Origin: Flavobacterium johnsoniae UW101
GTDB taxonomy: Bacteria > Bacteroidota > Bacteroidia > Flavobacteriales > Flavobacteriaceae
DNA: 64,000 bases
Direction of reading: 5' to 3'
NCBI RefSeq assembly: GCF_000016645.1
Contig: NC_009441.1
Span: 310,001 to 374,000 of the forward strand
Made by a program: the position numbers and the translations under genes. This document shows, in pieces, positions 1 to 64,000 of this stretch. The stretch's first letter is position 1; each line of letters begins with the position of its first letter. The notes under the pieces were generated by a model. That model saw only the letters and a list, made by a program, of their open reading frames with translations. It had not been told where the DNA came from and ran no database searches.

Positions 1-579
1 ATTCTTCTTGATTTCTTTTACATAATGAAAATTAGTATTCGAATCTGAATTTGAATCTGAATTTACAAAACCAATTATCCTGTAATGCGGGTCAACGTTC
101 TCAAGTCCAGAAACCAATTCTTCTACCTGATCTTTATCACAAATTAAAATTACATTTTGAGAAAAACGATGTGAAGCGAGAAATATGGCGTAAAAAAACC
201 GCCAAAGTAACATCATAAGTAATACTGCAAAATAAAAGATGACAATTACTAAACGTTGTTTTGGAAGCTCAGGCGATAAAACTGGGGTAAGAAGATAAAC
301 TAAAACTGCTGCAGAAACAGAAAGCACAACGCTTTTTAAAATCTGAAACTGATTACTTGCAACCTGAAGGTTATACATTTCAAAAATAGTCCCGAAAACT
401 AATAAATAACCAACAAATATAATTGGTCTATAAAAAGTAGTACTCTCAAATGTAAAATAATTAAACTCAAAAAATAAATTTAAAAGATACAAAATTGCAG
501 CAACGAATAAAGCATCAAATGCAAAAAGCAAAACTTTTCGTTCTGAAATTTCAAAATGCATTTTACTTTTTGAGCGCAT
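1..579 (-). CDS. Initiating polyprenyl glycosylphosphotransferase (WcaJ-like), N-terminal part, cut by window edge
   Basis: An open frame runs from an ATG at 579 to the window edge without a stop (193 codons). The translation shows about four membrane segments (residues ~15-37, 49-68, 82-99, 107-130), then a soluble start (NVILICDK near residue 140) like the CoA-binding/Rossmann-like middle domain of exopolysaccharide polyprenyl glycosylphosphotransferases. These enzymes move a hexose-1-phosphate from a UDP-sugar to undecaprenyl phosphate at the inner membrane and start a repeat unit. The catalytic C-terminal domain would lie outside the window, so the sugar cannot be inferred. The gene follows the ligase gene by 57 bp with a candidate promoter between. 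A PglF-type dehydratase has a similar N-terminus and remains an alternative. Confidence 0.78.
   Translation of the reverse strand, partial: MRSKSKMHFEISERKVLLFAFDALFVAAILYLLNLFFEFNYFTFESTTFYRPIIFVGYLLVFGTIFEMYNLQVASNQFQILKSVVLSVSAAVLVYLLTPVLSPELPKQRLVIVIFYFAVLLMMLLWRFFYAIFLASHRFSQNVILICDKDQVEELVSGLENVDPHYRIIGFVNSDSNSDSNTNFHYVKEIKKN
41..64. repeat. 12-bp tandem repeat, two copies, inside a coding region
   Basis: GAATCTGAATTT occurs twice in tandem. On the coding (minus) strand it gives an Asn-Ser-Asp-Ser repeat in the soluble part of the glycosylphosphotransferase. The period is a multiple of three, so slippage would keep the frame. Confidence 0.8.
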
Positions 580-613
580 ATATTTTTGTTGATTTAAGGG
601 CTTAAATTCGAGG

Positions 614-621
614 CAAATGTA
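614..621 (-). promoter_or_regulatory. Candidate -7 promoter element TACATTTG
   Basis: The minus strand reads TACATTTG, an exact match to the Bacteroidota -7 consensus TAnnTTTG, 34 bp upstream of the ATG at 579. The nearest upstream TTG lies only 11 bp away instead of the usual 17-23 bp, so the -33 element is not convincing. It would allow separate transcription of the glycosylphosphotransferase gene. Confidence 0.3.
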
Positions 622-636
622 TTATAAAAAAACAAT

Positions 637-1986
637 TTACCTAGTAGGGTTTTCAGTTTTTTCAGGATTTCTTACCTGAACAGAGAGAAGACATAGCGCA
701 TAAACAAAAGCAGGAGCTGCGGTTCGCATTGCTGCGTGATTTATAGTTAAAAGCCAAAACACAAAACAAGACAAAAAATATAGATGCTGCCGATTATTAA
801 TGTAAAGCATAAAAGGTGTAACAAAAAGTATCAGCAAACCAAAAATTCCAAATACACCATGTTCACAAAACATTCTGGTAATTTCATTATGCGAAGCAAC
901 TTCCTCTCCTAGTAATTGAATTCTTTTCTCTTTACTTAATCCTGCTCCAACACCTAAAACTGGGTTTTCAAGAAACAATTTTATATCTGCATCCATTACT
1001 TCTTCTCTTCCTCCTAGACGATCTTTTTTTTCTCTTCCCAAAGCATCTTTATTAGCATAGCGTTTTCCTATAAGTCCATTTGTCTGAAGGGATGAATAGC
1101 TCCAAATTCCTGCAGTTATCAAACCTGTAACAATAAAAACATAAGTAAATTTAGCCCTGCCTTTGGTATTTGAACTGAAATACAATATAAAAAGGAGACA
1201 AATTATCATACCTAATGCGCTAATCACACCTCCTCGAGAAAAAGTCACAATTGCTCTATAACTTATCATAATCAACAACCCTGCATTTATAAGCATCAGT
1301 TTTTTGGATTTTGAAAATAGTATAAATTGCGCAAAAAAAACAAACATTCCCAATCCTAAAATAGTAGAAACCTGATTTGGTCCAAATCCCCCAGATGTCT
1401 CAAAATTTGATTGAGTACCTGTTACAACATCTTTAATACTTGGAGTATATAAAAACAAATACATTGTGGTAGTAACAATAGGAAAACCTATTGCTAAAAA
1501 AATATTTTGCAGTTCAGAAAATGAAATTCTACGTTTAAACATGTATAAGGCACAAACTGCCAGACATACAGGTCCAGATAAATTAAAAAACAATACTTTC
1601 TTTATATCAACTGAAATATCTGCTTCATTTATAGTAATCAAAATTCCAGGAAGCAGTAATACTAAAAAAAATAAATATATAATACTATTACTGGAAAAGT
1701 TACTATAAACCATTCCCATTAACATAAAGAATATAACACTAAACTTTACATATTCATTATTTAAATTTGCTCCGGTCATCCTTAGGAAAACTTCTGCCCC
1801 TACCAAATATGCAGCTACAAGTAATACCTCATTATTTTTGTTTTTGTTTCGATAAACAATAAGAAACCCTATAATAAAAATTAAAATTGCATATAGCTTG
1901 GATAGAAAAGGAGCAACAAATATTGCTAAAGCAATTACTGCGTGAATTATTAAAATATAATAATATGATAATTGAGTATTCTTCAT
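637..1986 (-). CDS. O-antigen ligase/polymerase family membrane protein (Wzy/WaaL-like)
   Basis: A 449-residue protein made almost entirely of hydrophobic segments, about 10-11 predicted helices. A large polar loop after residue ~290 carries GREEVMDAD and ends near ASHNEITRMFCEHG, the pattern of the O-antigen ligase (Wzy_C) domain, in which an Arg/His-containing periplasmic loop acts on undecaprenyl-diphosphate glycans. It either polymerises repeat units or ligates the glycan to lipid A core or protein; sequence alone does not decide. The start overlaps the upstream GT stop by 4 bp. It is the last gene of the long run that begins at wzm, and a second polymerase-like protein lies at 52674-53978. 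Confidence 0.82.
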   Translation of the reverse strand: MKNTQLSYYYILIIHAVIALAIFVAPFLSKLYAILIFIIGFLIVYRNKNKNNEVLLVAAYLVGAEVFLRMTGANLNNEYVKFSVIFFMLMGMVYSNFSSNSIIYLFFLVLLLPGILITINEADISVDIKKVLFFNLSGPVCLAVCALYMFKRRISFSELQNIFLAIGFPIVTTTMYLFLYTPSIKDVVTGTQSNFETSGGFGPNQVSTILGLGMFVFFAQFILFSKSKKLMLINAGLLIMISYRAIVTFSRGGVISALGMIICLLFILYFSSNTKGRAKFTYVFIVTGLITAGIWSYSSLQTNGLIGKRYANKDALGREKKDRLGGREEVMDADIKLFLENPVLGVGAGLSKEKRIQLLGEEVASHNEITRMFCEHGVFGIFGLLILFVTPFMLYINNRQHLYFLSCFVFWLLTINHAAMRTAAPAFVYALCLLSVQVRNPEKTENPTR

Positions 1987-3080
1987 AATGATTTTCTGCC
2001 TGCAAAATTAGAAGAATTAATCCACGAAAGATAATTTTTTATAATGGATACTTCACTAAAGTTTAATTGTATAAATTCGTTCAGATTTTTTCCCATTTTA
2101 ACTCTTTTATCCTTTTGGATTATTAGATCTGTAAGTGCTTGAGTAAATTGATAAGTATTATTTGCTTCTATTATTACCCCATTATTCTCTGATGTAATAA
2201 TCTTTTTAATTTCTCCAACATTTGTTGCTATTACAGGCAATTTATGTAATCCATACTCTAAAACTGCCAAAGGCAGTCCTTCTGAAAGTGATGGCAGAAC
2301 CGCTACATCACATTGTGTTAAAACATTACTGACATCATCAATACTTCCATAAAAGAAAACCGTCTCACAAAGCTGCAAATCCTGAATTTTATCAAAAAAC
2401 TCAGCGGAGTAAGAATCCTTAAAATCTTTTCCGAATAAATGGAAACTCCAGTCCGGAAATTTATCTTTAATTAAATTCGCTGTATCTAATAAAAAGAGAT
2501 GATTCTTTTGAGGACGCAAATTTGCTACACATATTATTCTTTTTCCTTCTTCTCCCGCTAATGCTATTTTCTGATTTGATGCGTAAAAATCTTCAATAAA
2601 ATTCGGAAAGTATTTAACATTTGAACACAACAAATAGGAAACTGCCCAATCCTTTAATGCTGTATTTACAGAAATAACTCCTTTAAAAAATAATGAACTA
2701 TATTTTAAAATTAAACTCTTTCTTAAACGTAAATCCTGGTTTATTCCATAATGGTCATGCCATATTATCTTAATTTTTATCAAAGTTAGTTTTACCAGAA
2801 CAGCTGTAAAAAAAGAGGAGCTGTGAGCATGAAGAATATCAACCTTGTTATTTTTTAAAAATTTCCTTAATTTAAAAACAGCTTTAAAGTCGATTTTATT
2901 TTTTTTATTCAAAAATAGATAATCAACATTTTGATTAATTTGTGACAACAGCTGCCCTTCTTTTCTTGTTACTACCAGTCCTGAAAATGCAATGTTTTTA
3001 GTTAAAGCATTAGCATAATTAACAGCCATTTTTTCTGCTCCGCCGGCTTCAAGAGAATCTATCATCTGAACAATTCTCAT
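1983..3080 (-). CDS. GT4-family glycosyltransferase
   Basis: A 365-residue GT-B retaining glycosyltransferase. The N-terminal glycine loop DSLEAGGAEKMA (residues ~8-19) binds the acceptor side. The C-terminal donor site shows the EX7E-type motif SEGLPLAVLE followed by PVIATNVGEI, typical of GT4 enzymes using NDP-hexoses. It is cytoplasmic, probably membrane-associated, and extends a lipid-linked oligosaccharide. It overlaps both neighbours by 4 bp (ATGA-type coupling), so it is translated with the preceding GT and the following ligase. Donor and linkage cannot be read from sequence. Confidence 0.85.
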   Translation of the reverse strand: MRIVQMIDSLEAGGAEKMAVNYANALTKNIAFSGLVVTRKEGQLLSQINQNVDYLFLNKKNKIDFKAVFKLRKFLKNNKVDILHAHSSSFFTAVLVKLTLIKIKIIWHDHYGINQDLRLRKSLILKYSSLFFKGVISVNTALKDWAVSYLLCSNVKYFPNFIEDFYASNQKIALAGEEGKRIICVANLRPQKNHLFLLDTANLIKDKFPDWSFHLFGKDFKDSYSAEFFDKIQDLQLCETVFFYGSIDDVSNVLTQCDVAVLPSLSEGLPLAVLEYGLHKLPVIATNVGEIKKIITSENNGVIIEANNTYQFTQALTDLIIQKDKRVKMGKNLNEFIQLNFSEVSIIKNYLSWINSSNFAGRKSL

Positions 3081-4195
3081 TTCTTCAACAAATTTTTAAT
3101 TTCAGTTTCAAAAACTTCCATAGTATATTTTTGTGACCAATTTTGCGCTAGTTCACTTTTAATTAAAAAATCATTTGGATTAGATAACAAATTTTGAATT
3201 TGAATTCTATCTTTTTCCAAATCCATTTCCAACAATATTCCTCTTTTTCCATGATCGAGCATAAAAGGAACACATGAAATTTTTGTTGCAACAGGAACAC
3301 ATCCTAAAAACATCCCTTCTGCTATGGTTTTTGGCCAGCCTTCGCTTTTAGAAGGCAAAATCACAAAATGGCTTTTTTCATATGCTAGTTTAAGTATTTC
3401 CTTTTTCTGGTTTCCATGTAAAAATACATTTTGTTCCAAAGAATTGGTTGTAATATAATCCTCTAAAATTTTTCTCTCAATTCCTTCTCCATACATATTC
3501 AGAACTATATTATTACCGCTTTTAATTAGTTCATTTACCAGTCGTAAAGCATACAAAGGATTTTTCCCTTTAACTAAACTACCTGTGAATATAAAATTTA
3601 CGAAAGTACTTAAAGCTGGTTTTGATACTATTTTTTTTTCTGACTCATAATAAGTTGCTGTAAAAAAAGACTTTATATTTTTAGACTGACCAGGCCATTC
3701 CCCATACACCAAAACCTGTATATTTTTAGTCAAAAAAGTATTACTCAAAATATATTTTTGCAATTTATATGTCCAGGGCTGATTACTTTTTGGGTCCCAA
3801 TTACCAGCATATTTTGCCGTTTTTATTTTACTTGGAAAAAAAATCTGAGCAAAACTTCCAATTAATCCTACGTTGCCAGGACAGCGCAAATGAACATGAT
3901 CTGCATCTTTAATTGCTTTAAATAAAATCATCAGATTATAGATACTCTGAAAAAATGATTTAAAAATATTCGTAAATGAATTTAAATTTGAATCGATTAA
4001 CTTATAATGATTTTCAATAGAAAATGGTATTTCGCTAACCAAAAGTTCTTTGTCAGAAGTCCAGACAGGACATGCAAAAGAAATTTTCTCAATATATTTT
4101 TTATAAACAATCAATTCGCTTGTATATGGACCATAAGCAAATACCTTGTTGTCTTTGTAAATTAAAGGAGCTGTCGAAATAATTAATAATTTCAT
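3077..4195 (-). CDS. GT4-like glycosyltransferase
   Basis: A 372-residue GT-B protein. The C-terminal half has FIFTGSLVKGKNPL (start of the donor domain, near residue 200) and the nucleotide-sugar motif SEGWPKTIAEGMFLGCVPV near residue 285, where the two glutamates are the EX7E pair. The N-terminal half is poorly conserved, as expected for an acceptor-binding domain. Start and stop are tightly coupled to neighbours: 4-bp overlap with the next GT and one shared base with the upstream acetyltransferase. Donor unknown. Confidence 0.82.
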   Translation of the reverse strand: MKLLIISTAPLIYKDNKVFAYGPYTSELIVYKKYIEKISFACPVWTSDKELLVSEIPFSIENHYKLIDSNLNSFTNIFKSFFQSIYNLMILFKAIKDADHVHLRCPGNVGLIGSFAQIFFPSKIKTAKYAGNWDPKSNQPWTYKLQKYILSNTFLTKNIQVLVYGEWPGQSKNIKSFFTATYYESEKKIVSKPALSTFVNFIFTGSLVKGKNPLYALRLVNELIKSGNNIVLNMYGEGIERKILEDYITTNSLEQNVFLHGNQKKEILKLAYEKSHFVILPSKSEGWPKTIAEGMFLGCVPVATKISCVPFMLDHGKRGILLEMDLEKDRIQIQNLLSNPNDFLIKSELAQNWSQKYTMEVFETEIKNLLKK

Positions 4196-4749
4196 TAAAT
4201 ATATCCTTCTGAACCCTTTTGGGAAATTAATACTGCAGGTACTCCTAAAACAACACTATTATCTGGAAAAGAATCTTTTACCATTGAACAGGCACCAATC
4301 AAGACATTATTACCAATAACTATTTTTCCAGCCAGAACGGCATTTGCTCCTATGTAAACATTATTTCCAACAGTTGGAGTTCCTCTATTTTCATTTAATC
4401 CCGAAACACCAATAGTAACTCCTTGTGAAATATTACAATTGTCCCCAATAATTACATTTGAATTAATAATTATTCCTCCAAAATGTCCAATATAAAAAGA
4501 ATGACCTATTTGAACTGAATAAGGAATTGAAATTCCTGTAAGAATCTCAATCCATTTTTGCCACAAAACAGCAAATGCTAATAATAAAAATCTAAAAAAT
4601 TTCCATTTTACATTTTTATGAATAGCATTGGCAAATCTGTATTGAACAATTGCCCAGAATCCTTGTGTAAAAAAAAGAATTACGAAAGGATTAGCACCGT
4701 ATTTCTTATATTTATTAAAATCTGATTTTATAAACCTAAATAATTGCAT
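4195..4749 (-). CDS. Left-handed beta-helix acetyltransferase (serine acetyltransferase/WcaB-like)
   Basis: A 184-residue protein whose C-terminal ~100 residues are hexapeptide repeats (for example IIINSNVIIGDNCNISQG and VGNNVYIGANAVLAGKIVIG), ending with the typical VVLGVPA. The organisation matches CysE-type and WcaB-type acetyltransferases, trimeric enzymes that use acetyl-CoA. It lacks the long helical N-terminus of true CysE and lies inside a glycan operon between two GTs, so O-acetylation of a sugar residue is more likely than cysteine synthesis. The acceptor is unknown. Confidence 0.83.
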   Translation of the reverse strand: MQLFRFIKSDFNKYKKYGANPFVILFFTQGFWAIVQYRFANAIHKNVKWKFFRFLLLAFAVLWQKWIEILTGISIPYSVQIGHSFYIGHFGGIIINSNVIIGDNCNISQGVTIGVSGLNENRGTPTVGNNVYIGANAVLAGKIVIGNNVLIGACSMVKDSFPDNSVVLGVPAVLISQKGSEGYI

Positions 4750-4784
4750 ACATTTATTTTAAGATAACTCTCTCAGTTAAGCAT

Positions 4785-5789
4785 TTATATTTGAGGCTTT
4801 TTAATTAACAAAGTCCACCAGCCGATAGTTCTTCCAAATGCTTCGGTAATTACAGCTTTTTTATTTTTTTCTGTCAATATATTACTATACCGTATTAAGG
4901 TTAATAAAATAGTAATAGAATTCCATTTCAATCGGTCTTTAAAATTTGGTTTTGGATTCTTTATTCTCCATACATACCAGCCATTTCTAACTACCATTTT
5001 ACCGTATTTGTATTGATTAGGACGACCAGAAGGATCATGATAGTGAGCTAATCTGGCAGAAGTATTTAAATACAAGTTTCCTTTTTTGGCTACTCTCAAT
5101 GAGAAATCTGCATCTTCATACAGACCATATCCTTCAAAATAATGAGAGAAAGAAAACATATCAAAAACTGATTTTTTAAATGAAGAAACACCTCCCATTA
5201 ACTGCTCAACCCTATATGTTTTATCACTCGGAGGTAAAAAACCAACACTTCTGCCATGAGAAAACAAAGGTGAAAAACCTGGAGGGCAATCACTATCTAA
5301 ATTAAGTTTTTTTCTTAATACAAATCTGCTTCCATCTTTTCTCTTCCAACCGTCAAAAGTAAAATCATGAATTGTGGAAACATAATTTTCTTGTATTCTT
5401 TCCCATTTTACCTCATTACTAATATAACCGCCAACTCCTAATGCATCAGGATAAATTGTGTAGGTAGACAATAAATTTTCAAAATAATCTGGTTCTAAAA
5501 TAACATCATCATCTAAAAAACATATAATTTCCGAATTATTCTGTACATTAGAAATCCCAAGATTACGCTGTCTTGTCAGTCCTCTATCTTCATCTTTAGC
5601 TTTAACATATTTTAAATTTTCAAAATGAATTTCATTTAAAAGAACTTCCGTTTTATCATCTGTTGAGCCATCGATAATTATAATTTCGTCAGGATATAAA
5701 ACTTGTTCCTGAACCGATTTCAATAGCTTGATTAAAGGTTTAGGACGCATGTAAGTACAGACAATAAGCGAAAAGCGAAATAATTTCAT
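4785..5789 (-). CDS. GT2-family glycosyltransferase
   Basis: A 334-residue GT-A enzyme. It opens with FSLIVCTYMRPKPL, has DGSTDDKT near residue 40 for nucleotide binding and the metal-binding acidic motif FLDDDVILEP at residues ~91-100. A GLYEDADFSLRVAK segment near residue 220 provides the usual catalytic-base region (ED). Inverting transfer from an NDP-sugar to a lipid-linked or peptide-linked acceptor is expected. The Asp triad resembles that of rhamnosyl- and galactosyltransferases, but the donor is not assignable. Confidence 0.87.
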   Translation of the reverse strand: MKLFRFSLIVCTYMRPKPLIKLLKSVQEQVLYPDEIIIIDGSTDDKTEVLLNEIHFENLKYVKAKDEDRGLTRQRNLGISNVQNNSEIICFLDDDVILEPDYFENLLSTYTIYPDALGVGGYISNEVKWERIQENYVSTIHDFTFDGWKRKDGSRFVLRKKLNLDSDCPPGFSPLFSHGRSVGFLPPSDKTYRVEQLMGGVSSFKKSVFDMFSFSHYFEGYGLYEDADFSLRVAKKGNLYLNTSARLAHYHDPSGRPNQYKYGKMVVRNGWYVWRIKNPKPNFKDRLKWNSITILLTLIRYSNILTEKNKKAVITEAFGRTIGWWTLLIKKPQI

Positions 5790-5795
5790 GTTTTG

Positions 5796-6665
5796 TTATG
5801 TTTTTAAAACTACTAAAATATTACCCGCTGTTAGTTCTTCATCTGAAAATCTGGTAAAATCATCATGAAGTTTAATCTTTTTAAACAAATCATATTTCTT
5901 TGTTCCTTCATGAAGACTTTCGTAATCTAAATGTAAAATCTCGTAATCGTATTTTTTAAAGATTTCCAAAAAATGAGGTAATCTTAATCTATTATGATAA
6001 TCATATTTAGTATGAACCTTATTCCATTCTTCCTTACTGTATTGTAAAAAATCCTGAAGAGACAAATTAGCATCGCCATGCTGTCTTAAGTCACTTGGAG
6101 ATATAAAATGAACTACATAAGTACCTTTTTTAAGCTGAGTTTTCATTGCTTCATGTAATCTATCAACATCATTTTCATTCATGTGTGATAAAACGTAACG
6201 TGAAAAAACAAAATCAACATCTGGTAATTCTTGTTTTACAACATTATAATTAGGTAAATATTTAATTTCATTTGGAAGCCCGTATTTACTTTTAGCATCA
6301 GGTATTACTTCACAATTATGAATATTCAAAAACAAGTCATTTAGTTCTAAAACAGTGGCTTTTTTAAAATGTTCATTTACATCTACAGTAATTATTTCTT
6401 TTGCCCCAATCTTGTACTTGAAAAAATAAGGCATTGAAGGAAACCATCCCGAACCTAATTCAAAAACCGTTTTATCTTTCAAATCAATATCTAAATCATT
6501 GAGAACTTTAATAAGTCGCAAATAGGTTGATTCAACACTTTTCAAACGACTCTCTAAAGTTGTCTTATCAAAAAAACTTTGAATTTTATGATAACAATAA
6601 TCATCAACTTTATTAGGGAGTAAAGCTAATGTTTTAAACAATACTGTTTTAATTTTATGATTCAT
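5796..6665 (-). CDS. SAM-dependent methyltransferase, class I
   Basis: A 289-residue protein with the SAM-binding motif I VFELGSGWFPSMPYF near residue 66, followed by an acidic end of beta-2 (IITVDVNEHF) and a motif IV-like stretch DFVFSRYVLSHMNENDVDRLHEAM. It probably methylates a glycan or a sugar precursor, since both neighbours are a GT and a CE4-like protein within 6 bp. It shows no specific similarity that would tell O- from N- or C-methylation. Confidence 0.75.
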   Translation of the reverse strand: MNHKIKTVLFKTLALLPNKVDDYCYHKIQSFFDKTTLESRLKSVESTYLRLIKVLNDLDIDLKDKTVFELGSGWFPSMPYFFKYKIGAKEIITVDVNEHFKKATVLELNDLFLNIHNCEVIPDAKSKYGLPNEIKYLPNYNVVKQELPDVDFVFSRYVLSHMNENDVDRLHEAMKTQLKKGTYVVHFISPSDLRQHGDANLSLQDFLQYSKEEWNKVHTKYDYHNRLRLPHFLEIFKKYDYEILHLDYESLHEGTKKYDLFKKIKLHDDFTRFSDEELTAGNILVVLKT

Positions 6666-6671
6666 CTATAA

Positions 6672-8291
6672 TTAAATAACGTGTCTGATTTGTAAATCTA
6701 TGTTATTACTAACGAATACGCTGCCATTTGGTTCTATGTCAAAAATTGCTTTTTCAAAATCGTTCCAATATTCAATTAATTCGCTAAGCGTTGGATTCCA
6801 TATTTCTTTATTTTGGACTTTTTCTCCTAAGATTTTAAAATTCTCAGAAACTTTTTGATCGATTTTATTTTCAGATGAAAACAATTTCCCTCTGTGGTAT
6901 TCCATTGGAACCGAAAAATAGGTATGTGCAATAAAAACGCCTTTTTCATTAATCAAATCCTCAATATTCTGTTTAGATAAAGACTTTTGAAAATCAAGCA
7001 TTTCCAGAGTTTGAAATATATAAAACTCTTCATCCTGAATTATATGTTTAAATACAACAGGAGAATATTTTGCTAATTTATATGGTTTGTTTTTTGCACT
7101 TTTCCAACATAGAATAACGGAAAAAATGCAACTAAAAAGACTTAAAAAATCTTTTACAAAAGGAAAAAATGATTTTATCTTTTTTTGAAAAATAACTTTT
7201 TTAAAATTTCCAGCGGTATTTTTGTATTTAAGAATCATATCCTCATCATTGTAATAATGAAAAATAATATTCTTAATCATTAACTGCATTTTTTTTACCA
7301 AACCAAGATCTTTATTGCCTTTTAAAAAGCTCGACAATGTAAAATGCTTTGTGTTAAATTGATTTATAACTCCTGTGGTAGAAACTCCAGAATCTATATA
7401 ATTCCAAAGCACATTTATATTTTTACATTTTAAATTTTCTTCAAAATCTTTTTCTGATAAAGTATTATTTTTTAACAGTGAAAAGTTATAAGGCTGAAAT
7501 CCGTGGTCAATCCACACCTTTATATTATTTAAAGGCGGAACAAAATTTTGAAAATCTTCGTAACTTTCACTTTCAGATTTTAAGGATTGTGAAAGTGAAT
7601 GATAACATAATTCATGTCCGTCTTCTTTCCACTTTAGAAGTTCATCTTTCTCATTTTGAAACGAGGCATTATTGCTTCGTTTTGAGTAATGATTAAGAAA
7701 AAAGCCTTTTGTAACTTTTACCTTATTGTCTTTAAAAAAGGCTCTTTGCTGTTCTAAATTTTCTTTTGTATCAAAATCACAATGATCTGTAAAACAAGCT
7801 ATAGCTGTAAATGGATATTTTGATCTGCTAAATTCTAAAGCTGAATTTTCAGGAAATAAAAGAGTCAACCGTTCTGGAAAATGATTTTTTTTATTAGACT
7901 GCGAGATATTTTTTCTATTTGAATGGCCTAAATAATTTGTTATAGATCCTGCAAATTCTGGGTTAAACCGCCAAAGCAGCTTAAAACTATCCTTTTTATT
8001 GACTTCCCATATTCCATTAGTTATATTGGCTTGAACCAGCTGGCCATTTTGTAATCGTATGATTTTAGGACAATATTCATTTGCAATTCTGTCTTCATTA
8101 CAATTTACCCACGTATAATCATGATTACGAAACTGCGCAATACTTTCAGAAAAAACAATTTCAATATCAAAAGAATTAACTTTAGATAAATTAAAGTCAT
8201 TAAAATCTATTACAATTTTATGCTTTTGATTTTTTTCAAAAGGAATATTGTGTTTTTCAGATGTGGTCAGTAATGAAACAGATTTTATCAA
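6672..8291 (-). CDS. Polysaccharide-deacetylase-like (NodB/CE4 fold) protein with altered metal site
   Basis: A 539-residue protein with TTG as the only reasonable start: a TAG stop lies directly upstream in frame and no early internal ATG exists. Residues ~165-270 look like a NodB domain: ACFTDHCDFDT (motif 1, aspartates at 169, 172 and 174), GHELCYHSLSQ (motif 2, residues 225-235) and WIDHGFQPYNF (residues 260-270). In classical CE4 enzymes motif 2 carries two zinc histidines (HxxxH); here the second position is Gln235. Residues 1-160 look like a beta-rich extra domain. No signal peptide is visible. It may modify an acyl group on an intermediate or be a non-catalytic relative. Confidence 0.55.
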   Translation of the reverse strand: MIKSVSLLTTSEKHNIPFEKNQKHKIVIDFNDFNLSKVNSFDIEIVFSESIAQFRNHDYTWVNCNEDRIANEYCPKIIRLQNGQLVQANITNGIWEVNKKDSFKLLWRFNPEFAGSITNYLGHSNRKNISQSNKKNHFPERLTLLFPENSALEFSRSKYPFTAIACFTDHCDFDTKENLEQQRAFFKDNKVKVTKGFFLNHYSKRSNNASFQNEKDELLKWKEDGHELCYHSLSQSLKSESESYEDFQNFVPPLNNIKVWIDHGFQPYNFSLLKNNTLSEKDFEENLKCKNINVLWNYIDSGVSTTGVINQFNTKHFTLSSFLKGNKDLGLVKKMQLMIKNIIFHYYNDEDMILKYKNTAGNFKKVIFQKKIKSFFPFVKDFLSLFSCIFSVILCWKSAKNKPYKLAKYSPVVFKHIIQDEEFYIFQTLEMLDFQKSLSKQNIEDLINEKGVFIAHTYFSVPMEYHRGKLFSSENKIDQKVSENFKILGEKVQNKEIWNPTLSELIEYWNDFEKAIFDIEPNGSVFVSNNIDLQIRHVI

Positions 8292-8309
8292 CTATATACT
8301 TTTATAAAA

Positions 8310-9848
8310 TTATTTTTTAATTTGATTTGCCCAGAATATGCTTGAATCCCATTGTTTATTGAATTTCAAAAAATACTTTATTGGATTTTTAATTGTTTGA
8401 ACTCTATAATACTTAAAAAACAAAACTGTTTTATATCCTTTTATCTGCTGTTTAGTTAAATGCAAAATTTTGTATAACATAACAGTTGGTGATGGTTTAG
8501 GCTGAATTACTTCTTTCTGCCATACCAAAATTGGCTTTGTTCGAAAACCTCCAATTGGGGATTTTAAATGTAAAATTTCAGGTTTAGGAGAATACAATAT
8601 ATCATGACCTAAATTTCTAAGCTGCATTCCAAAATCTGAATCTTCTCCAAAACCAAATTCAAAACTTTTATTATAAAATAGAGATTTTACATTTTTAGTT
8701 CTTACTATACTACATCCGGATCCAAAAGTTTCCCATTGAAATATTTCCTTCTCTTTTTTATTTTGGGGATAATTTGGCTCAAAGCATGCAAATGTAATTT
8801 GCTCACAGATTCTTTTTTCTAAAACTTTAAAAGCCTGATCTAAAAAATCATTTGAAATTCTAATATCATCATCTGCCATAAAAACCCATTCGTGTTCTAC
8901 TTCTGTGAGTGCTAAATTTCGGGCATTACAAGCTCCTGCCTGATTTATGAACTTATGTTTTATTTGAAATGGCCAATTTTCATCACTAATATAATCCAGT
9001 TCTGAAACACTATTTAAATCAGGATTTTGCTCTACAATAATAACTTTTTGAGGAAGTAATGTTTGATTTGATAAATCTTTCAGAACATCATAAAGACACT
9101 CCTTTCTACCAATAGTTGGGATAATGACATCAATTGTTTTCTCAATTATTTTGTTGTTTTTATACTGGCTTTCAATTTTATGTAAAGTAGTTTCTTTTAA
9201 AATTCTTTTTTTAAAGAAAAGACTTGATATAAAAGGAAATATCGCCAGTTCTTTTTCATATATAAGTAAGTTTAAAAACAACAGAAAAGTCCAACGAGTC
9301 TTATAATGCTGCTTTACAAATCGAAATAGTAAAAAACTTCTTTTTTCACTTTTCTCTTTTATTGTTTTTTTCTCACTTAACAATTTAGGCTCTGAATAAC
9401 ACAAAAGTCCACGCAGCATTGCTAACTTAGCAAGTGAATTTAAAAAGTAGTCAAAATTTGAATCTTTTTGAACCTCTTTATATAAAGCATTTAAGACCAA
9501 TGCGCTTATACCTCCAACATCGCCGCTCATTTGCCATGTTGGATAACTAACATCTTTTTTTACATTTAAAAATGGGCTTTCATCAACATAACCAATTGTT
9601 TCAGGCAAAAAGAAATTTGTTGATAAGGTATAAGAAGCCATTATTTTATCATGATGAAAAATATCCTGAAGATTTGAATAATTTAAGTATGACTTTAAAT
9701 CTAACCGACACCAAATCATTAAATGGTCAGGGTATTCTTTGGCAATACTAAATAAATTTTCAGCAATACTTTTGTTAGAAAAATCTATATTTTTCCCTTC
9801 TGTTAAAACCTCAACAACCCTATTGTTTTGATGATAGATGACAATCAT
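8310..9848 (-). CDS. GT2-family glycosyltransferase with long N-terminal extension
   Basis: A 512-residue protein. The catalytic GT-A domain starts near residue 239 (TIDVIIPTIGRKECLYDVL), has CNARNLAL near residue 307 and the metal-binding triad MADDDIRI with Asp326-328, and ends with a helical tail. The first ~230 residues are not typical of GT2 enzymes; they have an alpha/beta look (IVIYHQNNRVVEVL, DHLMIWCRLD) and could be a second, degenerate GT-A-like or acceptor-recognition domain. The gene overlaps the upstream GT4 gene by 4 bp. Confidence 0.8.
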   Translation of the reverse strand: MIVIYHQNNRVVEVLTEGKNIDFSNKSIAENLFSIAKEYPDHLMIWCRLDLKSYLNYSNLQDIFHHDKIMASYTLSTNFFLPETIGYVDESPFLNVKKDVSYPTWQMSGDVGGISALVLNALYKEVQKDSNFDYFLNSLAKLAMLRGLLCYSEPKLLSEKKTIKEKSEKRSFLLFRFVKQHYKTRWTFLLFLNLLIYEKELAIFPFISSLFFKKRILKETTLHKIESQYKNNKIIEKTIDVIIPTIGRKECLYDVLKDLSNQTLLPQKVIIVEQNPDLNSVSELDYISDENWPFQIKHKFINQAGACNARNLALTEVEHEWVFMADDDIRISNDFLDQAFKVLEKRICEQITFACFEPNYPQNKKEKEIFQWETFGSGCSIVRTKNVKSLFYNKSFEFGFGEDSDFGMQLRNLGHDILYSPKPEILHLKSPIGGFRTKPILVWQKEVIQPKPSPTVMLYKILHLTKQQIKGYKTVLFFKYYRVQTIKNPIKYFLKFNKQWDSSIFWANQIKK

Positions 9849-10999
9849 TTATTTGATTTTATTATTTTACAATAAAACTCGATATTCTCTTTTACAAGTT
9901 TCTTTATATCGAATTTGTCTTCTATTCTCAATCGGGCTTGTTTTCCTATTTCTAAAGTTATTTTTTGATCTTTAAGCACCTGAACTATTCTTTCAGCATA
10001 TAAATTATGATTTGCCGGATGAACCAAAAAACCACTTTCTTCATCTTCTATTAATTCTTGTGACCAGCCAATATTGCTATTTACAACAACTTTCTGCATT
10101 GCCATTGATTCTATGGTTACCATTCCTAAGGTTTCTGCAAAAGTTGGAAATATACATACATTTGCTTTTTGAATATAATTTCGAACTTCTTCGTATGGAA
10201 TTTTCCCTAAATATTCTATATTTTTCAAATCTTCAACGCGAAATCTTTCTTTAACTAACTGCCATGTCGAAGCGCTTCCTGTTTTTATATCATTAGAATC
10301 AGCTCCTATTAAAACTAATTTAGCTTCTGGAAATTGATTACGAACCTTTGCAAAAATTTCCGGCAATTCCAGAACTCCTTTTTTGCGTATCAAAGTTCCG
10401 ATATACAACATCAACCCTTTTTGGTAGTCTTCTGCTGAATAATTGGTAAATTTTTCTAGTTCTAATCCGTTATGGATTGTTTTAATTTCCTTGTTTTTTA
10501 TTTTAAAAAGTTCTTTAGAAAGTGCCCCGGCAAAAGTGGTTGGTGCAATGCAAGCTTTTGCTTTTTGTAATGCCTTTTTTTCAAACCAAAAGTTTTTCTT
10601 TTTTTGTTTTCTATTTTCTAAATGACAAAAATAAGTATCACTGCCGTGAAAACGAATTATTAGAGGTGCTTTAAACTTCATGAAAGCCGTAATACCTGTC
10701 CAGTCCGGGGCTTCAATAAGATCAATTTTTTCTTTTTTAATAATTACATTACAATAATTTTGAATGTACTTTCTATAGAAAAACCAGCTTAAAAATTTAA
10801 ATTTTTTATTTTTTATTAAATGGATAGAAACTCCATTTTCTACTATTATTTCTTGTGTTTTTTGTCCATATACAAAAACCGTAACACTTGCACCTTCGCT
10901 AACTAATGCATTTGCCAGATTATTTATACTCGTAGCAATACCAGCAGCGTAAGCTACCTTAGCATGCGGAAACTCTGGTGTTAAAAAAGCGATGTGCAT
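9845..10999 (-). CDS. GT4-family glycosyltransferase
   Basis: A 384-residue GT-B enzyme. It has the N-terminal loop AYAAGIATSINNLA (residues ~16-29), the domain boundary LMLYIGTLIRKKGVLELPEI near residue 200 and the donor motif FAETLGMVTIESMAMQKVVV near residue 300 (EX7E). It overlaps the following GT2 gene by 4 bp and shares one base with the preceding SGNH gene, so translation is coupled. Retaining glycosyl transfer from an NDP-hexose is expected; the exact sugar is unknown. Confidence 0.86.
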   Translation of the reverse strand: MHIAFLTPEFPHAKVAYAAGIATSINNLANALVSEGASVTVFVYGQKTQEIIVENGVSIHLIKNKKFKFLSWFFYRKYIQNYCNVIIKKEKIDLIEAPDWTGITAFMKFKAPLIIRFHGSDTYFCHLENRKQKKKNFWFEKKALQKAKACIAPTTFAGALSKELFKIKNKEIKTIHNGLELEKFTNYSAEDYQKGLMLYIGTLIRKKGVLELPEIFAKVRNQFPEAKLVLIGADSNDIKTGSASTWQLVKERFRVEDLKNIEYLGKIPYEEVRNYIQKANVCIFPTFAETLGMVTIESMAMQKVVVNSNIGWSQELIEDEESGFLVHPANHNLYAERIVQVLKDQKITLEIGKQARLRIEDKFDIKKLVKENIEFYCKIIKSNK

Positions 11000-11877
11000 T
11001 ATTTATTAAAAAAATCTTTTAGAATTCTTGCTGTAAAAATTTTAGCTCCCTCATCTGTCAAATGTGCACATGATGAAAAATATTTATCTTCAATTATAAC
11101 ATCTTCATAGTTATGTATCTCGGGATATATTTTATTTATTTTTTGAAAATAGTCCATCCCTTTTGTGCTTTTACACACAGGAGTCATTATTGCAATGAGG
11201 TTTATATCATTTTTTTTACAAAGGCTTTTGATTTCTTCGTAATATTTATTTCTTCTTGGTTCAACATTTGAAAGATCTAATTTTAGTTCTGGATTTGAAT
11301 AAAACAATCCCAAATATCCACCATCATTCTGATCGCTTCCTTTTTTATCTATAGCATTACTCAGCATTTCCCGAAATCCAAGTTTCGTTTCATATTTCAT
11401 AAACCGATAATATGGCAGAAAATATTCAATATTATTTTCGGGTAAATGCTCAAATTGGTCTCTTATAATTTTTGAGTCCCAGAAATAAGGCATAAACTTT
11501 AAAGTATTAGCTTCTGAATATTCTGTTTCTGAGCTTAAACTTAAATCAACTTCTAGTATTACATTTTTAATTTTATTTTCTTTTGCCAGTAAAAGTTTTA
11601 AAATCAAATCAGACTCAAATAATTTTGAACCTTCCATTCCATAATTAAATGTGTTAAACCCTTCTTTTAAAAACATTGGTGTAACAAGATGATAGTACGC
11701 TCTTGAAGATCCTAATATAACAATATCTATCGTTTTGGGTTTTGAATTGTATACATACCCTATTTTACCTCTCTTATTTGTCTGCAAATAAGCTTTTGTA
11801 TACACAACATCTAAAACAACAGCTAATAGTAATATAATTGCAAATATTTTAGACAAAAAGAATAAGAATTTCTTCAT
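10999..11877 (-). CDS. Membrane-anchored SGNH-like O-acyltransferase partner, copy 2
   Basis: A 292-residue protein from the ATG at 11877. An in-frame GTG at 11901 is possible, but the ATG aligns with the start of the paralogue directly upstream. One N-terminal membrane anchor (residues ~4-24) precedes a periplasmic SGNH-like domain with block I ILGSSRAYYH and a C-terminal block SSCAHLTDEGAKIF containing the conserved His. Such proteins work with an MBOAT protein, which moves the acyl group across the membrane, to acetylate glycans as AlgJ/AlgX do with AlgI. The usual Asp of the DxxH pair is Ser here. It is a tandem duplicate of 11907-12788. Confidence 0.68.
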   Translation of the reverse strand: MKKFLFFLSKIFAIILLLAVVLDVVYTKAYLQTNKRGKIGYVYNSKPKTIDIVILGSSRAYYHLVTPMFLKEGFNTFNYGMEGSKLFESDLILKLLLAKENKIKNVILEVDLSLSSETEYSEANTLKFMPYFWDSKIIRDQFEHLPENNIEYFLPYYRFMKYETKLGFREMLSNAIDKKGSDQNDGGYLGLFYSNPELKLDLSNVEPRRNKYYEEIKSLCKKNDINLIAIMTPVCKSTKGMDYFQKINKIYPEIHNYEDVIIEDKYFSSCAHLTDEGAKIFTARILKDFFNK

Positions 11878-11906
11878 TTTAAAAGCTGTTGCTAATGACA
11901 CATTTT

Positions 11907-12788
11907 TTATTTTTTGAAAAAATCTTTCAAAATTCTTGCTGTGAAAATTTTAGCTCCCTCATTAGTCATATGTCCACAAGAAGAAAAATATTTATCTTCT
12001 TTCACCACACTTTCATAATTATAAATTTCAGGATAGGCCTTTTTAACTTTTTCAAAGTAATTCATTCCTTTTACATTTTCACACATAGGAGTCATTACGG
12101 CAATAAATTTTATATTATTTGCTTTGCATATAGATTTTATTTCTTCATAATATTTATTGTGAGGCAGTGGGTTCAAACTGACAATGTTGTTTTTCATATT
12201 GCCGTTTTTATGTTTCTCTAATGGGTAATAACCTAAATTATCCAGAGAATTTGTTTTTTTATGTATTAGAGTAAAGAAAGTTTCTCTTACCCCAATTCTG
12301 GCATCAAATTTAATGTATCTGTAAAATGGGATATAATACAACTCATTAAAATTCTCCAGAGTTGAAAAATGATTCTTTATTACTTCTGAATTGTGAATGT
12401 ATGGTAAAAAATATGCTGAAATACCTTCGGCATCATGCTCATTGGACAAATTTAGATCGGCTTCAAGAATTACATTTTTTATTTTATACTTTCTTTCCAT
12501 CATCAATTTCAACATTAATGAAGCTTCAAACAAATGTCCCCCGCTCATTCCGTAATTAAAGGTTTTCAATCCTTTTTCTTCAAACATTGGAGCAACAAAA
12601 TGATTGTTTGCTCTTGAAGAACCTAAAATTACGACGTCATAATTTTGTGCATCAGAATTTACAACCGTTTCAATTTTTCCACGGTTTTTAGACTGAAGGA
12701 ATATTGCGGTATAAAGTCCGTCTAAAACTATTGCTCCTAAAACTATTACTACAATAATTTTAGCTGTATATATCAAAAAGCGTTTCAT
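11907..12788 (-). CDS. Membrane-anchored SGNH-like O-acyltransferase partner, copy 1
   Basis: A 293-residue protein with a strong N-terminal membrane anchor (residues ~7-24), then ILGSSRANNHF (residues 55-64; Ser58 in the nucleophile position) and SSCGHMTNEGAKIF near the C-terminus with His273. It directly follows the MBOAT gene with one shared base, so both are probably translated together and form the acylation machine. The C-terminal ends of the two SGNH copies are nearly identical in protein and very similar in DNA, which shows a local duplication. The acyl group is probably acetyl by analogy with alginate and similar systems; that is inference. Confidence 0.7.
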   Translation of the reverse strand: MKRFLIYTAKIIVVIVLGAIVLDGLYTAIFLQSKNRGKIETVVNSDAQNYDVVILGSSRANNHFVAPMFEEKGLKTFNYGMSGGHLFEASLMLKLMMERKYKIKNVILEADLNLSNEHDAEGISAYFLPYIHNSEVIKNHFSTLENFNELYYIPFYRYIKFDARIGVRETFFTLIHKKTNSLDNLGYYPLEKHKNGNMKNNIVSLNPLPHNKYYEEIKSICKANNIKFIAVMTPMCENVKGMNYFEKVKKAYPEIYNYESVVKEDKYFSSCGHMTNEGAKIFTARILKDFFKK

Positions 12789-14221
12789 TAAAACTGAAAG
12801 TATATAAATTCTTTATAATCTGAAAAAGTTCCAAAAGCCATAATTGCCAAAATCGCTAATGCAATTTTCAGAATATTTCTTCTCCCCGAAAGTGGTTCTG
12901 TTTTTGTACGACAATTCCATTCAACTATAGTAAATACTCCTATCAGCAAAATTAATTCGTAGTTGTAACGTTCATTATCAAGATATTGAAAATTAAAATC
13001 TCCGTTTAAAACCATTCGTTTTAAATATAAAAGAGCATCAGTTATTGTTTTTGCTCTAAAAAATACCCATGCAATACAAGTAATAATAAAAGTTGAAAGA
13101 ATACTTAATGCAACTTTTACAGAATCAAAATTCCATTTTAATTCTACTGTATCCATATTGTTCCTATTTTTCTTTGATAATAACAACGGAAGAAAATACA
13201 CTGCATTTATAAATCCCCATGCTATATAGGTCCAGTTTGCTCCATGCCAAAACCCACTCACAACAAAAATTATAAATGTGTTTCTGATTTTCATCCAAAG
13301 TCCTCCTTTGCTTCCGCCAAGTGGAATATACAAATAATCTCTAAACCACGATGAAAGCGAAATATGCCAGCGTCGCCAGAACTCTGCAATATCTCGAGAG
13401 AAATACGGATAATTGAAGTTTCGCAATAAATCTAATCCAAAAAGTTTGGAAGTTCCTAAGGCAATATCTGAATATCCTGAAAAATCTCCATAAATCTGAA
13501 AAGCAAAATATATTGCACCCAATATTAAAGAAAATGAATTCATTGATTGGTAATGATCAAAAATCGCATTTGCATATGTAGCACAAGTGTCCGCAATGAC
13601 TACTTTTTTTACCAATCCCCAGATTATTTGGCAAACCCCTTCTTTTGCTTTTTCGAAATCAAATTCACGTTTTACCTTAACCTGAGGTAATAAGTGAGTA
13701 GCTCTTTCAATTGGCCCTGCAACTAATAGAGGAAAGTAACTTACAAATAACGAATAATCTATAAAATTATATTCTGCTTTTATTCGTTTATAATATATAT
13801 CGATTACATAAGATAATCCGTGAAAAGTATAAAATGAAATTCCAACCGGAAGAATTACATTCAACAAGATAGGACTCGCTTTAAATCCTAAAGAGGTAAA
13901 TAATTCTGCAAAAGATGCGGCAAAAAAATTATAATATTTAAAAACTCCTAAAAATCCTAAATTGACAGAAATACTGAGCCAAAACCAAAACTTTCTTTTT
14001 CGTTCGGACTCGCTTTTTTCAATCTGGATTCCTGTAAAATAATCTAAGAATGTAGAAAAAACTAATAAAAAGAGAAATCTCCAATCCCAGCAAGAATAGA
14101 AATAATAACTGGCAATAATTAATAAAGCATTTTGTGTGCTTTTAGTTTTATTAAAAACAAACCAATACAAGAAAAAAACTATTGGTAAAAAAATAGCAAA
14201 TGCTATAGAGTTGAAAAACAT
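12788..14221 (-). CDS. MBOAT-family O-acyltransferase (AlgI-like)
   Basis: A 477-residue polytopic membrane protein with the hallmark motifs of the AlgI/DltB-type MBOAT family: FQIYGDFSGYSDIALG (residues ~241-256), FWRRWHISLS (281-290), FRDYLYIPLGGS (293-304) and SGFWHGANW with the catalytic His326. It takes an acyl group, normally acetyl from acetyl-CoA, through the inner membrane for transfer to an extracytoplasmic glycan. Its two SGNH partners follow immediately. Length and order match alginate-type acetylation modules, but no alginate synthesis gene is present, so the acceptor is one of the glycans made by this locus. Confidence 0.93.
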   Translation of the reverse strand: MFFNSIAFAIFLPIVFFLYWFVFNKTKSTQNALLIIASYYFYSCWDWRFLFLLVFSTFLDYFTGIQIEKSESERKRKFWFWLSISVNLGFLGVFKYYNFFAASFAELFTSLGFKASPILLNVILPVGISFYTFHGLSYVIDIYYKRIKAEYNFIDYSLFVSYFPLLVAGPIERATHLLPQVKVKREFDFEKAKEGVCQIIWGLVKKVVIADTCATYANAIFDHYQSMNSFSLILGAIYFAFQIYGDFSGYSDIALGTSKLFGLDLLRNFNYPYFSRDIAEFWRRWHISLSSWFRDYLYIPLGGSKGGLWMKIRNTFIIFVVSGFWHGANWTYIAWGFINAVYFLPLLLSKKNRNNMDTVELKWNFDSVKVALSILSTFIITCIAWVFFRAKTITDALLYLKRMVLNGDFNFQYLDNERYNYELILLIGVFTIVEWNCRTKTEPLSGRRNILKIALAILAIMAFGTFSDYKEFIYFQF

Positions 14222-14235
14222 AAGTTAATTAAATT

Positions 14236-15642
14236 TTATACTAAATTATCAGCAATTGATTCTATTGCCTGCCATATTCTATTTGAAGCTTTTTCTGGAG
14301 AATGCTGATTTATAATTTCAAACCATTTTTGTGCATTTTGAACTATTTCATCATTTTGTTCCAATCCTGATTTAATTTTATCTACAATTTCATCAGCAGA
14401 ATTTAACCAAATAACCGATTTTTTATCAGGCATTGAACGAAAGTGTATATAGTTATAAATTTTTGATACAGACCAATTTTTATCTATCCTATTTGTCACA
14501 TCATAATTAATAAAAGCACATGGCTTTTTAAAACATATATAATCAAATACCATTGATGATCCAAGATTTACAACCATCTCAGTATGATAAATTGTATTTG
14601 CAAGCAGGCTGACATCATCTTTAGTTGGTAAAACTGTATTCCATTCTTCTCCTATTTTTTTCCAATTTGGATCGATTGAAACTATTAGGTCTTTATTTCT
14701 TTCCAAGACTTTATCATATCTATTTGAGAAATCGACTGGACAGCGTCTAAAAATTATACCTAATGAATTTGTGTTTTCTTCATTAATTTTTCTTAAAGCA
14801 TCAGCTACATCAGCCAAATATTGAGCATCATCCGGGCAAGTTGTAATATCATCTCCAGAATAACATATATACTTTTTGCTTAAATCTAATTTATATTTAT
14901 TAAAAAACTCAACTTTATCAATAATGCTGTTTTTATCAAAATGACCTTCAAACTGTGGAGTTCCTACAACAAAAATTTGATTTTCATTTATATAGGAATA
15001 ATATTTTAAAAGCTCCGATTTCATGTGTTCACTCCAAACAAAATAATAATCTGTCTCAACAACCATTGTGGCTTTTGGCAGATTATCCCAGGAAAAAATA
15101 AAAGTCCCTGTTGGGATTTTTAATTCTTTTGCTGCTAATATTGGAGCAATGGCTAGTACTGGCCGTTGATTTGTACAGAAAATAAAATCTGGTCTTTCGA
15201 TTTCAAGCGTCTTTAGAGAATCTTTATAGAAATCTGTTTTTTTTTCTCCATTTTTTATTTTTTCCCTAACTTTTGATAATCCTTTTTCTGAGTTGTACAA
15301 TGAAATCAAAAATCTGGCAATATAACTTTTAAGAGCTATCTTTATATTTTTATATGAAAAAGGAAAGCGATATGTATCGTAAACATGATCTTTTTCTTTT
15401 TTAATATTTAGATTTAACTCTATATGTTTTCTAGCATTTTTATAGCTATCTGTTAAAGGATTTGATTTGGCATTATTTATTTTAATTTCATTAAAACCTA
15501 AGCCAGTCAAATCAAATGGTGTATTGTTCCAATAGGTTATATCAAAATTCTTTTCTAATCCTATTTCATAAAAATTAGAAAAAGCAAAATTTCGGAGTCC
15601 AACTCCATCAGGAAGAAGAATAAAAATCTTTTTATCAGGCAT
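14236..15642 (-). CDS. Putative GT-B-type transferase of unknown specificity, next to sialic-acid genes
   Basis: A 468-residue cytoplasmic protein. I do not recognise a specific family. Visible features suit a GT-B fold related to CDP-glycerol glycerophosphotransferase-like or surface-carbohydrate transferases: FIFSWDNLPKATM near residue 190, WSEHMKSELLKYY followed by QIFVVGTPQFEGHFD near residue 240, KKYICYSGDD as the start of the second domain, and GSSMVFDYICFKKPCAFI near residue 385. It starts on the last base of neuC, so it is translationally coupled to the sialic-acid pathway. A sialyltransferase or nucleotide-activated phosphopolyol transferase role is possible but unproven. Confidence 0.5.
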   Translation of the reverse strand: MPDKKIFILLPDGVGLRNFAFSNFYEIGLEKNFDITYWNNTPFDLTGLGFNEIKINNAKSNPLTDSYKNARKHIELNLNIKKEKDHVYDTYRFPFSYKNIKIALKSYIARFLISLYNSEKGLSKVREKIKNGEKKTDFYKDSLKTLEIERPDFIFCTNQRPVLAIAPILAAKELKIPTGTFIFSWDNLPKATMVVETDYYFVWSEHMKSELLKYYSYINENQIFVVGTPQFEGHFDKNSIIDKVEFFNKYKLDLSKKYICYSGDDITTCPDDAQYLADVADALRKINEENTNSLGIIFRRCPVDFSNRYDKVLERNKDLIVSIDPNWKKIGEEWNTVLPTKDDVSLLANTIYHTEMVVNLGSSMVFDYICFKKPCAFINYDVTNRIDKNWSVSKIYNYIHFRSMPDKKSVIWLNSADEIVDKIKSGLEQNDEIVQNAQKWFEIINQHSPEKASNRIWQAIESIADNLV

Positions 15643-16763
15643 TAACTGTCTCTAAATTGTTTTTGGTGATTGAGCTGCCAAATATCCGATTTCTGGAGAC
15701 AATTAAGAAATAATTCAGCACTATTTCCTTGTCCAAAATCATCATTCGTTTTTTGTATTTTATGAGAATCAATAATAGACAGCGCTCCTGCAATTTCAGT
15801 TTCAGAATAGTTGACATTTATAATATCTGCATGAATTGCTCTATTTTGCTGTCTTGTGCCAATGTTAATAATCGGGATGCCATAATATGGGGCTTCACGA
15901 ACACCTGCACTGCTATTTCCAATTATAAATTGACTGTTCTTTAAAAGTGTCAAAAAATATTCAAATCGAAGTGATGGAAAAACTCTAAATCGGTCATTAT
16001 TTTTTAACTTTTCGTAGCTGTCAAGAACAAATTGACTTCCAAGATCATTATTAGGATAAATAACCACATAATTGTGATTATCTTTTAATAATGCCGATAC
16101 AAAATTTTCTGCATATTGTTTCATATTCTGGATTTCAGTTGTGACTGGATGAAACATAACAACAGAAAAATTTTCAAATGGAATTTTATAATAATCCTTT
16201 ACTATTTCTATATTAGGTAATTGATTAGAAAACATGATATCAATATCAGGAGAACCAATAGTAAATATTGATTCTTTAATTTCTCCCATTTGAATCAATC
16301 TTTTTTCTGCTTCAGTATTGGAAGCAAAATGAATATGGCTTAATTTACTAACGCTATGTCTTATTAATTCATCAACAGTTCCTGAAATTTCCCCACCTTC
16401 AATATGAGCCACCAGAATATTATTAAGAGAACCTACAATTGCACCTGCAAGTGTTTCAACACGATCTCCATGAACAACAATCATATCTGGTGTTATTGTA
16501 TTACAATAAGCAGAAAATCCCTCAATAGTTTTAGCGAGTGTTAAATCCATTGTCGTTTCATGAGTATGATTGACAAAAGTGTGGATATTTTTAAAATTAC
16601 ATCTCTCAATTTCAATTAAGGTGTAACCGTATTCTTCTTGTAAATGCATGCCGGTTACAAAAACAAAGACCTCAAATTCTTTTTGTTTTTCAAGAATTGA
16701 AATTAATGATTTTATTTTTCCAAAATCGGCTCTGGTGCCTGTCAAAAAAAGGATTTTTTTCAT
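15642..16763 (-). CDS. neuC: UDP-N-acetylglucosamine 2-epimerase, hydrolysing (NeuC)
   Basis: A 373-residue protein from the ATG at 16763; a TTG 24 bp further upstream is open but would add eight residues not found in the family. It makes ManNAc and UDP from UDP-GlcNAc, the first step to sialic acid. Visible motifs are KKILFLTGTRADFGKIKSL at the N-terminus, VVHGDRVETLA, HIEGGEISGTVDELIRHSVS, MFHPVTTE and GNSSAGVREA (UDP binding). From memory the sequence follows the Campylobacter jejuni lipooligosaccharide NeuC closely, which favours UDP-GlcNAc over UDP-diNAc-bacillosamine as substrate. It comes 5 bp after neuB. Confidence 0.9.
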   Translation of the reverse strand: MKKILFLTGTRADFGKIKSLISILEKQKEFEVFVFVTGMHLQEEYGYTLIEIERCNFKNIHTFVNHTHETTMDLTLAKTIEGFSAYCNTITPDMIVVHGDRVETLAGAIVGSLNNILVAHIEGGEISGTVDELIRHSVSKLSHIHFASNTEAEKRLIQMGEIKESIFTIGSPDIDIMFSNQLPNIEIVKDYYKIPFENFSVVMFHPVTTEIQNMKQYAENFVSALLKDNHNYVVIYPNNDLGSQFVLDSYEKLKNNDRFRVFPSLRFEYFLTLLKNSQFIIGNSSAGVREAPYYGIPIINIGTRQQNRAIHADIINVNYSETEIAGALSIIDSHKIQKTNDDFGQGNSAELFLNCLQKSDIWQLNHQKQFRDS

Positions 16764-16768
16764 TGATA

Positions 16769-17812
16769 TTACTGAATATCTTCCCAAATTAATTGTTCAT
16801 CATTATCAATATCTCTCGCTGCGGTTTTACCAATTAAATCATTAAAATGCTCTGCCAGAATTTTTCCTGTTCCTGGACGTTTTACCCAAATATTTTCTTT
16901 TGAAAATACTTCTCCTTTTTTAATTGGAGCAATAGAACAAACCGTTGCAAAAGCAAAATCAATGGTTACTTGTTCTTCATTTGCAGGTTTTTTTGAACCG
17001 CCGCGCATTTGTGCAATTTCTGCACTTGAAATAATTAATTCCTGACATGCTTTTTCATCCATGCTGCAAACGATATCTGGTCCTGTACGCTGCATATGAT
17101 CTGTAAAATGTCTTTCGAGAATACTTGCTCCTAAAGCAACTGCCCCTAAACAGGCATTGTTATTTAGTGTATGATCGCTTAATCCGAATACTTTATCAGG
17201 AAAAGCTTGATGTAACTCAAGCATGGCTCCAAAACGAACTAAATGAATTGGTGTAGGATATAGATTTGTGGTATGCAGTAAAGCAACCGGAATATTATGT
17301 TTATCAAAAACGGCAACTGCTTTTGTAATACTTTCAATTGTGTTCATTCCTGTACTTAAAATAACAGGTTTTCCAAAAGATGCAATATGCTCTAAAAGCG
17401 GATAGTTATTACATTCTCCTGAACCAATTTTATAGGCTGGAATATCGAACTTTTTTAACCTTTCGGCCGCTGCACGAGAAAATGGAGTTGATATAAAAAT
17501 CATTCCTTTACTTTCTACATATTTTTTAAGTTCTAATTCGTCAGCTTCATTTAACGAACAGCGTTCCATTATTTCATAAATAGAAACATCGGCATTTCCA
17601 GGAATTACTTTTTTTGCTGCACCAGTCATTTCATCTTCTACAATATGAGTCTGGTGTTTTACAACCTCAACTCCTGCTCTATAGGCCGCGTCTACCATTT
17701 CTTTGGCAGCTATAAGCAAACCTTCATGATTAATTCCTATTTCGGCGATTACCAGCGGCGGATAATCTGGGCCAATTTTACGACCTGCTATTTCTATGTA
17801 TGGATATTTCAT
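16769..17812 (-). CDS. neuB: N-acetylneuraminate synthase (NeuB)
   Basis: A 347-residue two-domain enzyme that condenses ManNAc with phosphoenolpyruvate to N-acetylneuraminate. The TIM-barrel domain shows [44 protein letters not shown] and [15 protein letters not shown]. The C-terminal SAF (antifreeze-like) domain follows from about residue 285 with [18 protein letters not shown]. Several stretches match the C. jejuni NeuB1 sialic-acid synthase pattern as I remember it, rather than legionaminic (NeuB2) or pseudaminic (NeuB3) synthases. It lies 22 bp after an acyltransferase gene and just before neuC. Confidence 0.93.
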
Positions 17813-17834
17813 TTTAAATAAATATATAAACTAT

Positions 17835-18935
17835 TTAACTTTTAAAAGTATAATGTTTTTTCTTTTGAATAAAAGGCTTTTCTAAAAATTTGTATGACAA
17901 AATTGAAATCAAGATAGTGATTGCAAATGTGAAAATATATAATAATGAATTATTAAACTTATCATACTTCAATAAAACATTCATACACATTGCAATTACT
18001 ATTTGATGATACATATATAATCCATACGAAATCTCTCCCATCTTAAAAAAAAACTTGTTTTCAAGCACATTAGTAAGCATTTCATTACGAACCAAGTTTA
18101 ATATAATTACCACAAAACAGATCGCAGTAAATATGGATCTAAAGTATATGATATGTGAGTAAAATATAACACCAATAACTAAAAGTAAAAGAAAAAAGAA
18201 GAAAGAAAAATTATTTATTATTCTTGAAAGAATCTTAGACTTCTTAAAAAGAAGACATGCTCCCAGAGCACCAAAAGCAAGCGAATCTAATTGAATTAAG
18301 CTAATATAATTTTGAAATAAACTAAAATATTTTATTTCTGAAAAAATGCTGTTTCTTATTACCACATTCAATAGATTATAAAAAAAGATTATTAGAATAA
18401 ATAATTTCTCTAATTTCTCTGTTCTATTTATTATTAATGGCCAAATTAGATAAAATTGTTCTTCTGTACCAATTGACCACGTTTGCGTTGCAAAAGGAAC
18501 TAATTTTATTGAAATTAAAATGTTGGTTAGAAAAAAAAGAAATAATACAATAACCTTTATAAATTCAAAATTGCTATCGAAATCCAAACTAAAATTTGGT
18601 ATATCAAACCATTTAATGTGAGGAAGTATAAAAATTGAGAGAATTACAATTAGAAAATAAAGCGGCCAGATTCTTAATATTCTTCTTAAATAAAAAAACT
18701 TAATATTAATCTGTCCATTTTTACTTTTTTCTTCAAGGAGCAAAAAAGTAATCAAAAAACCACTTAAAACAAAAAACAAAGACACTCCTAATGCCCCTAA
18801 ATGTTTTAGACTTTCGAATTTATTAGCTATGCCAAAATATGATTTTCCTAATTCTATATGGCTGATAATTACCATCGATGCAGCTATACATCTAACTCCA
18901 TTTAAGTTAGAAAAATAATTATTACTTTTTATCAC
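17835..18935 (-). CDS. Acyltransferase-3 family membrane O-acyltransferase
   Basis: A 366-residue polytopic membrane protein, about ten helices. It has the family signature LNGVRCIAASMVIISH with the essential His26, FFVLSGFLIT at residues ~54-63 and RRILRIWPLY at 84-93. These enzymes transfer acyl groups, usually acetyl, to glycans or lipid-linked intermediates. The start is GTG, overlapping the neuA stop by 14 bp; the next in-frame Met (21) would remove part of the signature. Its place between neuA and neuB suggests O-acetylation of sialic acid or of the sialylated unit, which is inference from position. Confidence 0.87.
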   Translation of the reverse strand: MIKSNNYFSNLNGVRCIAASMVIISHIELGKSYFGIANKFESLKHLGALGVSLFFVLSGFLITFLLLEEKSKNGQINIKFFYLRRILRIWPLYFLIVILSIFILPHIKWFDIPNFSLDFDSNFEFIKVIVLFLFFLTNILISIKLVPFATQTWSIGTEEQFYLIWPLIINRTEKLEKLFILIIFFYNLLNVVIRNSIFSEIKYFSLFQNYISLIQLDSLAFGALGACLLFKKSKILSRIINNFSFFFFLLLLVIGVIFYSHIIYFRSIFTAICFVVIILNLVRNEMLTNVLENKFFFKMGEISYGLYMYHQIVIAMCMNVLLKYDKFNNSLLYIFTFAITILISILSYKFLEKPFIQKKKHYTFKS

Positions 18936-19587
18936 TTAATAAATATAAATATTGGGCATAATCAAAATCTTCCTGTGTATCAATATCAGTTGCAGCAAAA
19001 ATATGATTTACTTCAAATGGAAAAGCATCTTCTGAAATAATTATGTTTTCAAAAATCAATTTAGATTTTGTAATATAAAGTAATCCATTTTCGAAAAATA
19101 GCGGCTCAAGATCTTGACTTCTTTGTCCTATCTCATAATTAAAAGGAATAAATTTACTGTCTTTTATTTTTCCAAATTTCTGGTGATTTCGAGAAACGGT
19201 AAATAAGCTGTTATAACTTTCTTTTTGATAAATATTAAATGCATCGTTCAATAAATTATCAGGACGTAATGGATTCGTAGGCTGCAATAAAATTATATTC
19301 TCAACATTCATTTCAATTGTTTCTAAAACATGTTTTAATGCAGAAACGGTTGGTTCTAAATCTCCTGAAATATTTTCTGGACGATCTATAACTTTTGCTC
19401 CAAATTTCAATGCTATTTCTTTTATAGGCTCGCTGTTTGTAGACACATAAACTTCGTCTATAACGGCATTTGCCTTTGCATATAAAATAGAATGTGCAAT
19501 TAAAGGTATACCTCCAAAAAGGAGGATATTTTTATCAGGAAGCCTTTTTGAACCGCCTCGAGCAGGAATAATTGCAATAGTTTTCAT
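18922..19587 (-). CDS. neuA: CMP-N-acetylneuraminate cytidylyltransferase (NeuA)
   Basis: A 221-residue enzyme that activates sialic acid with CTP. Diagnostic features are the N-terminal PARGGSKRLPDKNILLFGG (residues ~8-26), DEVYVSTNSEPI, LLQPTNPLRPDNLL and GQRSQDLEPLFFENG, a pattern typical of CMP-sugar synthases. The length is that of a single-domain NeuA without the C-terminal esterase/SGNH domain seen in some bacterial versions. It overlaps the acyltransferase gene by 14 bp and follows a GT4 gene by one shared base. With neuB and neuC it completes the route from UDP-GlcNAc to CMP-Neu5Ac. Confidence 0.92.
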   Translation of the reverse strand: MKTIAIIPARGGSKRLPDKNILLFGGIPLIAHSILYAKANAVIDEVYVSTNSEPIKEIALKFGAKVIDRPENISGDLEPTVSALKHVLETIEMNVENIILLQPTNPLRPDNLLNDAFNIYQKESYNSLFTVSRNHQKFGKIKDSKFIPFNYEIGQRSQDLEPLFFENGLLYITKSKLIFENIIISEDAFPFEVNHIFAATDIDTQEDFDYAQYLYLLSDKK

Positions 19588-20681
19588 TAACTTAAATTCT
19601 TTTTTGCATTTTCAATTATCTCATTCATGCCTTCATTCCAGTTTTTCATAGAATACAAGTTATCTGGAATTAGTAAATTATAAGTCTCATCCTGATTTAA
19701 AAATGCTTCTATTTCTGTAACCCATTCTTCTACAAAATTGGGCTTCTCAATTAGTTTCCCTAATTTTCCATATTGTAATACTTCAGGAACTCCTCCATTA
19801 GCAGAAGCGATACAATAGCATCCACAATGTAAAGCTTCAATTAAACTCAAACCGAAACCTTCGTGCCAAAGAGTTGGGAACAAATAACAATCAGCTATTT
19901 GATAATATTTTGGTAGTTCATTGTTTGGTATCCTTCCTAAAAAAGTAACACCTTCAATTTTAAACTCGCGATTTGCTCCAATTACTAACAGAACTGCGTC
20001 TTTGTCTTTTCTATTTATTCTTTTCCAAGCATCTAAAATAAAATTCAATCCTTTTTTAGGACGATCTTGTGAGCACCAAACAAATATTTTTTTATTTGTA
20101 ATCCCTAATTCTTTTTTTAAACCTGCTTTGTCTTCAGATGAAATTTTATGGAATTTTGAAGTATCAATTCCATTATGAAGTACTGAAAATTTTGTAGGCA
20201 ATACAGTATAAGTCTGTTTATGAACCTTGTAGCTGTCATGGGTTAAAAGAACCATTTCATCAATATTCTCAAAAAACCAATTACCGTAAAAATTCTCATA
20301 AAAAGGTGGAAAACCGTGATAAAAAAATTGAATATAAAATTGAGATCGTTTATTGTTCTGTTCTAAAAAATGAATTAACCTCTTTACAATACCAAAATTA
20401 TCTACAATCTGAATAATGTATTTTTCTTCTGGTTTTATAATTTTTTCAAGAGCTTTTAAATAACCTGCATAAGGATTTTTTGTAATTCTTTTTATTATTT
20501 TTTCGACGAAGTCGTTTTTCACAAAACTATACTGAACGTTTTCAAATTTTAATTCAGGCTCAACACATACTATATAGTCAATCTTATGATTATTTTGCAA
20601 GTAATTTTTATATAAAGTGCTCCAGCTTCCAATTTTATCATATGGAAGAGGTATTTGTGAAATTAAAATTACTTTAGACAT
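19587..20681 (-). CDS. GT4-family glycosyltransferase
   Basis: A 364-residue GT-B enzyme. The donor domain begins near residue 200 with KKIFVWCSQDRPKKGLNFIL and carries FPTLWHEGFGLSLIEALHCG near residue 285 (EX7E type) followed by ASANGGVPEVLQYG. The N-terminal half has few recognisable positions, as usual. It precedes neuA with one shared base, so it may act on the sialylated unit, but retaining GT4 enzymes do not use CMP-sialic acid in known cases. Donor unknown. Confidence 0.83.
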   Translation of the reverse strand: MSKVILISQIPLPYDKIGSWSTLYKNYLQNNHKIDYIVCVEPELKFENVQYSFVKNDFVEKIIKRITKNPYAGYLKALEKIIKPEEKYIIQIVDNFGIVKRLIHFLEQNNKRSQFYIQFFYHGFPPFYENFYGNWFFENIDEMVLLTHDSYKVHKQTYTVLPTKFSVLHNGIDTSKFHKISSEDKAGLKKELGITNKKIFVWCSQDRPKKGLNFILDAWKRINRKDKDAVLLVIGANREFKIEGVTFLGRIPNNELPKYYQIADCYLFPTLWHEGFGLSLIEALHCGCYCIASANGGVPEVLQYGKLGKLIEKPNFVEEWVTEIEAFLNQDETYNLLIPDNLYSMKNWNEGMNEIIENAKKNLS

Positions 20682-20710
20682 TTACTTGTTGTTAGATAAT
20701 ATGATTATTT

Positions 20711-21781
20711 TTACTTTTTAATTTTAAATGTAATACTTTTTAAATCTTCACTTATTTTATATGAATAAGGAAAATTATGATAGAACGAAACAATATGAAG
20801 TAAAAATAAATCGTTTATTTCTTTTAAGGTGTAATGTTCAATAATCTTTTTTCCCAGTATCCTTTTCAATTTATTTTTCATCTCAGACTTATTCTCTTTT
20901 ATTTGTACTGAAAGTACTTTATTTTTAGAATTAGGCAGTTCATAATACAAAAAATGATCTATACTCGATTTCTTATCTGGAAGAACCAAGGGACTGGAAG
21001 CTACCAATTCATTAAATTCTTTCTCATCTGCTAGATTACCCCAATTTTCGTCATTAACCTTAGTAATTTTATTTTCTAAATTATAAATTAAATGCTGATG
21101 ATTGATTTCAACAATTCCTGATAATTGCAGTTCTTTCCCAAGTTCTTTGGTTTCTCTTGATCTAAAATTTTTGTGCCATTGATGAAGCAGTAACAATTCT
21201 TGATCATAGTATTCAATTTCACATCCAGCATTTTTCAATCGATTATGAATATCGGTATCTTCTGCTCCCCAAAAATGAAAAAACTCATCAAATCCGTTTA
21301 TTGAATAAAGGTTTTCAACAGGAAAAAGTGTCATCCCTGTCGCTTCATTATTTGTTAAAAATTTAATTTTATATTCTTCAAAAGGTATATTTTTGGAACT
21401 TTCTTCTTCACTTAAAAATCCTACCTGAAAATATACTGCTTTGTTTGGTTCTGTTAGTCTTTCTAATTCTAAGGTAAATTTTGAGTGGAAAATTATATCT
21501 GCATCAGCAATAAAACAGTATTTTGATTTGATTTGTTTTATAGCGAAATTTAATGCTTTGCACTTATTCCAAGGCTGTTTGTTTGTGTTTAAATAAATAT
21601 AAGATGCAAAATCATATTTTTTTAAAAGATTCTTTATTTCTAAGGCCGTATCTTCATCAGAACCATAATCTATAAAAATGACATCAAAATTCTGTTTTGT
21701 CTGCTTTGCTAATGAATCAAGGGAATTTTTAACTCGTCTGGAATCTCTATTGCGAAAAGTATAAATTATGCTTATTTTCAT
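20711..21781 (-). CDS. GT2-family glycosyltransferase with galactosyltransferase-like C-terminus
   Basis: A 356-residue GT-A enzyme: SIIYTFRNRDSRRVKNSLDSL at the N-terminus, IDYGSDEDT near residue 40, the metal motif IADADIIF with Asp93 and Asp95, and FWGAEDTDIHNRLKNAG near residue 190, the WGxEDxD element found in polypeptide-GalNAc- and chondroitin-type transferases. That element suggests a Gal or GalNAc donor, but this is only a family-level hint. The extra ~120 C-terminal residues are of unknown role. It is coupled by one shared base to the preceding GT2. Confidence 0.83.
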   Translation of the reverse strand: MKISIIYTFRNRDSRRVKNSLDSLAKQTKQNFDVIFIDYGSDEDTALEIKNLLKKYDFASYIYLNTNKQPWNKCKALNFAIKQIKSKYCFIADADIIFHSKFTLELERLTEPNKAVYFQVGFLSEEESSKNIPFEEYKIKFLTNNEATGMTLFPVENLYSINGFDEFFHFWGAEDTDIHNRLKNAGCEIEYYDQELLLLHQWHKNFRSRETKELGKELQLSGIVEINHQHLIYNLENKITKVNDENWGNLADEKEFNELVASSPLVLPDKKSSIDHFLYYELPNSKNKVLSVQIKENKSEMKNKLKRILGKKIIEHYTLKEINDLFLLHIVSFYHNFPYSYKISEDLKSITFKIKK

Positions 21782-22608
21782 TATTTATCTTTTTTAGGAA
21801 TGAATAACAAAACAGCCATAAAAAAAACTGAAACTATTTTTCGAAAAAAAACAGATTTCTCTATCTGCAATAATTGTTTTGACCTGTTAGATGAATATTT
21901 TGAAAGGAGTTTGTAGTCATCTTCAAACAAAGGGAAAAACTTTTCCATTGTTTTTTTTCTCTCACTGGCAGCTATCTTTTTAAAATTCGGATTACCTGAA
22001 ATTCCGGTAGTATCATAAACGGAGATCAAAAGATCTATTTTTCTGCAGTTTACTTTTTGAATATATATTGCATATATCAAAAATTCCCAATCAGAAGCAA
22101 TTTTATAATCTTCATTAAAAAAGAAAATATTGTCAAATAAAGACCTTTTAAATAAGCAGACCTGATGACATATGGTTCTATTATAAAAATACGAGAAGTT
22201 TAATTTATCTGGATGTTCTTGTATTATTTCCCAATTTTTTGTCTCATTTCTTAAAAGTACATTACCATAAACAATTTCGTCTGTTTCCAATAAGTGATTA
22301 ACCAAATTTTCAACTACTTTTTCATTATACAAATAATCTCCACTATTGATAAATAGAAGATAATCTCCTGAAGCAGTTTTGATGCCTTTATTCATAGCGT
22401 TATAAATTCCAGCGTCTTTTTCACTCACCCAATAAGAAATACTGCTTCCAGCTTTTAAAATTATTTCTTTGCTTTCATCAGTACTTCCTCCATCAATAAC
22501 TATAAATTCGAAATCTTTATAAGTCTGGTTAATAACACTTTCAATAGTTTTTTCTAACCCTGAAGCATTATTATAATTTATTGTTATAATAGAGATTTTA
22601 AATTGCAT
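21781..22608 (-). CDS. GT2-family glycosyltransferase (WcaA/WfgS-like)
   Basis: A 275-residue GT-A protein: ISIITINYNNASGLEKTIES, FIVIDGGSTDESKEII, WVSEKDAGIYNAMNKGIKTA (residues ~60-79, the SExDxGIYDAMNKG signature of a common O-antigen GT2 subgroup) and FINSGDYLY, where N-S-G-D (88-91) replaces the usual DxD. The last ~25 residues are hydrophobic (RKIVSVFFMAVLLFIP) and may anchor it to the membrane. Donor unknown. Confidence 0.87.
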   Translation of the reverse strand: MQFKISIITINYNNASGLEKTIESVINQTYKDFEFIVIDGGSTDESKEIILKAGSSISYWVSEKDAGIYNAMNKGIKTASGDYLLFINSGDYLYNEKVVENLVNHLLETDEIVYGNVLLRNETKNWEIIQEHPDKLNFSYFYNRTICHQVCLFKRSLFDNIFFFNEDYKIASDWEFLIYAIYIQKVNCRKIDLLISVYDTTGISGNPNFKKIAASERKKTMEKFFPLFEDDYKLLSKYSSNRSKQLLQIEKSVFFRKIVSVFFMAVLLFIPKKDK

Positions 22609-22643
22609 ATATATAATTCAAAAAATGTTTTTATTTTGATTCT

Positions 22644-23663
22644 TTATACCAGATAATCTCTGGCTTGTTGTTTATTTAAACCTTTCCATCTTATAAAATA
22701 TTTCATCACTTTTTTATTCAATATAATTTTTGAGAAAAGTCTGTTTTTTATAAAATTATAAAGCAAAGATGATGATTTGGCTTCTTTTAAATAAAAGGAA
22801 TCTTCATCCATATTTTTATTCAATTTTTGTATGTGGTCATACATCCAGTCTTCCAAAACATTCCCCATGTGATAAGCAAAATTATCTTCTGTAGACAAGC
22901 GCCACAATCCTTTTTTTACAACTGGTACATCTAAAATAGCATTTTCGCTGTTCCCTCCTAATTTATAGTGAGAATATTTGATTATATTATCAAAAATGTC
23001 TCCGCGGTATGTTGCTACGAAATGTCCTGCACCAATTACAGCCTTTTTATTGTTTTTAAATACAGTAAAGTATTTTTCTAAATGATGTTTGTTGTAAAAA
23101 TTAGAATTACCTACACTATGTGCAAAATTTTGTAGTGCTTCCGGATTTCGAACGTCAGAAAAAACTAAATCTTTTGAGAAAAATTTCTCCCAGTAAATAT
23201 TGGATGTGTAAGTCCTTAATGAACGAGATGAAGGTGTTGGACAAACAGCTCCTGCTTTTTCAAAATTTTCAAAAATAGAGTATGTTTCTTTCTGCCAGTT
23301 ATTCAGAAATAGAACATCAAAATCTGAAATAGTAATTAATGGAAAATTATGCCCCGCCAGACCTTTTAAAATTGAGTTTAATTTTCCAATATCTGTTGTT
23401 TCAACAACTTCCTGAATTTTTTTATCAAAATATAACTGACTTAGATAATTACTAACATTTTTAGTACTTCCATTATTAACGACCGTTATATAAGTTTTTT
23501 GATGTGTTGTGAGAAATAATGATTCTAAACATAGTTTTAAAATTTCAAAACTATCTTTAAAATAATCTTCGTGATTTGGAATATAAACAGGAATAATAAT
23601 CTGATGAAAATATTCAGATTTAAGATTCAACTGATCTTTATGTGGGTTAAAGCCTACTCGCAT
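22644..23663 (-). CDS. GT2-like glycosyltransferase
   Basis: A 339-residue protein with a GT-A look: IIIPVYIPN near residue 24, ITVVNNGSTKNVSNYL near residue 60, an acidic metal-site motif TISDFDVLFLNN near residue 112, then AGHFVATYRGD near residue 205. The conserved GT2 order is recognisable but divergent. It overlaps the preceding GT4 gene by 10 bp and precedes another GT2 gene by 35 bp. Donor and linkage are unknown. Confidence 0.72.
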   Translation of the reverse strand: MRVGFNPHKDQLNLKSEYFHQIIIPVYIPNHEDYFKDSFEILKLCLESLFLTTHQKTYITVVNNGSTKNVSNYLSQLYFDKKIQEVVETTDIGKLNSILKGLAGHNFPLITISDFDVLFLNNWQKETYSIFENFEKAGAVCPTPSSRSLRTYTSNIYWEKFFSKDLVFSDVRNPEALQNFAHSVGNSNFYNKHHLEKYFTVFKNNKKAVIGAGHFVATYRGDIFDNIIKYSHYKLGGNSENAILDVPVVKKGLWRLSTEDNFAYHMGNVLEDWMYDHIQKLNKNMDEDSFYLKEAKSSSLLYNFIKNRLFSKIILNKKVMKYFIRWKGLNKQQARDYLV

Positions 23664-24796
23664 TCCAAAACAGTTTTATACATTGCCACTATCTTTCTTT
23701 TATTATCAAAATAATCTAATCTGTCGGCTGCTATTTTTTGATTCTTAACTAATGCTTCTTGTAACATCGTTAAATCGGAAAGTGATTTTAAAATAAGTTC
23801 CTTAATTTCTGAAACAGATTCTGGATCGTTAATTAAAAGTCCATTACTTCCATTTATAATTATTTCTTCAGTTACTCTTCCAGGATTCGACTGAATTGGA
23901 AAAGCTCCCATTAGTACAGCTTCTAATAATGTATTTGGCATACCATCAGAAATACTGTTTCCAATATATAGTAAGGATTTCCCCATTAGTTTTGTTAATT
24001 CATCATGCAAAAGTTCATGTCTATTGAAAGACTGAAAATCTAAATCATTAAATTTTATATAATCTGTTACATTTTGATGCGCTCCAAAAATAATTACTTG
24101 GTAGTTTTTTATTTCATCTTGTAATGAATGTAAAGCTTTAATAATATTAAGCCCTCTGCCTAAGGTATGCTCGTATCCTTTTACCAAAATGATTTTTCTT
24201 TCTGAAACGGGTAATTTAAAAGCCTCTAATTCTTTTAATTTATAACCTGCCCCACCAGGAACAAGGCCTAAATATTTTCCAGAAAAATTTAATTTTTGAG
24301 CAAGATGAAAATCTCTTTTACAATCTGTATGCAAATAATCAACTCTTTTTAAAACTTTTTTAATTTTTAAATTATGATTTTTAAAATTCATATAATAAAA
24401 GAGATCATTTCCCCAACAAGAATAGAGCCATTTCATTTTTGAAAACTTAAGCATCGTTTTTAAAATAGGATATGAACAATTCTGCATTTCAAAACTATGA
24501 ATAACATCTGGCTGTATTTCCTTAATTATTTTTTCTAAGGCTTCATTTGCTGTTATTTCTAGTGTAGGAATAATTTTTTGATAAATACCAGGGAAATTTT
24601 TACTCAAAAAATATTCACCTTTTATGTAAGGCCATTTTCTTTTTTTCCATCCAGTAAATTGTTTAACAGAATGTAAGGTCTCCACTGTCCCTCTATCTAA
24701 AACGTCAAACCAATACAATTGATATTTCGTATCTTTTAGGTTTTCTATCCAACGAATTACATGAATAGAAGGCATTGAAACTAAGAGGATTTTCAT
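23654..24796 (-). CDS. GT4-like glycosyltransferase
   Basis: A 380-residue GT-B protein. Both domains are recognisable: ILLVSMPSIHVIRWIENL at the N-terminus, HSFEMQNCSYPIL near residue 100, and the donor motif SDGMPNTLLEAVLMGAFPI near residue 290 (the first Glu of EX7E is replaced by Asp), followed by GRVTEEIIINGSNGLLI. It overlaps the preceding fucosyltransferase gene by 4 bp, hinting that both act in sequence on the same oligosaccharide. Confidence 0.8.
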   Translation of the reverse strand: MKILLVSMPSIHVIRWIENLKDTKYQLYWFDVLDRGTVETLHSVKQFTGWKKRKWPYIKGEYFLSKNFPGIYQKIIPTLEITANEALEKIIKEIQPDVIHSFEMQNCSYPILKTMLKFSKMKWLYSCWGNDLFYYMNFKNHNLKIKKVLKRVDYLHTDCKRDFHLAQKLNFSGKYLGLVPGGAGYKLKELEAFKLPVSERKIILVKGYEHTLGRGLNIIKALHSLQDEIKNYQVIIFGAHQNVTDYIKFNDLDFQSFNRHELLHDELTKLMGKSLLYIGNSISDGMPNTLLEAVLMGAFPIQSNPGRVTEEIIINGSNGLLINDPESVSEIKELILKSLSDLTMLQEALVKNQKIAADRLDYFDNKRKIVAMYKTVLECE

Positions 24797-25698
24797 TTAA
24801 ATATTTTATTAACAGCTTTCTTCATTAAAAAAAATATTTTTTTAATACTAAATTGAAGAAAATCTGCTATTTGATAAATTCTTCCTTTTATTGTTAAACT
24901 AAAATATTTAAGTCCAATTCTGTTTTTTTTATAATCAAATTTAATCCATTGTTCAGGAAAAAAATCAGAGTCATCATTTAATTTTGCTAATGAACCTCTA
25001 AAATTCTTTAATGGTCTTATAATTTTACTATCTTCTTTTTCGCCAAGCCAAGCAGTCCACCATGAAAATGTAGAATTGCTTATTATAAAATCTTTTCCTT
25101 GAGAGCCTATAGCGAGTTGTTCTATAGCCGAAAGGTTTTCCAAAAAAATGGCATTTTTTAAAAAACTGTAATGATATTTGCAATAATTAATATTATCACT
25201 CATGAAAATTAAATTTCTCTCTTTCCAATCAGGAAAGTATTCTTCTAAGGCTAAAAAATAATATTGATAAGGTAATTGATAGTAGTCTGGATGATAAACA
25301 AAATCTCCTCTTCGAACAGAGATAAAAATTGTATTCTTATCAAACAAGTATTTATATTTATTTAATAACTCTTTTAGAAATTCTGCTTTGAACTCAAAGA
25401 TTTTTTTAGTAAAAACTTTATCAAAATATTTTTCTGACTGCAGGGCTCCGTTCACATCGTAATTACCTTGCCCCAAATCCCACTCATGAAATGAATATGA
25501 TTTCTCAACAACTTGAACAAAATTGTAATCTTCATATTCTTTGATAATAGGAAAGCTATAATTAAAGAAATCTGTATAGTACCAGTTAGGAAACACAAAT
25601 TCGTGTTTATTTTTTTTTGCAATTCCAATCGTAGAAGCAATATGAAAAAGTTGATTCCCCAAATTACCTTTTTTTCCTAAACTTTTAAATGTTAGCAC
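24793..25698 (-). CDS. GT11-family alpha-1,2-fucosyltransferase
   Basis: A 301-residue enzyme. GT11 hallmarks are present in order: GNLGNQLFHIAS (residues 11-22), GALQSEKYF (84-92), the GDP-fucose-binding motif SVRRGDFVYH (127-136) and DFIISNSTFSWWTAWLG (203-219). It transfers L-fucose from GDP-L-fucose, usually to the 2-OH of galactose. GDP-L-fucose can be supplied by gmd and fcl of this locus. The best start is GTG at 25698; no in-frame ATG precedes the GNLGNQ motif. Confidence 0.92.
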   Translation of the reverse strand: MLTFKSLGKKGNLGNQLFHIASTIGIAKKNKHEFVFPNWYYTDFFNYSFPIIKEYEDYNFVQVVEKSYSFHEWDLGQGNYDVNGALQSEKYFDKVFTKKIFEFKAEFLKELLNKYKYLFDKNTIFISVRRGDFVYHPDYYQLPYQYYFLALEEYFPDWKERNLIFMSDNINYCKYHYSFLKNAIFLENLSAIEQLAIGSQGKDFIISNSTFSWWTAWLGEKEDSKIIRPLKNFRGSLAKLNDDSDFFPEQWIKFDYKKNRIGLKYFSLTIKGRIYQIADFLQFSIKKIFFLMKKAVNKIFK

Positions 25699-25724
25699 GT
25701 TTGTTTTTTTATTAATTCTTTATT

Positions 25725-26696
25725 TCAAGATCTTCTAATAACAGTAAAATTGTTGTTTTTAAATATTTTAAATATTTTTCCAAAAAAAAGATAAAAAACT
25801 TTTAACATCCATATTCTAAAAAATATATTCCAAAAATTATAAGCTAAACAATATTTAGAAATCCGAAATAAAAAAAGATACTGTATTTTGTCTTTTTTAA
25901 CTATAGCTTCTTTTAAATAATATTTATTGTAGTCTATAGCATACTTATAAAACTTTCTTAATTTAGAAATTTTATTTTTTTTTATTAACGTTAGATGTTG
26001 ATCCAACAAATTTGAAACGTTTCTTATCTCTGATAAATGCTGCTCTTCAATTTCTTTAGACAAAGAACTGTGATGTCTTCTATAGAAAATTAGTGCCTCA
26101 TTTACAATGATATATTTTGGATTAAAATACAACATGTTCATATTAAAATCCCAATCATCACAATTAACTATACTTTCGTTAAAAAGAAAACGTTTTGTTT
26201 CCAAAAAAGATCTATTCCATAAAGGCCCGCAAATGTATAAGGCAACTTTACCTGCAAAATAATCGTAAATCAAATCTTTAGAAATAATATTGCTTTGCTT
26301 TATCTCAATATTTTTTTCAAAATCATAAAGACTTAATTTACATATTACTAAATCTATATTTTCTAAAAAGTATGACGATTTTACTTCTAAGCAATTTAAT
26401 TTCATTAAGTCATCACTATCAAAAAATTGTATTAAGCTGCCCACGCTTTTTTCGAAACCATAATTTCTACAAGAATTAGGTCCTTTTGATTTATAAGCTG
26501 GTCTTTTATGATATTGAAAGCGATTGTCTTTTTTAACAAATTCATTTACAACATCCTGAGTATTATCTATTGAACCATCGTCTACTATAATACACTCCCA
26601 TGATGTATAAGTTTGATTTAGAATACTATTTAGAGTATCACCAATTAAGTGAGCTCTATTGAAGGTTGGAATTATAATAGAAATTAATGTTTTCAT
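25725..26696 (-). CDS. GT2-family glycosyltransferase
   Basis: A 323-residue GT-A enzyme with a textbook N-terminal domain: LISIIIPTFNRAHLIGDTLN, CIIVDDGSIDNTQDVV near residue 40, SCRNYGFEKS near residue 76 and FFDSDDLM with the metal-binding DSDD at residues 93-96. The C-terminal ~120 residues are Lys- and aromatic-rich, often a membrane-attachment region in this class. It overlaps the preceding GT2 gene by 4 bp. Donor not assignable. Confidence 0.88.
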   Translation of the reverse strand: MKTLISIIIPTFNRAHLIGDTLNSILNQTYTSWECIIVDDGSIDNTQDVVNEFVKKDNRFQYHKRPAYKSKGPNSCRNYGFEKSVGSLIQFFDSDDLMKLNCLEVKSSYFLENIDLVICKLSLYDFEKNIEIKQSNIISKDLIYDYFAGKVALYICGPLWNRSFLETKRFLFNESIVNCDDWDFNMNMLYFNPKYIIVNEALIFYRRHHSSLSKEIEEQHLSEIRNVSNLLDQHLTLIKKNKISKLRKFYKYAIDYNKYYLKEAIVKKDKIQYLFLFRISKYCLAYNFWNIFFRIWMLKVFYLFFGKIFKIFKNNNFTVIRRS

Positions 26697-27595
26697 GAAA
26701 GCACAAAGTCTCTAAAAAATCTTCTAAAACATTTTAGAAATGGTACTATTTTTCCATTTCTAAAATAACTTTTTAATAAAAACTTCCATTCTTTAAAAAC
26801 CACCTTTCTGTTTTTTTTAATTGAGATTTCATAGGTCATCAATAAATCATTCTTTTGAATTGAATTAAAAAGATGTATCTTTTTATGAACTAAATCTGTA
26901 TAAAATAATTCTTCAGCCTGATTTTTAACCGAAAAATTATCTTTTTTTCCCGTAATGTTTATATTGGAAATCCTAACCATAACCTGGCTGTTATTTATAG
27001 TATATATAGAACGATCTTCTGCAAAATCTATCCAAGCCATATCATCACTAAACCATGCTAATGGATAATCTTTAAACCCATATTTCAAATAAGTGTTTTT
27101 AGCAAAAATATATTCTGACAACGAACTCCTCGTTAATCCTTTATACTTTCTATAATAGAAGTTTGATGCTGTTTCCCATTTTGGATGTTGAAATTTTTCT
27201 GAAATATTTTGATTATTCTCTGAAACGATTTTTGATGCGACCCTAACTACATTTGCTTTATTTTCAAATTCTGAACAATTTAGATAGAACTCTTCTACAA
27301 CATTCTCGGCTAGTAAATCATCATCGCCTAAAATCATTAGCCATTTTTCTTCTTTTGCTAAATCAATACATCTGTCCCATTGTTTAGTCAATGAGATGCT
27401 TCCTAAATTTTTTTCAAATTTATGATAAATAAACTCAAATTTTGATTGAAATTTTTCCAATAACAAGATGGGACTTTCCTGACTTGCATCGTCTCCAATA
27501 TAAACTTTAAATCTTTTATTCGTTTGATTTTCGAGAGACTTTAATGTCTCTTCAAAAAAAGTTAATTTATAATATGGAATAATAATAGCAAGCAT
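26693..27595 (-). CDS. GT2-family glycosyltransferase
   Basis: A 300-residue GT-A protein: LAIIIPYYKLTFFEETLKSL, VYIGDDASQESP near residue 33 and MILGDDDLLAENVVEEF with Asp91-93. YPLAWFSDDMAWIDFAED near residue 200 is the later acidic region of the active site. It is directly adjacent to the preceding GT gene and overlaps the next by 4 bp, in a row of six consecutive GT2-like genes. Confidence 0.85.
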   Translation of the reverse strand: MLAIIIPYYKLTFFEETLKSLENQTNKRFKVYIGDDASQESPILLLEKFQSKFEFIYHKFEKNLGSISLTKQWDRCIDLAKEEKWLMILGDDDLLAENVVEEFYLNCSEFENKANVVRVASKIVSENNQNISEKFQHPKWETASNFYYRKYKGLTRSSLSEYIFAKNTYLKYGFKDYPLAWFSDDMAWIDFAEDRSIYTINNSQVMVRISNINITGKKDNFSVKNQAEELFYTDLVHKKIHLFNSIQKNDLLMTYEISIKKNRKVVFKEWKFLLKSYFRNGKIVPFLKCFRRFFRDFVLS

Positions 27596-28441
27596 TTATT
27601 GGAATAAGGATTTAAAAAAATAAAAATGAAATTTGCTTACTGGTTTAATTAAAAATAGTTTTATCCATAGACAAAATGCTTCTTTTCTTAATTTAAATTT
27701 AAGCAGATTACTAATGAATTTTACACCATTATTAAACTCGTAGCTTTTTAGAGAAGAGTATGAATTGTTGGATTTATTTAAGGGTAAAAAATCATTATAT
27801 AATTTATGAATTTGTAAGGCTGATTTATACCAGGATTCATTTAAAACTCCAATTGAGAAGTGATCCAATAAAATATTATTTGTAACCACTACTATATATC
27901 CTTTTTTCAAATATTCAAAAGAAAGATTTAAGTCATAATTATGAAAACCGGTTAATTTCGTATTAAATGATATAGAATTGTCTTTTCTTGCCGCCATAAA
28001 AACTCCATCTATAACTACAACCTCTTCTATAGTACTTTTATCAAATCCTTTATACCAATATTCTTTATTCCCATTTGCTAAATATTGGTTAATATTCATA
28101 TATAAATCTTTATCTCCACAATTCCACCAAGCTGACGGCATTTTTGTTTTACTCTTAGCTCCTGCTACACCTATAAGCCCTACTTTTTTGTTTTCATTAA
28201 AAATTTCAATTAAAATTCCCCCCCAGTTAAGAGTAAGAAAATTAATGTCATCATGTATAAAACAAACTATTTCTCCTTTACTTTTATTAATGCCTATATT
28301 ATAAGCCTCAAAAATTGAGTATTTATTTTCTGAATTATCAATAACAATTAACTCATGATCTGCACCAATAGTAAGCAATATATTGTCCAGCAAGTTATCT
28401 GATATAACACTAGTTCTTGAACAAATAATTATTGATATCAT
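27596..28441 (-). CDS. GT2-like glycosyltransferase
   Basis: A 281-residue protein with a short GT-A domain: MISIIICSRT at the start, LIVIDNSENKYSIFEAYN near residue 31 and CFIHDDINFL with the acidic pair at 64-65. GVLNESWYKSALQIHKLY near residue 205 may belong to the acceptor side. The group resembles GT2 proteins sometimes annotated as 'streptomycin biosynthesis StrF-like' because of the HDD motif; this is from memory. It overlaps the preceding gene by 4 bp. Confidence 0.78.
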   Translation of the reverse strand: MISIIICSRTSVISDNLLDNILLTIGADHELIVIDNSENKYSIFEAYNIGINKSKGEIVCFIHDDINFLTLNWGGILIEIFNENKKVGLIGVAGAKSKTKMPSAWWNCGDKDLYMNINQYLANGNKEYWYKGFDKSTIEEVVVIDGVFMAARKDNSISFNTKLTGFHNYDLNLSFEYLKKGYIVVVTNNILLDHFSIGVLNESWYKSALQIHKLYNDFLPLNKSNNSYSSLKSYEFNNGVKFISNLLKFKLRKEAFCLWIKLFLIKPVSKFHFYFFKSLFQ

Positions 28442-29427
28442 GAGAAGAACTTCTTTAATTTTATTTTTAAGTTTTTCCGAAATTGATACTTCTGTATAAA
28501 TTGGCCGAGTACACCTGCCAAAATAAAGAAACCTTTTAATTTTTTATCATCATGTATTAGTAAGAAAGACTTTTCATATTTCAAAGCCTTAATAATTTCT
28601 TTATTTTTTGCAGCAACTAAATTATAATTTAAAGGTTTCTTAAATTTTAATATTGTAAATATTACTTTTCTCATTTGAAGATTAATATCTACAATCAAAT
28701 TCCTATTATCTAAAATTACTGTTTTTGCAATAACACTGTTTGTATGGTATCTAAAATTATTAAGTGAAGCGGCTATAAAAGCTATTTTATAATTAATGAT
28801 CTGGTCAAAATAAATAAGCCAGTCTCCACAGGTTTTAAGATTTGTATTAGACAATAAAACTTGAGAAATGTCAAGATTGTTTTTTCTTAATAGAGCAGCG
28901 CTTGCATTTGGAATGGCATTTAAAAAAATCAGATATTTTTCGATAAATAAATTACCATCTATAACAAAGTCTTTTTTAAAACTTTCTTTGTCTAACGAAT
29001 CTGTATGTTCAATCCAGTTTCCTGTTATACTACCAGTATTGTCAACTTTATTTGATTGACAATATGATAACATTACCTGAGTATCGTTTATCAAAGGTAT
29101 ACTAACTTTTTCTAAAAAATCAACATCACAATAGTCATCAGATTCTGCTATCCATACAAAATCTCCTTTAGCTAGTTCAATTCCTTTTTTCCATTGTACA
29201 AAAGTGTTTCCTGAATTTTCAGCATTAAAAATACAATGGGTTACTTTTGGATTTAAAGCATATTCAGATAGAATTTTTCTACTCTCATCTGTACTGCAGT
29301 CATCCAGTAAAATCACCTCAAAATTTTGATATGTTTGTTTGAATATAGAATCTAAACGCTGTTTGAGATAATTTTCATGGTTGTAATTTGGAACAATTAT
29401 TGAAATTAAAGGAAAATCCACTATCAC
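28438..29427 (-). CDS. GT2-family glycosyltransferase
   Basis: A 329-residue GT-A enzyme: LISIIVPNYNHENYLKQRL, VILLDDCSTDESRKIL near residue 38 and VWIAESDDYCD with the DD pair at residues 97-98. The start is GTG, with a GTGA overlap joining it to the stop of the preceding GT gene; no in-frame ATG precedes the first beta strand. The long C-terminal part is basic and hydrophobic. Donor unknown. Confidence 0.86.
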   Translation of the reverse strand: MIVDFPLISIIVPNYNHENYLKQRLDSIFKQTYQNFEVILLDDCSTDESRKILSEYALNPKVTHCIFNAENSGNTFVQWKKGIELAKGDFVWIAESDDYCDVDFLEKVSIPLINDTQVMLSYCQSNKVDNTGSITGNWIEHTDSLDKESFKKDFVIDGNLFIEKYLIFLNAIPNASAALLRKNNLDISQVLLSNTNLKTCGDWLIYFDQIINYKIAFIAASLNNFRYHTNSVIAKTVILDNRNLIVDINLQMRKVIFTILKFKKPLNYNLVAAKNKEIIKALKYEKSFLLIHDDKKLKGFFILAGVLGQFIQKYQFRKNLKIKLKKFFS

Positions 29428-30281
29428 TTTTTTATTTCTTTTAAGAAAAGAAAACGTTTAATAACTTTTTTTAATCTCGCCACCCTTCTTTTATTTCTTA
29501 AAATTTTATATTGTTTTATTTGATCGTCAAGTATATTTTGAACTTCTTTATCGAAATTTTTTCGAATATTTTTCAAAAATTTCAACCAAATCTGCTCTCT
29601 TTTTACTTGAGTTTTTGAAGACCATACAGATGTTTCGTGAAGTCTGTAAACTCCCATATATTCATCAATAAATTTTATTTTTCCATAACGGGCATTTAAC
29701 ATATGCAAAAAGTAATCTCCTATAGGTGATTTATGAAAATAACTTGGGAATTTTTCAAACAATTTATTTCTAAAAACTACACTACAAGTATGAAGATAGT
29801 TACCCTTTGCTAAATCTTTTATCGTAGTAGTTTCTGGAGCTTTTCGTGTAATAGAATCTTCTTCTAAAATGCCATTTCGTAATACTTTTACTTTATGATA
29901 ACAAATTACATAATCTGGATTAGCTTCTAAAAAATCTACTTGTTTCTGTAATTTTAATTTATCAGTCCAATAATCATCGCCTTCACAAAGTGCAATATAT
30001 TTTGCTCCACTTTCGAAACATGCCTTAAAAATTTGTTTCGCATTTAAATTTGGCCCAAGATTTTGAGTATTTAAAAATAAATCAATTTTATTTGGGTATT
30101 TTTCTTTAAGCTTAAGGCAAATTGCACGGGTATTATCTGATGAAAGATCTTCTCCAATGAATAATTTATATTTAAAACTAGTATTTTGATTCATCAATGA
30201 TTCTATAGTTTCTTCAATAAATGCTCCATGATTATAAGTTATCATGTAGATTGCAAGGAAAAGAGAATTATCTGACTGCAT
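29424..30281 (-). CDS. GT2-family glycosyltransferase
   Basis: A 285-residue GT-A enzyme from the ATG at 30281. A longer frame opens at 30353 but would overlap the upstream gene by 86 bp with a hydrophobic, unrelated prefix; the inner ATG is preceded by AGAAGGATTTGGAT, an unusually good Shine-Dalgarno match for this locus. Motifs are FLAIYMITYNHGAFIEETI, FIGEDLSSDNT and LCEGDDYWTDKLKLQKQVDF. This subgroup often lacks predictable donor specificity. It overlaps the upstream beta-propeller gene by 14 bp. Confidence 0.85.
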   Translation of the reverse strand: MQSDNSLFLAIYMITYNHGAFIEETIESLMNQNTSFKYKLFIGEDLSSDNTRAICLKLKEKYPNKIDLFLNTQNLGPNLNAKQIFKACFESGAKYIALCEGDDYWTDKLKLQKQVDFLEANPDYVICYHKVKVLRNGILEEDSITRKAPETTTIKDLAKGNYLHTCSVVFRNKLFEKFPSYFHKSPIGDYFLHMLNARYGKIKFIDEYMGVYRLHETSVWSSKTQVKREQIWLKFLKNIRKNFDKEVQNILDDQIKQYKILRNKRRVARLKKVIKRFLFLKEIKK

Positions 30282-31197
30282 ATCCAAATCCTTCTTTTCC
30301 AAAATCATTACCATTATACAACATATAAGTAAACCCCATATGTTCAAATACATGACAATATTCCATCATTTGACTATCCCAGCCAAAATTCGACAAAGCT
30401 ATTCCAACATCTTCGTACTTTTTTTCCCAAATCACCCCATCATATGATAATGCCAGCCCCAACTTATATCCATCTTGACTAGAAGTTCTATACTCACTAG
30501 TATTTCTATATGAAAAATACATAACGTATTTATTGTCTTCTTTTAAAACGCATGGTCTTCCTAGTGCCTTTGCTTTTTCATCATAATCTAAACTAATTGT
30601 TCCCTTTCTTTCCCAATTAATTCCATCATCTGATTCAGCATACTTAACATGATATGATGGCTCTGGATAATTATTGATTATTTCCCATCCTGTACAAGAT
30701 ATATACCACATCTTCCAAACATTATTTTCTATAATAATGTATGGCGCTGTATTAAAATAGGGCTCAGAAATATTTCTATCGCAAATCGGACCTTCACTAA
30801 ACTTTTGAAAAGTGAGGCCATTATCATAACTAATTGCCAGACCAATTGAAAGCCTATAAGAAACTGTAATTTGTGGATTCCAGCCTATATAATACATTAA
30901 CAACTTATCGTTACTCTTTATCAAACATGATGGCATTATGCCGCTGTCATCAAAGGTTCCTAACCTTCCCAATTCAAGAATGGGACCTACAACATCACTT
31001 ATGACTTCAATGTTTCCATTATTTACTATAGCATTAATATAAAATGGAAATGATTTCCCTGCTTCGTTTCTCGAACTAAAATAAATCCTAAACATATTTT
31101 CTTCTACATGATAAGCAAACGGTATCGAAGCATGCGATTTAATAAAATCATTTTTATAATGACTAACGTTAAAAAGCAACCCTTTTTTTTTCCACAT
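30268..31197 (-). CDS. Five-bladed beta-propeller protein, GH43/GH130-like, role unknown
   Basis: A 309-residue protein without signal peptide. Repeated blade-like stretches are visible: MFRIYFSSRNEAGK, KLLMYYIGWN, SYRLSIGLAISYDNGLTF, VWKMWYISCTGW, KYAESDDGINWERKG, VMYFSYRN and LGLALSYDGVIWEKK. This pattern of WxMWY-type strands and 'SxDGxxW' turns is typical of GH43/GH32/GH130-like propellers (glycosidases, glycoside phosphorylases, or non-catalytic relatives). The catalytic acids cannot be assigned by eye. It lies between an acetyltransferase and a GT in a biosynthetic operon, so a role in sugar modification or trimming in the cytoplasm is more likely than polymer degradation. Confidence 0.6.
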   Translation of the reverse strand: MWKKKGLLFNVSHYKNDFIKSHASIPFAYHVEENMFRIYFSSRNEAGKSFPFYINAIVNNGNIEVISDVVGPILELGRLGTFDDSGIMPSCLIKSNDKLLMYYIGWNPQITVSYRLSIGLAISYDNGLTFQKFSEGPICDRNISEPYFNTAPYIIIENNVWKMWYISCTGWEIINNYPEPSYHVKYAESDDGINWERKGTISLDYDEKAKALGRPCVLKEDNKYVMYFSYRNTSEYRTSSQDGYKLGLALSYDGVIWEKKYEDVGIALSNFGWDSQMMEYCHVFEHMGFTYMLYNGNDFGKEGFGYAVR

Positions 31198-31199
31198 CT

Positions 31200-31853
31200 C
31201 TATATTTTTTTACTTGATATTTCAGATTTTTGCGCCGGATTTCCTTTGTAAATTGACCATGATTCTGTATTTTTAATAATAGTTGCCGACATGCCTACAA
31301 AGGTTCCTTCAGCTATATGCAAACCATCTCTTATTGTTGAATTTACACCAAATGTACAGTAACTTTCTACTATACAATGACCAGATAACACAACGTGTGA
31401 TGTAAAAGTAACATGGTCTTTTATCAAGCTGTGATGCCCTATATGATTCCCACTCCACAACACTACATTGTTACCAATTGTTGTAAATGGCTGAATAGTA
31501 TTATTTTCTAGAATAAAACAATTATCACCTATAGATCCGTTAAAAACTGTTGCTTTTGTACTTATATAACTTATTAAATCGTAACCTTTTGATTTAATAT
31601 TATTATAAATATTTTCTCTTAATGTATTCATTTTTTGGGGCGCCATAGGAGCAAAAAACTTGAACTCTTTTGGAGAATATTTTTTTTCAATATTTTCAAA
31701 TGCTACTACCGGCAAACCTTTAAACATTTTATTATCAGGTAAATAACACTCATTAACAGCAAACGCTATTACATGATGTTCAGAGTCATTTTCTAAATAA
31801 TAATGTGCCAGTTCTGCAAAATCCTGAATACCAAAAATTATAACATTTGCCAT
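31200..31853 (-). CDS. NeuD/PglD-family sugar N- or O-acetyltransferase
   Basis: A 217-residue protein with the two-part layout of PglD/NeuD enzymes: an N-terminal Rossmann-like sugar-nucleotide-binding half (MANVIIFGIQDFAELAHYYL, residues 1-80) and a C-terminal left-handed beta-helix of hexapeptide repeats (SIGDNCFILENNTIQPFTTI, then GNHIGHHSLIKDHVTF) ending in IYKGNPAQ. The histidines in the coil before the helix centre are in the position of the catalytic base of PglD. It probably acylates the amino sugar made by the nearby aminotransferase (33182-34255). It lies 2 bp from the propeller gene. Confidence 0.78.
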   Translation of the reverse strand: MANVIIFGIQDFAELAHYYLENDSEHHVIAFAVNECYLPDNKMFKGLPVVAFENIEKKYSPKEFKFFAPMAPQKMNTLRENIYNNIKSKGYDLISYISTKATVFNGSIGDNCFILENNTIQPFTTIGNNVVLWSGNHIGHHSLIKDHVTFTSHVVLSGHCIVESYCTFGVNSTIRDGLHIAEGTFVGMSATIIKNTESWSIYKGNPAQKSEISSKKI

Positions 31854-31856
31854 ATT

Positions 31857-32489
31857 TTACTTTTTTAAAACATATACTGTATATTCGTAAAGTCCATAAT
31901 CATTTCTAATAATATAGTTTCTAGTAAGGTTATTACACAAAAAACTGCTTAATTGATCATGTGGTACATGAAATAAATCTTGACGCTCCCAATCAACATT
32001 TTTTGACATCACATTAAAAGCAAAACCCTTATCTGCTTTTTTATAAATTACTCTCAACATATTAGTAAAATATTCCCACATTTCTTCGTACGACAATGAA
32101 TTTTTTTCAGTAAAAACTCCATTCATGATTATATAATCAAAATTACCCAGGCAATTTTCAGATTCGAATATATCTAAACAGTAAAAAGTATTATTAGGGT
32201 ACTTGTTCTTTGCAACGTTAATAAATTTCTGAGAGATGTCTAAACCAGAATAATCAATTGTTGACATTTCATTTTTGTGAATATATTCTAAAAGATGAGA
32301 TGTACCACAGCCGAAGTCCAAGAGGGAAACTTGTTTATCGTTTCTATCATTTAGCTTAATAATGTCCAGCATTATTTTATATCGTATATCAACATCTTCT
32401 TTATTTGGCCAATCTACACCTAAATGATTATCTCCATGTTTATCAAAACAACTCTCATAATGCTCAATTATTTTAGTGTATTTTTTCAT
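31857..32489 (-). CDS. SAM-dependent methyltransferase, class I
   Basis: A 210-residue methyltransferase. Motif I is SLLDFGCGTSHLLEYI near residue 55, the acidic residue after beta-2 is in YSGLDISQKFI, and NFDYIIMNGVFTEKNSLSYE near residue 115 is the motif IV region. It lies between the WbqC-like and acetyltransferase genes with gaps of 9 and 3 bp, so it probably modifies the same sugar or sugar-linked group. Substrate and atom methylated are unknown. Confidence 0.78.
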   Translation of the reverse strand: MKKYTKIIEHYESCFDKHGDNHLGVDWPNKEDVDIRYKIMLDIIKLNDRNDKQVSLLDFGCGTSHLLEYIHKNEMSTIDYSGLDISQKFINVAKNKYPNNTFYCLDIFESENCLGNFDYIIMNGVFTEKNSLSYEEMWEYFTNMLRVIYKKADKGFAFNVMSKNVDWERQDLFHVPHDQLSSFLCNNLTRNYIIRNDYGLYEYTVYVLKK

Positions 32490-32498
32490 AAATTATCA

Positions 32499-33182
32499 TT
32501 ACTTTAAAAAATCTTGAATACTTTCTAACGAATTAAACATCAAAACATCAATTATTGATAAATAAGGTATAAATGTATTTTTAAATTGTGGATATGTTAT
32601 TTGAGGAGGTTCTATAAATTTCAAAAAGATGTTTCCATTTAAAAACTGATTTTCATCATATAAACTTTTCCCTCCTGATGCATTTAAATAGTATGTAGCG
32701 CCTAATTTTTGGCAAATATCTATTATTTTCTCTTGCCCTTTTAGAATATTTATTTTTTTTATATCAGATGAAATAATGATGTTAGTTTTAATTTCAAGAA
32801 AACAACATACTTGTTCTAACGAATAAAGTATAAATTTTGCAATATTTGTCTCTTGAAATTCTATTATTTTTTTTATTAGAGGATAAACTTCTTTAAAAAA
32901 GGGAGCTTTTGAATATGCATGATTTATAGTTTTTAACAGCCCTTTTTTCCATTCTGAATTTTCATCAATTTCTATTTCATTAATTAATTTATTCTGACTT
33001 ACATATTGCAAAGGGATAGTAAATAAAAACTGTTGTTCATTTACTAAAATATTGTTTCTATTTATCCATCCTTTTTTTATAAAGTTAACGTCGTCATAAA
33101 CTACAAAAGTATCTGCCTCCTTTATCAACTTGAAATATCCTATATAAGGAAGAAAATAAGGTTGCATTATTGCTACTTTCAT
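32499..33182 (-). CDS. WbqC-family protein
   Basis: A 227-residue protein of the WbqC-like family, found in O-antigen and capsule loci. Conserved features are AIMQPYFLPYIGYFKLIKEA (residues 4-23), FVVYDDVNFIKKGWINRNNI (26-45) and YYLNASGGKSLY near residue 165. The biochemical role is not firmly established as far as I know; frequent pairing with DegT aminotransferases suggests work on an amino sugar, for example attaching an unusual acyl or amino-acid group. It shares one base with the aminotransferase stop/start junction here, strengthening that link. Confidence 0.85.
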   Translation of the reverse strand: MKVAIMQPYFLPYIGYFKLIKEADTFVVYDDVNFIKKGWINRNNILVNEQQFLFTIPLQYVSQNKLINEIEIDENSEWKKGLLKTINHAYSKAPFFKEVYPLIKKIIEFQETNIAKFILYSLEQVCCFLEIKTNIIISSDIKKINILKGQEKIIDICQKLGATYYLNASGGKSLYDENQFLNGNIFLKFIEPPQITYPQFKNTFIPYLSIIDVLMFNSLESIQDFLK

Positions 33183-34255
33183 TATAAATTATAATTTATA
33201 ATTGAAACTATTTTCTGTAATTCAACATCCAATAAGCCGACATACAAAGGAAGACACAGGATCTTACAGGAAATATTTTCAGAGATATCCATTTTATTTC
33301 CTTTCATATATCCTAATGTATTTAGAGAAGGGTAAAAATATCGTCTTGGAAAAATTTGACTTTCATTTAATTTTCTTTCAACTTTCAATAATTTTTCTTC
33401 GCTTTCAAAAATAATTGGATAATAACTAAAGTTCCATTGAGTATGATCTCTTAATTTTAAAGTTTGAATTTTTGATAGATCTAGATTAGAATTGTAATAA
33501 TCAACGACCTTTTTTCTTTCTAAAATTATGTTTTCTATATAAGGTAGAACTGACAAACCCATTGCTGCTTGCAATTCAGACATCTTCCCATTTATACCTA
33601 CGTCATAAAAGTCCAAAGCACCGTTATGTCCAAAATTATGACTATAAAACATTTTATTGTATAAAGTTTCACAATTTGTAAACATTGCACCTCCTTCTCC
33701 TGTATGAAATAATTTTGTTGCGTGAAAACTACAAGTACTAATATCTCCGTAATTAAATAATGATTTTCTTTTATAAGTCACACCAAATGAATGGGCAGCA
33801 TCATAAATTACTTTTAGATTATGTTTTTGTGCTATAACTTCGATAGCCTCAACGTTGCAAGGATTGCCAAAAACGTGTGTAGCTAAAATGGCCGTTGTTT
33901 TATTTGTAATTGCGGCTTCAATCTTTGTTTCATCTATACTTAAATATTCAGCATGAATATCAACAAAAACAGGAGTGCAATTTTCCCAAACAATTGCTGC
34001 TGATGTAGCTACATAACTAAATGGAGTGGTAATTATCTCACCTTGGTTTCCCAATAATTTTAATGCTATTTGTAATGGAACAGTGCCATTATTTGTTACA
34101 ATAATATTAGAAGTATTTAAATATTCTTTTAATTTTTGTTCTAACTCTAAAACAAGTTCTCCACGATTTGTAAGCCATTGTTTTTCCCAAGCGCGCTGTA
34201 ATTGTTTATTATACTCTTCTAGAAGAGGCAAAAAAGTTTTTGTTACATTAATCAT
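33182..34255 (-). CDS. DegT/DnrJ/EryC1 sugar-nucleotide aminotransferase
   Basis: A 357-residue fold-type I PLP enzyme. Motifs are TNNGTVPLQIALKLL (PLP phosphate site), TTPFSYVATSAAIVW, VIYDAAHSFGV (Asp binding the PLP nitrogen), and SFHATKLFHTGEGGAMFTN, in which the Lys forms the Schiff base. It converts a keto-sugar nucleotide into an amino sugar using glutamate. The SFHATKLFHT variant is typical of VioA/FdtB-like enzymes acting on dTDP-4-keto- or 3-keto-6-deoxy sugars rather than of PglE. It is coupled to the FkbM gene upstream and the WbqC gene downstream by single shared bases. Confidence 0.88.
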   Translation of the reverse strand: MINVTKTFLPLLEEYNKQLQRAWEKQWLTNRGELVLELEQKLKEYLNTSNIIVTNNGTVPLQIALKLLGNQGEIITTPFSYVATSAAIVWENCTPVFVDIHAEYLSIDETKIEAAITNKTTAILATHVFGNPCNVEAIEVIAQKHNLKVIYDAAHSFGVTYKRKSLFNYGDISTCSFHATKLFHTGEGGAMFTNCETLYNKMFYSHNFGHNGALDFYDVGINGKMSELQAAMGLSVLPYIENIILERKKVVDYYNSNLDLSKIQTLKLRDHTQWNFSYYPIIFESEEKLLKVERKLNESQIFPRRYFYPSLNTLGYMKGNKMDISENISCKILCLPLYVGLLDVELQKIVSIINYNL

Positions 34256-35025
34256 TATATGATTCTTTGGGAGTCAATAAATCCATCTTTTTTTACAAAT
34301 ACAAGCTCTGCAAGCCATAATACCTTCAGTGCAAAAGGTCTGTTTAAATCCGTTATTTCAAACAACCTATAACCATTCTCATCCATAAAATTTACTAGAC
34401 TAAAGAGATTATTATTAAGTGTTTTATTAACTATTCCAGATTCTACCATAAATATTTCCGTTTTACCAAAAAAACTATCAGCACCTTTTAAAACCTCAAT
34501 ATCTAATCCTTCTGCATCGATCTTAATAATATCTGGAACAGGCATTTTATTTTCTAAAAGTAATTCATTTAAAGTAACTACTGGAATTTCTAATTGCTTG
34601 AATCCAGCCTCAAGTGCTTCTTCTTTTGTATATCTAAAAGAACAGCTGTCGTCTCTATCAACAATTGTAAAAAGAAAAGAGCCTTTTTTTTGTCCAGCAC
34701 CAACTGCATGAAATCTAACTTTTGGATTACTATCTAAAATGTCCTGAAATGATTCTTTTAACCATTCCTGAGGTTCTAATAAAGTATAATAGGCATCTGG
34801 AAAATGCAATAGTGCTTCACGAGTCCATGTACCATGATTAGCTCCAACATCAACAATATGTTTAGGTTGAAAATTAAATTCTTTTAAAGTATTATAAAAA
34901 TTAAACAGTAAATAATTTTTATGACTTGTGTTAATCAAATCAATATTTGTTGCGGATATTTTAGTAAGATTATAACCAAGTTTGTTTAGTACCAACTTAG
35001 CCGCTTTTTTTATTTTCTTTTTCAT
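34255..35025 (-). CDS. FkbM-family methyltransferase
   Basis: A 256-residue SAM-dependent O-methyltransferase of the FkbM type. HIVDVGANHGTWTREALLHF (near residue 56) is motif I, LLEPQEWLKESF holds the acidic ribose-binding residue, and DIIKIDAEGLDIEVLKGA is the characteristic FkbM core. These enzymes methylate hydroxyls of sugars in glycans and antibiotics. It follows wzt directly and starts right next to its stop, which suits a chain-end cap read by the carbohydrate-binding C-terminus of Wzt. Confidence 0.88.
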   Translation of the reverse strand: MKKKIKKAAKLVLNKLGYNLTKISATNIDLINTSHKNYLLFNFYNTLKEFNFQPKHIVDVGANHGTWTREALLHFPDAYYTLLEPQEWLKESFQDILDSNPKVRFHAVGAGQKKGSFLFTIVDRDDSCSFRYTKEEALEAGFKQLEIPVVTLNELLLENKMPVPDIIKIDAEGLDIEVLKGADSFFGKTEIFMVESGIVNKTLNNNLFSLVNFMDENGYRLFEITDLNRPFALKVLWLAELVFVKKDGFIDSQRII

Positions 35026-36294
35026 CTAATTAACTTCAATTGACCAATCAAATTTAGGTTTTATAAAACCCGGTTCTCGTCCCATCCAAGATCCCACAGG
35101 TCTTTCTCCTTCTTGGATAACAAAGGAAATGATATCTTTTTCAATAAAAAGTGCAGATTTTGAATCCTCTATGATATATAGAGAAAGATAATAGGTCCCT
35201 ACATTCAAAAATCCTTCTGGCAGTAGACATTTGATTTTGTTTGTTCCTTTATTCAATTTCAAATTCTTGTTTACATGGGAGAATGTAAAAAGTGGTTCTC
35301 CAAAATCATTATTCAAAACAAATGTTAAATGCAATTTTCTTGAATCATCCTTTAATGTAAATAAAGTATTTATTTCAATTTCTTGATATTCATCTAGAGG
35401 GGCTTCTGATGACTTCCCAACCGCATTTAAACTAATTTCATGGATAGTAAATTCATTTTTATCATAGTTCGAATCAAAAACTTTCGCATTCATTGATTCT
35501 GAATCTTGACTTAAATAAAAATTAACCGCATTTTCTACACTTCCAGCCATAGCAACCTTACCATTAATTAAAACTAGCCCTCTGGTACATAGACTTTTTA
35601 CTGCAGCCATATTATGACTAACAAAAAGTACAGTTCTTCCTTCTCCTCGAGAAATATCTTGCATTTTCCCTATTGCTTTTTTTTGAAATTCTGCATCTCC
35701 AACAGCTAAAACTTCATCAACCACCAAAATTTCAGGTTCTAAAAATGCTGCAACAGCAAAGGCTAATCGAACGGTCATTCCAGAACTGTATCTCTTTACT
35801 GGAGTATCTATATAACGTTCGCAACCCGAAAATTCAATTATCTCATCTAATTTTGACGCAATCTCTTTTTTGGTCATACCCAAAATAGCCCCATTAAGAT
35901 AAATATTTTCTCTTCCTGTCATTTCTCCATTGAACCCTGTTCCTACTTCTAAAAGAGATGCAATACGTCCTCGTGATTTAATAGTTCCTGTTGTTGGGGC
36001 TGTTACTTTTGAAAGTATTTTTAAAAGTGTAGATTTTCCAGCGCCATTTTTCCCAATAATTCCTAAAACCTCACCTCGTTCTACTTCAAAATCAATATTC
36101 TGTAAGGCCCAAACATAGTCTGACGTTCCTTTAGTAGATCGGTCATTAGTCTCACCAATCTTTAGATAAGGGTTTTCTTTACCACGTATTTGATGCCACC
36201 ATTTATTCAAATCATGTTTTAAAGTTCCGGTTCCTACTTGTCCTAAACGATATTGTTTAGAGATATTTTCGGCTTTTAGAATAATGTCTTTCAA
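35026..36294 (-). CDS. wzt: ABC-type polysaccharide/O-antigen exporter, ATP-binding protein with C-terminal glycan-binding domain (Wzt)
   Basis: A 422-residue ATPase. Walker A is GKNGAGKS (residues 81-88), the ABC signature YSSGM (169-173), Walker B ILVVDE (189-194) with D193/E194, and the switch His is 227. The N-terminal insertion (~20-60) is typical of the TagH/Wzt/KpsT branch. Residues ~250-422 form an extra beta-rich domain, as in E. coli O8/O9a Wzt, where it recognises the capped chain end. The only usable start is TTG at 36294: a stop lies upstream without any ATG between. It pairs with the permease gene at 37563-38429. Confidence 0.95.
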   Translation of the reverse strand: MKDIILKAENISKQYRLGQVGTGTLKHDLNKWWHQIRGKENPYLKIGETNDRSTKGTSDYVWALQNIDFEVERGEVLGIIGKNGAGKSTLLKILSKVTAPTTGTIKSRGRIASLLEVGTGFNGEMTGRENIYLNGAILGMTKKEIASKLDEIIEFSGCERYIDTPVKRYSSGMTVRLAFAVAAFLEPEILVVDEVLAVGDAEFQKKAIGKMQDISRGEGRTVLFVSHNMAAVKSLCTRGLVLINGKVAMAGSVENAVNFYLSQDSESMNAKVFDSNYDKNEFTIHEISLNAVGKSSEAPLDEYQEIEINTLFTLKDDSRKLHLTFVLNNDFGEPLFTFSHVNKNLKLNKGTNKIKCLLPEGFLNVGTYYLSLYIIEDSKSALFIEKDIISFVIQEGERPVGSWMGREPGFIKPKFDWSIEVN

Positions 36295-36381
36295 TTTAGG
36301 AATAGTTAAAATAGTTATTTATTATACTATATTTTTTAGTTTATTATCTGTAAAATTAAAATATAAAAGTTTTTTAATATA

Positions 36382-37509
36382 TTAATTAGTCTTACATGCT
36401 ATGTTGTATACAGTTATACATTCTACTGCTGCTTTTTCCCAACTAAACTTTTTTGCCTGCTCAATTCCTTTTTTTGAAAAGTATTCTCTAACAGATTTAT
36501 TTTTAATCAGGGTATTTATTTTTTCAACTAAATCATCTGAGTTATTCAATTCAAAATATACTCCTGCATCACCTGCAACTTCAGGAAATGAGCTATGATT
36601 TCCTAAAACTACAGGACAACCACAAATCATTGATTCCAAAACTGGAATCCCAAATCCTTCATATTGTGAAGGAAAAACAAAACATTCTGCATGTTTATAG
36701 AAATAGCCCAGCTCATCATCTACAAAAGATTTAAAAAGAATTTTATTTTTCAATCCTAATCTAGAAATATATTCATTTTCTGCATTAGTAAAATTTCCTC
36801 CTCCAGCGCATACTAAAAAAAGGTTCTCCTCATTTTTCAATAAATTAGAAATAGAATTAATAAAAAAAAGAAAGTTTTTGTAAATTGATCTATTTCCAAC
36901 AAATAAAATATACTTATCTGGCAGTATATTTTCAATATTATTTTTTATTTTAATAGATGCTCCATGATAAATTACGTCAATTTTAGATTCATTTATGTGA
37001 GGGTACAATTTTAAAATATCTTTCTTAGTATTTTCTGATACTGCTATTATTCTAGTTGCCTTCTCCATCAACAAAAGTTTGTTTTTGAGTAGAACTTCTG
37101 AATTAGTAAAGTACTCAGGGAAAAGTTCATGAATCATATCATAAACTGTTAGTACAAAAGGTTTAGACCCTATATATTTTAGAAAATTAACATCATAGTA
37201 TGTTGGTATAAATAAATCGTATTTTGCGCTAATTAACCTCTTTTCAAAGTTTAAATTTGCAATATACTGTATTTTAAGCCTTTGATATAATTTAATCTTT
37301 TTAAAATATTTGATTATGATTCCATATATATTTTGCTTAAACGAATTTAATACACTATTATTAAAATAAATATTAGTTGAATTGTTTAGAGGTGTAATTA
37401 TTGTGACATTTTTATCTTTTGCTAATAAAGTAAATACTTCTGTATAATATCTTGAAATCCCCCCATATCTCTGTAGATTATAAATTTGTGGATCTAAAAT
37501 AATTCTCAT
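36382..37509 (-). CDS. GT4-family glycosyltransferase (mannosyltransferase-like)
   Basis: A 375-residue GT-B enzyme. The N-terminal ILDPQIYNLQRYGGISRYY resembles the WbdB/WbaZ group of mannosyl- and rhamnosyltransferases. YILFVGNRSIYKNFLFFI marks the donor domain (near residue 200), and SQYEGFGIPVLESMICGCPV followed by SSFPEVAGDAGVYF is the donor-binding EX7E region. Its position between the permease and ATPase genes of the ABC exporter suggests it works on the glycan exported by that system. Gaps on both sides (53 and 87 bp) are larger than usual for this run. Confidence 0.87.
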   Translation of the reverse strand: MRIILDPQIYNLQRYGGISRYYTEVFTLLAKDKNVTIITPLNNSTNIYFNNSVLNSFKQNIYGIIIKYFKKIKLYQRLKIQYIANLNFEKRLISAKYDLFIPTYYDVNFLKYIGSKPFVLTVYDMIHELFPEYFTNSEVLLKNKLLLMEKATRIIAVSENTKKDILKLYPHINESKIDVIYHGASIKIKNNIENILPDKYILFVGNRSIYKNFLFFINSISNLLKNEENLFLVCAGGGNFTNAENEYISRLGLKNKILFKSFVDDELGYFYKHAECFVFPSQYEGFGIPVLESMICGCPVVLGNHSSFPEVAGDAGVYFELNNSDDLVEKINTLIKNKSVREYFSKKGIEQAKKFSWEKAAVECITVYNIACKTN

Positions 37510-37562
37510 TATATCTTGATTAGTTAAGTGCCGTCAATTAAATCTAAATACTATGATTTATT

Positions 37563-38429
37563 TTAAACTGTATCAATGAAACTTTTTTCTGTTCTATTAA
37601 AAATTAAAAGACCTATAAAAAAAACAATTACTGTAAAAAAAACGGTATAGACCAATCCTAAGGTAGATATATTACCAATATTTAAAAGCATATATCTAGT
37701 TGTCTCGATTGTATAAGCTAAAGGATTATATTCAACCAGCCATCCAAATTTTGGCAGTTTATCTTTAACAAGTTCCATTGGATACATTACTGCAGAAAGA
37801 TACATTAGCAGTTGTATGCCAAAACTAATAAGATAGCTAAAATCACGATATTTAGTTACCATTGAAGAAATAAGCATCCCAAGTCCTAAACCTAAAACTC
37901 CCATAATGCAAATTAATAAAGGAAAAAAAAACACAGAAATATTTAAACTTAAATCAAAACCATTAAAATAATAGAATAAATAAAAGAAAATAAAGATTAT
38001 GAATTGAATTCCAAATTTGATCAAATTAGAGATTACTACTGAAAGCGGAGTAATAATCCTAGGAAAATACACCTTCCCAAATATAGAAGCATTAGCTTTA
38101 AAAGTATCTGAAGTCCCTGTCAAGCAGGCCGTAAAATAATTCCAAATAGTAATGCCAGCTAAATTAAAAAGAAATGGAGGAACTGAACCAGTAGATATAC
38201 CTGCAACATTATTAAATATAATAGTAAATGTCACTGAAGTAAAAAGAGGCTGAATTAAATACCATAATGGTCCTAAAATAGTTTGTTTATATACAGTTAT
38301 AATATCACGCTTTACAAATAAAAATAATAGATCACGATATTGCCATGTTTCTTTTAAATTTACAGAAAGGAATTTGTTTTTTGGCGCTATTTCGAAAAGC
38401 CAATCATTTGATTCTTTTGTATTATTCAT
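37563..38429 (-). CDS. wzm: ABC-type polysaccharide/O-antigen exporter, permease (Wzm)
   Basis: A 288-residue ABC-2 permease with six predicted membrane helices. KETWQYRDLLFLFVKRDIIT before the first helix is the amphipathic interface helix, and ILGPLWYLIQPLF followed by FNNVAG is the family core. It moves undecaprenyl-diphosphate-linked glycan to the periplasm with Wzt. It is the first gene after an intrinsic terminator and a 146-bp gap, so it probably opens the long transcription unit running to 637. Its leader ends in TAATTAATTAAAATG, shared with the GDPD-like gene at 61946. Confidence 0.94.
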   Translation of the reverse strand: MNNTKESNDWLFEIAPKNKFLSVNLKETWQYRDLLFLFVKRDIITVYKQTILGPLWYLIQPLFTSVTFTIIFNNVAGISTGSVPPFLFNLAGITIWNYFTACLTGTSDTFKANASIFGKVYFPRIITPLSVVISNLIKFGIQFIIFIFFYLFYYFNGFDLSLNISVFFFPLLICIMGVLGLGLGMLISSMVTKYRDFSYLISFGIQLLMYLSAVMYPMELVKDKLPKFGWLVEYNPLAYTIETTRYMLLNIGNISTLGLVYTVFFTVIVFFIGLLIFNRTEKSFIDTV

Positions 38430-38515
38430 TTTAATTAATTATATCTGAATTCAAAAATTCAAACTCAACTTTTTAAATTAACAGGATTTTTACTCTTTTT
38501 AATATATCATAAAAT
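38430..38515. other. AT-rich leader upstream of wzm, no gene
   Basis: This 86-bp stretch between the terminator and wzm holds no open frame. I see no exact TAnnTTTG element on the minus strand. TGAGTTTG and AATTTTTG each differ at one fixed position and could serve as a weak -7 element. A promoter for the long downstream run is expected here but cannot be fixed by eye. Confidence 0.4.
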
Positions 38516-38541
38516 AGAAAAAAGGTGTCAACAACACCTTC
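38515..38541 (-). terminator. Intrinsic (Rho-independent) terminator after the dehydratase gene
   Basis: On the minus strand AAGGTGT and ACACCTT form a perfect 7-bp stem (38522-38528 and 38534-38540) with a 5-nt loop, followed at once by a run of T residues (TTTTTCT). It lies 35 bp after the stop of the 4,6-dehydratase gene and before wzm. This is the clearest terminator in the window. Confidence 0.8.
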
Positions 38542-38575
38542 TTAATTCTATTAACAAAAATAATCATTCTTAAAT

Positions 38576-40543
38576 TTATTTATCTAAAACTTCAAAAGCA
38601 GAGTTCATACTTTTAAATTCAGGAACAATTTTTTTCATTTTTGCAACAATATCTTCATTTTCATAAAAATCTGCAATACCTATTAATTCATCAATATCGT
38701 TATGCAAATCTTCATACTCATCTTGGATTTCCTGAGCAATCATAATTTTATTATGATAAGTTGGCAGTGTTTTAGAAGTATCATTTAATAATTCTTCATA
38801 TAATTTTTCACCTGGACGTAATCCAACTATTTTAATTTTAATCTCTTTATCCGGAATAAAACCTGCAAGTTTGATCATTTTTTTTGCCAGATCTATTATT
38901 TTTACAGGTTTACCCATATCAAAAATATAGATTTCTCCACCATTACCCATTGCCCCTGCTTCGAGTACTAATTGACACGCTTCTGGAATAGTCATAAAAT
39001 ATCTGATAATATCTTGGTGGGTAATAGTAACAGGACCTCCTTCAGCAATTTGTTTCGTAAACAAAGGAACAACAGATCCATTAGAACCTAACACATTTCC
39101 AAAGCGGGTAGTAATGAATTTAGTTACTCCTGGAATATTTTCTTTTTGATTTTTTAATGATAATGACTGTACATACTTTTCTGCTATACGCTTACTAGCT
39201 CCCATAACATTGCTAGGATTTACAGCTTTATCAGTAGATACCATTACAAATTTTTTGACATGATATTTACAAGATAAATCGGCTAGATTTTTTGTCCCTC
39301 GTATGTTAGTTAAAATAGCTTGTGATGGATTTTCTTCCATCAAAGGAACATGCTTATATGCCGCAGCGTGATAAACAACATGCGGATTGTAATTTTTAAA
39401 TACTTTTTCTAATGCTTTTTTACTTTTTATGTCTGCAATTACGGCAACAATCTTAGCAGTAGGATTCATACTAAGAGTTTCTAAACACAAATTATGTAAT
39501 GGAGTTTCAGCATGATCTAAAATAATAACTATTTTTGGATTAAACCCAAGAACCTGTCTAACTATCTCACTTCCTATCGAACCAGCTGCTCCAGTAATAA
39601 GAACTGTTTTATCCTTCAATTGTTTAGAAATTGATTTACTATCTAACACAATAGGTTTTCTTTCTAGTAAATCCTCAATTTGTATATTTTTTACTTTTTG
39701 AGAGATTTCTTTTTGATTTTCCCAATCTGAAATTAAAGGAACGGTATAAACTCTATAATTGAATTCAAGACATTGATCAACTATAATTAATTGTTCGTCT
39801 TTTGTTAAACTTTTATCAGCAATAATGACCCCTTCAGCAGCAACTGAACGCATTAAAGCAGGCAATTTTTTACGCAAAATCAAAATGGGTAAATCCAGCA
39901 TACGCTTAGATGCATTTTGATTATTCTTATCTACAAAACCAACAATCTTAAATCGAGATGGAGTTTCAAATTTTAGTGCATTTGCTACAGAAATGGCGTT
40001 AGCATCTGTTCCATAAATTACCGTTCTTATGAGCTTTGAATTTGTTTTTTCTGAGAAATACATTTCAAAAGTCTGTTTTACAATTACTCTGTACAAAAAC
40101 AGGCCACAAAATGACAACACAAGATTAATAAATAATGCTGTATTTAAAAATGCCTTGTGTCCTGTATATAATTCAAATACTAAATTAAAGAATAAGAAAA
40201 ACACCAAAACAGACATCTGCGAAAACAAAAGTTTAATGGCATCAATGTAAGACGAATGTCTAATAATTCCTGAATAAGTCCTAAATAACCAGAAGAAAAA
40301 GATATTTATAAAAAGTAATCCACCAACAAAGGCAAACTGATGAGAAGTAATTATATAGCCTAATGCTGTTCCTTCGAATAGCATATAAGTAAAAGTAAAT
40401 GAAAAAATCAGAACCATCACATCTATTACTACAATGATCCATCTAGGCAAATAACTAAGATTATTAATATTTGCCCTTAAATTCCTTGGTGATAAAGAAT
40501 TATATAATATCGACGCTATTTTGGTTTGATTATCTGTATCCAA
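38576..40543 (-). CDS. Membrane-bound UDP-HexNAc 4,6-dehydratase (PglF/WbpM/CapD type)
   Basis: A 655-residue protein with four N-terminal membrane helices (within residues ~35-155), a CoA-binding-like middle domain (TVIYGTDANAIS near residue 174) and a C-terminal extended SDR domain: GAAGSIG (318-324) for NAD(P) and STDKAVNPSNVMGASK (436-451) as the catalytic region. It makes a UDP-4-keto-6-deoxy-HexNAc, precursor of QuiNAc, FucNAc or bacillosamine-type sugars. The start must be TTG at 40543: a TAA lies about 30 bp upstream in frame and the next Met is residue 43. It appears to form its own transcription unit. Confidence 0.93.
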   Translation of the reverse strand: MDTDNQTKIASILYNSLSPRNLRANINNLSYLPRWIIVVIDVMVLIFSFTFTYMLFEGTALGYIITSHQFAFVGGLLFINIFFFWLFRTYSGIIRHSSYIDAIKLLFSQMSVLVFFLFFNLVFELYTGHKAFLNTALFINLVLSFCGLFLYRVIVKQTFEMYFSEKTNSKLIRTVIYGTDANAISVANALKFETPSRFKIVGFVDKNNQNASKRMLDLPILILRKKLPALMRSVAAEGVIIADKSLTKDEQLIIVDQCLEFNYRVYTVPLISDWENQKEISQKVKNIQIEDLLERKPIVLDSKSISKQLKDKTVLITGAAGSIGSEIVRQVLGFNPKIVIILDHAETPLHNLCLETLSMNPTAKIVAVIADIKSKKALEKVFKNYNPHVVYHAAAYKHVPLMEENPSQAILTNIRGTKNLADLSCKYHVKKFVMVSTDKAVNPSNVMGASKRIAEKYVQSLSLKNQKENIPGVTKFITTRFGNVLGSNGSVVPLFTKQIAEGGPVTITHQDIIRYFMTIPEACQLVLEAGAMGNGGEIYIFDMGKPVKIIDLAKKMIKLAGFIPDKEIKIKIVGLRPGEKLYEELLNDTSKTLPTYHNKIMIAQEIQDEYEDLHNDIDELIGIADFYENEDIVAKMKKIVPEFKSMNSAFEVLDK

Positions 40544-40576
40544 TTTTGGTTTGATTTGATAATTTACTATGTCTTA

Positions 40577-40584
40577 CAAAAGTA
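40577..40584 (-). promoter_or_regulatory. Candidate -7 promoter element TACTTTTG for the dehydratase gene
   Basis: The minus strand reads TACTTTTG, an exact TAnnTTTG match, 33 bp upstream of the TTG start of the PglF-like gene in a 146-bp gap. No TTG is found at the usual 17-23 bp upstream, so only half of the promoter consensus is met. Confidence 0.35.
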
Positions 40585-40608
40585 ATAATTAAAGGTGTTA
40601 AAAATTAC

Positions 40609-40662
40609 TTACCACTAAAATTATATTTTTGAACAGATAAATAAAACTCTATTTAGTAGTAA
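40609..40662 (-). terminator. Inverted repeat after fcl, possible weak terminator or RNA structure
   Basis: TTACCACTAAA (40609-40619) and TTTAGTAGTAA (40652-40662) can pair over 11 bp with one G-U pair in RNA, enclosing 32 nt. On the minus strand a short T run (ATTTTTAA) follows a few bases later. The loop is long, so termination is uncertain; it could equally be an attenuator or an operator for the downstream dehydratase. Confidence 0.3.
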
Positions 40663-40689
40663 GAAACACTTATTCTGTAAAACTTTATT

Positions 40690-41625
40690 TTATTTGTCCC
40701 AATTAGAATCTTTTATTTCTTTGTAAACTTTCTGAATGCCTTCTTCTAAACTTGTTTTTGCTTTCCATCCAAGGCTGCTTAATTTTGAAACATCCATTAA
40801 TTTACGAGGAGTTCCATCAGGTTTAGAAATATCATTTAGAATTTCTCCTTCAAATCCAACTATTTTTTTTATCAAAACAGCCAAGTCTAAAATTGAAATA
40901 TCTTCCCCTACGCCTACATTTACTAATCCTTGGTCATCATAATTTTCCATTAAATATAGACAAGCATCGGCAAGGTCGTCTACATGTAAAAATTCTCTTT
41001 TAGGACTTCCACTACCCCATATAGTGACAGAAGTGTCATTATTGCGTTTTGCTGTAATAAACTTTCTCAACATTGCTGGAAGAACATGCGAATTTGTTAG
41101 ATCATAATTATCATTAGGACCATACAAATTTGTTGGCATAACCGAAATGAAATTACATCCAAATTGACTTCTATATGCATCACACATTTTAATTCCAGCA
41201 ATTTTAGCAATTGCATATGGTTCATTAGTTGGTTCTAACTCTCCTGTAAGCATATATTCTTCTTTTAATGGCTGTGGCGCCATTTTTGGATAAATACATG
41301 AAGAACCTAGAAACATTAATTTTTTAGTATTATTTAAATAGGCATGATGAATTACATTACTCTGGATCATTAAATTTGCATAAATAAAATCTCCTTTATA
41401 AATATTATTTGCAAGAATTCCACCGACTTTTGCAGCCGCTAAAAAAACATAATCCGGTTTTTCTTTCAGAAAGAAATCAGCAACATCTTGTTGTTGTGTC
41501 AAATCTAATTCTGAAGAAGTTTTTAAAACAAAATTTGTATATCCTTTTATTTTTAACTGGCGCAGAATAGCAGACCCTACCATACCACGATGTCCTGCTA
41601 TATATATTTTATCACTTTTATTCAT
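40690..41625 (-). CDS. fcl: GDP-L-fucose synthase (GDP-4-keto-6-deoxymannose 3,5-epimerase/4-reductase)
   Basis: A 311-residue SDR enzyme. The NADP-binding motif is [14 protein letters not shown] (residues 8-21) and the catalytic Tyr-Lys pair lies in [18 protein letters not shown] near residue 136; [21 protein letters not shown] and [16 protein letters not shown] are GDP-fucose-synthase signatures. With Gmd directly upstream (18-bp gap) it makes GDP-L-fucose from GDP-mannose. The GT11 fucosyltransferase at 24793 is a likely user. Mannose activation genes (manB/manC) are not in the window. Confidence 0.96.
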
Positions 41626-41643
41626 TAATTAATTTTATAATAA

Positions 41644-42756
41644 TTATTCGAATTGATTTTTAATAAAATAACCTGCATCCTTCAGAACTTTTTCTTTTTG
41701 AAAATGTTCAACATCTGCAGCCATCATTTCTTTTACTAATGAGGGCAAATCGTATTTAGGTTCCCACCCTAGTTTTGTCTTCGCTTTAGTTGGATCACCA
41801 ATTAATAAATCGACTTCCGTTGGACGGAAATAGGCTGTATCTACGACAACAACTTCTTTTCCTGCTTCAATTTGGTATGCAGGATTCGAACATGAACGTA
41901 TATATCCTTTTTCATCTATGCCCTCACCTTTGAATTCAATCTCTATACCAACTTCATTAAATGACATTTTAACAAAATCTCTAACGGTTGTTGTAACTCC
42001 TGTCGCAATAACATAATCTTCAGGTTGATCTTGCTGCAAGATCAGCCACATTGCTTCTACATAATCTTTAGCATGTCCCCAATCACGTCTAGCATCTAAA
42101 TTTCCTAAATATAAACAATCTTGAAGACCTAGAGCCATTTTAGAAACTGCTCTAGTGATCTTACGGGTTACAAACGTTTCTCCACGTAGTGGACTTTCAT
42201 GATTAAATAGAATTCCGTTACAAGCAAAAATGCCATAAGCCTCACGGTAATTCACTGTTATCCAATATGCATAAAGCTTAGCTACCGCATAAGGTGATCT
42301 TGGATAAAATGGGGTATTTTCAGATTGAGGAACAGCCTGAACCAAACCATATAATTCTGAGGTTGAAGCCTGATAAATCTTCGTTTTTTTAGTAAGATTT
42401 AATATTCTTAGAGCCTCTAATAATCTTAATGTTCCTATACCATCTGCATTTGCTGTATATTCAGGTGTATCAAAGCTCACTTTTACGTGACTCATTGCTC
42501 CTAAATTGTAAATTTCATCAGGTTGAACTTCCTGAATAATCCGAATAAGATTCGTAGAATCACTTAAATCACCATAATGTAATTTAAAACGAATATTTTT
42601 TTCATGTGGATCTTGATACAAATGATCTATTCTATCTGTATTAAACAACGAACTTCGACGTTTAATTCCATGAACTTCATATCCTTTTTTTAATAGCAAA
42701 TCTGCTAAATAAGCACCGTCTTGTCCTGTAATCCCTGTAATAAGTGCTATTTTCAT
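41644..42756 (-). CDS. gmd: GDP-mannose 4,6-dehydratase
   Basis: A 370-residue extended SDR enzyme: [19 protein letters not shown] (NADP-binding glycine motif), [37 protein letters not shown] with catalytic Tyr and Lys, [17 protein letters not shown], and [17 protein letters not shown]. These are specific for Gmd. It oxidises GDP-mannose to GDP-4-keto-6-deoxymannose for Fcl. The length matches the family. It follows rfbA by 34 bp, the position where rfbB might have been expected. Confidence 0.97.
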
Positions 42757-42790
42757 TTTATTTTTTTATTTAAAATTTCAAATTAAATTT

Positions 42791-43666
42791 TTATTTGCTT
42801 CTTCTTTTGTTTAGAAAACCTAATAAATAAGTTCCATATCCTGATTTAAGTAATGGCTGAGCTAATTTTTCAAGTTGATTATCATCAATAAATCCTTGTC
42901 TCCAGGCAATTTCTTCAATACAACCTACTTTAAGTCCTTGTCTTTCTTCTAAAACCTGTACAAATTGTCCTGCTTGCATTAAACTATTAAAAGTTCCTGT
43001 ATCAAGCCATGCAGTACCTCTGCTTAATATACCTACTTTTAATTTTCCTTTTTCAAGATAAGCCTTATTAACATCTGTAATCTCATATTCACCACGCGGA
43101 CTAGGTTTAATACTTTTTGCAATTTCTACTACAGAGTTATCATAAAAATATAAACCTGGAACTGCATAATTAGATTTTGGTTCTATAGGTTTCTCTTCTA
43201 TAGAAATAGCATTTTTATTTTCATCAAATTCTACTACACCGTATCGTTCTGGGTCTGCAACATGATAAGCGAAAATAACTCCACCTTCTGGATCAGCATT
43301 ATCTTTTAAAAGTTGCTGCATATTTGTTCCAAAGAAAATATTATCTCCAAGTACTAAAGCAACCTTATCTTTACCTATAAACTTTTCTCCAATTACAAAA
43401 GCCTGCGCAAGTCCATTTGGTATAACTTGTTCCGCATAACTAAATTTACATCCTAAACTTGATCCATCGCCCAATAATTTTTTAAAATTTGGTAAATCAT
43501 GGGGAGTTGATATTATAAGAATTTCATTGATTCCCGACATCATTAATGTTGATAAAGGGTAATAAATCATGGGTTTATCATAAACAGGCATCATTTGCTT
43601 ACTCATTGCCAATGTCAAAGGATGTAAACGTGTACCCGAACCTCCAGCTAAAATAATCCCTTTCAT
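42791..43666 (-). CDS. rfbA: Glucose-1-phosphate thymidylyltransferase
   Basis: A 291-residue enzyme with the hallmark [63 protein letters not shown] and [12 protein letters not shown]. It makes dTDP-glucose from Glc-1-P and dTTP, the entry to dTDP-rhamnose and other dTDP-6-deoxysugars. It follows rfbD by 32 bp. The next enzyme of the route, RfbB, is not encoded in the window. Confidence 0.97.
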
Positions 43667-43698
43667 AAATATTCAATTCAGATCTATACGATCCTAAA

Positions 43699-44544
43699 TT
43701 ATATAAACATATTTTTTAAACTTTTCTTATAACAAGGTATTTCTAAATTATAAGTTTCTTTTATTTTTTTCTTATCTAATAATGAAAATCTTGGACGCTT
43801 TGCTGGAGTATGATATAATGAAGATGCAATACCTTCAACCTTACAACTATATCCTCCAAATTCTTTTATAGAGAGAGCAAATTCGTACCAACTAATTTCA
43901 CCTTCATTCGAATAATTATAAACCCCTGGAAACCAACCGCAAAACCTTACAATATTAATCAATACCTGTGCTAAATCTGCGGCATATGTTGGTGACCCAA
44001 TCTGATCATTTACAACATTAATTTCATCTCTTTCCAGCATTAGTCGCTGCATGGTTTTTACAAAATTTTTTCCAAATTTACTATAAACCCAAGAAGTTCT
44101 AATGATAATTGAATTTGGGTTTTCTTTTAAACAAGCTAATTCACCTTTTAATTTACTTTCTCCATATACATTTATCGGATTAGTCTCAGCTTCTTCATTT
44201 AGAGCAGAAGATGAAGACCCATCAAATACATAATCTGTTGAAACATGTATTAATTTTACATTATTTTCGTATGTATACTTTGCAATTAATTCTACTGCCA
44301 AATAATTTATTATAAATGCCAATTCTTTTTCTGTTTCTGCTTTATCTACATCTGTATAGGCTCCACAATTAAAAATAACATTAGGCTTAATTTCATTTAA
44401 CTGGATCTTAAGCAACTCTAAATTATCTAATGTGATTTTTATTCTATCTGCAAAAATCCATTCAAATTCTGGATAAGATGTTGATAAAACAAAGAGTTCA
44501 GATCCTATTTGTCCATTTGCTCCTGTTACAAGAATCTTTTTCAT
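43699..44544 (-). CDS. rfbD: dTDP-4-dehydrorhamnose reductase
   Basis: A 281-residue SDR enzyme: KKILVTGANGQIGSELFVL (NADPH site), NCGAYTDVDKAETE, HVSTDYVFDG, NVYGESKLKGE with the Tyr-Lys pair near residue 128, and IIIRTSWVYS. It makes dTDP-L-rhamnose in the last step. It starts on the last base of rfbC, so the two are translated together. Confidence 0.95.
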   Translation of the reverse strand: MKKILVTGANGQIGSELFVLSTSYPEFEWIFADRIKITLDNLELLKIQLNEIKPNVIFNCGAYTDVDKAETEKELAFIINYLAVELIAKYTYENNVKLIHVSTDYVFDGSSSSALNEEAETNPINVYGESKLKGELACLKENPNSIIIRTSWVYSKFGKNFVKTMQRLMLERDEINVVNDQIGSPTYAADLAQVLINIVRFCGWFPGVYNYSNEGEISWYEFALSIKEFGGYSCKVEGIASSLYHTPAKRPRFSLLDKKKIKETYNLEIPCYKKSLKNMFI

Positions 44545-45092
44545 TAGAATAAACTATTACAATTATCAAGAAAAGGTAGTTTTTGATCTTTTTCAGAAAC
44601 AATTGCATCTTTTAAATCCATTCCCCAATCAATATTTAAAGATGAGTCATCAAATCTAATTCCTCCTTCTGAAGCTTTATTATAAAACTGATCACATTTA
44701 TACATTACCGAAGCAGTCTCGCTGATAACTGAAAATCCATGAGCAAACCCTTGTGGCACTAATAACTGTTTTTTATTTTCAGATGACAACAAAACACTAA
44801 ATACTTTTCCATAAGTTGCTGAATCTTTTCTTAAATCTACAGCAACGTCAATAATTTCACCTTCTAGAACTCGTACTAACTTGGTTTGTGCAAACGGAGG
44901 ATTTTGATAATGCAAACCTCTTAAAGTTCCTCTTTTTGAGAATGATTGATTGTCTTGAACGAAATCAATATGAATATCTAGATCTTCAAATTTAGTTTTA
45001 CTGTAAGATTCAAAAAAATATCCTCTTTCATCTCCAAATATTGTTGGTTCTACAATTAATAAATCTTTTATAAACGTTTTTTCAATTTTCAT
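44544..45092 (-). CDS. rfbC: dTDP-4-dehydrorhamnose 3,5-epimerase
   Basis: A 182-residue cupin enzyme: GDERGYFFESYSKTKFED, QDNQSFSKRGTLRGLHYQ (active-site His in RGLHYQ), EIIDVAVDLRKDSATYGK, VPQGFAHGFSV and MYKCDQFYN. The family length and order are complete. It makes dTDP-4-keto-L-rhamnose. It lies 27 bp after a PglE-like aminotransferase gene and is coupled to rfbD. Confidence 0.96.
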   Translation of the reverse strand: MKIEKTFIKDLLIVEPTIFGDERGYFFESYSKTKFEDLDIHIDFVQDNQSFSKRGTLRGLHYQNPPFAQTKLVRVLEGEIIDVAVDLRKDSATYGKVFSVLLSSENKKQLLVPQGFAHGFSVISETASVMYKCDQFYNKASEGGIRFDDSSLNIDWGMDLKDAIVSEKDQKLPFLDNCNSLF

Positions 45093-45119
45093 TTTAAATA
45101 TAGTACTCTATTCTTTGTC

Positions 45120-46253
45120 TCAATTAAAAAATTCTTCAATTACTTTTCTAATTCTATCCTTATCTTCAATTGTTAAATTTGAACCTGATGGTAAACACAA
45201 TCCGTTATCAAATAGACCTTCCGCAATTTTACCTCCATAGTAGGGGTATTTACAAAAAATAGGCTGTAAATGCATTGGTTTCCAAAGAGGACGACTTTCA
45301 ATATTTGCGTTTTCCAATGCCGTTCTTAAACCTTCCTTATTTATATTATTACTTGGCTTTATAAGAATTGTGTTCAACCAAAAATTCGAAAAATGAGTTT
45401 CATCTAATACTTCTGAAAGTTCTACATTTTCTATTTCTTTAAAAATCTCTTTGTAAAAAAAATGATTTTTTCTCCGCGCTTCAACATTCTTATCCAAGAT
45501 TTTTATTTGTCCTAAACCAATACCTGCACAAATATTACTCATTCTATAATTATATCCAATTTCACTATGTTGATAATGAACAGCTATATCCTTTGATTGA
45601 TTTGAATAAAAAATGGCTTTATCTTTTATTTTTTTAGAATCTGTAATCAGTGCACCTCCACTTGAAGTTGTAATAATTTTATTGCCATTAAAAGAAAGAA
45701 TTCCAAAGCTTCCAAAGCTTCCACATTTTTTACCTTTATATGTACTCCCTAAAGCTTCTGCACTATCTTCAATAATTGGTATTTCATATCTATCTGCTAT
45801 AGCATGAACCTCATCAACCTTATATGGTATTCCATATAAATGAACAGCAATAATTGCTTTAGGCTTTTTTCCTTTTGCTATTCTGTCTTTTATCGCTATT
45901 TCAAGATTCTCAGGGCAAATATTCCATGTATCAGATTCACTGTCAACAAAAACAGGCACTGCACCTTGATACAAAATAGGATTAGCAGATGCCGAAAATG
46001 TCATGCTCTGACAAATTACTTCATCGCCAGCTTTGACATTTAATAAAATCAATGCCAAATGAATAGCTGATGTTCCAGAATTTAATGCAGTTACAAACGA
46101 TTTTTTATTAAAATAATTTTCAAGTTTAATTTCAAAATCATCAACATTTGGCCCTCCGGAAGTTATCCAATTTGTTTCTAATGCTTTCTGAACATATTTT
46201 TGTTCAAAACCACTTTGTGCTGAGAGTGATAAATAAATTCTTGAATTATCCAT
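45120..46253 (-). CDS. PglE-like UDP-4-keto-6-deoxy-HexNAc aminotransferase (DegT family)
   Basis: A 377-residue PLP enzyme. It has WITSGGPNVDDFE, LNSGTSAIHLALILL (PLP phosphate), CQSMTFSASANPILYQGAVP, PIIEDSAEALGSTYKG (Asp to PLP nitrogen) and ILSFNGNKIITTSSGGALIT, where the Lys carries PLP. The SFNGNKIIT form is typical of PglE/LegC-like enzymes acting on UDP-4-keto sugars, so the PglF-type dehydratase at 38576 is the probable supplier. Its 3' gene order (then rfbC) is unlike the VioA-like paralogue at 33182. It overlaps the cupin gene by 8 bp. Confidence 0.9.
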   Translation of the reverse strand: MDNSRIYLSLSAQSGFEQKYVQKALETNWITSGGPNVDDFEIKLENYFNKKSFVTALNSGTSAIHLALILLNVKAGDEVICQSMTFSASANPILYQGAVPVFVDSESDTWNICPENLEIAIKDRIAKGKKPKAIIAVHLYGIPYKVDEVHAIADRYEIPIIEDSAEALGSTYKGKKCGSFGSFGILSFNGNKIITTSSGGALITDSKKIKDKAIFYSNQSKDIAVHYQHSEIGYNYRMSNICAGIGLGQIKILDKNVEARRKNHFFYKEIFKEIENVELSEVLDETHFSNFWLNTILIKPSNNINKEGLRTALENANIESRPLWKPMHLQPIFCKYPYYGGKIAEGLFDNGLCLPSGSNLTIEDKDRIRKVIEEFFN

Positions 46254-46671
46254 TTATGAGCCAATAATCTGAAGGATAACGTACATCATCTTCAGTAACA
46301 TTTGCAAGTGGTAAAGTTGAAAAAGAAATCAGCTTAGAATTTGTTTCCAAAGATTCTATAGCATTGGCATAACCCGCAGGAATGTGAACTATTTTACTAT
46401 CACCAGCAGATACAAAAATACTTTCTATTATTAGATTCTTAGCTGGATTCTCCCAATTATCAATTTTTATAAAATGAATATTGAAAGAACCATTTAAACA
46501 ATAAAAGTTTTTGGAATCTAATTTGTGTCCCTGCCATGCGCGGATAGGGTTTTCATCAGAATTACTGATAATATAAAACCTTTCAATTCCTTTAAAATTA
46601 AAATCATTTACATATGAGATAGTCCCACGATGATCTGAAAAATTTCCTCCTTGAATAATTTTAGGAATCAT
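46246..46671 (-). CDS. WxcM/FdtA-like sugar-nucleotide cupin (ketoisomerase/epimerase-like)
   Basis: A 141-residue single-domain cupin related to RfbC and to FdtA/WxcM ketoisomerases: FSDHRGTISYVNDFNFKGIE, RFYIISNSDENPIRAWQGHK (HxH-like region) and KIVHIPAGYANAIESLE. Proteins like this act on NDP-4-keto-6-deoxysugars, shifting the keto group or epimerising. It overlaps the aminotransferase gene by 8 bp and the WecA-like transferase gene by 11 bp, so a joint role in preparing the first sugar or an amino sugar is likely. Exact activity is unknown. Confidence 0.75.
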   Translation of the reverse strand: MIPKIIQGGNFSDHRGTISYVNDFNFKGIERFYIISNSDENPIRAWQGHKLDSKNFYCLNGSFNIHFIKIDNWENPAKNLIIESIFVSAGDSKIVHIPAGYANAIESLETNSKLISFSTLPLANVTEDDVRYPSDYWLING

Positions 46672-47632
46672 GCTTTAATTTTAAATTATTCTTCTTTAAT
46701 AAATAAAACTTTGATGTGTATGCAAAAAATAAAGGTATAAGTACTATTAAAAATATAATTGAATCTTCAACCTTACTATAAAGAGTTATAACTAAAAAAG
46801 AAACTCCTGTTTGAACTAATGCATATAGTAAAGAAACAAATCTATGTTGCATTCTATATTCATTACTCAAAATTTGATATAAATGCAAACGATGAGCTTC
46901 AAAAATATTTTGTCCTAAAAACAAACGATGAATAATTGTACATCCAGCATCTACTCCATAAACTGCTAAAAATAAAAGCCAAATTACAGAATTTGTAATT
47001 AAAATAAGTTTTAAAGTTAAGAAAATTATCCAAAAAGCGATTGCAATACTTCCAACATCACCTGCAAAACATTTTGCTTTTTTTCTATAATTGAAAAATA
47101 AAAAAACTAAGCTTGCTATTATTACATACTTTATGAATTCTCCATCTGTAAAAAGCTGTATGTTTACATTCACATATAATAAAGACCCCATAACTACCAA
47201 AGTATAGAGCCCAGTAATGCCATTGATTCCATCCATAAAGTTATAGGCATTAATTAAACCAATCGCTACGACGTAAGCGATTAAAATACTCCAGATTGGA
47301 ATTAAATTAAACAACTCTAAATCAAAAAATATTAAAGTAATTGCTAAAAAATGGATCGAAATTCTAATTTTATTAGATAAACTTTGAATATCATCCCAAA
47401 AACTAATCAAACTAACTAACGTTATACCTGTAAAAAAACAATAATTTGTTTTTAAATGCTGGACAAAATAAAGCAGAGCCGAAACCCAGAAAATTATTCC
47501 GCCCCCACGTAATGTTACCTCTGTATGAGAGCTTCGTAGGTTAGGTTTATCAATTATATTAAAACGATCTGCTACTTTAAAATATAGTAACATTACAATC
47601 ATTAAAATAATTCCAAGTATTATGTATTGCAT
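46661..47632 (-). CDS. WecA/WbpL-type undecaprenyl-phosphate HexNAc-1-phosphate transferase
   Basis: A 323-residue protein with about ten membrane helices. It carries the PNPT signatures NLRSSHTEVTLRGGGI (31-46), SFWDDIQSL with Asp80-Asp81, NAYNFMDGINGI (128-139) and CFAGDVGSIAIAF. It starts a glycan by moving HexNAc-1-P from a UDP-HexNAc to undecaprenyl phosphate. The NFMDGINGI form and the reductase gene directly upstream match the WbpV-WbpL pair of Pseudomonas aeruginosa, which suggests QuiNAc or FucNAc as the first sugar. Confidence 0.9.
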   Translation of the reverse strand: MQYIILGIILMIVMLLYFKVADRFNIIDKPNLRSSHTEVTLRGGGIIFWVSALLYFVQHLKTNYCFFTGITLVSLISFWDDIQSLSNKIRISIHFLAITLIFFDLELFNLIPIWSILIAYVVAIGLINAYNFMDGINGITGLYTLVVMGSLLYVNVNIQLFTDGEFIKYVIIASLVFLFFNYRKKAKCFAGDVGSIAIAFWIIFLTLKLILITNSVIWLLFLAVYGVDAGCTIIHRLFLGQNIFEAHRLHLYQILSNEYRMQHRFVSLLYALVQTGVSFLVITLYSKVEDSIIFLIVLIPLFFAYTSKFYLLKKNNLKLKHDS

Positions 47633-47675
47633 ATTATCGAGTTCTCGGTATACCAGTTTTTTTTGATATTTTTAA

Positions 47676-48572
47676 TTAATTTCTAAATGAAGCAAATGTT
47701 CTTTTCAATCCTTCTTCTGCTGAAACAGGCAAGGATTTACCAATTGCGTTTATAATCTTTTCATTACTTACCAAATAGTTCTCTGTTAGTTTTTGCAAAC
47801 GCTCAGAATTTAAAGGCAAGTGAAGAAAATCTCCAAATTTAACAAGCGATTTTATTATATCTTTCGATAAATTTAATATGTGAACTTTTTTGTTTAAACT
47901 CTCTCCTAATAATTCAATCAACTCATTTGTAGATAACGATTTATCATCTGCGACATTATAAATCCCTGAGGGGATTGACTGATTTTCTAATAATTCTTTA
48001 ACAATAAAACAAAGGTTTTCAATCGACAAAAAAGAACGTTGATTTTCAAACGCTCCCAATGGCCAAGGAAATCCTTTTGAAACTAATTGATATAACAAAT
48101 TTAGATTCCCTTTGTTCCCATCTCCATGAATCATACAAGGTCTTAATATATAAACCCTTTTACCTTGTGGCAGTTTTTTGTTCAAAATGTATTCCTCTGC
48201 TTGGTGTTTAGATATCCCATAATGGGTTTTAGGATTGGGTATTACATCTTCTTTCAATATTCCTTTCACTTCATCAGATGCTGCCTTTACTGTACTCATA
48301 AAAACAAATACTGAAGACTCAGAGGTTAAGAAAGCATCAAATAGTTGTTTGGTTAGTTCAAAATTGGCTTCATAATAATCTTGGGGAGTTGATACTTTTT
48401 TTAAATCATGAGCTTTTCCTGCTAAATGAATTATAGCTTCTGAAAGAATCTCAAATTGTTGCTCCTTTTTATATCTAACACTTAAAATATCTAATTCATA
48501 ATAAGACTTAAAATAATCCTGAAGATATGATCCTACAAATCCCGTAGATCCAGTAATCAAAATCCTATTCAT
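47676..48572 (-). CDS. NAD-dependent epimerase/4-ketoreductase (WbpV-like)
   Basis: A 298-residue extended SDR protein: RILITGSTGFVGSYLQDYF (cofactor), IIHLAGKAHDLK, FVFMSTVKAASDE, HYGISKHQAEEY with the catalytic Tyr and Lys near residue 139, and ILRPCMIHGDGNKGN. It resembles the reductases that convert UDP-4-keto-6-deoxy-GlcNAc to UDP-QuiNAc or UDP-FucNAc just before transfer by a WbpL-type enzyme. A UDP-HexNAc 4-epimerase is the main alternative. It overlaps the GT gene upstream by 8 bp. Confidence 0.85.
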   Translation of the reverse strand: MNRILITGSTGFVGSYLQDYFKSYYELDILSVRYKKEQQFEILSEAIIHLAGKAHDLKKVSTPQDYYEANFELTKQLFDAFLTSESSVFVFMSTVKAASDEVKGILKEDVIPNPKTHYGISKHQAEEYILNKKLPQGKRVYILRPCMIHGDGNKGNLNLLYQLVSKGFPWPLGAFENQRSFLSIENLCFIVKELLENQSIPSGIYNVADDKSLSTNELIELLGESLNKKVHILNLSKDIIKSLVKFGDFLHLPLNSERLQKLTENYLVSNEKIINAIGKSLPVSAEEGLKRTFASFRN

Positions 48573-49743
48573 CCTTTATTTCTTTTATATGTGAAATAAG
48601 TTTTTTTTCATAACTATCCCAAGTATATTTATTTCTAATGAGAACAGCTGCATCTTCTCCCATTTTTATAAAAGATGATGGATTTAAATATACTTCGTTA
48701 ATTTTTTCCGCCATAATCAAAGGATCATTTTCAACTATAAAATGTGTATTGGTTTCGGCTCCAACTATTGGATCGGCAGCATATGATGTTAAAATATTTA
48801 CTTTACCCATACCCATTGTTTCAAGTATTTTATTTTGTATGCCCCCTCCATTCTGCATAGGAGCAATAACTGCAAAGCAAGAATTAATAATCAAGTAAGG
48901 GTCATTAAGAAATCCTGTTACCACAATGTTCTTTCTCTTCTTTGCAAGATTCAAAACACTACTTGATGGTCTTGGTCCAATAACGATCACTTTTATGTTA
49001 GGATTTAAATAATCCATGACATTTTTTTCAAACCAAACCATTGCATCAATGTTAGGCTGATAAAACATAGCTCCAAAAAACACTATACAATTATTATATT
49101 CGCTGGACTTTTCTGTATAATTAAACAATTTTTCGTTTACTCCGTTTGGAAGCCACTTAACTTCACCATAATCACTTAAATTCAATGCATCTTTTTGATT
49201 CACACAAAGTGTAAGATCAGCTTTAGACAAACACTTTTTTTCGTATTCAACTAATCTTTTTGCCTCAATTCCATAAATTAAATTAAAAATTAATGAACTA
49301 GTCGTTTTGTTTGATTTTAAATAACTTTTAGACAAGGCGTCTACCATATCTATTATAATAGACTTGTCTTTCAAAATATCTATATATCCACAAGTTCTAA
49401 TAAGATTAAGAACAGCGAATTCATCATTTTTAGAATTGTCTGAGATATATTTTTTAACAGACGTCAGCGAAAAATACTTAACTTGAAAAGGAATTTTTGA
49501 AAAAATTGATCCAAATAATCGAAATAAACTTTTAAATGTATTTAATTTAAAATGTTTACTCTTATAACTATTTTGGTTAATAAAATTTACTTGTTTGTCT
49601 GATAAATTTTCTCTTGAAATAGTTATGATATGTAAGTCAAAATACTTTGACAAAATCAAGATTAAGTTATAAATTTTAAGTTTATGACCATCAACAGGAG
49701 GATATGGTATTCCGGGAATTATGATAAGGCATTTTTTTTTCAT
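48565..49743 (-). CDS. GT4-family glycosyltransferase
   Basis: A 392-residue GT-B enzyme. The N-terminus IIPGIPYPPVDGHKLKIYNL is typical of a GT4 group with a PP-x-G-x-K/R loop. NCIVFFGAMFYQPNIDAM (near residue 220) begins the donor domain, and APMQNGGGIQNKILETMGMG near residue 295 is the donor motif, in which the first Glu of EX7E is replaced by glycine. It may add the second sugar to the WbpL-type lipid intermediate, judging from position. Donor unknown. Confidence 0.84.
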   Translation of the reverse strand: MKKKCLIIIPGIPYPPVDGHKLKIYNLILILSKYFDLHIITISRENLSDKQVNFINQNSYKSKHFKLNTFKSLFRLFGSIFSKIPFQVKYFSLTSVKKYISDNSKNDEFAVLNLIRTCGYIDILKDKSIIIDMVDALSKSYLKSNKTTSSLIFNLIYGIEAKRLVEYEKKCLSKADLTLCVNQKDALNLSDYGEVKWLPNGVNEKLFNYTEKSSEYNNCIVFFGAMFYQPNIDAMVWFEKNVMDYLNPNIKVIVIGPRPSSSVLNLAKKRKNIVVTGFLNDPYLIINSCFAVIAPMQNGGGIQNKILETMGMGKVNILTSYAADPIVGAETNTHFIVENDPLIMAEKINEVYLNPSSFIKMGEDAAVLIRNKYTWDSYEKKLISHIKEIKDE

Positions 49744-49744
49744 T

Positions 49745-50488
49745 TCATTCAGGTTTCTTTATAAGAATTTCTATGTGCGTTGAGAATCGGTTAGGAAATA
49801 GTTTCACAAAGAGATTTTTTATGAATCCAAACTTTTCACTTTTATACAGTTTATATTTTGGTAGAAAATTAATATAATTGGATTCCAAAATTATAAACCC
49901 AAATTTATCAAAAACACGAACAAGTTCTTTCAAACCGTAATACCTACAATGGCCTGGATAAAATGTGTTTTCACTTTCAATTGGGTCTAATATTTCTTTA
50001 TTAAAAAGTAATTTAACTAAATAACCAATATAGGATTGATTATTTGTTGTAAGATATAAAAGCCCTCCTGGTTTAATATTACCAAGTATGGCTTCGATAA
50101 ATTTATAAGGCATTCTGATATGCTCCAATACTTCCATAACTAAAACAACATCTGCCTGAACATGGATATCACCTTTTTTAATGCTCTCAAAATCTACATC
50201 TATTAGATCATGACCGAGACTAATTGCTTTTTTCGAAAAATCAAGATTTGTTTTTCCAATTCCAATCATATTGTTAAACTCCCCAAAATAGTAAAAACCT
50301 GTACCAGGAAAAGCTCCCAATTCAAAAATAGTTTTATTCTTTGGGTATTTTAACAATTTTAATGCTCGTTCAAACCTAAATTGGTCTTTAACATATGAAG
50401 GAATTCCATTTTTAAATAATAAATCTATAAACTCATCATTAAACAAAATCTCTTTAACTTTACTTTGATATTCACTTTCGGAAGTCAT
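49745..50488 (-). CDS. SAM-dependent methyltransferase, class I
   Basis: A 247-residue protein: TIFELGAFPGTGFYYFGEF near residue 54 is motif I, ADVVLVMEVLEHIRMPYKFI near residue 113 is the motif IV/post-region typical of UbiG-like methyltransferases, and LKPGG-like IKPGGLLYLTTNN follows. It probably methylates a sugar hydroxyl of the glycan under construction. It is separated by only 1 bp from the next GT gene. Confidence 0.8.
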   Translation of the reverse strand: MTSESEYQSKVKEILFNDEFIDLLFKNGIPSYVKDQFRFERALKLLKYPKNKTIFELGAFPGTGFYYFGEFNNMIGIGKTNLDFSKKAISLGHDLIDVDFESIKKGDIHVQADVVLVMEVLEHIRMPYKFIEAILGNIKPGGLLYLTTNNQSYIGYLVKLLFNKEILDPIESENTFYPGHCRYYGLKELVRVFDKFGFIILESNYINFLPKYKLYKSEKFGFIKNLFVKLFPNRFSTHIEILIKKPE

Positions 50489-50543
50489 ACTATTCTTTTA
50501 TTTTAATTAACTCCCTTATTGCAGTCAATATTTTATTTAAATT

Positions 50544-51644
50544 CTAAACTTTGAAATTTTTATTATACCAAGATTTCACATTTTCAACAAACATATCTGA
50601 GCTATATTTCTCTACTTGCTTGTAGCCTAGCTCTATTTTCGATATTGTTTCCTCTTCATCTTCTATAGTTAAAACAATAGCTGAAGCGATTGAATTTTCA
50701 TCATTGGGATCAAAATATCGGGCTGCGTTTCCTGCTATTTCAGGAAAACAAGAAGAATGACTACACAGTAAAGGACATCCAAACTTGAATGATTCTATAA
50801 TTGGAATACCAAATCCTTCATCAAAAGAAGGGAAAATAAACATTTTAGCATTTTTATATAAATCATTAATTTGTTCATCGCTTTGATATGGCAAAAATTC
50901 TATTGCTTCCGTTATAGCTAGATCACTAGCTATCTTTTTATATTGATGCAAAACTTTATTATCTCTTATTCCGATCATTTTTACTTTATAAATCTCCTTA
51001 ATGTGATCAGGAAGCTTACTAAAAGCATACAGTAATGATTTGGAATTTTTATATGAAGGCTCTCCTCCTATATGCAAAATATAATTTCCCCTTTCATAAT
51101 ATTTAGGATTCAAGATAATATCAGATTTGTTAAATCCAATAGAATTTGGAATAACATTTACCATGTTTTTATCTAAATCAAACCTATTTAACAGCTGTTG
51201 CTTAGAATATTCAGATACCGTAATAATATGCTCGAATTTATTTATAATTCTAGGCACTACAAAACGTCTATAAACAGCTCCTACTTTCTGTCTTAATGAC
51301 CGATCTTTGGAGTTATTAAAGTAAATTAGATCATGAATAATTAAGACATTTTTACTTGACTTTCTAAGAAAAATGGTAGAAGTATTGTAGGGATAAATAA
51401 CCATACTTTCAATTCTTTTTGTGAAAAAATACATTGAGAATTGTTCCCATAATATATATATTGAAAAACCGAACGAATGATACTCATTACTATCAACTTT
51501 AGTACCAGTTCTAAGAAGACCTAAAGCTCGCAAGCCTATATTATTTTTCAATACACCAACAAAATTGTTAATATATTTTCCCATGCCTCTATGCTGATTA
51601 ATAGCAAAAGTAGCATCATAAACAATTTCTACATCAAATTTCAT
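50544..51644 (-). CDS. GT4-family glycosyltransferase (mannosyltransferase-like)
   Basis: A 366-residue GT-B enzyme: VYDATFAINQHRGMGKYINN at the N-terminus, YILHIGGEPSYKNSKSLL near residue 190, and SFDEGFGIPIIESFKFGCPL followed by SSCFPEIAGNAARYFDP. The donor-site pattern is very close to that of the GT at 36382-37509, so both may use the same type of donor, such as GDP-mannose or dTDP-rhamnose. It overlaps the preceding GT by 11 bp. Confidence 0.87.
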   Translation of the reverse strand: MKFDVEIVYDATFAINQHRGMGKYINNFVGVLKNNIGLRALGLLRTGTKVDSNEYHSFGFSIYILWEQFSMYFFTKRIESMVIYPYNTSTIFLRKSSKNVLIIHDLIYFNNSKDRSLRQKVGAVYRRFVVPRIINKFEHIITVSEYSKQQLLNRFDLDKNMVNVIPNSIGFNKSDIILNPKYYERGNYILHIGGEPSYKNSKSLLYAFSKLPDHIKEIYKVKMIGIRDNKVLHQYKKIASDLAITEAIEFLPYQSDEQINDLYKNAKMFIFPSFDEGFGIPIIESFKFGCPLLCSHSSCFPEIAGNAARYFDPNDENSIASAIVLTIEDEEETISKIELGYKQVEKYSSDMFVENVKSWYNKNFKV

Positions 51645-52668
51645 AAATTAACTTTTCAATTTTTTCAACACACTTTGAAATTGTGAATTTTTCATTAAAT
51701 ATTTCTAAAGAGTTATCTCCTTGAGATTTTCTCAAATCCAAATTATCGTATAAAGTATAAAGAGCATCCCTCAATTCTTTATCATTATGGTAATTTATTA
51801 AATAACCATTTTTATTATCCGAAACAATATCCTTAGTCCCACCAGTATCAGTTGAAATAATAGGTAATCCAAATGACATTGCTTCAAGGAGCGAAAGAGG
51901 AAAAGATTCGAATTTAGAAGGTAAAACAAAAATATCCGCCTGACTTAAAATAGATTGAATATCTTCAACAAATCCAACTAACTTAATGTTAGGAACACTA
52001 TTACTGTTAATAAAATTATTTAAAGATTCATATAATGGTCCTGCTCCTGCTATTGTTAACTGTATATTTTTATCATCACCAAAAGTTTCCCAAAACACAT
52101 TAATTAACCAATCAATCCCCTTGTTAGAATCGAGCCGAGAAATACATAAAACATTTAATATTGATGACCTATTTTTATGTTCAATAAAATTAAATGATTC
52201 AACCCCATTATTTATAATTCGTATTTTCTTTTTATTCCAAAAAACTTCGTTTTTTGCATTATCATATAATAAAACTATTCTATCACAGCATAAATAACAT
52301 AAGTTTAAAATTAGATGCCCAAGCTGCCTTTTATAAAATTGGAAAGCATTATTGGAAGTATGCTTATAAGCAATTTTATTTTTTACCTTAATAAATGGTG
52401 AAAAGTAAATTGGTCTATTCCCATTAAAAATAACAATTTCTATATCATGAAGTAGGATTAAGCTATTGATCCTCTTAATCTGTAATAAAAAATTATCCTC
52501 CTTAATAAGATATTTATTTTCTCCCTGTAGTTGGTCAAAAGTACTTTGGTCTTTTACTAAAAAATAGTAATTATCTTTATTAGACAAGTGTTTTTGTATT
52601 GTCAGTAAAAATTTTTGTCCTCCACCAAAAAAAGGTGTCAGATCTAGAATAGCGACTTTTTTGCCCAT
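51634..52668 (-). CDS. GT4-family glycosyltransferase
   Basis: A 344-residue GT-B enzyme. FFGGGQKFLLTIQKHL (N-terminal glycine loop), VLCISRLDSNKGIDWLINVF (donor domain start near residue 180), and SKFESFPLSLLEAMSFGLPI followed by STDTGGTKDIV near residue 265 are all in place. It lies 5 bp after the Wzy-like polymerase gene and is likely one of the enzymes assembling the Wzx/Wzy repeat unit. Confidence 0.87.
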   Translation of the reverse strand: MGKKVAILDLTPFFGGGQKFLLTIQKHLSNKDNYYFLVKDQSTFDQLQGENKYLIKEDNFLLQIKRINSLILLHDIEIVIFNGNRPIYFSPFIKVKNKIAYKHTSNNAFQFYKRQLGHLILNLCYLCCDRIVLLYDNAKNEVFWNKKKIRIINNGVESFNFIEHKNRSSILNVLCISRLDSNKGIDWLINVFWETFGDDKNIQLTIAGAGPLYESLNNFINSNSVPNIKLVGFVEDIQSILSQADIFVLPSKFESFPLSLLEAMSFGLPIISTDTGGTKDIVSDNKNGYLINYHNDKELRDALYTLYDNLDLRKSQGDNSLEIFNEKFTISKCVEKIEKLIYEI

Positions 52669-52673
52669 AGTCC

Positions 52674-53978
52674 TTATTTTTTAACTCCCTTCATTTGATT
52701 ATGGATAAGTATAAAGCCAATATATACCACATAAATATACAGGGATAATCTTATCAAAAAATTGGCCGGATCGTATGCAAACCATCTAGGATAAAGGCTT
52801 AGAACGAGGATCGCAATAATTTTAAAAACTTTTTTATCTGCAGAGGAATATGTTTTATTAAATAAAAATGCCAAACAAAAACCAATTAAAATTGGTCCAA
52901 GATATCCAAACCAAACATAAAAATAAGCCGAAACTAATCCTCCACCACCTAGAGAAGTAAAGGTACCAGCAAACATGGGTACACGAGCTTCTATCCAAAC
53001 AAAAGATGATGGAACAAACCAATTCCAAATAAAACCTATTGTAGACCAAATCCTTAAACCTAATGAAAAAATATCATCTTTTATTAAACCCAAAAAAACT
53101 ACTGATGAATAAAATACATCTGTTTGATTACTAATAATAATTCCTTTATCACTTTTTTCAAATAAAGCTAAAGTATCTTCAACAGTCAATGAACCCATCA
53201 TCTTTAATAAATTTACAATTTCTGCAATAATGAATCCTAAAAAAGCAAATATCATCATATAAACTGTTTTAAACTTTCCGTCAAAAAACAATACAAAAAC
53301 TACAATAACCATTTGAACAAATTGAATCCTATAACCTCTCGTGATAGTCATAAAGCAATAATAAACCACAAGTAATAACAGACTTTTTCTTAAAAAAGGC
53401 TTATCTGTAAAAAAGAAAGCTATGACAAAAAAAATATAAAAATATTCTACACTTCCACCCTGACCTTCCAAATTATCTATGTAAGTGCTGTAAGATCCCC
53501 CAATAACACTATTCCCTTTTATTGAAAGGATGATGCCCAGCATAATTAAATATAAAAATGAAAATAAAATTATATTATTATTGGGTTTTATTAAATCTCT
53601 TATCTTCAAAGAACTTTTATTTAAATTACTTTTAAGAAAAAGTAAAAATGAACTAAGGAAAAGCAAATGTATTCCTAACATTTGGTCATACAAATCCCTT
53701 CTATAATATTGAGTATGAGCTGAAATTATATAATCTCCATAGTAATATGGAATTAAATACAAAAGGTAGGACAAGAAAAACACTCCCATTAATACAGCTG
53801 GTTGAATTCTTCTCATCTCCCAAATGATAAAAACATTTGTTAGAATTGCCATTATTAATAATGTTTTACCTAAGGCGAAAAAATTGCTTAATAACATTAA
53901 ACCAATATTTATCAATGCAAATATTGACTTAAGCAAAAAGCTCTTTTTAATATAAAATAGATTCCCCTCTTTGAACAT
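52674..53978 (-). CDS. Wzy-like O-antigen/capsule polymerase
   Basis: A 434-residue polytopic protein, about ten helices, without strong sequence signatures, as usual for Wzy. Pattern elements typical of O-antigen polymerases are a large periplasmic loop near the C-terminus (FVWIEARVPMFAGTFTSLGGGGLVSA is only its core region in summary: Arg and Gly-rich positions ~325-345) and a second Arg-bearing loop (YYCFMTITRGYRIQ, near residue 210). It would join repeat units flipped by Wzx. The neighbours are GT genes on both sides. Confidence 0.75.
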   Translation of the reverse strand: MFKEGNLFYIKKSFLLKSIFALINIGLMLLSNFFALGKTLLIMAILTNVFIIWEMRRIQPAVLMGVFFLSYLLYLIPYYYGDYIISAHTQYYRRDLYDQMLGIHLLFLSSFLLFLKSNLNKSSLKIRDLIKPNNNIILFSFLYLIMLGIILSIKGNSVIGGSYSTYIDNLEGQGGSVEYFYIFFVIAFFFTDKPFLRKSLLLLVVYYCFMTITRGYRIQFVQMVIVVFVLFFDGKFKTVYMMIFAFLGFIIAEIVNLLKMMGSLTVEDTLALFEKSDKGIIISNQTDVFYSSVVFLGLIKDDIFSLGLRIWSTIGFIWNWFVPSSFVWIEARVPMFAGTFTSLGGGGLVSAYFYVWFGYLGPILIGFCLAFLFNKTYSSADKKVFKIIAILVLSLYPRWFAYDPANFLIRLSLYIYVVYIGFILIHNQMKGVKK

Positions 53979-54112
53979 TAGAATATCATCTGGATTTGAT
54001 AAGCCACTTAAAATTATTATTATAATATATAGTTAAAAATAATTATGCATTTATTATGCTAATAAAAAATCGATTCTTTTTAGATTAATTAAAATAATCC
54101 TTAAAAATCGAT

Positions 54113-54133
54113 TTAAGAAATAGAATTTCTTAA
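54113..54133 (-). terminator. AT-rich hairpin after a GT2 gene, possible terminator
   Basis: TTAAGAAAT and ATTTCTTAA form a perfect 9-bp inverted repeat with a 3-nt loop, 5 bp after the stop of the GT2 gene at 54138. On the minus strand a short T run (ATTTTTAA) follows about ten bases later. It lies in a 159-bp gap before wzy, so a transcription boundary here is plausible. Confidence 0.45.
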
Positions 54134-54137
54134 GGTT

Positions 54138-55046
54138 TTATAATATCATTCTCAATTTTTTATATAATCTATATAAAAAAAAGTTGCCCAAAAATAATTT
54201 TTCAGAATAAATGCATTTCCAAATTAATTTTGTTTCTTTTTTTTCTTTCACATTATACAAAACAGGATAAACTTTATTTTTATCCATAGAGAAATAATAT
54301 GGCACTGAATTCCTAAGAATATAATAATCAATAAATTCGTTCAAATTAGGAACTTTAATTGATCGATAATTATCGATTTTAGATAGTAAGTGCTTTTCAT
54401 ACATGCATTTTAAATTCATTGCTCTATTTTCACCCAACAAATCGTATACTGCAGTGCCAGTTTTTTTTACTACGGCAATATTATTCATCATTAATTTAAA
54501 CCAAACATCTAAATCTTCCCCATGTTTTAAGTTTGTATCAAAACAACCTACTTCAAGTAATGCTTTTTTCGATACGCAAACAGATGAAGAATGAAATATA
54601 GTACCTTTACTTGCTAAACTAAAATAATCATTAATATAGCCTTCAAAATCATCGGGCAAGGAATTTTCAATAAATTGAACTCCTTTTTCTGAATTTTCAC
54701 ATACAAGAGTTGAATAGATTTTACCATCTTGATACTTATTCTGTAATTCTGCAATAATCTCTAAATGATTTGGTTTCCAATAATCATCCGCATCTAAAAA
54801 ACAAATCCAATCTGTACTTGCATTTTCAACACCTAAATTTCTTGCACTAGAAACCCCTCCATTCTTTTTATTTATAATTTTTACCCTCTCATCCTTTATC
54901 TTCTCAACAACATCTAAACTATTATCAGTTGAGCCATCATTTACAATTATTAACTCAAAATTAGAATAATTCTGTTCAAGAACTGTTTTAATAGCTCTTG
55001 AGACCGATTTTTCTTTATTATACAGAGGAACAACAATACTAAACAT
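54138..55046 (-). CDS. GT2-family glycosyltransferase
   Basis: A 302-residue GT-A enzyme with classical motifs: FSIVVPLYNKEKSVSRAIKT, IIVNDGSTDNSLDVVEKI, GGVSSARNLGVENAS and CFLDADDYWKPNHLE with DADD at residues 85-88. LKHGEDLDVWFKLMM near residue 175 holds the catalytic-base region. It is 3 bp from the preceding GT4 gene and followed by a hairpin. Donor unknown. Confidence 0.9.
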   Translation of the reverse strand: MFSIVVPLYNKEKSVSRAIKTVLEQNYSNFELIIVNDGSTDNSLDVVEKIKDERVKIINKKNGGVSSARNLGVENASTDWICFLDADDYWKPNHLEIIAELQNKYQDGKIYSTLVCENSEKGVQFIENSLPDDFEGYINDYFSLASKGTIFHSSSVCVSKKALLEVGCFDTNLKHGEDLDVWFKLMMNNIAVVKKTGTAVYDLLGENRAMNLKCMYEKHLLSKIDNYRSIKVPNLNEFIDYYILRNSVPYYFSMDKNKVYPVLYNVKEKKETKLIWKCIYSEKLFLGNFFLYRLYKKLRMIL

Positions 55047-55049
55047 ATT

Positions 55050-56162
55050 TCATTTCATTAATTCTTTCAATCTTACATCGATAGTCTTCTTAAATAGACC
55101 AGTTATTGCTTCATTTGAATAATTTTCTAAAAAAAAGTTTTTTGAATTAATTCCTTTATCAAATAATTCCGTCCTATTTTGATTAAAATAATTTATTTGT
55201 TCAATAAACTCTTCAGCTGTTTCACATTGAGCTCCTATATCTTTAATTTTTTTTATATCGTAGCCCTCTAAAGCTTCTGATGTTGCAAGAATTGGTTTTC
55301 CATACATTAATGCCTCAGCCGTTTTTGTCTTCATTCCACTACCTAAAAAAATAGGTAAAATAACTATTTGTGCTTTTTTATAAAACAAATCGAGGCTTTC
55401 GACTCTTCCGTATATAGTTGTATTCTTGTTATTCGTAATAATGTTATCATTTAATCCGTTACCCACAATTGACAAATTGACATTTTGGACTTTAGTCATT
55501 ACATTATTAATGAACCAATTAATTCCATGTATATTAGCATAAAAATTAGAACCTACAAAAAGTAATTCCAGATTATTAGTTTCACTAATAAATTTCTCAT
55601 CTAATAAAGGTTGTTCAATTTTCTTTGTTTCCAGTGATGTTGGTAATAAAAAATCTGCTTTCCTTCCATAAATTGAAAATAACTTTTTGCTATCTCTTTC
55701 ATTTAAAGCAATAATCAAATTTGAATAATTAACAGAAAGTTGTTCAACTCTTTTTATAAAAGGAGGCAAAAAGTATCTGCTTTTAAGTTTGCTTGACTTA
55801 AACAAATCTTTGATATATAGATACTCAACATTATGGAAGAAAGTAATTACGATAATATTTTTAAATTGTCTTTTAATACTTTTTGATATCAATCCATAAA
55901 TTGAATTTGAAATAAATACTACTTGAATATCTTCTTTTTTTAAAATAGAAGAAATATCTTTTAATGTTTTATTTGATATCCCACCAAAAAATGATAAATA
56001 TTTACTGTATAAAATACTTGTGTTTTTATCTTCTTTTTCAAATTCATGAATAATAATATTTTCCTCGCCATATACATTTTGCAATAAATACAAATTCCTA
56101 TTATTTACAACTGCACCGCCAGAATCAAGTTTTAATTTATTTAAAACAAAAAGTATTTTCAT
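55050..56162 (-). CDS. GT4-like glycosyltransferase
   Basis: A 370-residue GT-B protein. ILFVLNKLKLDSGGAVVNNR at the N-terminus, LELLFVGSNFYANIHGINWF near residue 200 and LPIFLGSGMKTKTAEALMYG near residue 275, followed by PILATSEALEGYD, place it in the GT4-like group in which a Gly-rich stretch replaces the first Glu of EX7E. It opens a short unit after a 248-bp non-coding gap. Confidence 0.83.
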   Translation of the reverse strand: MKILFVLNKLKLDSGGAVVNNRNLYLLQNVYGEENIIIHEFEKEDKNTSILYSKYLSFFGGISNKTLKDISSILKKEDIQVVFISNSIYGLISKSIKRQFKNIIVITFFHNVEYLYIKDLFKSSKLKSRYFLPPFIKRVEQLSVNYSNLIIALNERDSKKLFSIYGRKADFLLPTSLETKKIEQPLLDEKFISETNNLELLFVGSNFYANIHGINWFINNVMTKVQNVNLSIVGNGLNDNIITNNKNTTIYGRVESLDLFYKKAQIVILPIFLGSGMKTKTAEALMYGKPILATSEALEGYDIKKIKDIGAQCETAEEFIEQINYFNQNRTELFDKGINSKNFFLENYSNEAITGLFKKTIDVRLKELMK

Positions 56163-56410
56163 ATTAAACTAATTGTATCGTTTAACAACAAATTTATTTA
56201 CATTTTTAACAAAAATCTATTTAAGTCTATCTCACACTTGTAAAAGCATTCTTCATTTAAAGTGCAAAAGCCTTTCAAGCTCTTTGATTTAATAGCATAA
56301 TTTAAACTTAACAAAAAAAATCTAAATTATATTTATACTTTAAATCGTAAGATAATTGAGATTTACTTAAATACACATAACTAAGACTCTAAAAATTCAT
56401 CATATATCTT
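56163..56410. other. 248-bp AT-rich intergenic region with a candidate promoter element
   Basis: The largest gene-free stretch in the window. It contains no open frame of note. On the minus strand TAAATTTG at 56189-56196 matches the -7 consensus TAnnTTTG, 26 bp before the GT4 start; a TTG lies 13 bp further upstream, which is shorter than the usual 17-23 bp. A run of eight T residues lies about 90 bp after the wzx stop without a convincing stem. A transcription break between wzx and the GT pair is likely but not proven. Confidence 0.35.
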
Positions 56411-57817
56411 TTATAATTGCTGTCGTCTTAATTTAATTAATGATTCTTGTGCACCTATTACAATAAACATAAAAAAACTAATTCTAAATTCTTTACAAAC
56501 TACATATGGCCACTTCCAATTTGCATAAGCGATCTGAACTAATCCTTGTACTAAAACAAGTCCTAATATTCCCCATCCTGTATATGCTAGAGAAAAATAA
56601 TCTCCTAGAATTATTGCTCCTCCTGCAATTAAAGATGGTTTAACAAACGGTATTTCATTCTTAATTACAATCAGTGTCGAAAAATTAGAGTGATTACCTT
56701 CTAATAAAACAATTACCGTAAAAACCCCCATTATCAATAACGAAGGAAGTTTGGCATTGGCCCCTATAACTGTCAAAAACCAAGGACATATAAAAATTAT
56801 AAAAAAGGCTCCCAAAATAAATAATACATAATATAAATTCATACTGTAAGCAAACTCTTTTAATAATTCATCCAATTTCCCATTAACTCTTAATACAGAA
56901 AAACGGGATTGATTTATTGAAAAAAAAGTTCCTGCTACGGCACTTACTAATCCAAAAAGCTGCAACATAAGACCATATGATGCAATATCTGATAAAGGCA
57001 AATACAAGCCTGCTAAAAAAAGACTGAATTTATTAATGGCATAACTCCCTATAAACACAAGTCCTAATCTTCGAGAATTATGCCAAACGATATTAAACAA
57101 CTTTATCTTTTCTTCTTTCGTGATAATATAACTGTCTAACTTACCTCGCAAATCGTTCGTAAAAAAAAACCTATATGAAATAATCCTGTTAAAAAAAGGT
57201 GCAACAAAATTTGCAATTACAACTCCTACTAATCCAAATCCCATATAGAGAAAAACAAAAGCTAAGAGGATATAAACCAGTTTTGAGTATACAATAGCTT
57301 TCCTAGATTCCATTATCATCCCTTTTCCAACTAATAAAGAGGTATAATATGAATAGAAAATATCAAAAAAAATAGAAAAAGAAAAAAACAACCAAATTAT
57401 AAAAGCATTATCAACACTTTTAAAACCATCTGTAACCTCATAAATATACCAAGTTCCTAAACTAAGCATAGTAGTCAAAACCACTAAAGCAATCCTCCTG
57501 TAAACATATTGTGCGGTTTTGATCATTGTTGACAGTAAACGATAATTAATTTCAGTAGGACTATCTAAGACTTCTAATCCTTCTTTTTTTAAATTCTGAG
57601 CACCTCCAAAAACATAAGATATGTTCCTGCCAAACTGTGATGCAAATCCAAAATCAAAAAGAGACACTAATGATCCAAATGTTATTAATAAATAATTTAA
57701 TCCTATTTCTTCTTTTGTAAGCATTCTAAGTATCAAAGGCAACGTGATTACTCCTGAGGCTATAGAAAAAATTTGGGCAAAATAGCCCCAAAAAACATCT
57801 TTTTTTGACAATAACAT
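56411..57817 (-). CDS. wzx: Wzx-type polysaccharide flippase
   Basis: A 468-residue protein with about 12-14 membrane helices of the MATE-like polysaccharide transport group: FWGYFAQIFSIASGVITLPL in helix 1, LNYLLITFGSLVSLFDFGF in helix 2 and GLVGVVIANFVAPFFNRI in a later helix. It flips undecaprenyl-diphosphate-linked repeat units to the periplasm, where a Wzy polymerase acts. It is the last gene of the module that starts with the GDPD-like gene, so the WavE product is probably part of its cargo. Confidence 0.88.
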   Translation of the reverse strand: MLLSKKDVFWGYFAQIFSIASGVITLPLILRMLTKEEIGLNYLLITFGSLVSLFDFGFASQFGRNISYVFGGAQNLKKEGLEVLDSPTEINYRLLSTMIKTAQYVYRRIALVVLTTMLSLGTWYIYEVTDGFKSVDNAFIIWLFFSFSIFFDIFYSYYTSLLVGKGMIMESRKAIVYSKLVYILLAFVFLYMGFGLVGVVIANFVAPFFNRIISYRFFFTNDLRGKLDSYIITKEEKIKLFNIVWHNSRRLGLVFIGSYAINKFSLFLAGLYLPLSDIASYGLMLQLFGLVSAVAGTFFSINQSRFSVLRVNGKLDELLKEFAYSMNLYYVLFILGAFFIIFICPWFLTVIGANAKLPSLLIMGVFTVIVLLEGNHSNFSTLIVIKNEIPFVKPSLIAGGAIILGDYFSLAYTGWGILGLVLVQGLVQIAYANWKWPYVVCKEFRISFFMFIVIGAQESLIKLRRQQL

Positions 57818-57931
57818 ATTGATAATTAAATTGGGGAGATAATTCTAAAATTGCGACAGCAATACTTGCCTCTTTTCATTTAAAATTTATATATCTCTAA
57901 GAAATCGAAATATTTAAATTCTACTTCTAAA

Positions 57932-58918
57932 TCAAGCTTTTTTAAATAACTTTTTTAGTTTCAACATTAAAAAAATACATCTAAACTTATAAGAATTTAA
58001 AATTGTTTTACAAATAAGCTCAATTTTATCAAAGATTGAAATTCCTTTTACACAATATTTATCGTAAAGTTCTATCCATTCTTGTGAAGAATAAATGAGT
58101 GGATAGTTTAAAAACTCAATCATTTTATCGGGCAATACAAATCCCAATTCATTCGGAGATGCTATAACAAAATTATTTATTATAGATAATTCAGATTTAA
58201 CAATTTTATTTAAAGGTATTTCACTGTAAAATTTAAGATTTAAATTAAGGTTATATTTTTTACAAAAAGCAAACCATATATATTGTTCAGAAGCGAATTT
58301 CATTTCATATCCTCCTTCTGAATACGGATCATTCCATTTAATCCAACCAGATTGAACGGCTCTTGTAGTTTGCGGTTCTAGCTGAAGTTCGATATCCCAT
58401 AGCTGTTTCATATCACTTGTCAGACCTACTTGAAAAATATCACTAATGTGAAACAAAACAGGAGCTTTTCTAGGATTTAATGAAAAAACATTTGATGTAA
58501 TAATCCTTTGATCAAAAAAACAATATTTTCCTCTATTTGGATATTCAGATAAAAAGTCAATAAAACCATTGTGCGATAACTTACAATCTCCTCTCAGTTT
58601 TATTGCAAATTTTCGACTAGCAACTTTTAAACCATTGTTTGTCGAAACAATCTGCCTATTATTGTTATTGAATTTATTTTTTAAATTATAGTCATTATAT
58701 GATATAGAACCTGGGTCTTCATTAAAAACAATTTTATCATAATCCAAATGACTAACATCAGTATTTATCCATGTTGAAATTATAATTTCTGAACCGGGTA
58801 AAACATTCTTTACACTTGCAATACATTTTTTTGTAAGTTGTTTTTCATCTTCATCATCAGGTTTACCAAGAACTGGCCCTTGTATGATGATAGAAAAATC
58901 AGAACTTTGTATTTTCAT
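57932..58918 (-). CDS. WavE-family glycan transferase
   Basis: A 328-residue protein of the WavE lipopolysaccharide-synthesis family: FSIIIQGPVLG (residues 8-18), EIIISTWINTDVS (44-56) and FAIKLRGDCKLSHNGFIDFL near residue 105. The family is named after a Vibrio cholerae core-LPS gene and is treated as GT-A-like; its donor is not generally known. It overlaps the nucleotidyltransferase gene upstream by 4 bp. Together with two nucleotidyltransferases, a cupin, a HAD and a GDPD-like protein, it probably transfers the activated unit these proteins make. Confidence 0.85.
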   Translation of the reverse strand: MKIQSSDFSIIIQGPVLGKPDDEDEKQLTKKCIASVKNVLPGSEIIISTWINTDVSHLDYDKIVFNEDPGSISYNDYNLKNKFNNNNRQIVSTNNGLKVASRKFAIKLRGDCKLSHNGFIDFLSEYPNRGKYCFFDQRIITSNVFSLNPRKAPVLFHISDIFQVGLTSDMKQLWDIELQLEPQTTRAVQSGWIKWNDPYSEGGYEMKFASEQYIWFAFCKKYNLNLNLKFYSEIPLNKIVKSELSIINNFVIASPNELGFVLPDKMIEFLNYPLIYSSQEWIELYDKYCVKGISIFDKIELICKTILNSYKFRCIFLMLKLKKLFKKA

Positions 58919-59652
58919 AATCTCTTTAAATATACTTCTAAATCTTCAGGTGTTCCAATTCCATGCATATTACTAAATTCAATATCATAAATTCCTATCC
59001 TTGCTCCGTCTTTTATTAAATAATTATAGACTGGACAAGTATAAAACTCATTGTTGACGCGATCATTTTCAATAATCATATCTATGGCTGAATCAACAAA
59101 TTGTGCGCCTTTATTAAAGAGATAAATTCCAACTGTAGCAAATTCTGATATAGCCTCTTTTTCTTTTACTTCAATAACTAAATCATCATTTAATTTAGCA
59201 AAAGACCATTTTGGATTTAATTCTATATCTTTAAAAGTTAGTATCGAACCATCCAAATCTCTATCAAAGCAATCATTAATAAAATCCGGTATTGATATAT
59301 CGACAATTTGATCTGAATTAGCTATTAGCAATGGTAATTCATTATTGATATATTTTCTAGCATACAAAACTGTACAAACAGTACCTTCAGTTAATTTATC
59401 AATACCAATAAATTTGGCATTATATTCTTTTTCAATCTGAACAACTAGTTCTTTTTCCTTTTCTAAATGTTCTTTGCGAGCAATTAAAATGTAATTAGCA
59501 TCTGGATAACTCAAATTATCTAAAACCCTTACTATCATTGGCTTTCCATCAACATCAATAAATGGTTTCGGCTTTTCGTATCCTACATTAGCAAAACGAC
59601 TTCCTAAACCAGCCATAGGGATTACTATATTAATCTTGCTCATATTTATCAT
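58915..59652 (-). CDS. Sugar-1-phosphate-type nucleotidyltransferase, copy 2 (intact signature)
   Basis: A 245-residue single-domain nucleotidyltransferase: INIVIPMAGLGSRFANVGYE has the intact GxGxR signature, followed by KPKPFIDVDGKPMIVRVLDN, TEGTVCTVLYARKYI and LLIANSDQIVDI (metal-binding Asp). GTPEDLEVYLKRL closes it like other NTP-transferases. It activates a small phosphorylated compound with an unknown NTP. A start at the in-frame ATG 59643 would suit equally. It overlaps the cupin gene by 23 bp (14 bp with the inner start) and is a paralogue of the gene at 59969. Confidence 0.85.
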   Translation of the reverse strand: MINMSKINIVIPMAGLGSRFANVGYEKPKPFIDVDGKPMIVRVLDNLSYPDANYILIARKEHLEKEKELVVQIEKEYNAKFIGIDKLTEGTVCTVLYARKYINNELPLLIANSDQIVDISIPDFINDCFDRDLDGSILTFKDIELNPKWSFAKLNDDLVIEVKEKEAISEFATVGIYLFNKGAQFVDSAIDMIIENDRVNNEFYTCPVYNYLIKDGARIGIYDIEFSNMHGIGTPEDLEVYLKRL

Positions 59653-59959
59653 TATTTGCGCCTGGTAATTTCACCACAACAGTTATTACATCAGTTAGTG
59701 CCTTAAAGTTTGTTGTCACTCCTGGAACGATTTTTATTATTTCATTTTCACCATACTGTATACCATTCATTTCAACAATACCATTAACTATTACAGTAAA
59801 TTCAGTTGCAATTTTATGAAAATGAGGATTTTCAAACTCACCCTTTTTATATTTTTTTACTCCAACTTCTACTTCATTTGTCTTATATAAAGATGGTTCG
59901 AAATTTCCAATAAACCATCCTTTGAACATTTCATCTAAATTATATTTTTCTACTACCAT
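59630..59959 (-). CDS. Small single-domain cupin protein
   Basis: A 109-residue cupin: VGVKKYKKGEFENPHFHKIA (metal-ligand histidines in HFHK), TEFTVIVNGIVEMNGIQYGE and EIIKIVPGVTTNFKALTD. It lacks the RfbC active-site pattern and could isomerise or epimerise an activated precursor, or bind it in a regulatory way. It sits between the two nucleotidyltransferase genes, overlapping one and lying 9 bp from the other, so its ligand is probably the compound they activate. Confidence 0.75.
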   Translation of the reverse strand: MVVEKYNLDEMFKGWFIGNFEPSLYKTNEVEVGVKKYKKGEFENPHFHKIATEFTVIVNGIVEMNGIQYGENEIIKIVPGVTTNFKALTDVITVVVKLPGANNDKYEQD

Positions 59960-59968
59960 CTTTCATTT

Positions 59969-60691
59969 TTAATTATAATTCTCAAATTCTGTGATCAATT
60001 TAGGGGAATAAAATGAATGATAATCTTTATTCTCAATTTCATAAAAATTAACTTTTTTATTTCTTAATATAAATTCATTTATAACTGGAGATATAAAAAA
60101 CATTCCGTCACTCTGAACATCATTGATAATTGTCTGGAAAGCACATTCAAAGAAAAGTTTAGCTGAATTGAAATAATAATATCCAGCAATAGCCCTATTA
60201 CTTATAGGGTTCTTTTCAGCAGTTTGAATAACATTCTCTCCATCAGTAAGAATATATGACCATCTAGGATGAACAGATTTAAAAGTTACAACACCTACAT
60301 CGGCTTTTTTATCTAACCAATATGAGTTAAACTCAGACAAATCCTTTTGTATAATTTGATCACTATTTAATATTAAAATAGAATCATCATTATCAATTTT
60401 ATCAATAGTCATTAAAACCGAACATAATCCCCCTTTAGTTTCATTTTTTATTTTTACAATTTCACAATTAGGAGATAATAATTTTAATGTATTATCTAGA
60501 TGATACTTTGTTGCATCTTCGTCTTTAATAACAAAAACAATTTGATTTGGAATTGTTATTGAACTTGTTTTTTCTATAACCCACTCAATCATTGGTTTAC
60601 CTTTAATCTCTACCAAAGGTTTAGGGTAAGGAAAACCAGCCTTATGAAATATTTCTGAAGAACCGGCTAAGGGTATAATTATCTTAAGCAT
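59969..60691 (-). CDS. Nucleotidyltransferase-like protein, copy 1 (altered GxGxR signature)
   Basis: A 240-residue protein from the ATG at 60691; a TTG 6 bp further upstream is also open. It is a paralogue of the gene at 58915: both share PKPLVEIKGKPMIEWV-like, NETKGGLCSVLMTIDKI-like and LILNSDQII-like stretches and an ending with a C-terminal aromatic segment. In this copy the N-terminal glycine loop reads LAGSSEIFHKAG, so the Gly and Arg of GxGxR are replaced by Ser and Ile/Glu. It may be a nucleotidyltransferase of a divergent subgroup or a non-catalytic partner. Confidence 0.75.
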   Translation of the reverse strand: MLKIIIPLAGSSEIFHKAGFPYPKPLVEIKGKPMIEWVIEKTSSITIPNQIVFVIKDEDATKYHLDNTLKLLSPNCEIVKIKNETKGGLCSVLMTIDKIDNDDSILILNSDQIIQKDLSEFNSYWLDKKADVGVVTFKSVHPRWSYILTDGENVIQTAEKNPISNRAIAGYYYFNSAKLFFECAFQTIINDVQSDGMFFISPVINEFILRNKKVNFYEIENKDYHSFYSPKLITEFENYN

Positions 60692-61310
60692 TTTCAATTT
60701 CTTTGATACGTTTTATAATATTCTGATAGGTTACATCATCTGGATTTTCAACTTTCAACAAATGAGCTCCAGAAGCTAGCGCTGCTTTTATGCCATTTTG
60801 ATTATCTTCTATTATCAAGCATTCATCAGGTTGAAACCCCAACCTATTTATAGCCTTGCTGTAAATTTCTGGATCAGGTTTTCCTTTTTCAACATCTTGG
60901 TTTGACAAAAAGAAATCTAAGTATTCTATCAAACCCGATCTTTCCATCATTAATTCAATTGTCTTACGAACAGAATTTGAACATACTGACAAAAGATACC
61001 CGTCATTTTTAAGTTTTGACAAAGCATATCTATGATGAAAAATTGGCTTACAAGTAGTATAAACTATTTCCCATGTATATTCTTGTTTCAAATCATTGAT
61101 AAAATCATGAAGTTTAGTTGGAAGTCCTCCTTCCAAACTTAACATTTCTAATTTTTTCTTGGTAGGTAATCCATCAAAAGTTACTAGGTGATCATACCTG
61201 GTTATCTCAGTACCAAATAGCCCAAGCGCTTTATTGAGGGATTCATAGTGCCAATCACGTGCATCTATTAAAACACCATCCATATCAAAAATTACAGCTT
61301 TAATTTTCAT
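60684..61310 (-). CDS. HAD-superfamily phosphatase (phosphoglucomutase/phosphatase type)
   Basis: A 208-residue HAD protein of the beta-phosphoglucomutase branch. Motif I is FDMDGVLID with nucleophile Asp9 and acid Asp11, motif II is SVCSNSVRK near residue 110, the motif III Lys is in EKGKPDPEIY, and IIEDNQNG gives motif IV acids near residue 165. A helical cap lies between motifs I and II. In this module it would dephosphorylate or isomerise the phosphorylated precursor that the nucleotidyltransferases handle. It overlaps the next gene by 8-14 bp and lies 6 bp after the GDPD-like gene. Confidence 0.88.
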   Translation of the reverse strand: MKIKAVIFDMDGVLIDARDWHYESLNKALGLFGTEITRYDHLVTFDGLPTKKKLEMLSLEGGLPTKLHDFINDLKQEYTWEIVYTTCKPIFHHRYALSKLKNDGYLLSVCSNSVRKTIELMMERSGLIEYLDFFLSNQDVEKGKPDPEIYSKAINRLGFQPDECLIIEDNQNGIKAALASGAHLLKVENPDDVTYQNIIKRIKEIENA

Positions 61311-61316
61311 AATTTA

Positions 61317-61946
61317 TTATTTAAAAAATTCAGTAGCATCTTCTGGTAGATCAGTACAAAGTATTATATCATCTGATTTATGATAATTATTTTCTTTCAG
61401 ATATTTCCACAAGTCAAGATGATTACGTTTGTGAAGTTCAGGAGATACTATAGCGACTTTTTTTCCGCTTTGCAAATGTTTTGATAAAATGTGCTTATCG
61501 TACCATGTCGATTCAAATGAATCCAGCCATATCCCTTCACATTTCTCAATAAATGGCGGAATAGGTTCATATTCACTTTGTCGCGTAAAAGTCATTAAAT
61601 TATTTTTTAAATAACCTATTGTGTCTGGGATAGACATATCAAAAACAAAATAATTTTCAATTCCAAATTCAATTAATTTCTCTTTTAGTTTCACTTGCAA
61701 TCCATCTGACTTAATGTTCAATGCCAAGGTCAAATTTGAATTTGAATAAGTATTATAAATTTTAAAAAAATCATCAATCTTTAAACTGTTTTCATCTGGA
61801 ATATCATGTGAAATTACTAATTCTCCTTTGTAATCTCTAATATCTGTTTCAGTTCCGTATCTTAATTTAAAAGATCTGTCAAAACTAATTTGTTTATTTT
61901 TTTCTTCTTGTGATTTCCAATAGCCTCTATGAGAAATTATATTCAT
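61317..61946 (-). CDS. Glycerophosphodiester phosphodiesterase-like protein (GDPD/PLC-like TIM barrel)
   Basis: A 209-residue cytoplasmic protein. NIISHRGYW gives the catalytic His6 and Arg7, TETDIRDY the metal-binding Glu33 and Asp35, and VISHDIP the second His47. These are the active-site residues of the GDPD family, all present, although the barrel is short (family usually 240 or more). No signal peptide is seen. As first gene of the module it could hydrolyse or form a glycerol- or polyol-phosphodiester. Its leader ends with TAATTAATTAAAATG, the same as that of wzm. Confidence 0.8.
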   Translation of the reverse strand: MNIISHRGYWKSQEEKNKQISFDRSFKLRYGTETDIRDYKGELVISHDIPDENSLKIDDFFKIYNTYSNSNLTLALNIKSDGLQVKLKEKLIEFGIENYFVFDMSIPDTIGYLKNNLMTFTRQSEYEPIPPFIEKCEGIWLDSFESTWYDKHILSKHLQSGKKVAIVSPELHKRNHLDLWKYLKENNYHKSDDIILCTDLPEDATEFFK

Positions 61947-62124
61947 TTTAATTAATTATTTTTAATATTATAAAACATTTATTCAAGATACTAAAAGATG
62001 CAGCAAAAATAAAATGATATAGTTATTACTGCTAATCTATTTCGAAAGAAAGAATAATATATTAATTCTTATATACATTTCATAAATGTAATTCTAACTA
62101 TAATTACTTTTCCTATTCAGATAA
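61947..62124. other. 178-bp AT-rich intergenic region with a candidate promoter element
   Basis: No open frame. On the minus strand TATTTTTG at 62004-62011 matches the -7 consensus TAnnTTTG, 57 bp before the GDPD-like start, without a TTG at the expected -33 spacing. A small inverted repeat TACATTT/AAATGTA (62074-62090, 3-nt loop) lies about 35 bp after the wzz stop but has no T run. The gap probably separates the export genes from the GDPD/WavE module. Confidence 0.35.
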
Positions 62125-63198
62125 TTAACTAAACAATACTTGCTTAAACAACCTTCTAACTATTAAAATAATCATTATAATAAAAGATGCTAAAATACTA
62201 CCTATGATAAATCCTTTAGCTTTTCCAAAATACTCTTTTGACAATGGCAAAATAGGTCTATCAATAACTTGGATTAAAGGAGTTTCTTTACGTAAAGTAA
62301 CTTTGGCTAATTCAGATTGTTTAACCAATTCTGTCAATATGGCTGTGTTTGCTTGTACATCTACCTGTCTCCTCGAAGAAGGTGCCCTGCGAACATTAAG
62401 GGCTGGATTCAAATTAAAAGTATTATCATTAGCGACAGCAACACTTGTGATTGCTCCATTTAATTCAGAGCGGACAGAATCTACCTGATGTTCTAGAATG
62501 TCCATATTCATGCGAGCTTTTTTACTTTTTGTCTCTACATAAAACTTACCTACTTGTTTCGCTAATGCTTCACAAAAATACAATGAAAACAATTCGTTTG
62601 TAGAACTTACATCTATTGAAATAATTGCATTTTTTTTATCTTTTTGTGCAACAGATAATGAATTTTGAGAAAGATTACGATAAATAACTCCTAAGATACT
62701 GTCATTTTCTCTTGTGAAATAATCACGATTAAGATTTGGTAAAAACTTAATATTCTTAAACTTAGGCTGATCATTCCATTTGTCTCTCCATTTATGAATT
62801 TGAATATACATTTCAGCTAACGAAATAACCTTATTATTATAATGAACAGGTGTCAAAAGGGTTTTTTCTACCATCGATCTTGACTTAAATAGTTCAGTTA
62901 AATTTGAACCTGAAAATATACTACTTCCATTACCTCCAATATCAAGTCCTAAAGAACCAGCCAAACCTAATGCTCCTCCTAAGCCTCCAGTGCTTTTTTC
63001 ATCTTCTACAACAAAAGATAATGTTGCGGTATAGATAGGTTTCTTTAAGAAAGAATAGGTCAGTCCTGCAAGAGCCCCAAAAATTCCCGCTAATACAATT
63101 ATTTTCCATTGAGATAACAAATAATTATACCAATCACTAATTTTTAGTAACAATTCTTTTAACGATATTTCATCGTTTTCAATAAGTTTATCATTCAT
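62125..63198 (-). CDS. Wzz/GumC-like chain-length determinant (co-polymerase), no kinase domain
   Basis: A 357-residue inner-membrane protein. Membrane helix 1 lies at ~32-50 and helix 2 at ~329-348; the Wzz domain starts at ~10 and a long periplasmic, coiled-coil-rich region lies between. RPILPLSKEYFGKAKG just before helix 2 is the typical Pro-rich motif. A Gly-rich patch (GGLGGALGLAGSLGLDIGG, residues 71-89) is common in Bacteroidota homologues. The BY-kinase part (Walker A and Tyr cluster) of Wzc is absent. It sets glycan chain length and joins Wzy to the Wza channel, whose gene is 7 bp upstream. Confidence 0.92.
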   Translation of the reverse strand: MNDKLIENDEISLKELLLKISDWYNYLLSQWKIIVLAGIFGALAGLTYSFLKKPIYTATLSFVVEDEKSTGGLGGALGLAGSLGLDIGGNGSSIFSGSNLTELFKSRSMVEKTLLTPVHYNNKVISLAEMYIQIHKWRDKWNDQPKFKNIKFLPNLNRDYFTRENDSILGVIYRNLSQNSLSVAQKDKKNAIISIDVSSTNELFSLYFCEALAKQVGKFYVETKSKKARMNMDILEHQVDSVRSELNGAITSVAVANDNTFNLNPALNVRRAPSSRRQVDVQANTAILTELVKQSELAKVTLRKETPLIQVIDRPILPLSKEYFGKAKGFIIGSILASFIIMIILIVRRLFKQVLFS

Positions 63199-63205
63199 TA
63201 AATAA

Positions 63206-64000
63206 TTATTTAAAAGCAGTTACAATTAACAATGCCAAACTAGCAAATGCAGTTCCTAAACCTGCCCATTCTCCAGCACTCATCTTTTTTCTTTCCGGCC
63301 TTTCAGGAACAACAATTTGAGAATCAGGCTCTACTTTGGGATAAGATTTAAAAAATAAAAATGAACTTGTTACGGCTGCTTTTCCATTAGGATAGATTAT
63401 ATAAGCTTTTCTTTTCCATCCTTTACTATCAACACCCCCTACAGAATTAATATAGTATTTAAATCCTTTCCCGCTTCTATATGGAATCTCAGATGTTAAT
63501 AATACATTCCCTGTTACTTTAACCCCCTCATTATAGACTGCTACTTCAATCTCGTCTCCAGGAAATAAAGTAACATTAGAATAATGATTTTTATCTTTTA
63601 CAATTTTCTCCCAATTAACAGGAATCGTTGTATACTTCAATTCGTCTCTAAGTCTTTTTGATAATCTAGATTTAAGAGTATCATTTTGTTTTAAGTTAGA
63701 TTCATTCCCAGAAATATCTTTTCCAGAAATATCTTTTTTATCAAAATTAAGATTTACACTTTCCAATTGTTCTATTTGTTCTTCTTTGATTGGTCTTTTA
63801 ATTTTCATACCATCCAAATTAGCTATAGATGTCAATCCTCCAGCTCTCATCACTACATTGTAAACTTTTTCTTTCTTGTTTGCCAATACATATTTTCCTG
63901 GATAAGTTACAGCCCCACTTATTTTAACCATTTCTGGTTTTTCATAAACTGCCATTCGACGAACATTAATGACATCAAAAGGTTTTAGAACAAAATTTTT
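63206..64000 (-). CDS. Polysaccharide export protein with SLBB domains (Wza-like), C-terminal part, cut by window edge
   Basis: The frame is open at the window edge: codons before the Met at 63955 read KNFVLKPFDVINVRR and continue upstream, so the start is outside. The visible part has an SLBB domain (KPEMVKISGAVTYPGKYVLA, RAGGLTSIANLDG), a second beta-rich segment (TLFPGDEIEVAVYNEGVKVT, then PYRSGKGFKYYINSVGG) and a C-terminal hydrophobic segment (AGEWAGLGTAFASLALLIVT). It belongs to the outer-membrane channel family that exports capsule or exopolysaccharide. The C-terminal helix fits the membrane-spanning helix of Wza-like barrels. It overlaps nothing but lies 7 bp from the wzz gene. Confidence 0.88.
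   Translation of the reverse strand, partial: KNFVLKPFDVINVRRMAVYEKPEMVKISGAVTYPGKYVLANKKEKVYNVVMRAGGLTSIANLDGMKIKRPIKEEQIEQLESVNLNFDKKDISGKDISGNESNLKQNDTLKSRLSKRLRDELKYTTIPVNWEKIVKDKNHYSNVTLFPGDEIEVAVYNEGVKVTGNVLLTSEIPYRSGKGFKYYINSVGGVDSKGWKRKAYIIYPNGKAAVTSSFLFFKSYPKVEPDSQIVVPERPERKKMSAGEWAGLGTAFASLALLIVTAFK

Follow-up and report, generated by a model that had tools for sequence, protein, structure and literature searches.

A conserved five-gene module in bacterial surface-glycan loci and its possible role in making a nucleotide-activated building block

The window analyzed here is a 64,000-nucleotide stretch of the Flavobacterium johnsoniae UW101 genome (NC_009441.1, positions 310,001 to 374,000). 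The open reading frame list confirms six small ORFs running head to tail on its minus strand from 57932 to 61946, where the preliminary description had placed them, and 114 nt separate this run from a Wzx-like flippase gene:

61317..61946, minus strand, 209 aa: GDPD-like phosphodiesterase, core gene 1
60684..61310, minus strand, 208 aa: HAD-IA phosphatase, core gene 2
59969..60697, minus strand, 242 aa: NT2, nucleotidyltransferase-fold paralogue lacking the canonical NTP-binding signature, core gene 3
59630..59959, minus strand, 109 aa: small cupin with conserved H46, H48 and E53, core gene 4
58915..59652, minus strand, 245 aa: NT1, nucleotidyltransferase with the canonical signature, core gene 5
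57932..58918, minus strand, 328 aa: WavE (PF07507) GT-A-fold transferase, frequent optional partner
56411..57817, minus strand: Wzx-like O-unit flippase, context of the window locus, outside the core

Elsewhere the locus contains gmd and fcl-like genes, rmlA, rmlC, a DegT-type aminotransferase, a WecA-like enzyme and several glycosyltransferases, and is therefore a surface-polysaccharide cluster. The module matches the window in G+C content (0.284 and 0.286, respectively). Two earlier statements about its boundaries are not supported as worded: inspection of the 178-nt gap ahead of the module, called promoter-like, demonstrated no promoter, and the flippase, taken as the module's end, is a trait of this locus rather than of the core.

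The GDPD-like protein adopts the TIM-barrel GDPD fold, as judged from Foldseek matches realigned with VIA-align, a second look at those matches in which families missing from the lists stay possible. The catalytic motif of GDPDs comprises H-R, E-x-D, H and K, with a third acidic metal ligand before the lysine. The catalytic residues are almost invariant in this family (H6 in 74/75 sequences; R7, E33, D35, H47 and K79 in 75/75), and the third acidic ligand is replaced by Asn77 in all 75. Bacterial GDPDs such as 3no3 and 2pz0 share the fold, the His-Arg, the E-x-D, the His and the Lys, but differ in the third ligand and are 16–19% identical over the five best rows. A Pfam search of the protein gave no match, the PF03009 gathering score not being reached, and two other genes of the same genome match that family. 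The best named relative, from a Flavobacterium sp., is 81% identical.

The HAD protein has the HAD-IA motifs (DxDG, Ser/Asn, Lys, ED) intact, with D9, D11, G12, S111, N112, K144, E168 and D169 in 100% of 68 sequences, and the window copy is 56–75% identical to 26 other aligned members. It matches the β-PGM/YqaB group of NCBIfam under the cut-off (β-phosphoglucomutase TIGR01990, 85.7 bits against 189.4). Its best solved relative is labeled a putative β-phosphoglucomutase, and the nearest ones include sugar and polyol phosphatases, in keeping with the earlier suggestion of a phosphatase for a phosphorylated sugar or polyol. WavE scores 200.5 bits against PF07507 (gathering score 27), and the same structural comparison gives it a GT-A fold, as expected of the WavE-type transferase first described.

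The nucleotidyltransferase signature consists of GxGxR, a catalytic Lys and two metal-binding Asp residues. Among rows with a domain score of at least 200, NT1 carries G17, R19, K29, D114 and D237 together in 74/80 sequences, the window included; the six misses are four NT2-NT1 fusions, probably missed because they were scored on the NT2 half, together with L027 and L051, the latter with a split gene. The five residues occur together in 0/77 NT2 sequences, where Arg is found in 2, the second Asp in 3, Lys in 63 and the first Asp in 65. The "two paralogous nucleotidyltransferases" of the preliminary description are thus both paralogues of this fold, with the signature only in NT1. Both exceed the PF00483 gathering cut-off of 21.2 (NT1, 40 bits; NT2, 42.4 bits), neither reaches the PF01128 cut-off of 27 (22.1 and 16.1), and both retain E-K-x-x-I-S, A-x-x-G-x-Y and much of N...F/Y-x-x-P. 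NT2-NT1 forms a single reading frame in four alphaproteobacterial loci (L032, L087, L100 and L101). Because NT2 has lost the signature, kept the substrate-side motifs and been fused to NT1 in these four loci, it is probably a non-catalytic partner; from these sequence features we infer that NT1 would be the catalyst and NT2 would handle the same substrate. Of the eight well-flanked loci that lack a cupin, six (L032, L041, L087, L095, L100 and L101) have a third, still more degenerate paralogue after NT1.

In profile searches of the PDB, NT1 (E 2.6e-30) and NT2 (E 3.1e-27) have their closest solved relative in common, 4evw, presumably a Vibrio cholerae protein, which is annotated "nucleoside-diphosphate-sugar pyrophosphorylase" and for which a search for a function found none. 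Mannose-1-phosphate guanylyltransferases, RmlA and proteins of the 6-deoxy-mannoheptose pathway come next among the named relatives of NT1, whose best NCBIfam equivalog is rmlA_long, at 59.8 against a cut-off of 320.25.

A profile of the GDPD-like protein retrieved loci from named genomes, of which the best 80 of 200, by GDPD similarity, were kept. By record title these come from Bacteroidota, Campylobacter and other epsilonproteobacteria, Alpha-, Beta- and Gammaproteobacteria, cyanobacteria, planctomycetes, Opitutae, Nitrospira, Sporomusa and others, although single assignments may be wrong because many records are metagenome bins. Family models run over 90 records find GDPD in 90, HAD in 88, NT2 in 82, NT1 in 80, cupin in 73 and WavE in 47, the WavE counts resting on an iterated model. 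A stricter count covers 87 records (L014, L017–L101 and the window, omitting L015 and L016, and also L013, which repeats the contig of L025), and our main counts use the 61 of these with at least 5 kb upstream and at least 8 kb downstream of GDPD. HAD is present in 60/61 of these well-flanked, GDPD-anchored loci, NT1 in 60/61, NT2 in 59/61, cupin in 53/61 (absent in 8) and WavE in 34/61 (missing within range in 27); 52/61 hold the complete five-gene core and 28/61 the core plus WavE. The order GDPD-HAD-NT2-cupin-NT1 occurs in 49/87 loci and NT1-GDPD-HAD-NT2-cupin in 8/87. Co-occurrence in other genomes, which the preliminary description had offered as its own test, is therefore found for the core, in order and in many phyla, and the six-gene unit it drew becomes a five-gene syntenic core with an enriched but optional WavE. 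Module content and order are kept across phyla beyond chance. Pairwise distances are correlated for all 15 family pairs, and the divergence of WavE parallels that of the core; such correlation shows shared history and also host relatedness.

No other neighboring family is constant, the commonest being found in 18/83 loci; a kinase, dehydratase or mutase is thus not an invariable companion of the module. Where neighbors are annotated, glycosyltransferase, O-antigen ligase, flippase and capsule or ABC exporter genes lie near it, which agrees with the glycan-related reading first proposed. The exception is Rhizobium tumorigenes, in which the set adjoins a polyol-type catabolic operon outside any annotated glycan cluster. 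A 17-kb record (L113) has a broken NT1 near WavE, with the other core genes absent. When the Kosakonia core (L091:7225-10340) was compared at the DNA level, by "distant" blastn, with 20,395 E. coli records, nothing matched, which left no E. coli O-antigen of known structure as a key to the product; a tblastn search of phage records with GDPD also gave no match.

Within the phylum the module is rare. GDPD matches at E ≤ 0.001 occur in 10/395 sampled genomes, three of them strong (E ≤ 3e-63) and seven weak (E 7e-4 to 9e-13), and cupin (E ≤ 1e-10) and HAD (E ≤ 1e-35) matches fall in exactly the three strong-GDPD genomes, the searches having scored the best first-look candidates per genome (at most 7 for HAD and 11 for cupin). 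Twenty other listed genomes of the same genus have no match for GDPD, cupin or HAD; the module is therefore sporadic and probably a transferred unit that has spread horizontally. WavE is present in 4/395 genomes, in 2/3 module genomes versus 2/392 others, so that half of its four bearers are without the module; by our own arithmetic, finding it in at least two of three module genomes by chance has p of about 2e-4.

The preliminary description had pointed to CTP-dependent activation in Campylobacter capsules as a parallel. The published account of the CDP-6-D-glucitol pathway of C. jejuni HS:5 describes a different gene set, HS5.18/HS5.17, with a PF01128 cytidylyltransferase and a PF01370 reductase (PMC10918830). 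It resembles the module in that a small nucleotidyltransferase activates a phosphorylated compound for the capsule, but GDPD, HAD, cupin and NT2 do not appear in that account, and the module has no such PF01128/PF01370 pair; Pfam finds no PF01370 match among the six window genes. Caulobacter CpgD, a phosphoglycerate cytidylyltransferase, was considered by description, and the open-access literature searched yielded no paper tying this gene set to CDP-2-glycerol.

Campylobacter offers a link of another kind, in that the module itself appears to lie in a C. jejuni capsule locus. Table 4 of PMC7901785 lists an insertion in the IA3902 (HS1/8) capsule locus, CJSA_1357-1362, whose products of 619, 109, 111, 241, 219 and 212 aa are annotated in order as dTDP-glucose pyrophosphorylase, unknown, ketosteroid isomerase, glycosyl transferase, haloacid dehalogenase and unknown. 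By order, size and annotation, we infer that these correspond to NT1(-methyltransferase), cupin, SnoaL, NT2, HAD and GDPD. An NT1-methyltransferase fusion in our own set (L065) has 615 aa, and the cupin searches returned homologues labeled C. jejuni (109 aa) and C. coli. The IA3902 insertion differs in its extra SnoaL gene and NT1 fusion, and WavE is not among the genes in that table. Nine of its ten genes are reported as common to HS65 (PMC7901785), and homologues of ten IA3902-specific capsule genes are reported from C. jejuni subsp. doylei 269.97 (HS:17) (PMC3845652). In the open-access literature searched, no product is given for the gene set; the one paper found there to list it, PMC7901785, assigns it no function.

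The data show genes that are linked in a kept order and whose divergence is correlated, together with the folds, the residue conservation and the fusions described above. We favor, at roughly 55%, a reading in which the five genes are a dedicated, horizontally spread pathway to one nucleotide-activated surface-glycan building block. The GDPD-like enzyme would cleave a phosphodiester and HAD would take off a phosphate, the two together supplying or trimming a phosphorylated precursor that the cupin probably isomerizes. NT1 would then join an NMP to the phosphorylated small molecule, possibly a sugar, polyol or sugar acid. NT2 would be its partner, either non-catalytic or put to some other use, and the two probably form a heteromer. 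A WavE-family GT-A transferase may then attach the unit in roughly half of the loci, or another transferase may do so. The substrates, the nucleotide, the sequence of steps, the roles of the cupin and WavE and the NT1/NT2 complex are proposals. The module would predict that many surface glycans contain one specific building block, those of C. jejuni capsule types HS65 and HS8/17 probably among them; as a small enzyme set, it can be reconstituted. The strongest result against a simple building-block reading is the NMR of IA3902, in which a second polysaccharide was not found and a MeOPN on C6 of Gal was the sole addition (PMC7901785). The WavE-less 27/61 loci, the two WavE genomes of the phylum that lack the module, the cupin-less 8/61, the R. 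tumorigenes setting and the broken NT1 of L113 also count against it.

The module could instead make an ordinary NDP-sugar by an unusual route, with NT1 as a sugar-1-phosphate nucleotidyltransferase, the cupin as an isomerase and HAD as a phosphatase or mutase. The sugar nucleotidyltransferases among the solved relatives of NT1, the β-phosphoglucomutase affinities of HAD and the GT-A fold of WavE all fit such a route, yet we consider it rather unlikely: established pathways to common sugars, to our knowledge, need neither GDPD nor NT2, NT1 falls far under the rmlA_long cut-off, and the commonest extra partner (18/83) leaves no steady kinase, dehydratase or mutase. A house-cleaning role, in which GDPD and HAD clear away faulty intermediates, whether phosphodiester or phosphorylated, and NT1 and NT2 recycle the nucleotide part, would suit the two hydrolase-type enzymes among the five. 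General repair, however, would not be so sporadic (3/395 genomes) and has no need of WavE enrichment, which makes this role improbable.

We give equally little credence to a product destined for the head group of a lipid, a glycan on a protein or a small metabolite, in a region that is simply shared. In its favor are R. tumorigenes, whose set is not part of an annotated glycan cluster, and IA3902, which displays no extra glycan (PMC7901785), whereas the other annotated loci carry glycosyltransferase, ligase, flippase and exporter genes, and WavE has diverged with the core. Glycan clusters are mosaic, and unrelated cargo genes might have met by chance; this explanation is refuted by the conserved orders (49/87 and 8/87) and by the strong GDPD, cupin and HAD matches in the same 3/395 genomes.

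A more specific version of the building-block pathway is tentative. Activation would run through a phosphodiester intermediate, linked to a nucleotide or to glycerol, which the GDPD-like enzyme, whose metal site is altered, would cleave or rearrange by moving a phosphoryl group. An NT1/NT2 heteromer, one of its subunits dead, would channel this intermediate, and the NDP-linked product would be of a type new to bacterial glycans. It is a similarly speculative proposal that this very pathway is present across many phyla and in the capsule loci of C. jejuni. A possible parallel for the paired paralogous subunits is the mannose-1-phosphate guanylyltransferase α/β of PDB 7d72, which we take to be a heteromer with one inactive subunit; it is related to NT1/NT2 by superfamily only. 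Both 7d72 chains match the NT1 profile, and NT2 is a clear case of a nucleotidyltransferase paralogue retained without the catalytic signature.

A third nucleotidyltransferase-like paralogue, in which the NTP-binding signature is absent, is found in six loci retrieved from other genomes, all of which are without the cupin. It is possible that this paralogue functionally replaces the cupin.

Third paralogue (coordinates local to each locus record)
L032:10772-11509
L041:11940-12695
L095:10686-11474
L100:10759-11631
L101:10934-11665
L087:10358-11446

One of these loci, L100, lies on the Rhizobium tumorigenes plasmid NZ_CP117266.1, where a variant of the module, with NT2 and NT1 in one frame, adjoins a carbohydrate-kinase/glycerol-3-phosphate dehydrogenase/triose-phosphate isomerase/RpiB operon and is not positioned within any annotated glycan cluster. 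All core genes are present on a plasmid of Pseudomonas aeruginosa PA83 that is typed as conjugative IncP (NZ_CP017294.1, 106600-125211), accompanied by WavE, a GMC oxidoreductase and an ABC transporter ATPase gene, and adjoined by IS21- and IS30-type transposases. An IMG/VR “viral” contig also carries the complete module (L107:4533-7634, order NT1-GDPD-HAD-NT2-cupin), next to genes resembling rmlD, rmlC and those of an ABC exporter; the contig probably derives from a bacterial O-antigen region.

In Campylobacter sp. MIT 97-5078 (L056), a second gene set immediately adjoins the module, and the sizes of CJSA_1353-1355 of C. jejuni IA3902 (240, 507 and 132 aa) resemble it. A look-alike, judged by appearance, lies close to WavE in L113.

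L056:5095-7834, small HAD, APH-kinase-like protein (524 aa) and nucleotidyltransferase
L113:9346-13720, look-alike of this set

Also close to WavE in L113 is an NT1 homologue broken into two separate reading frames (13710-14479); the remaining core genes were not found in the 17 kb covered. Two loci from the host family of the window genome (L015 and L016) encode a divergent GDPD-like protein (46–49 bits) close to a 555–569 aa protein with NT1 similarity, which in L015 holds two nucleotidyltransferase stretches. This gene pair could be remotely related to the module.

Within the window, the module shares its locus with nucleotide-sugar genes.

40690-46253, GDP-fucose-type genes (gmd/fcl), dTDP-sugar genes (rmlA, rmlC) and a DegT-type aminotransferase
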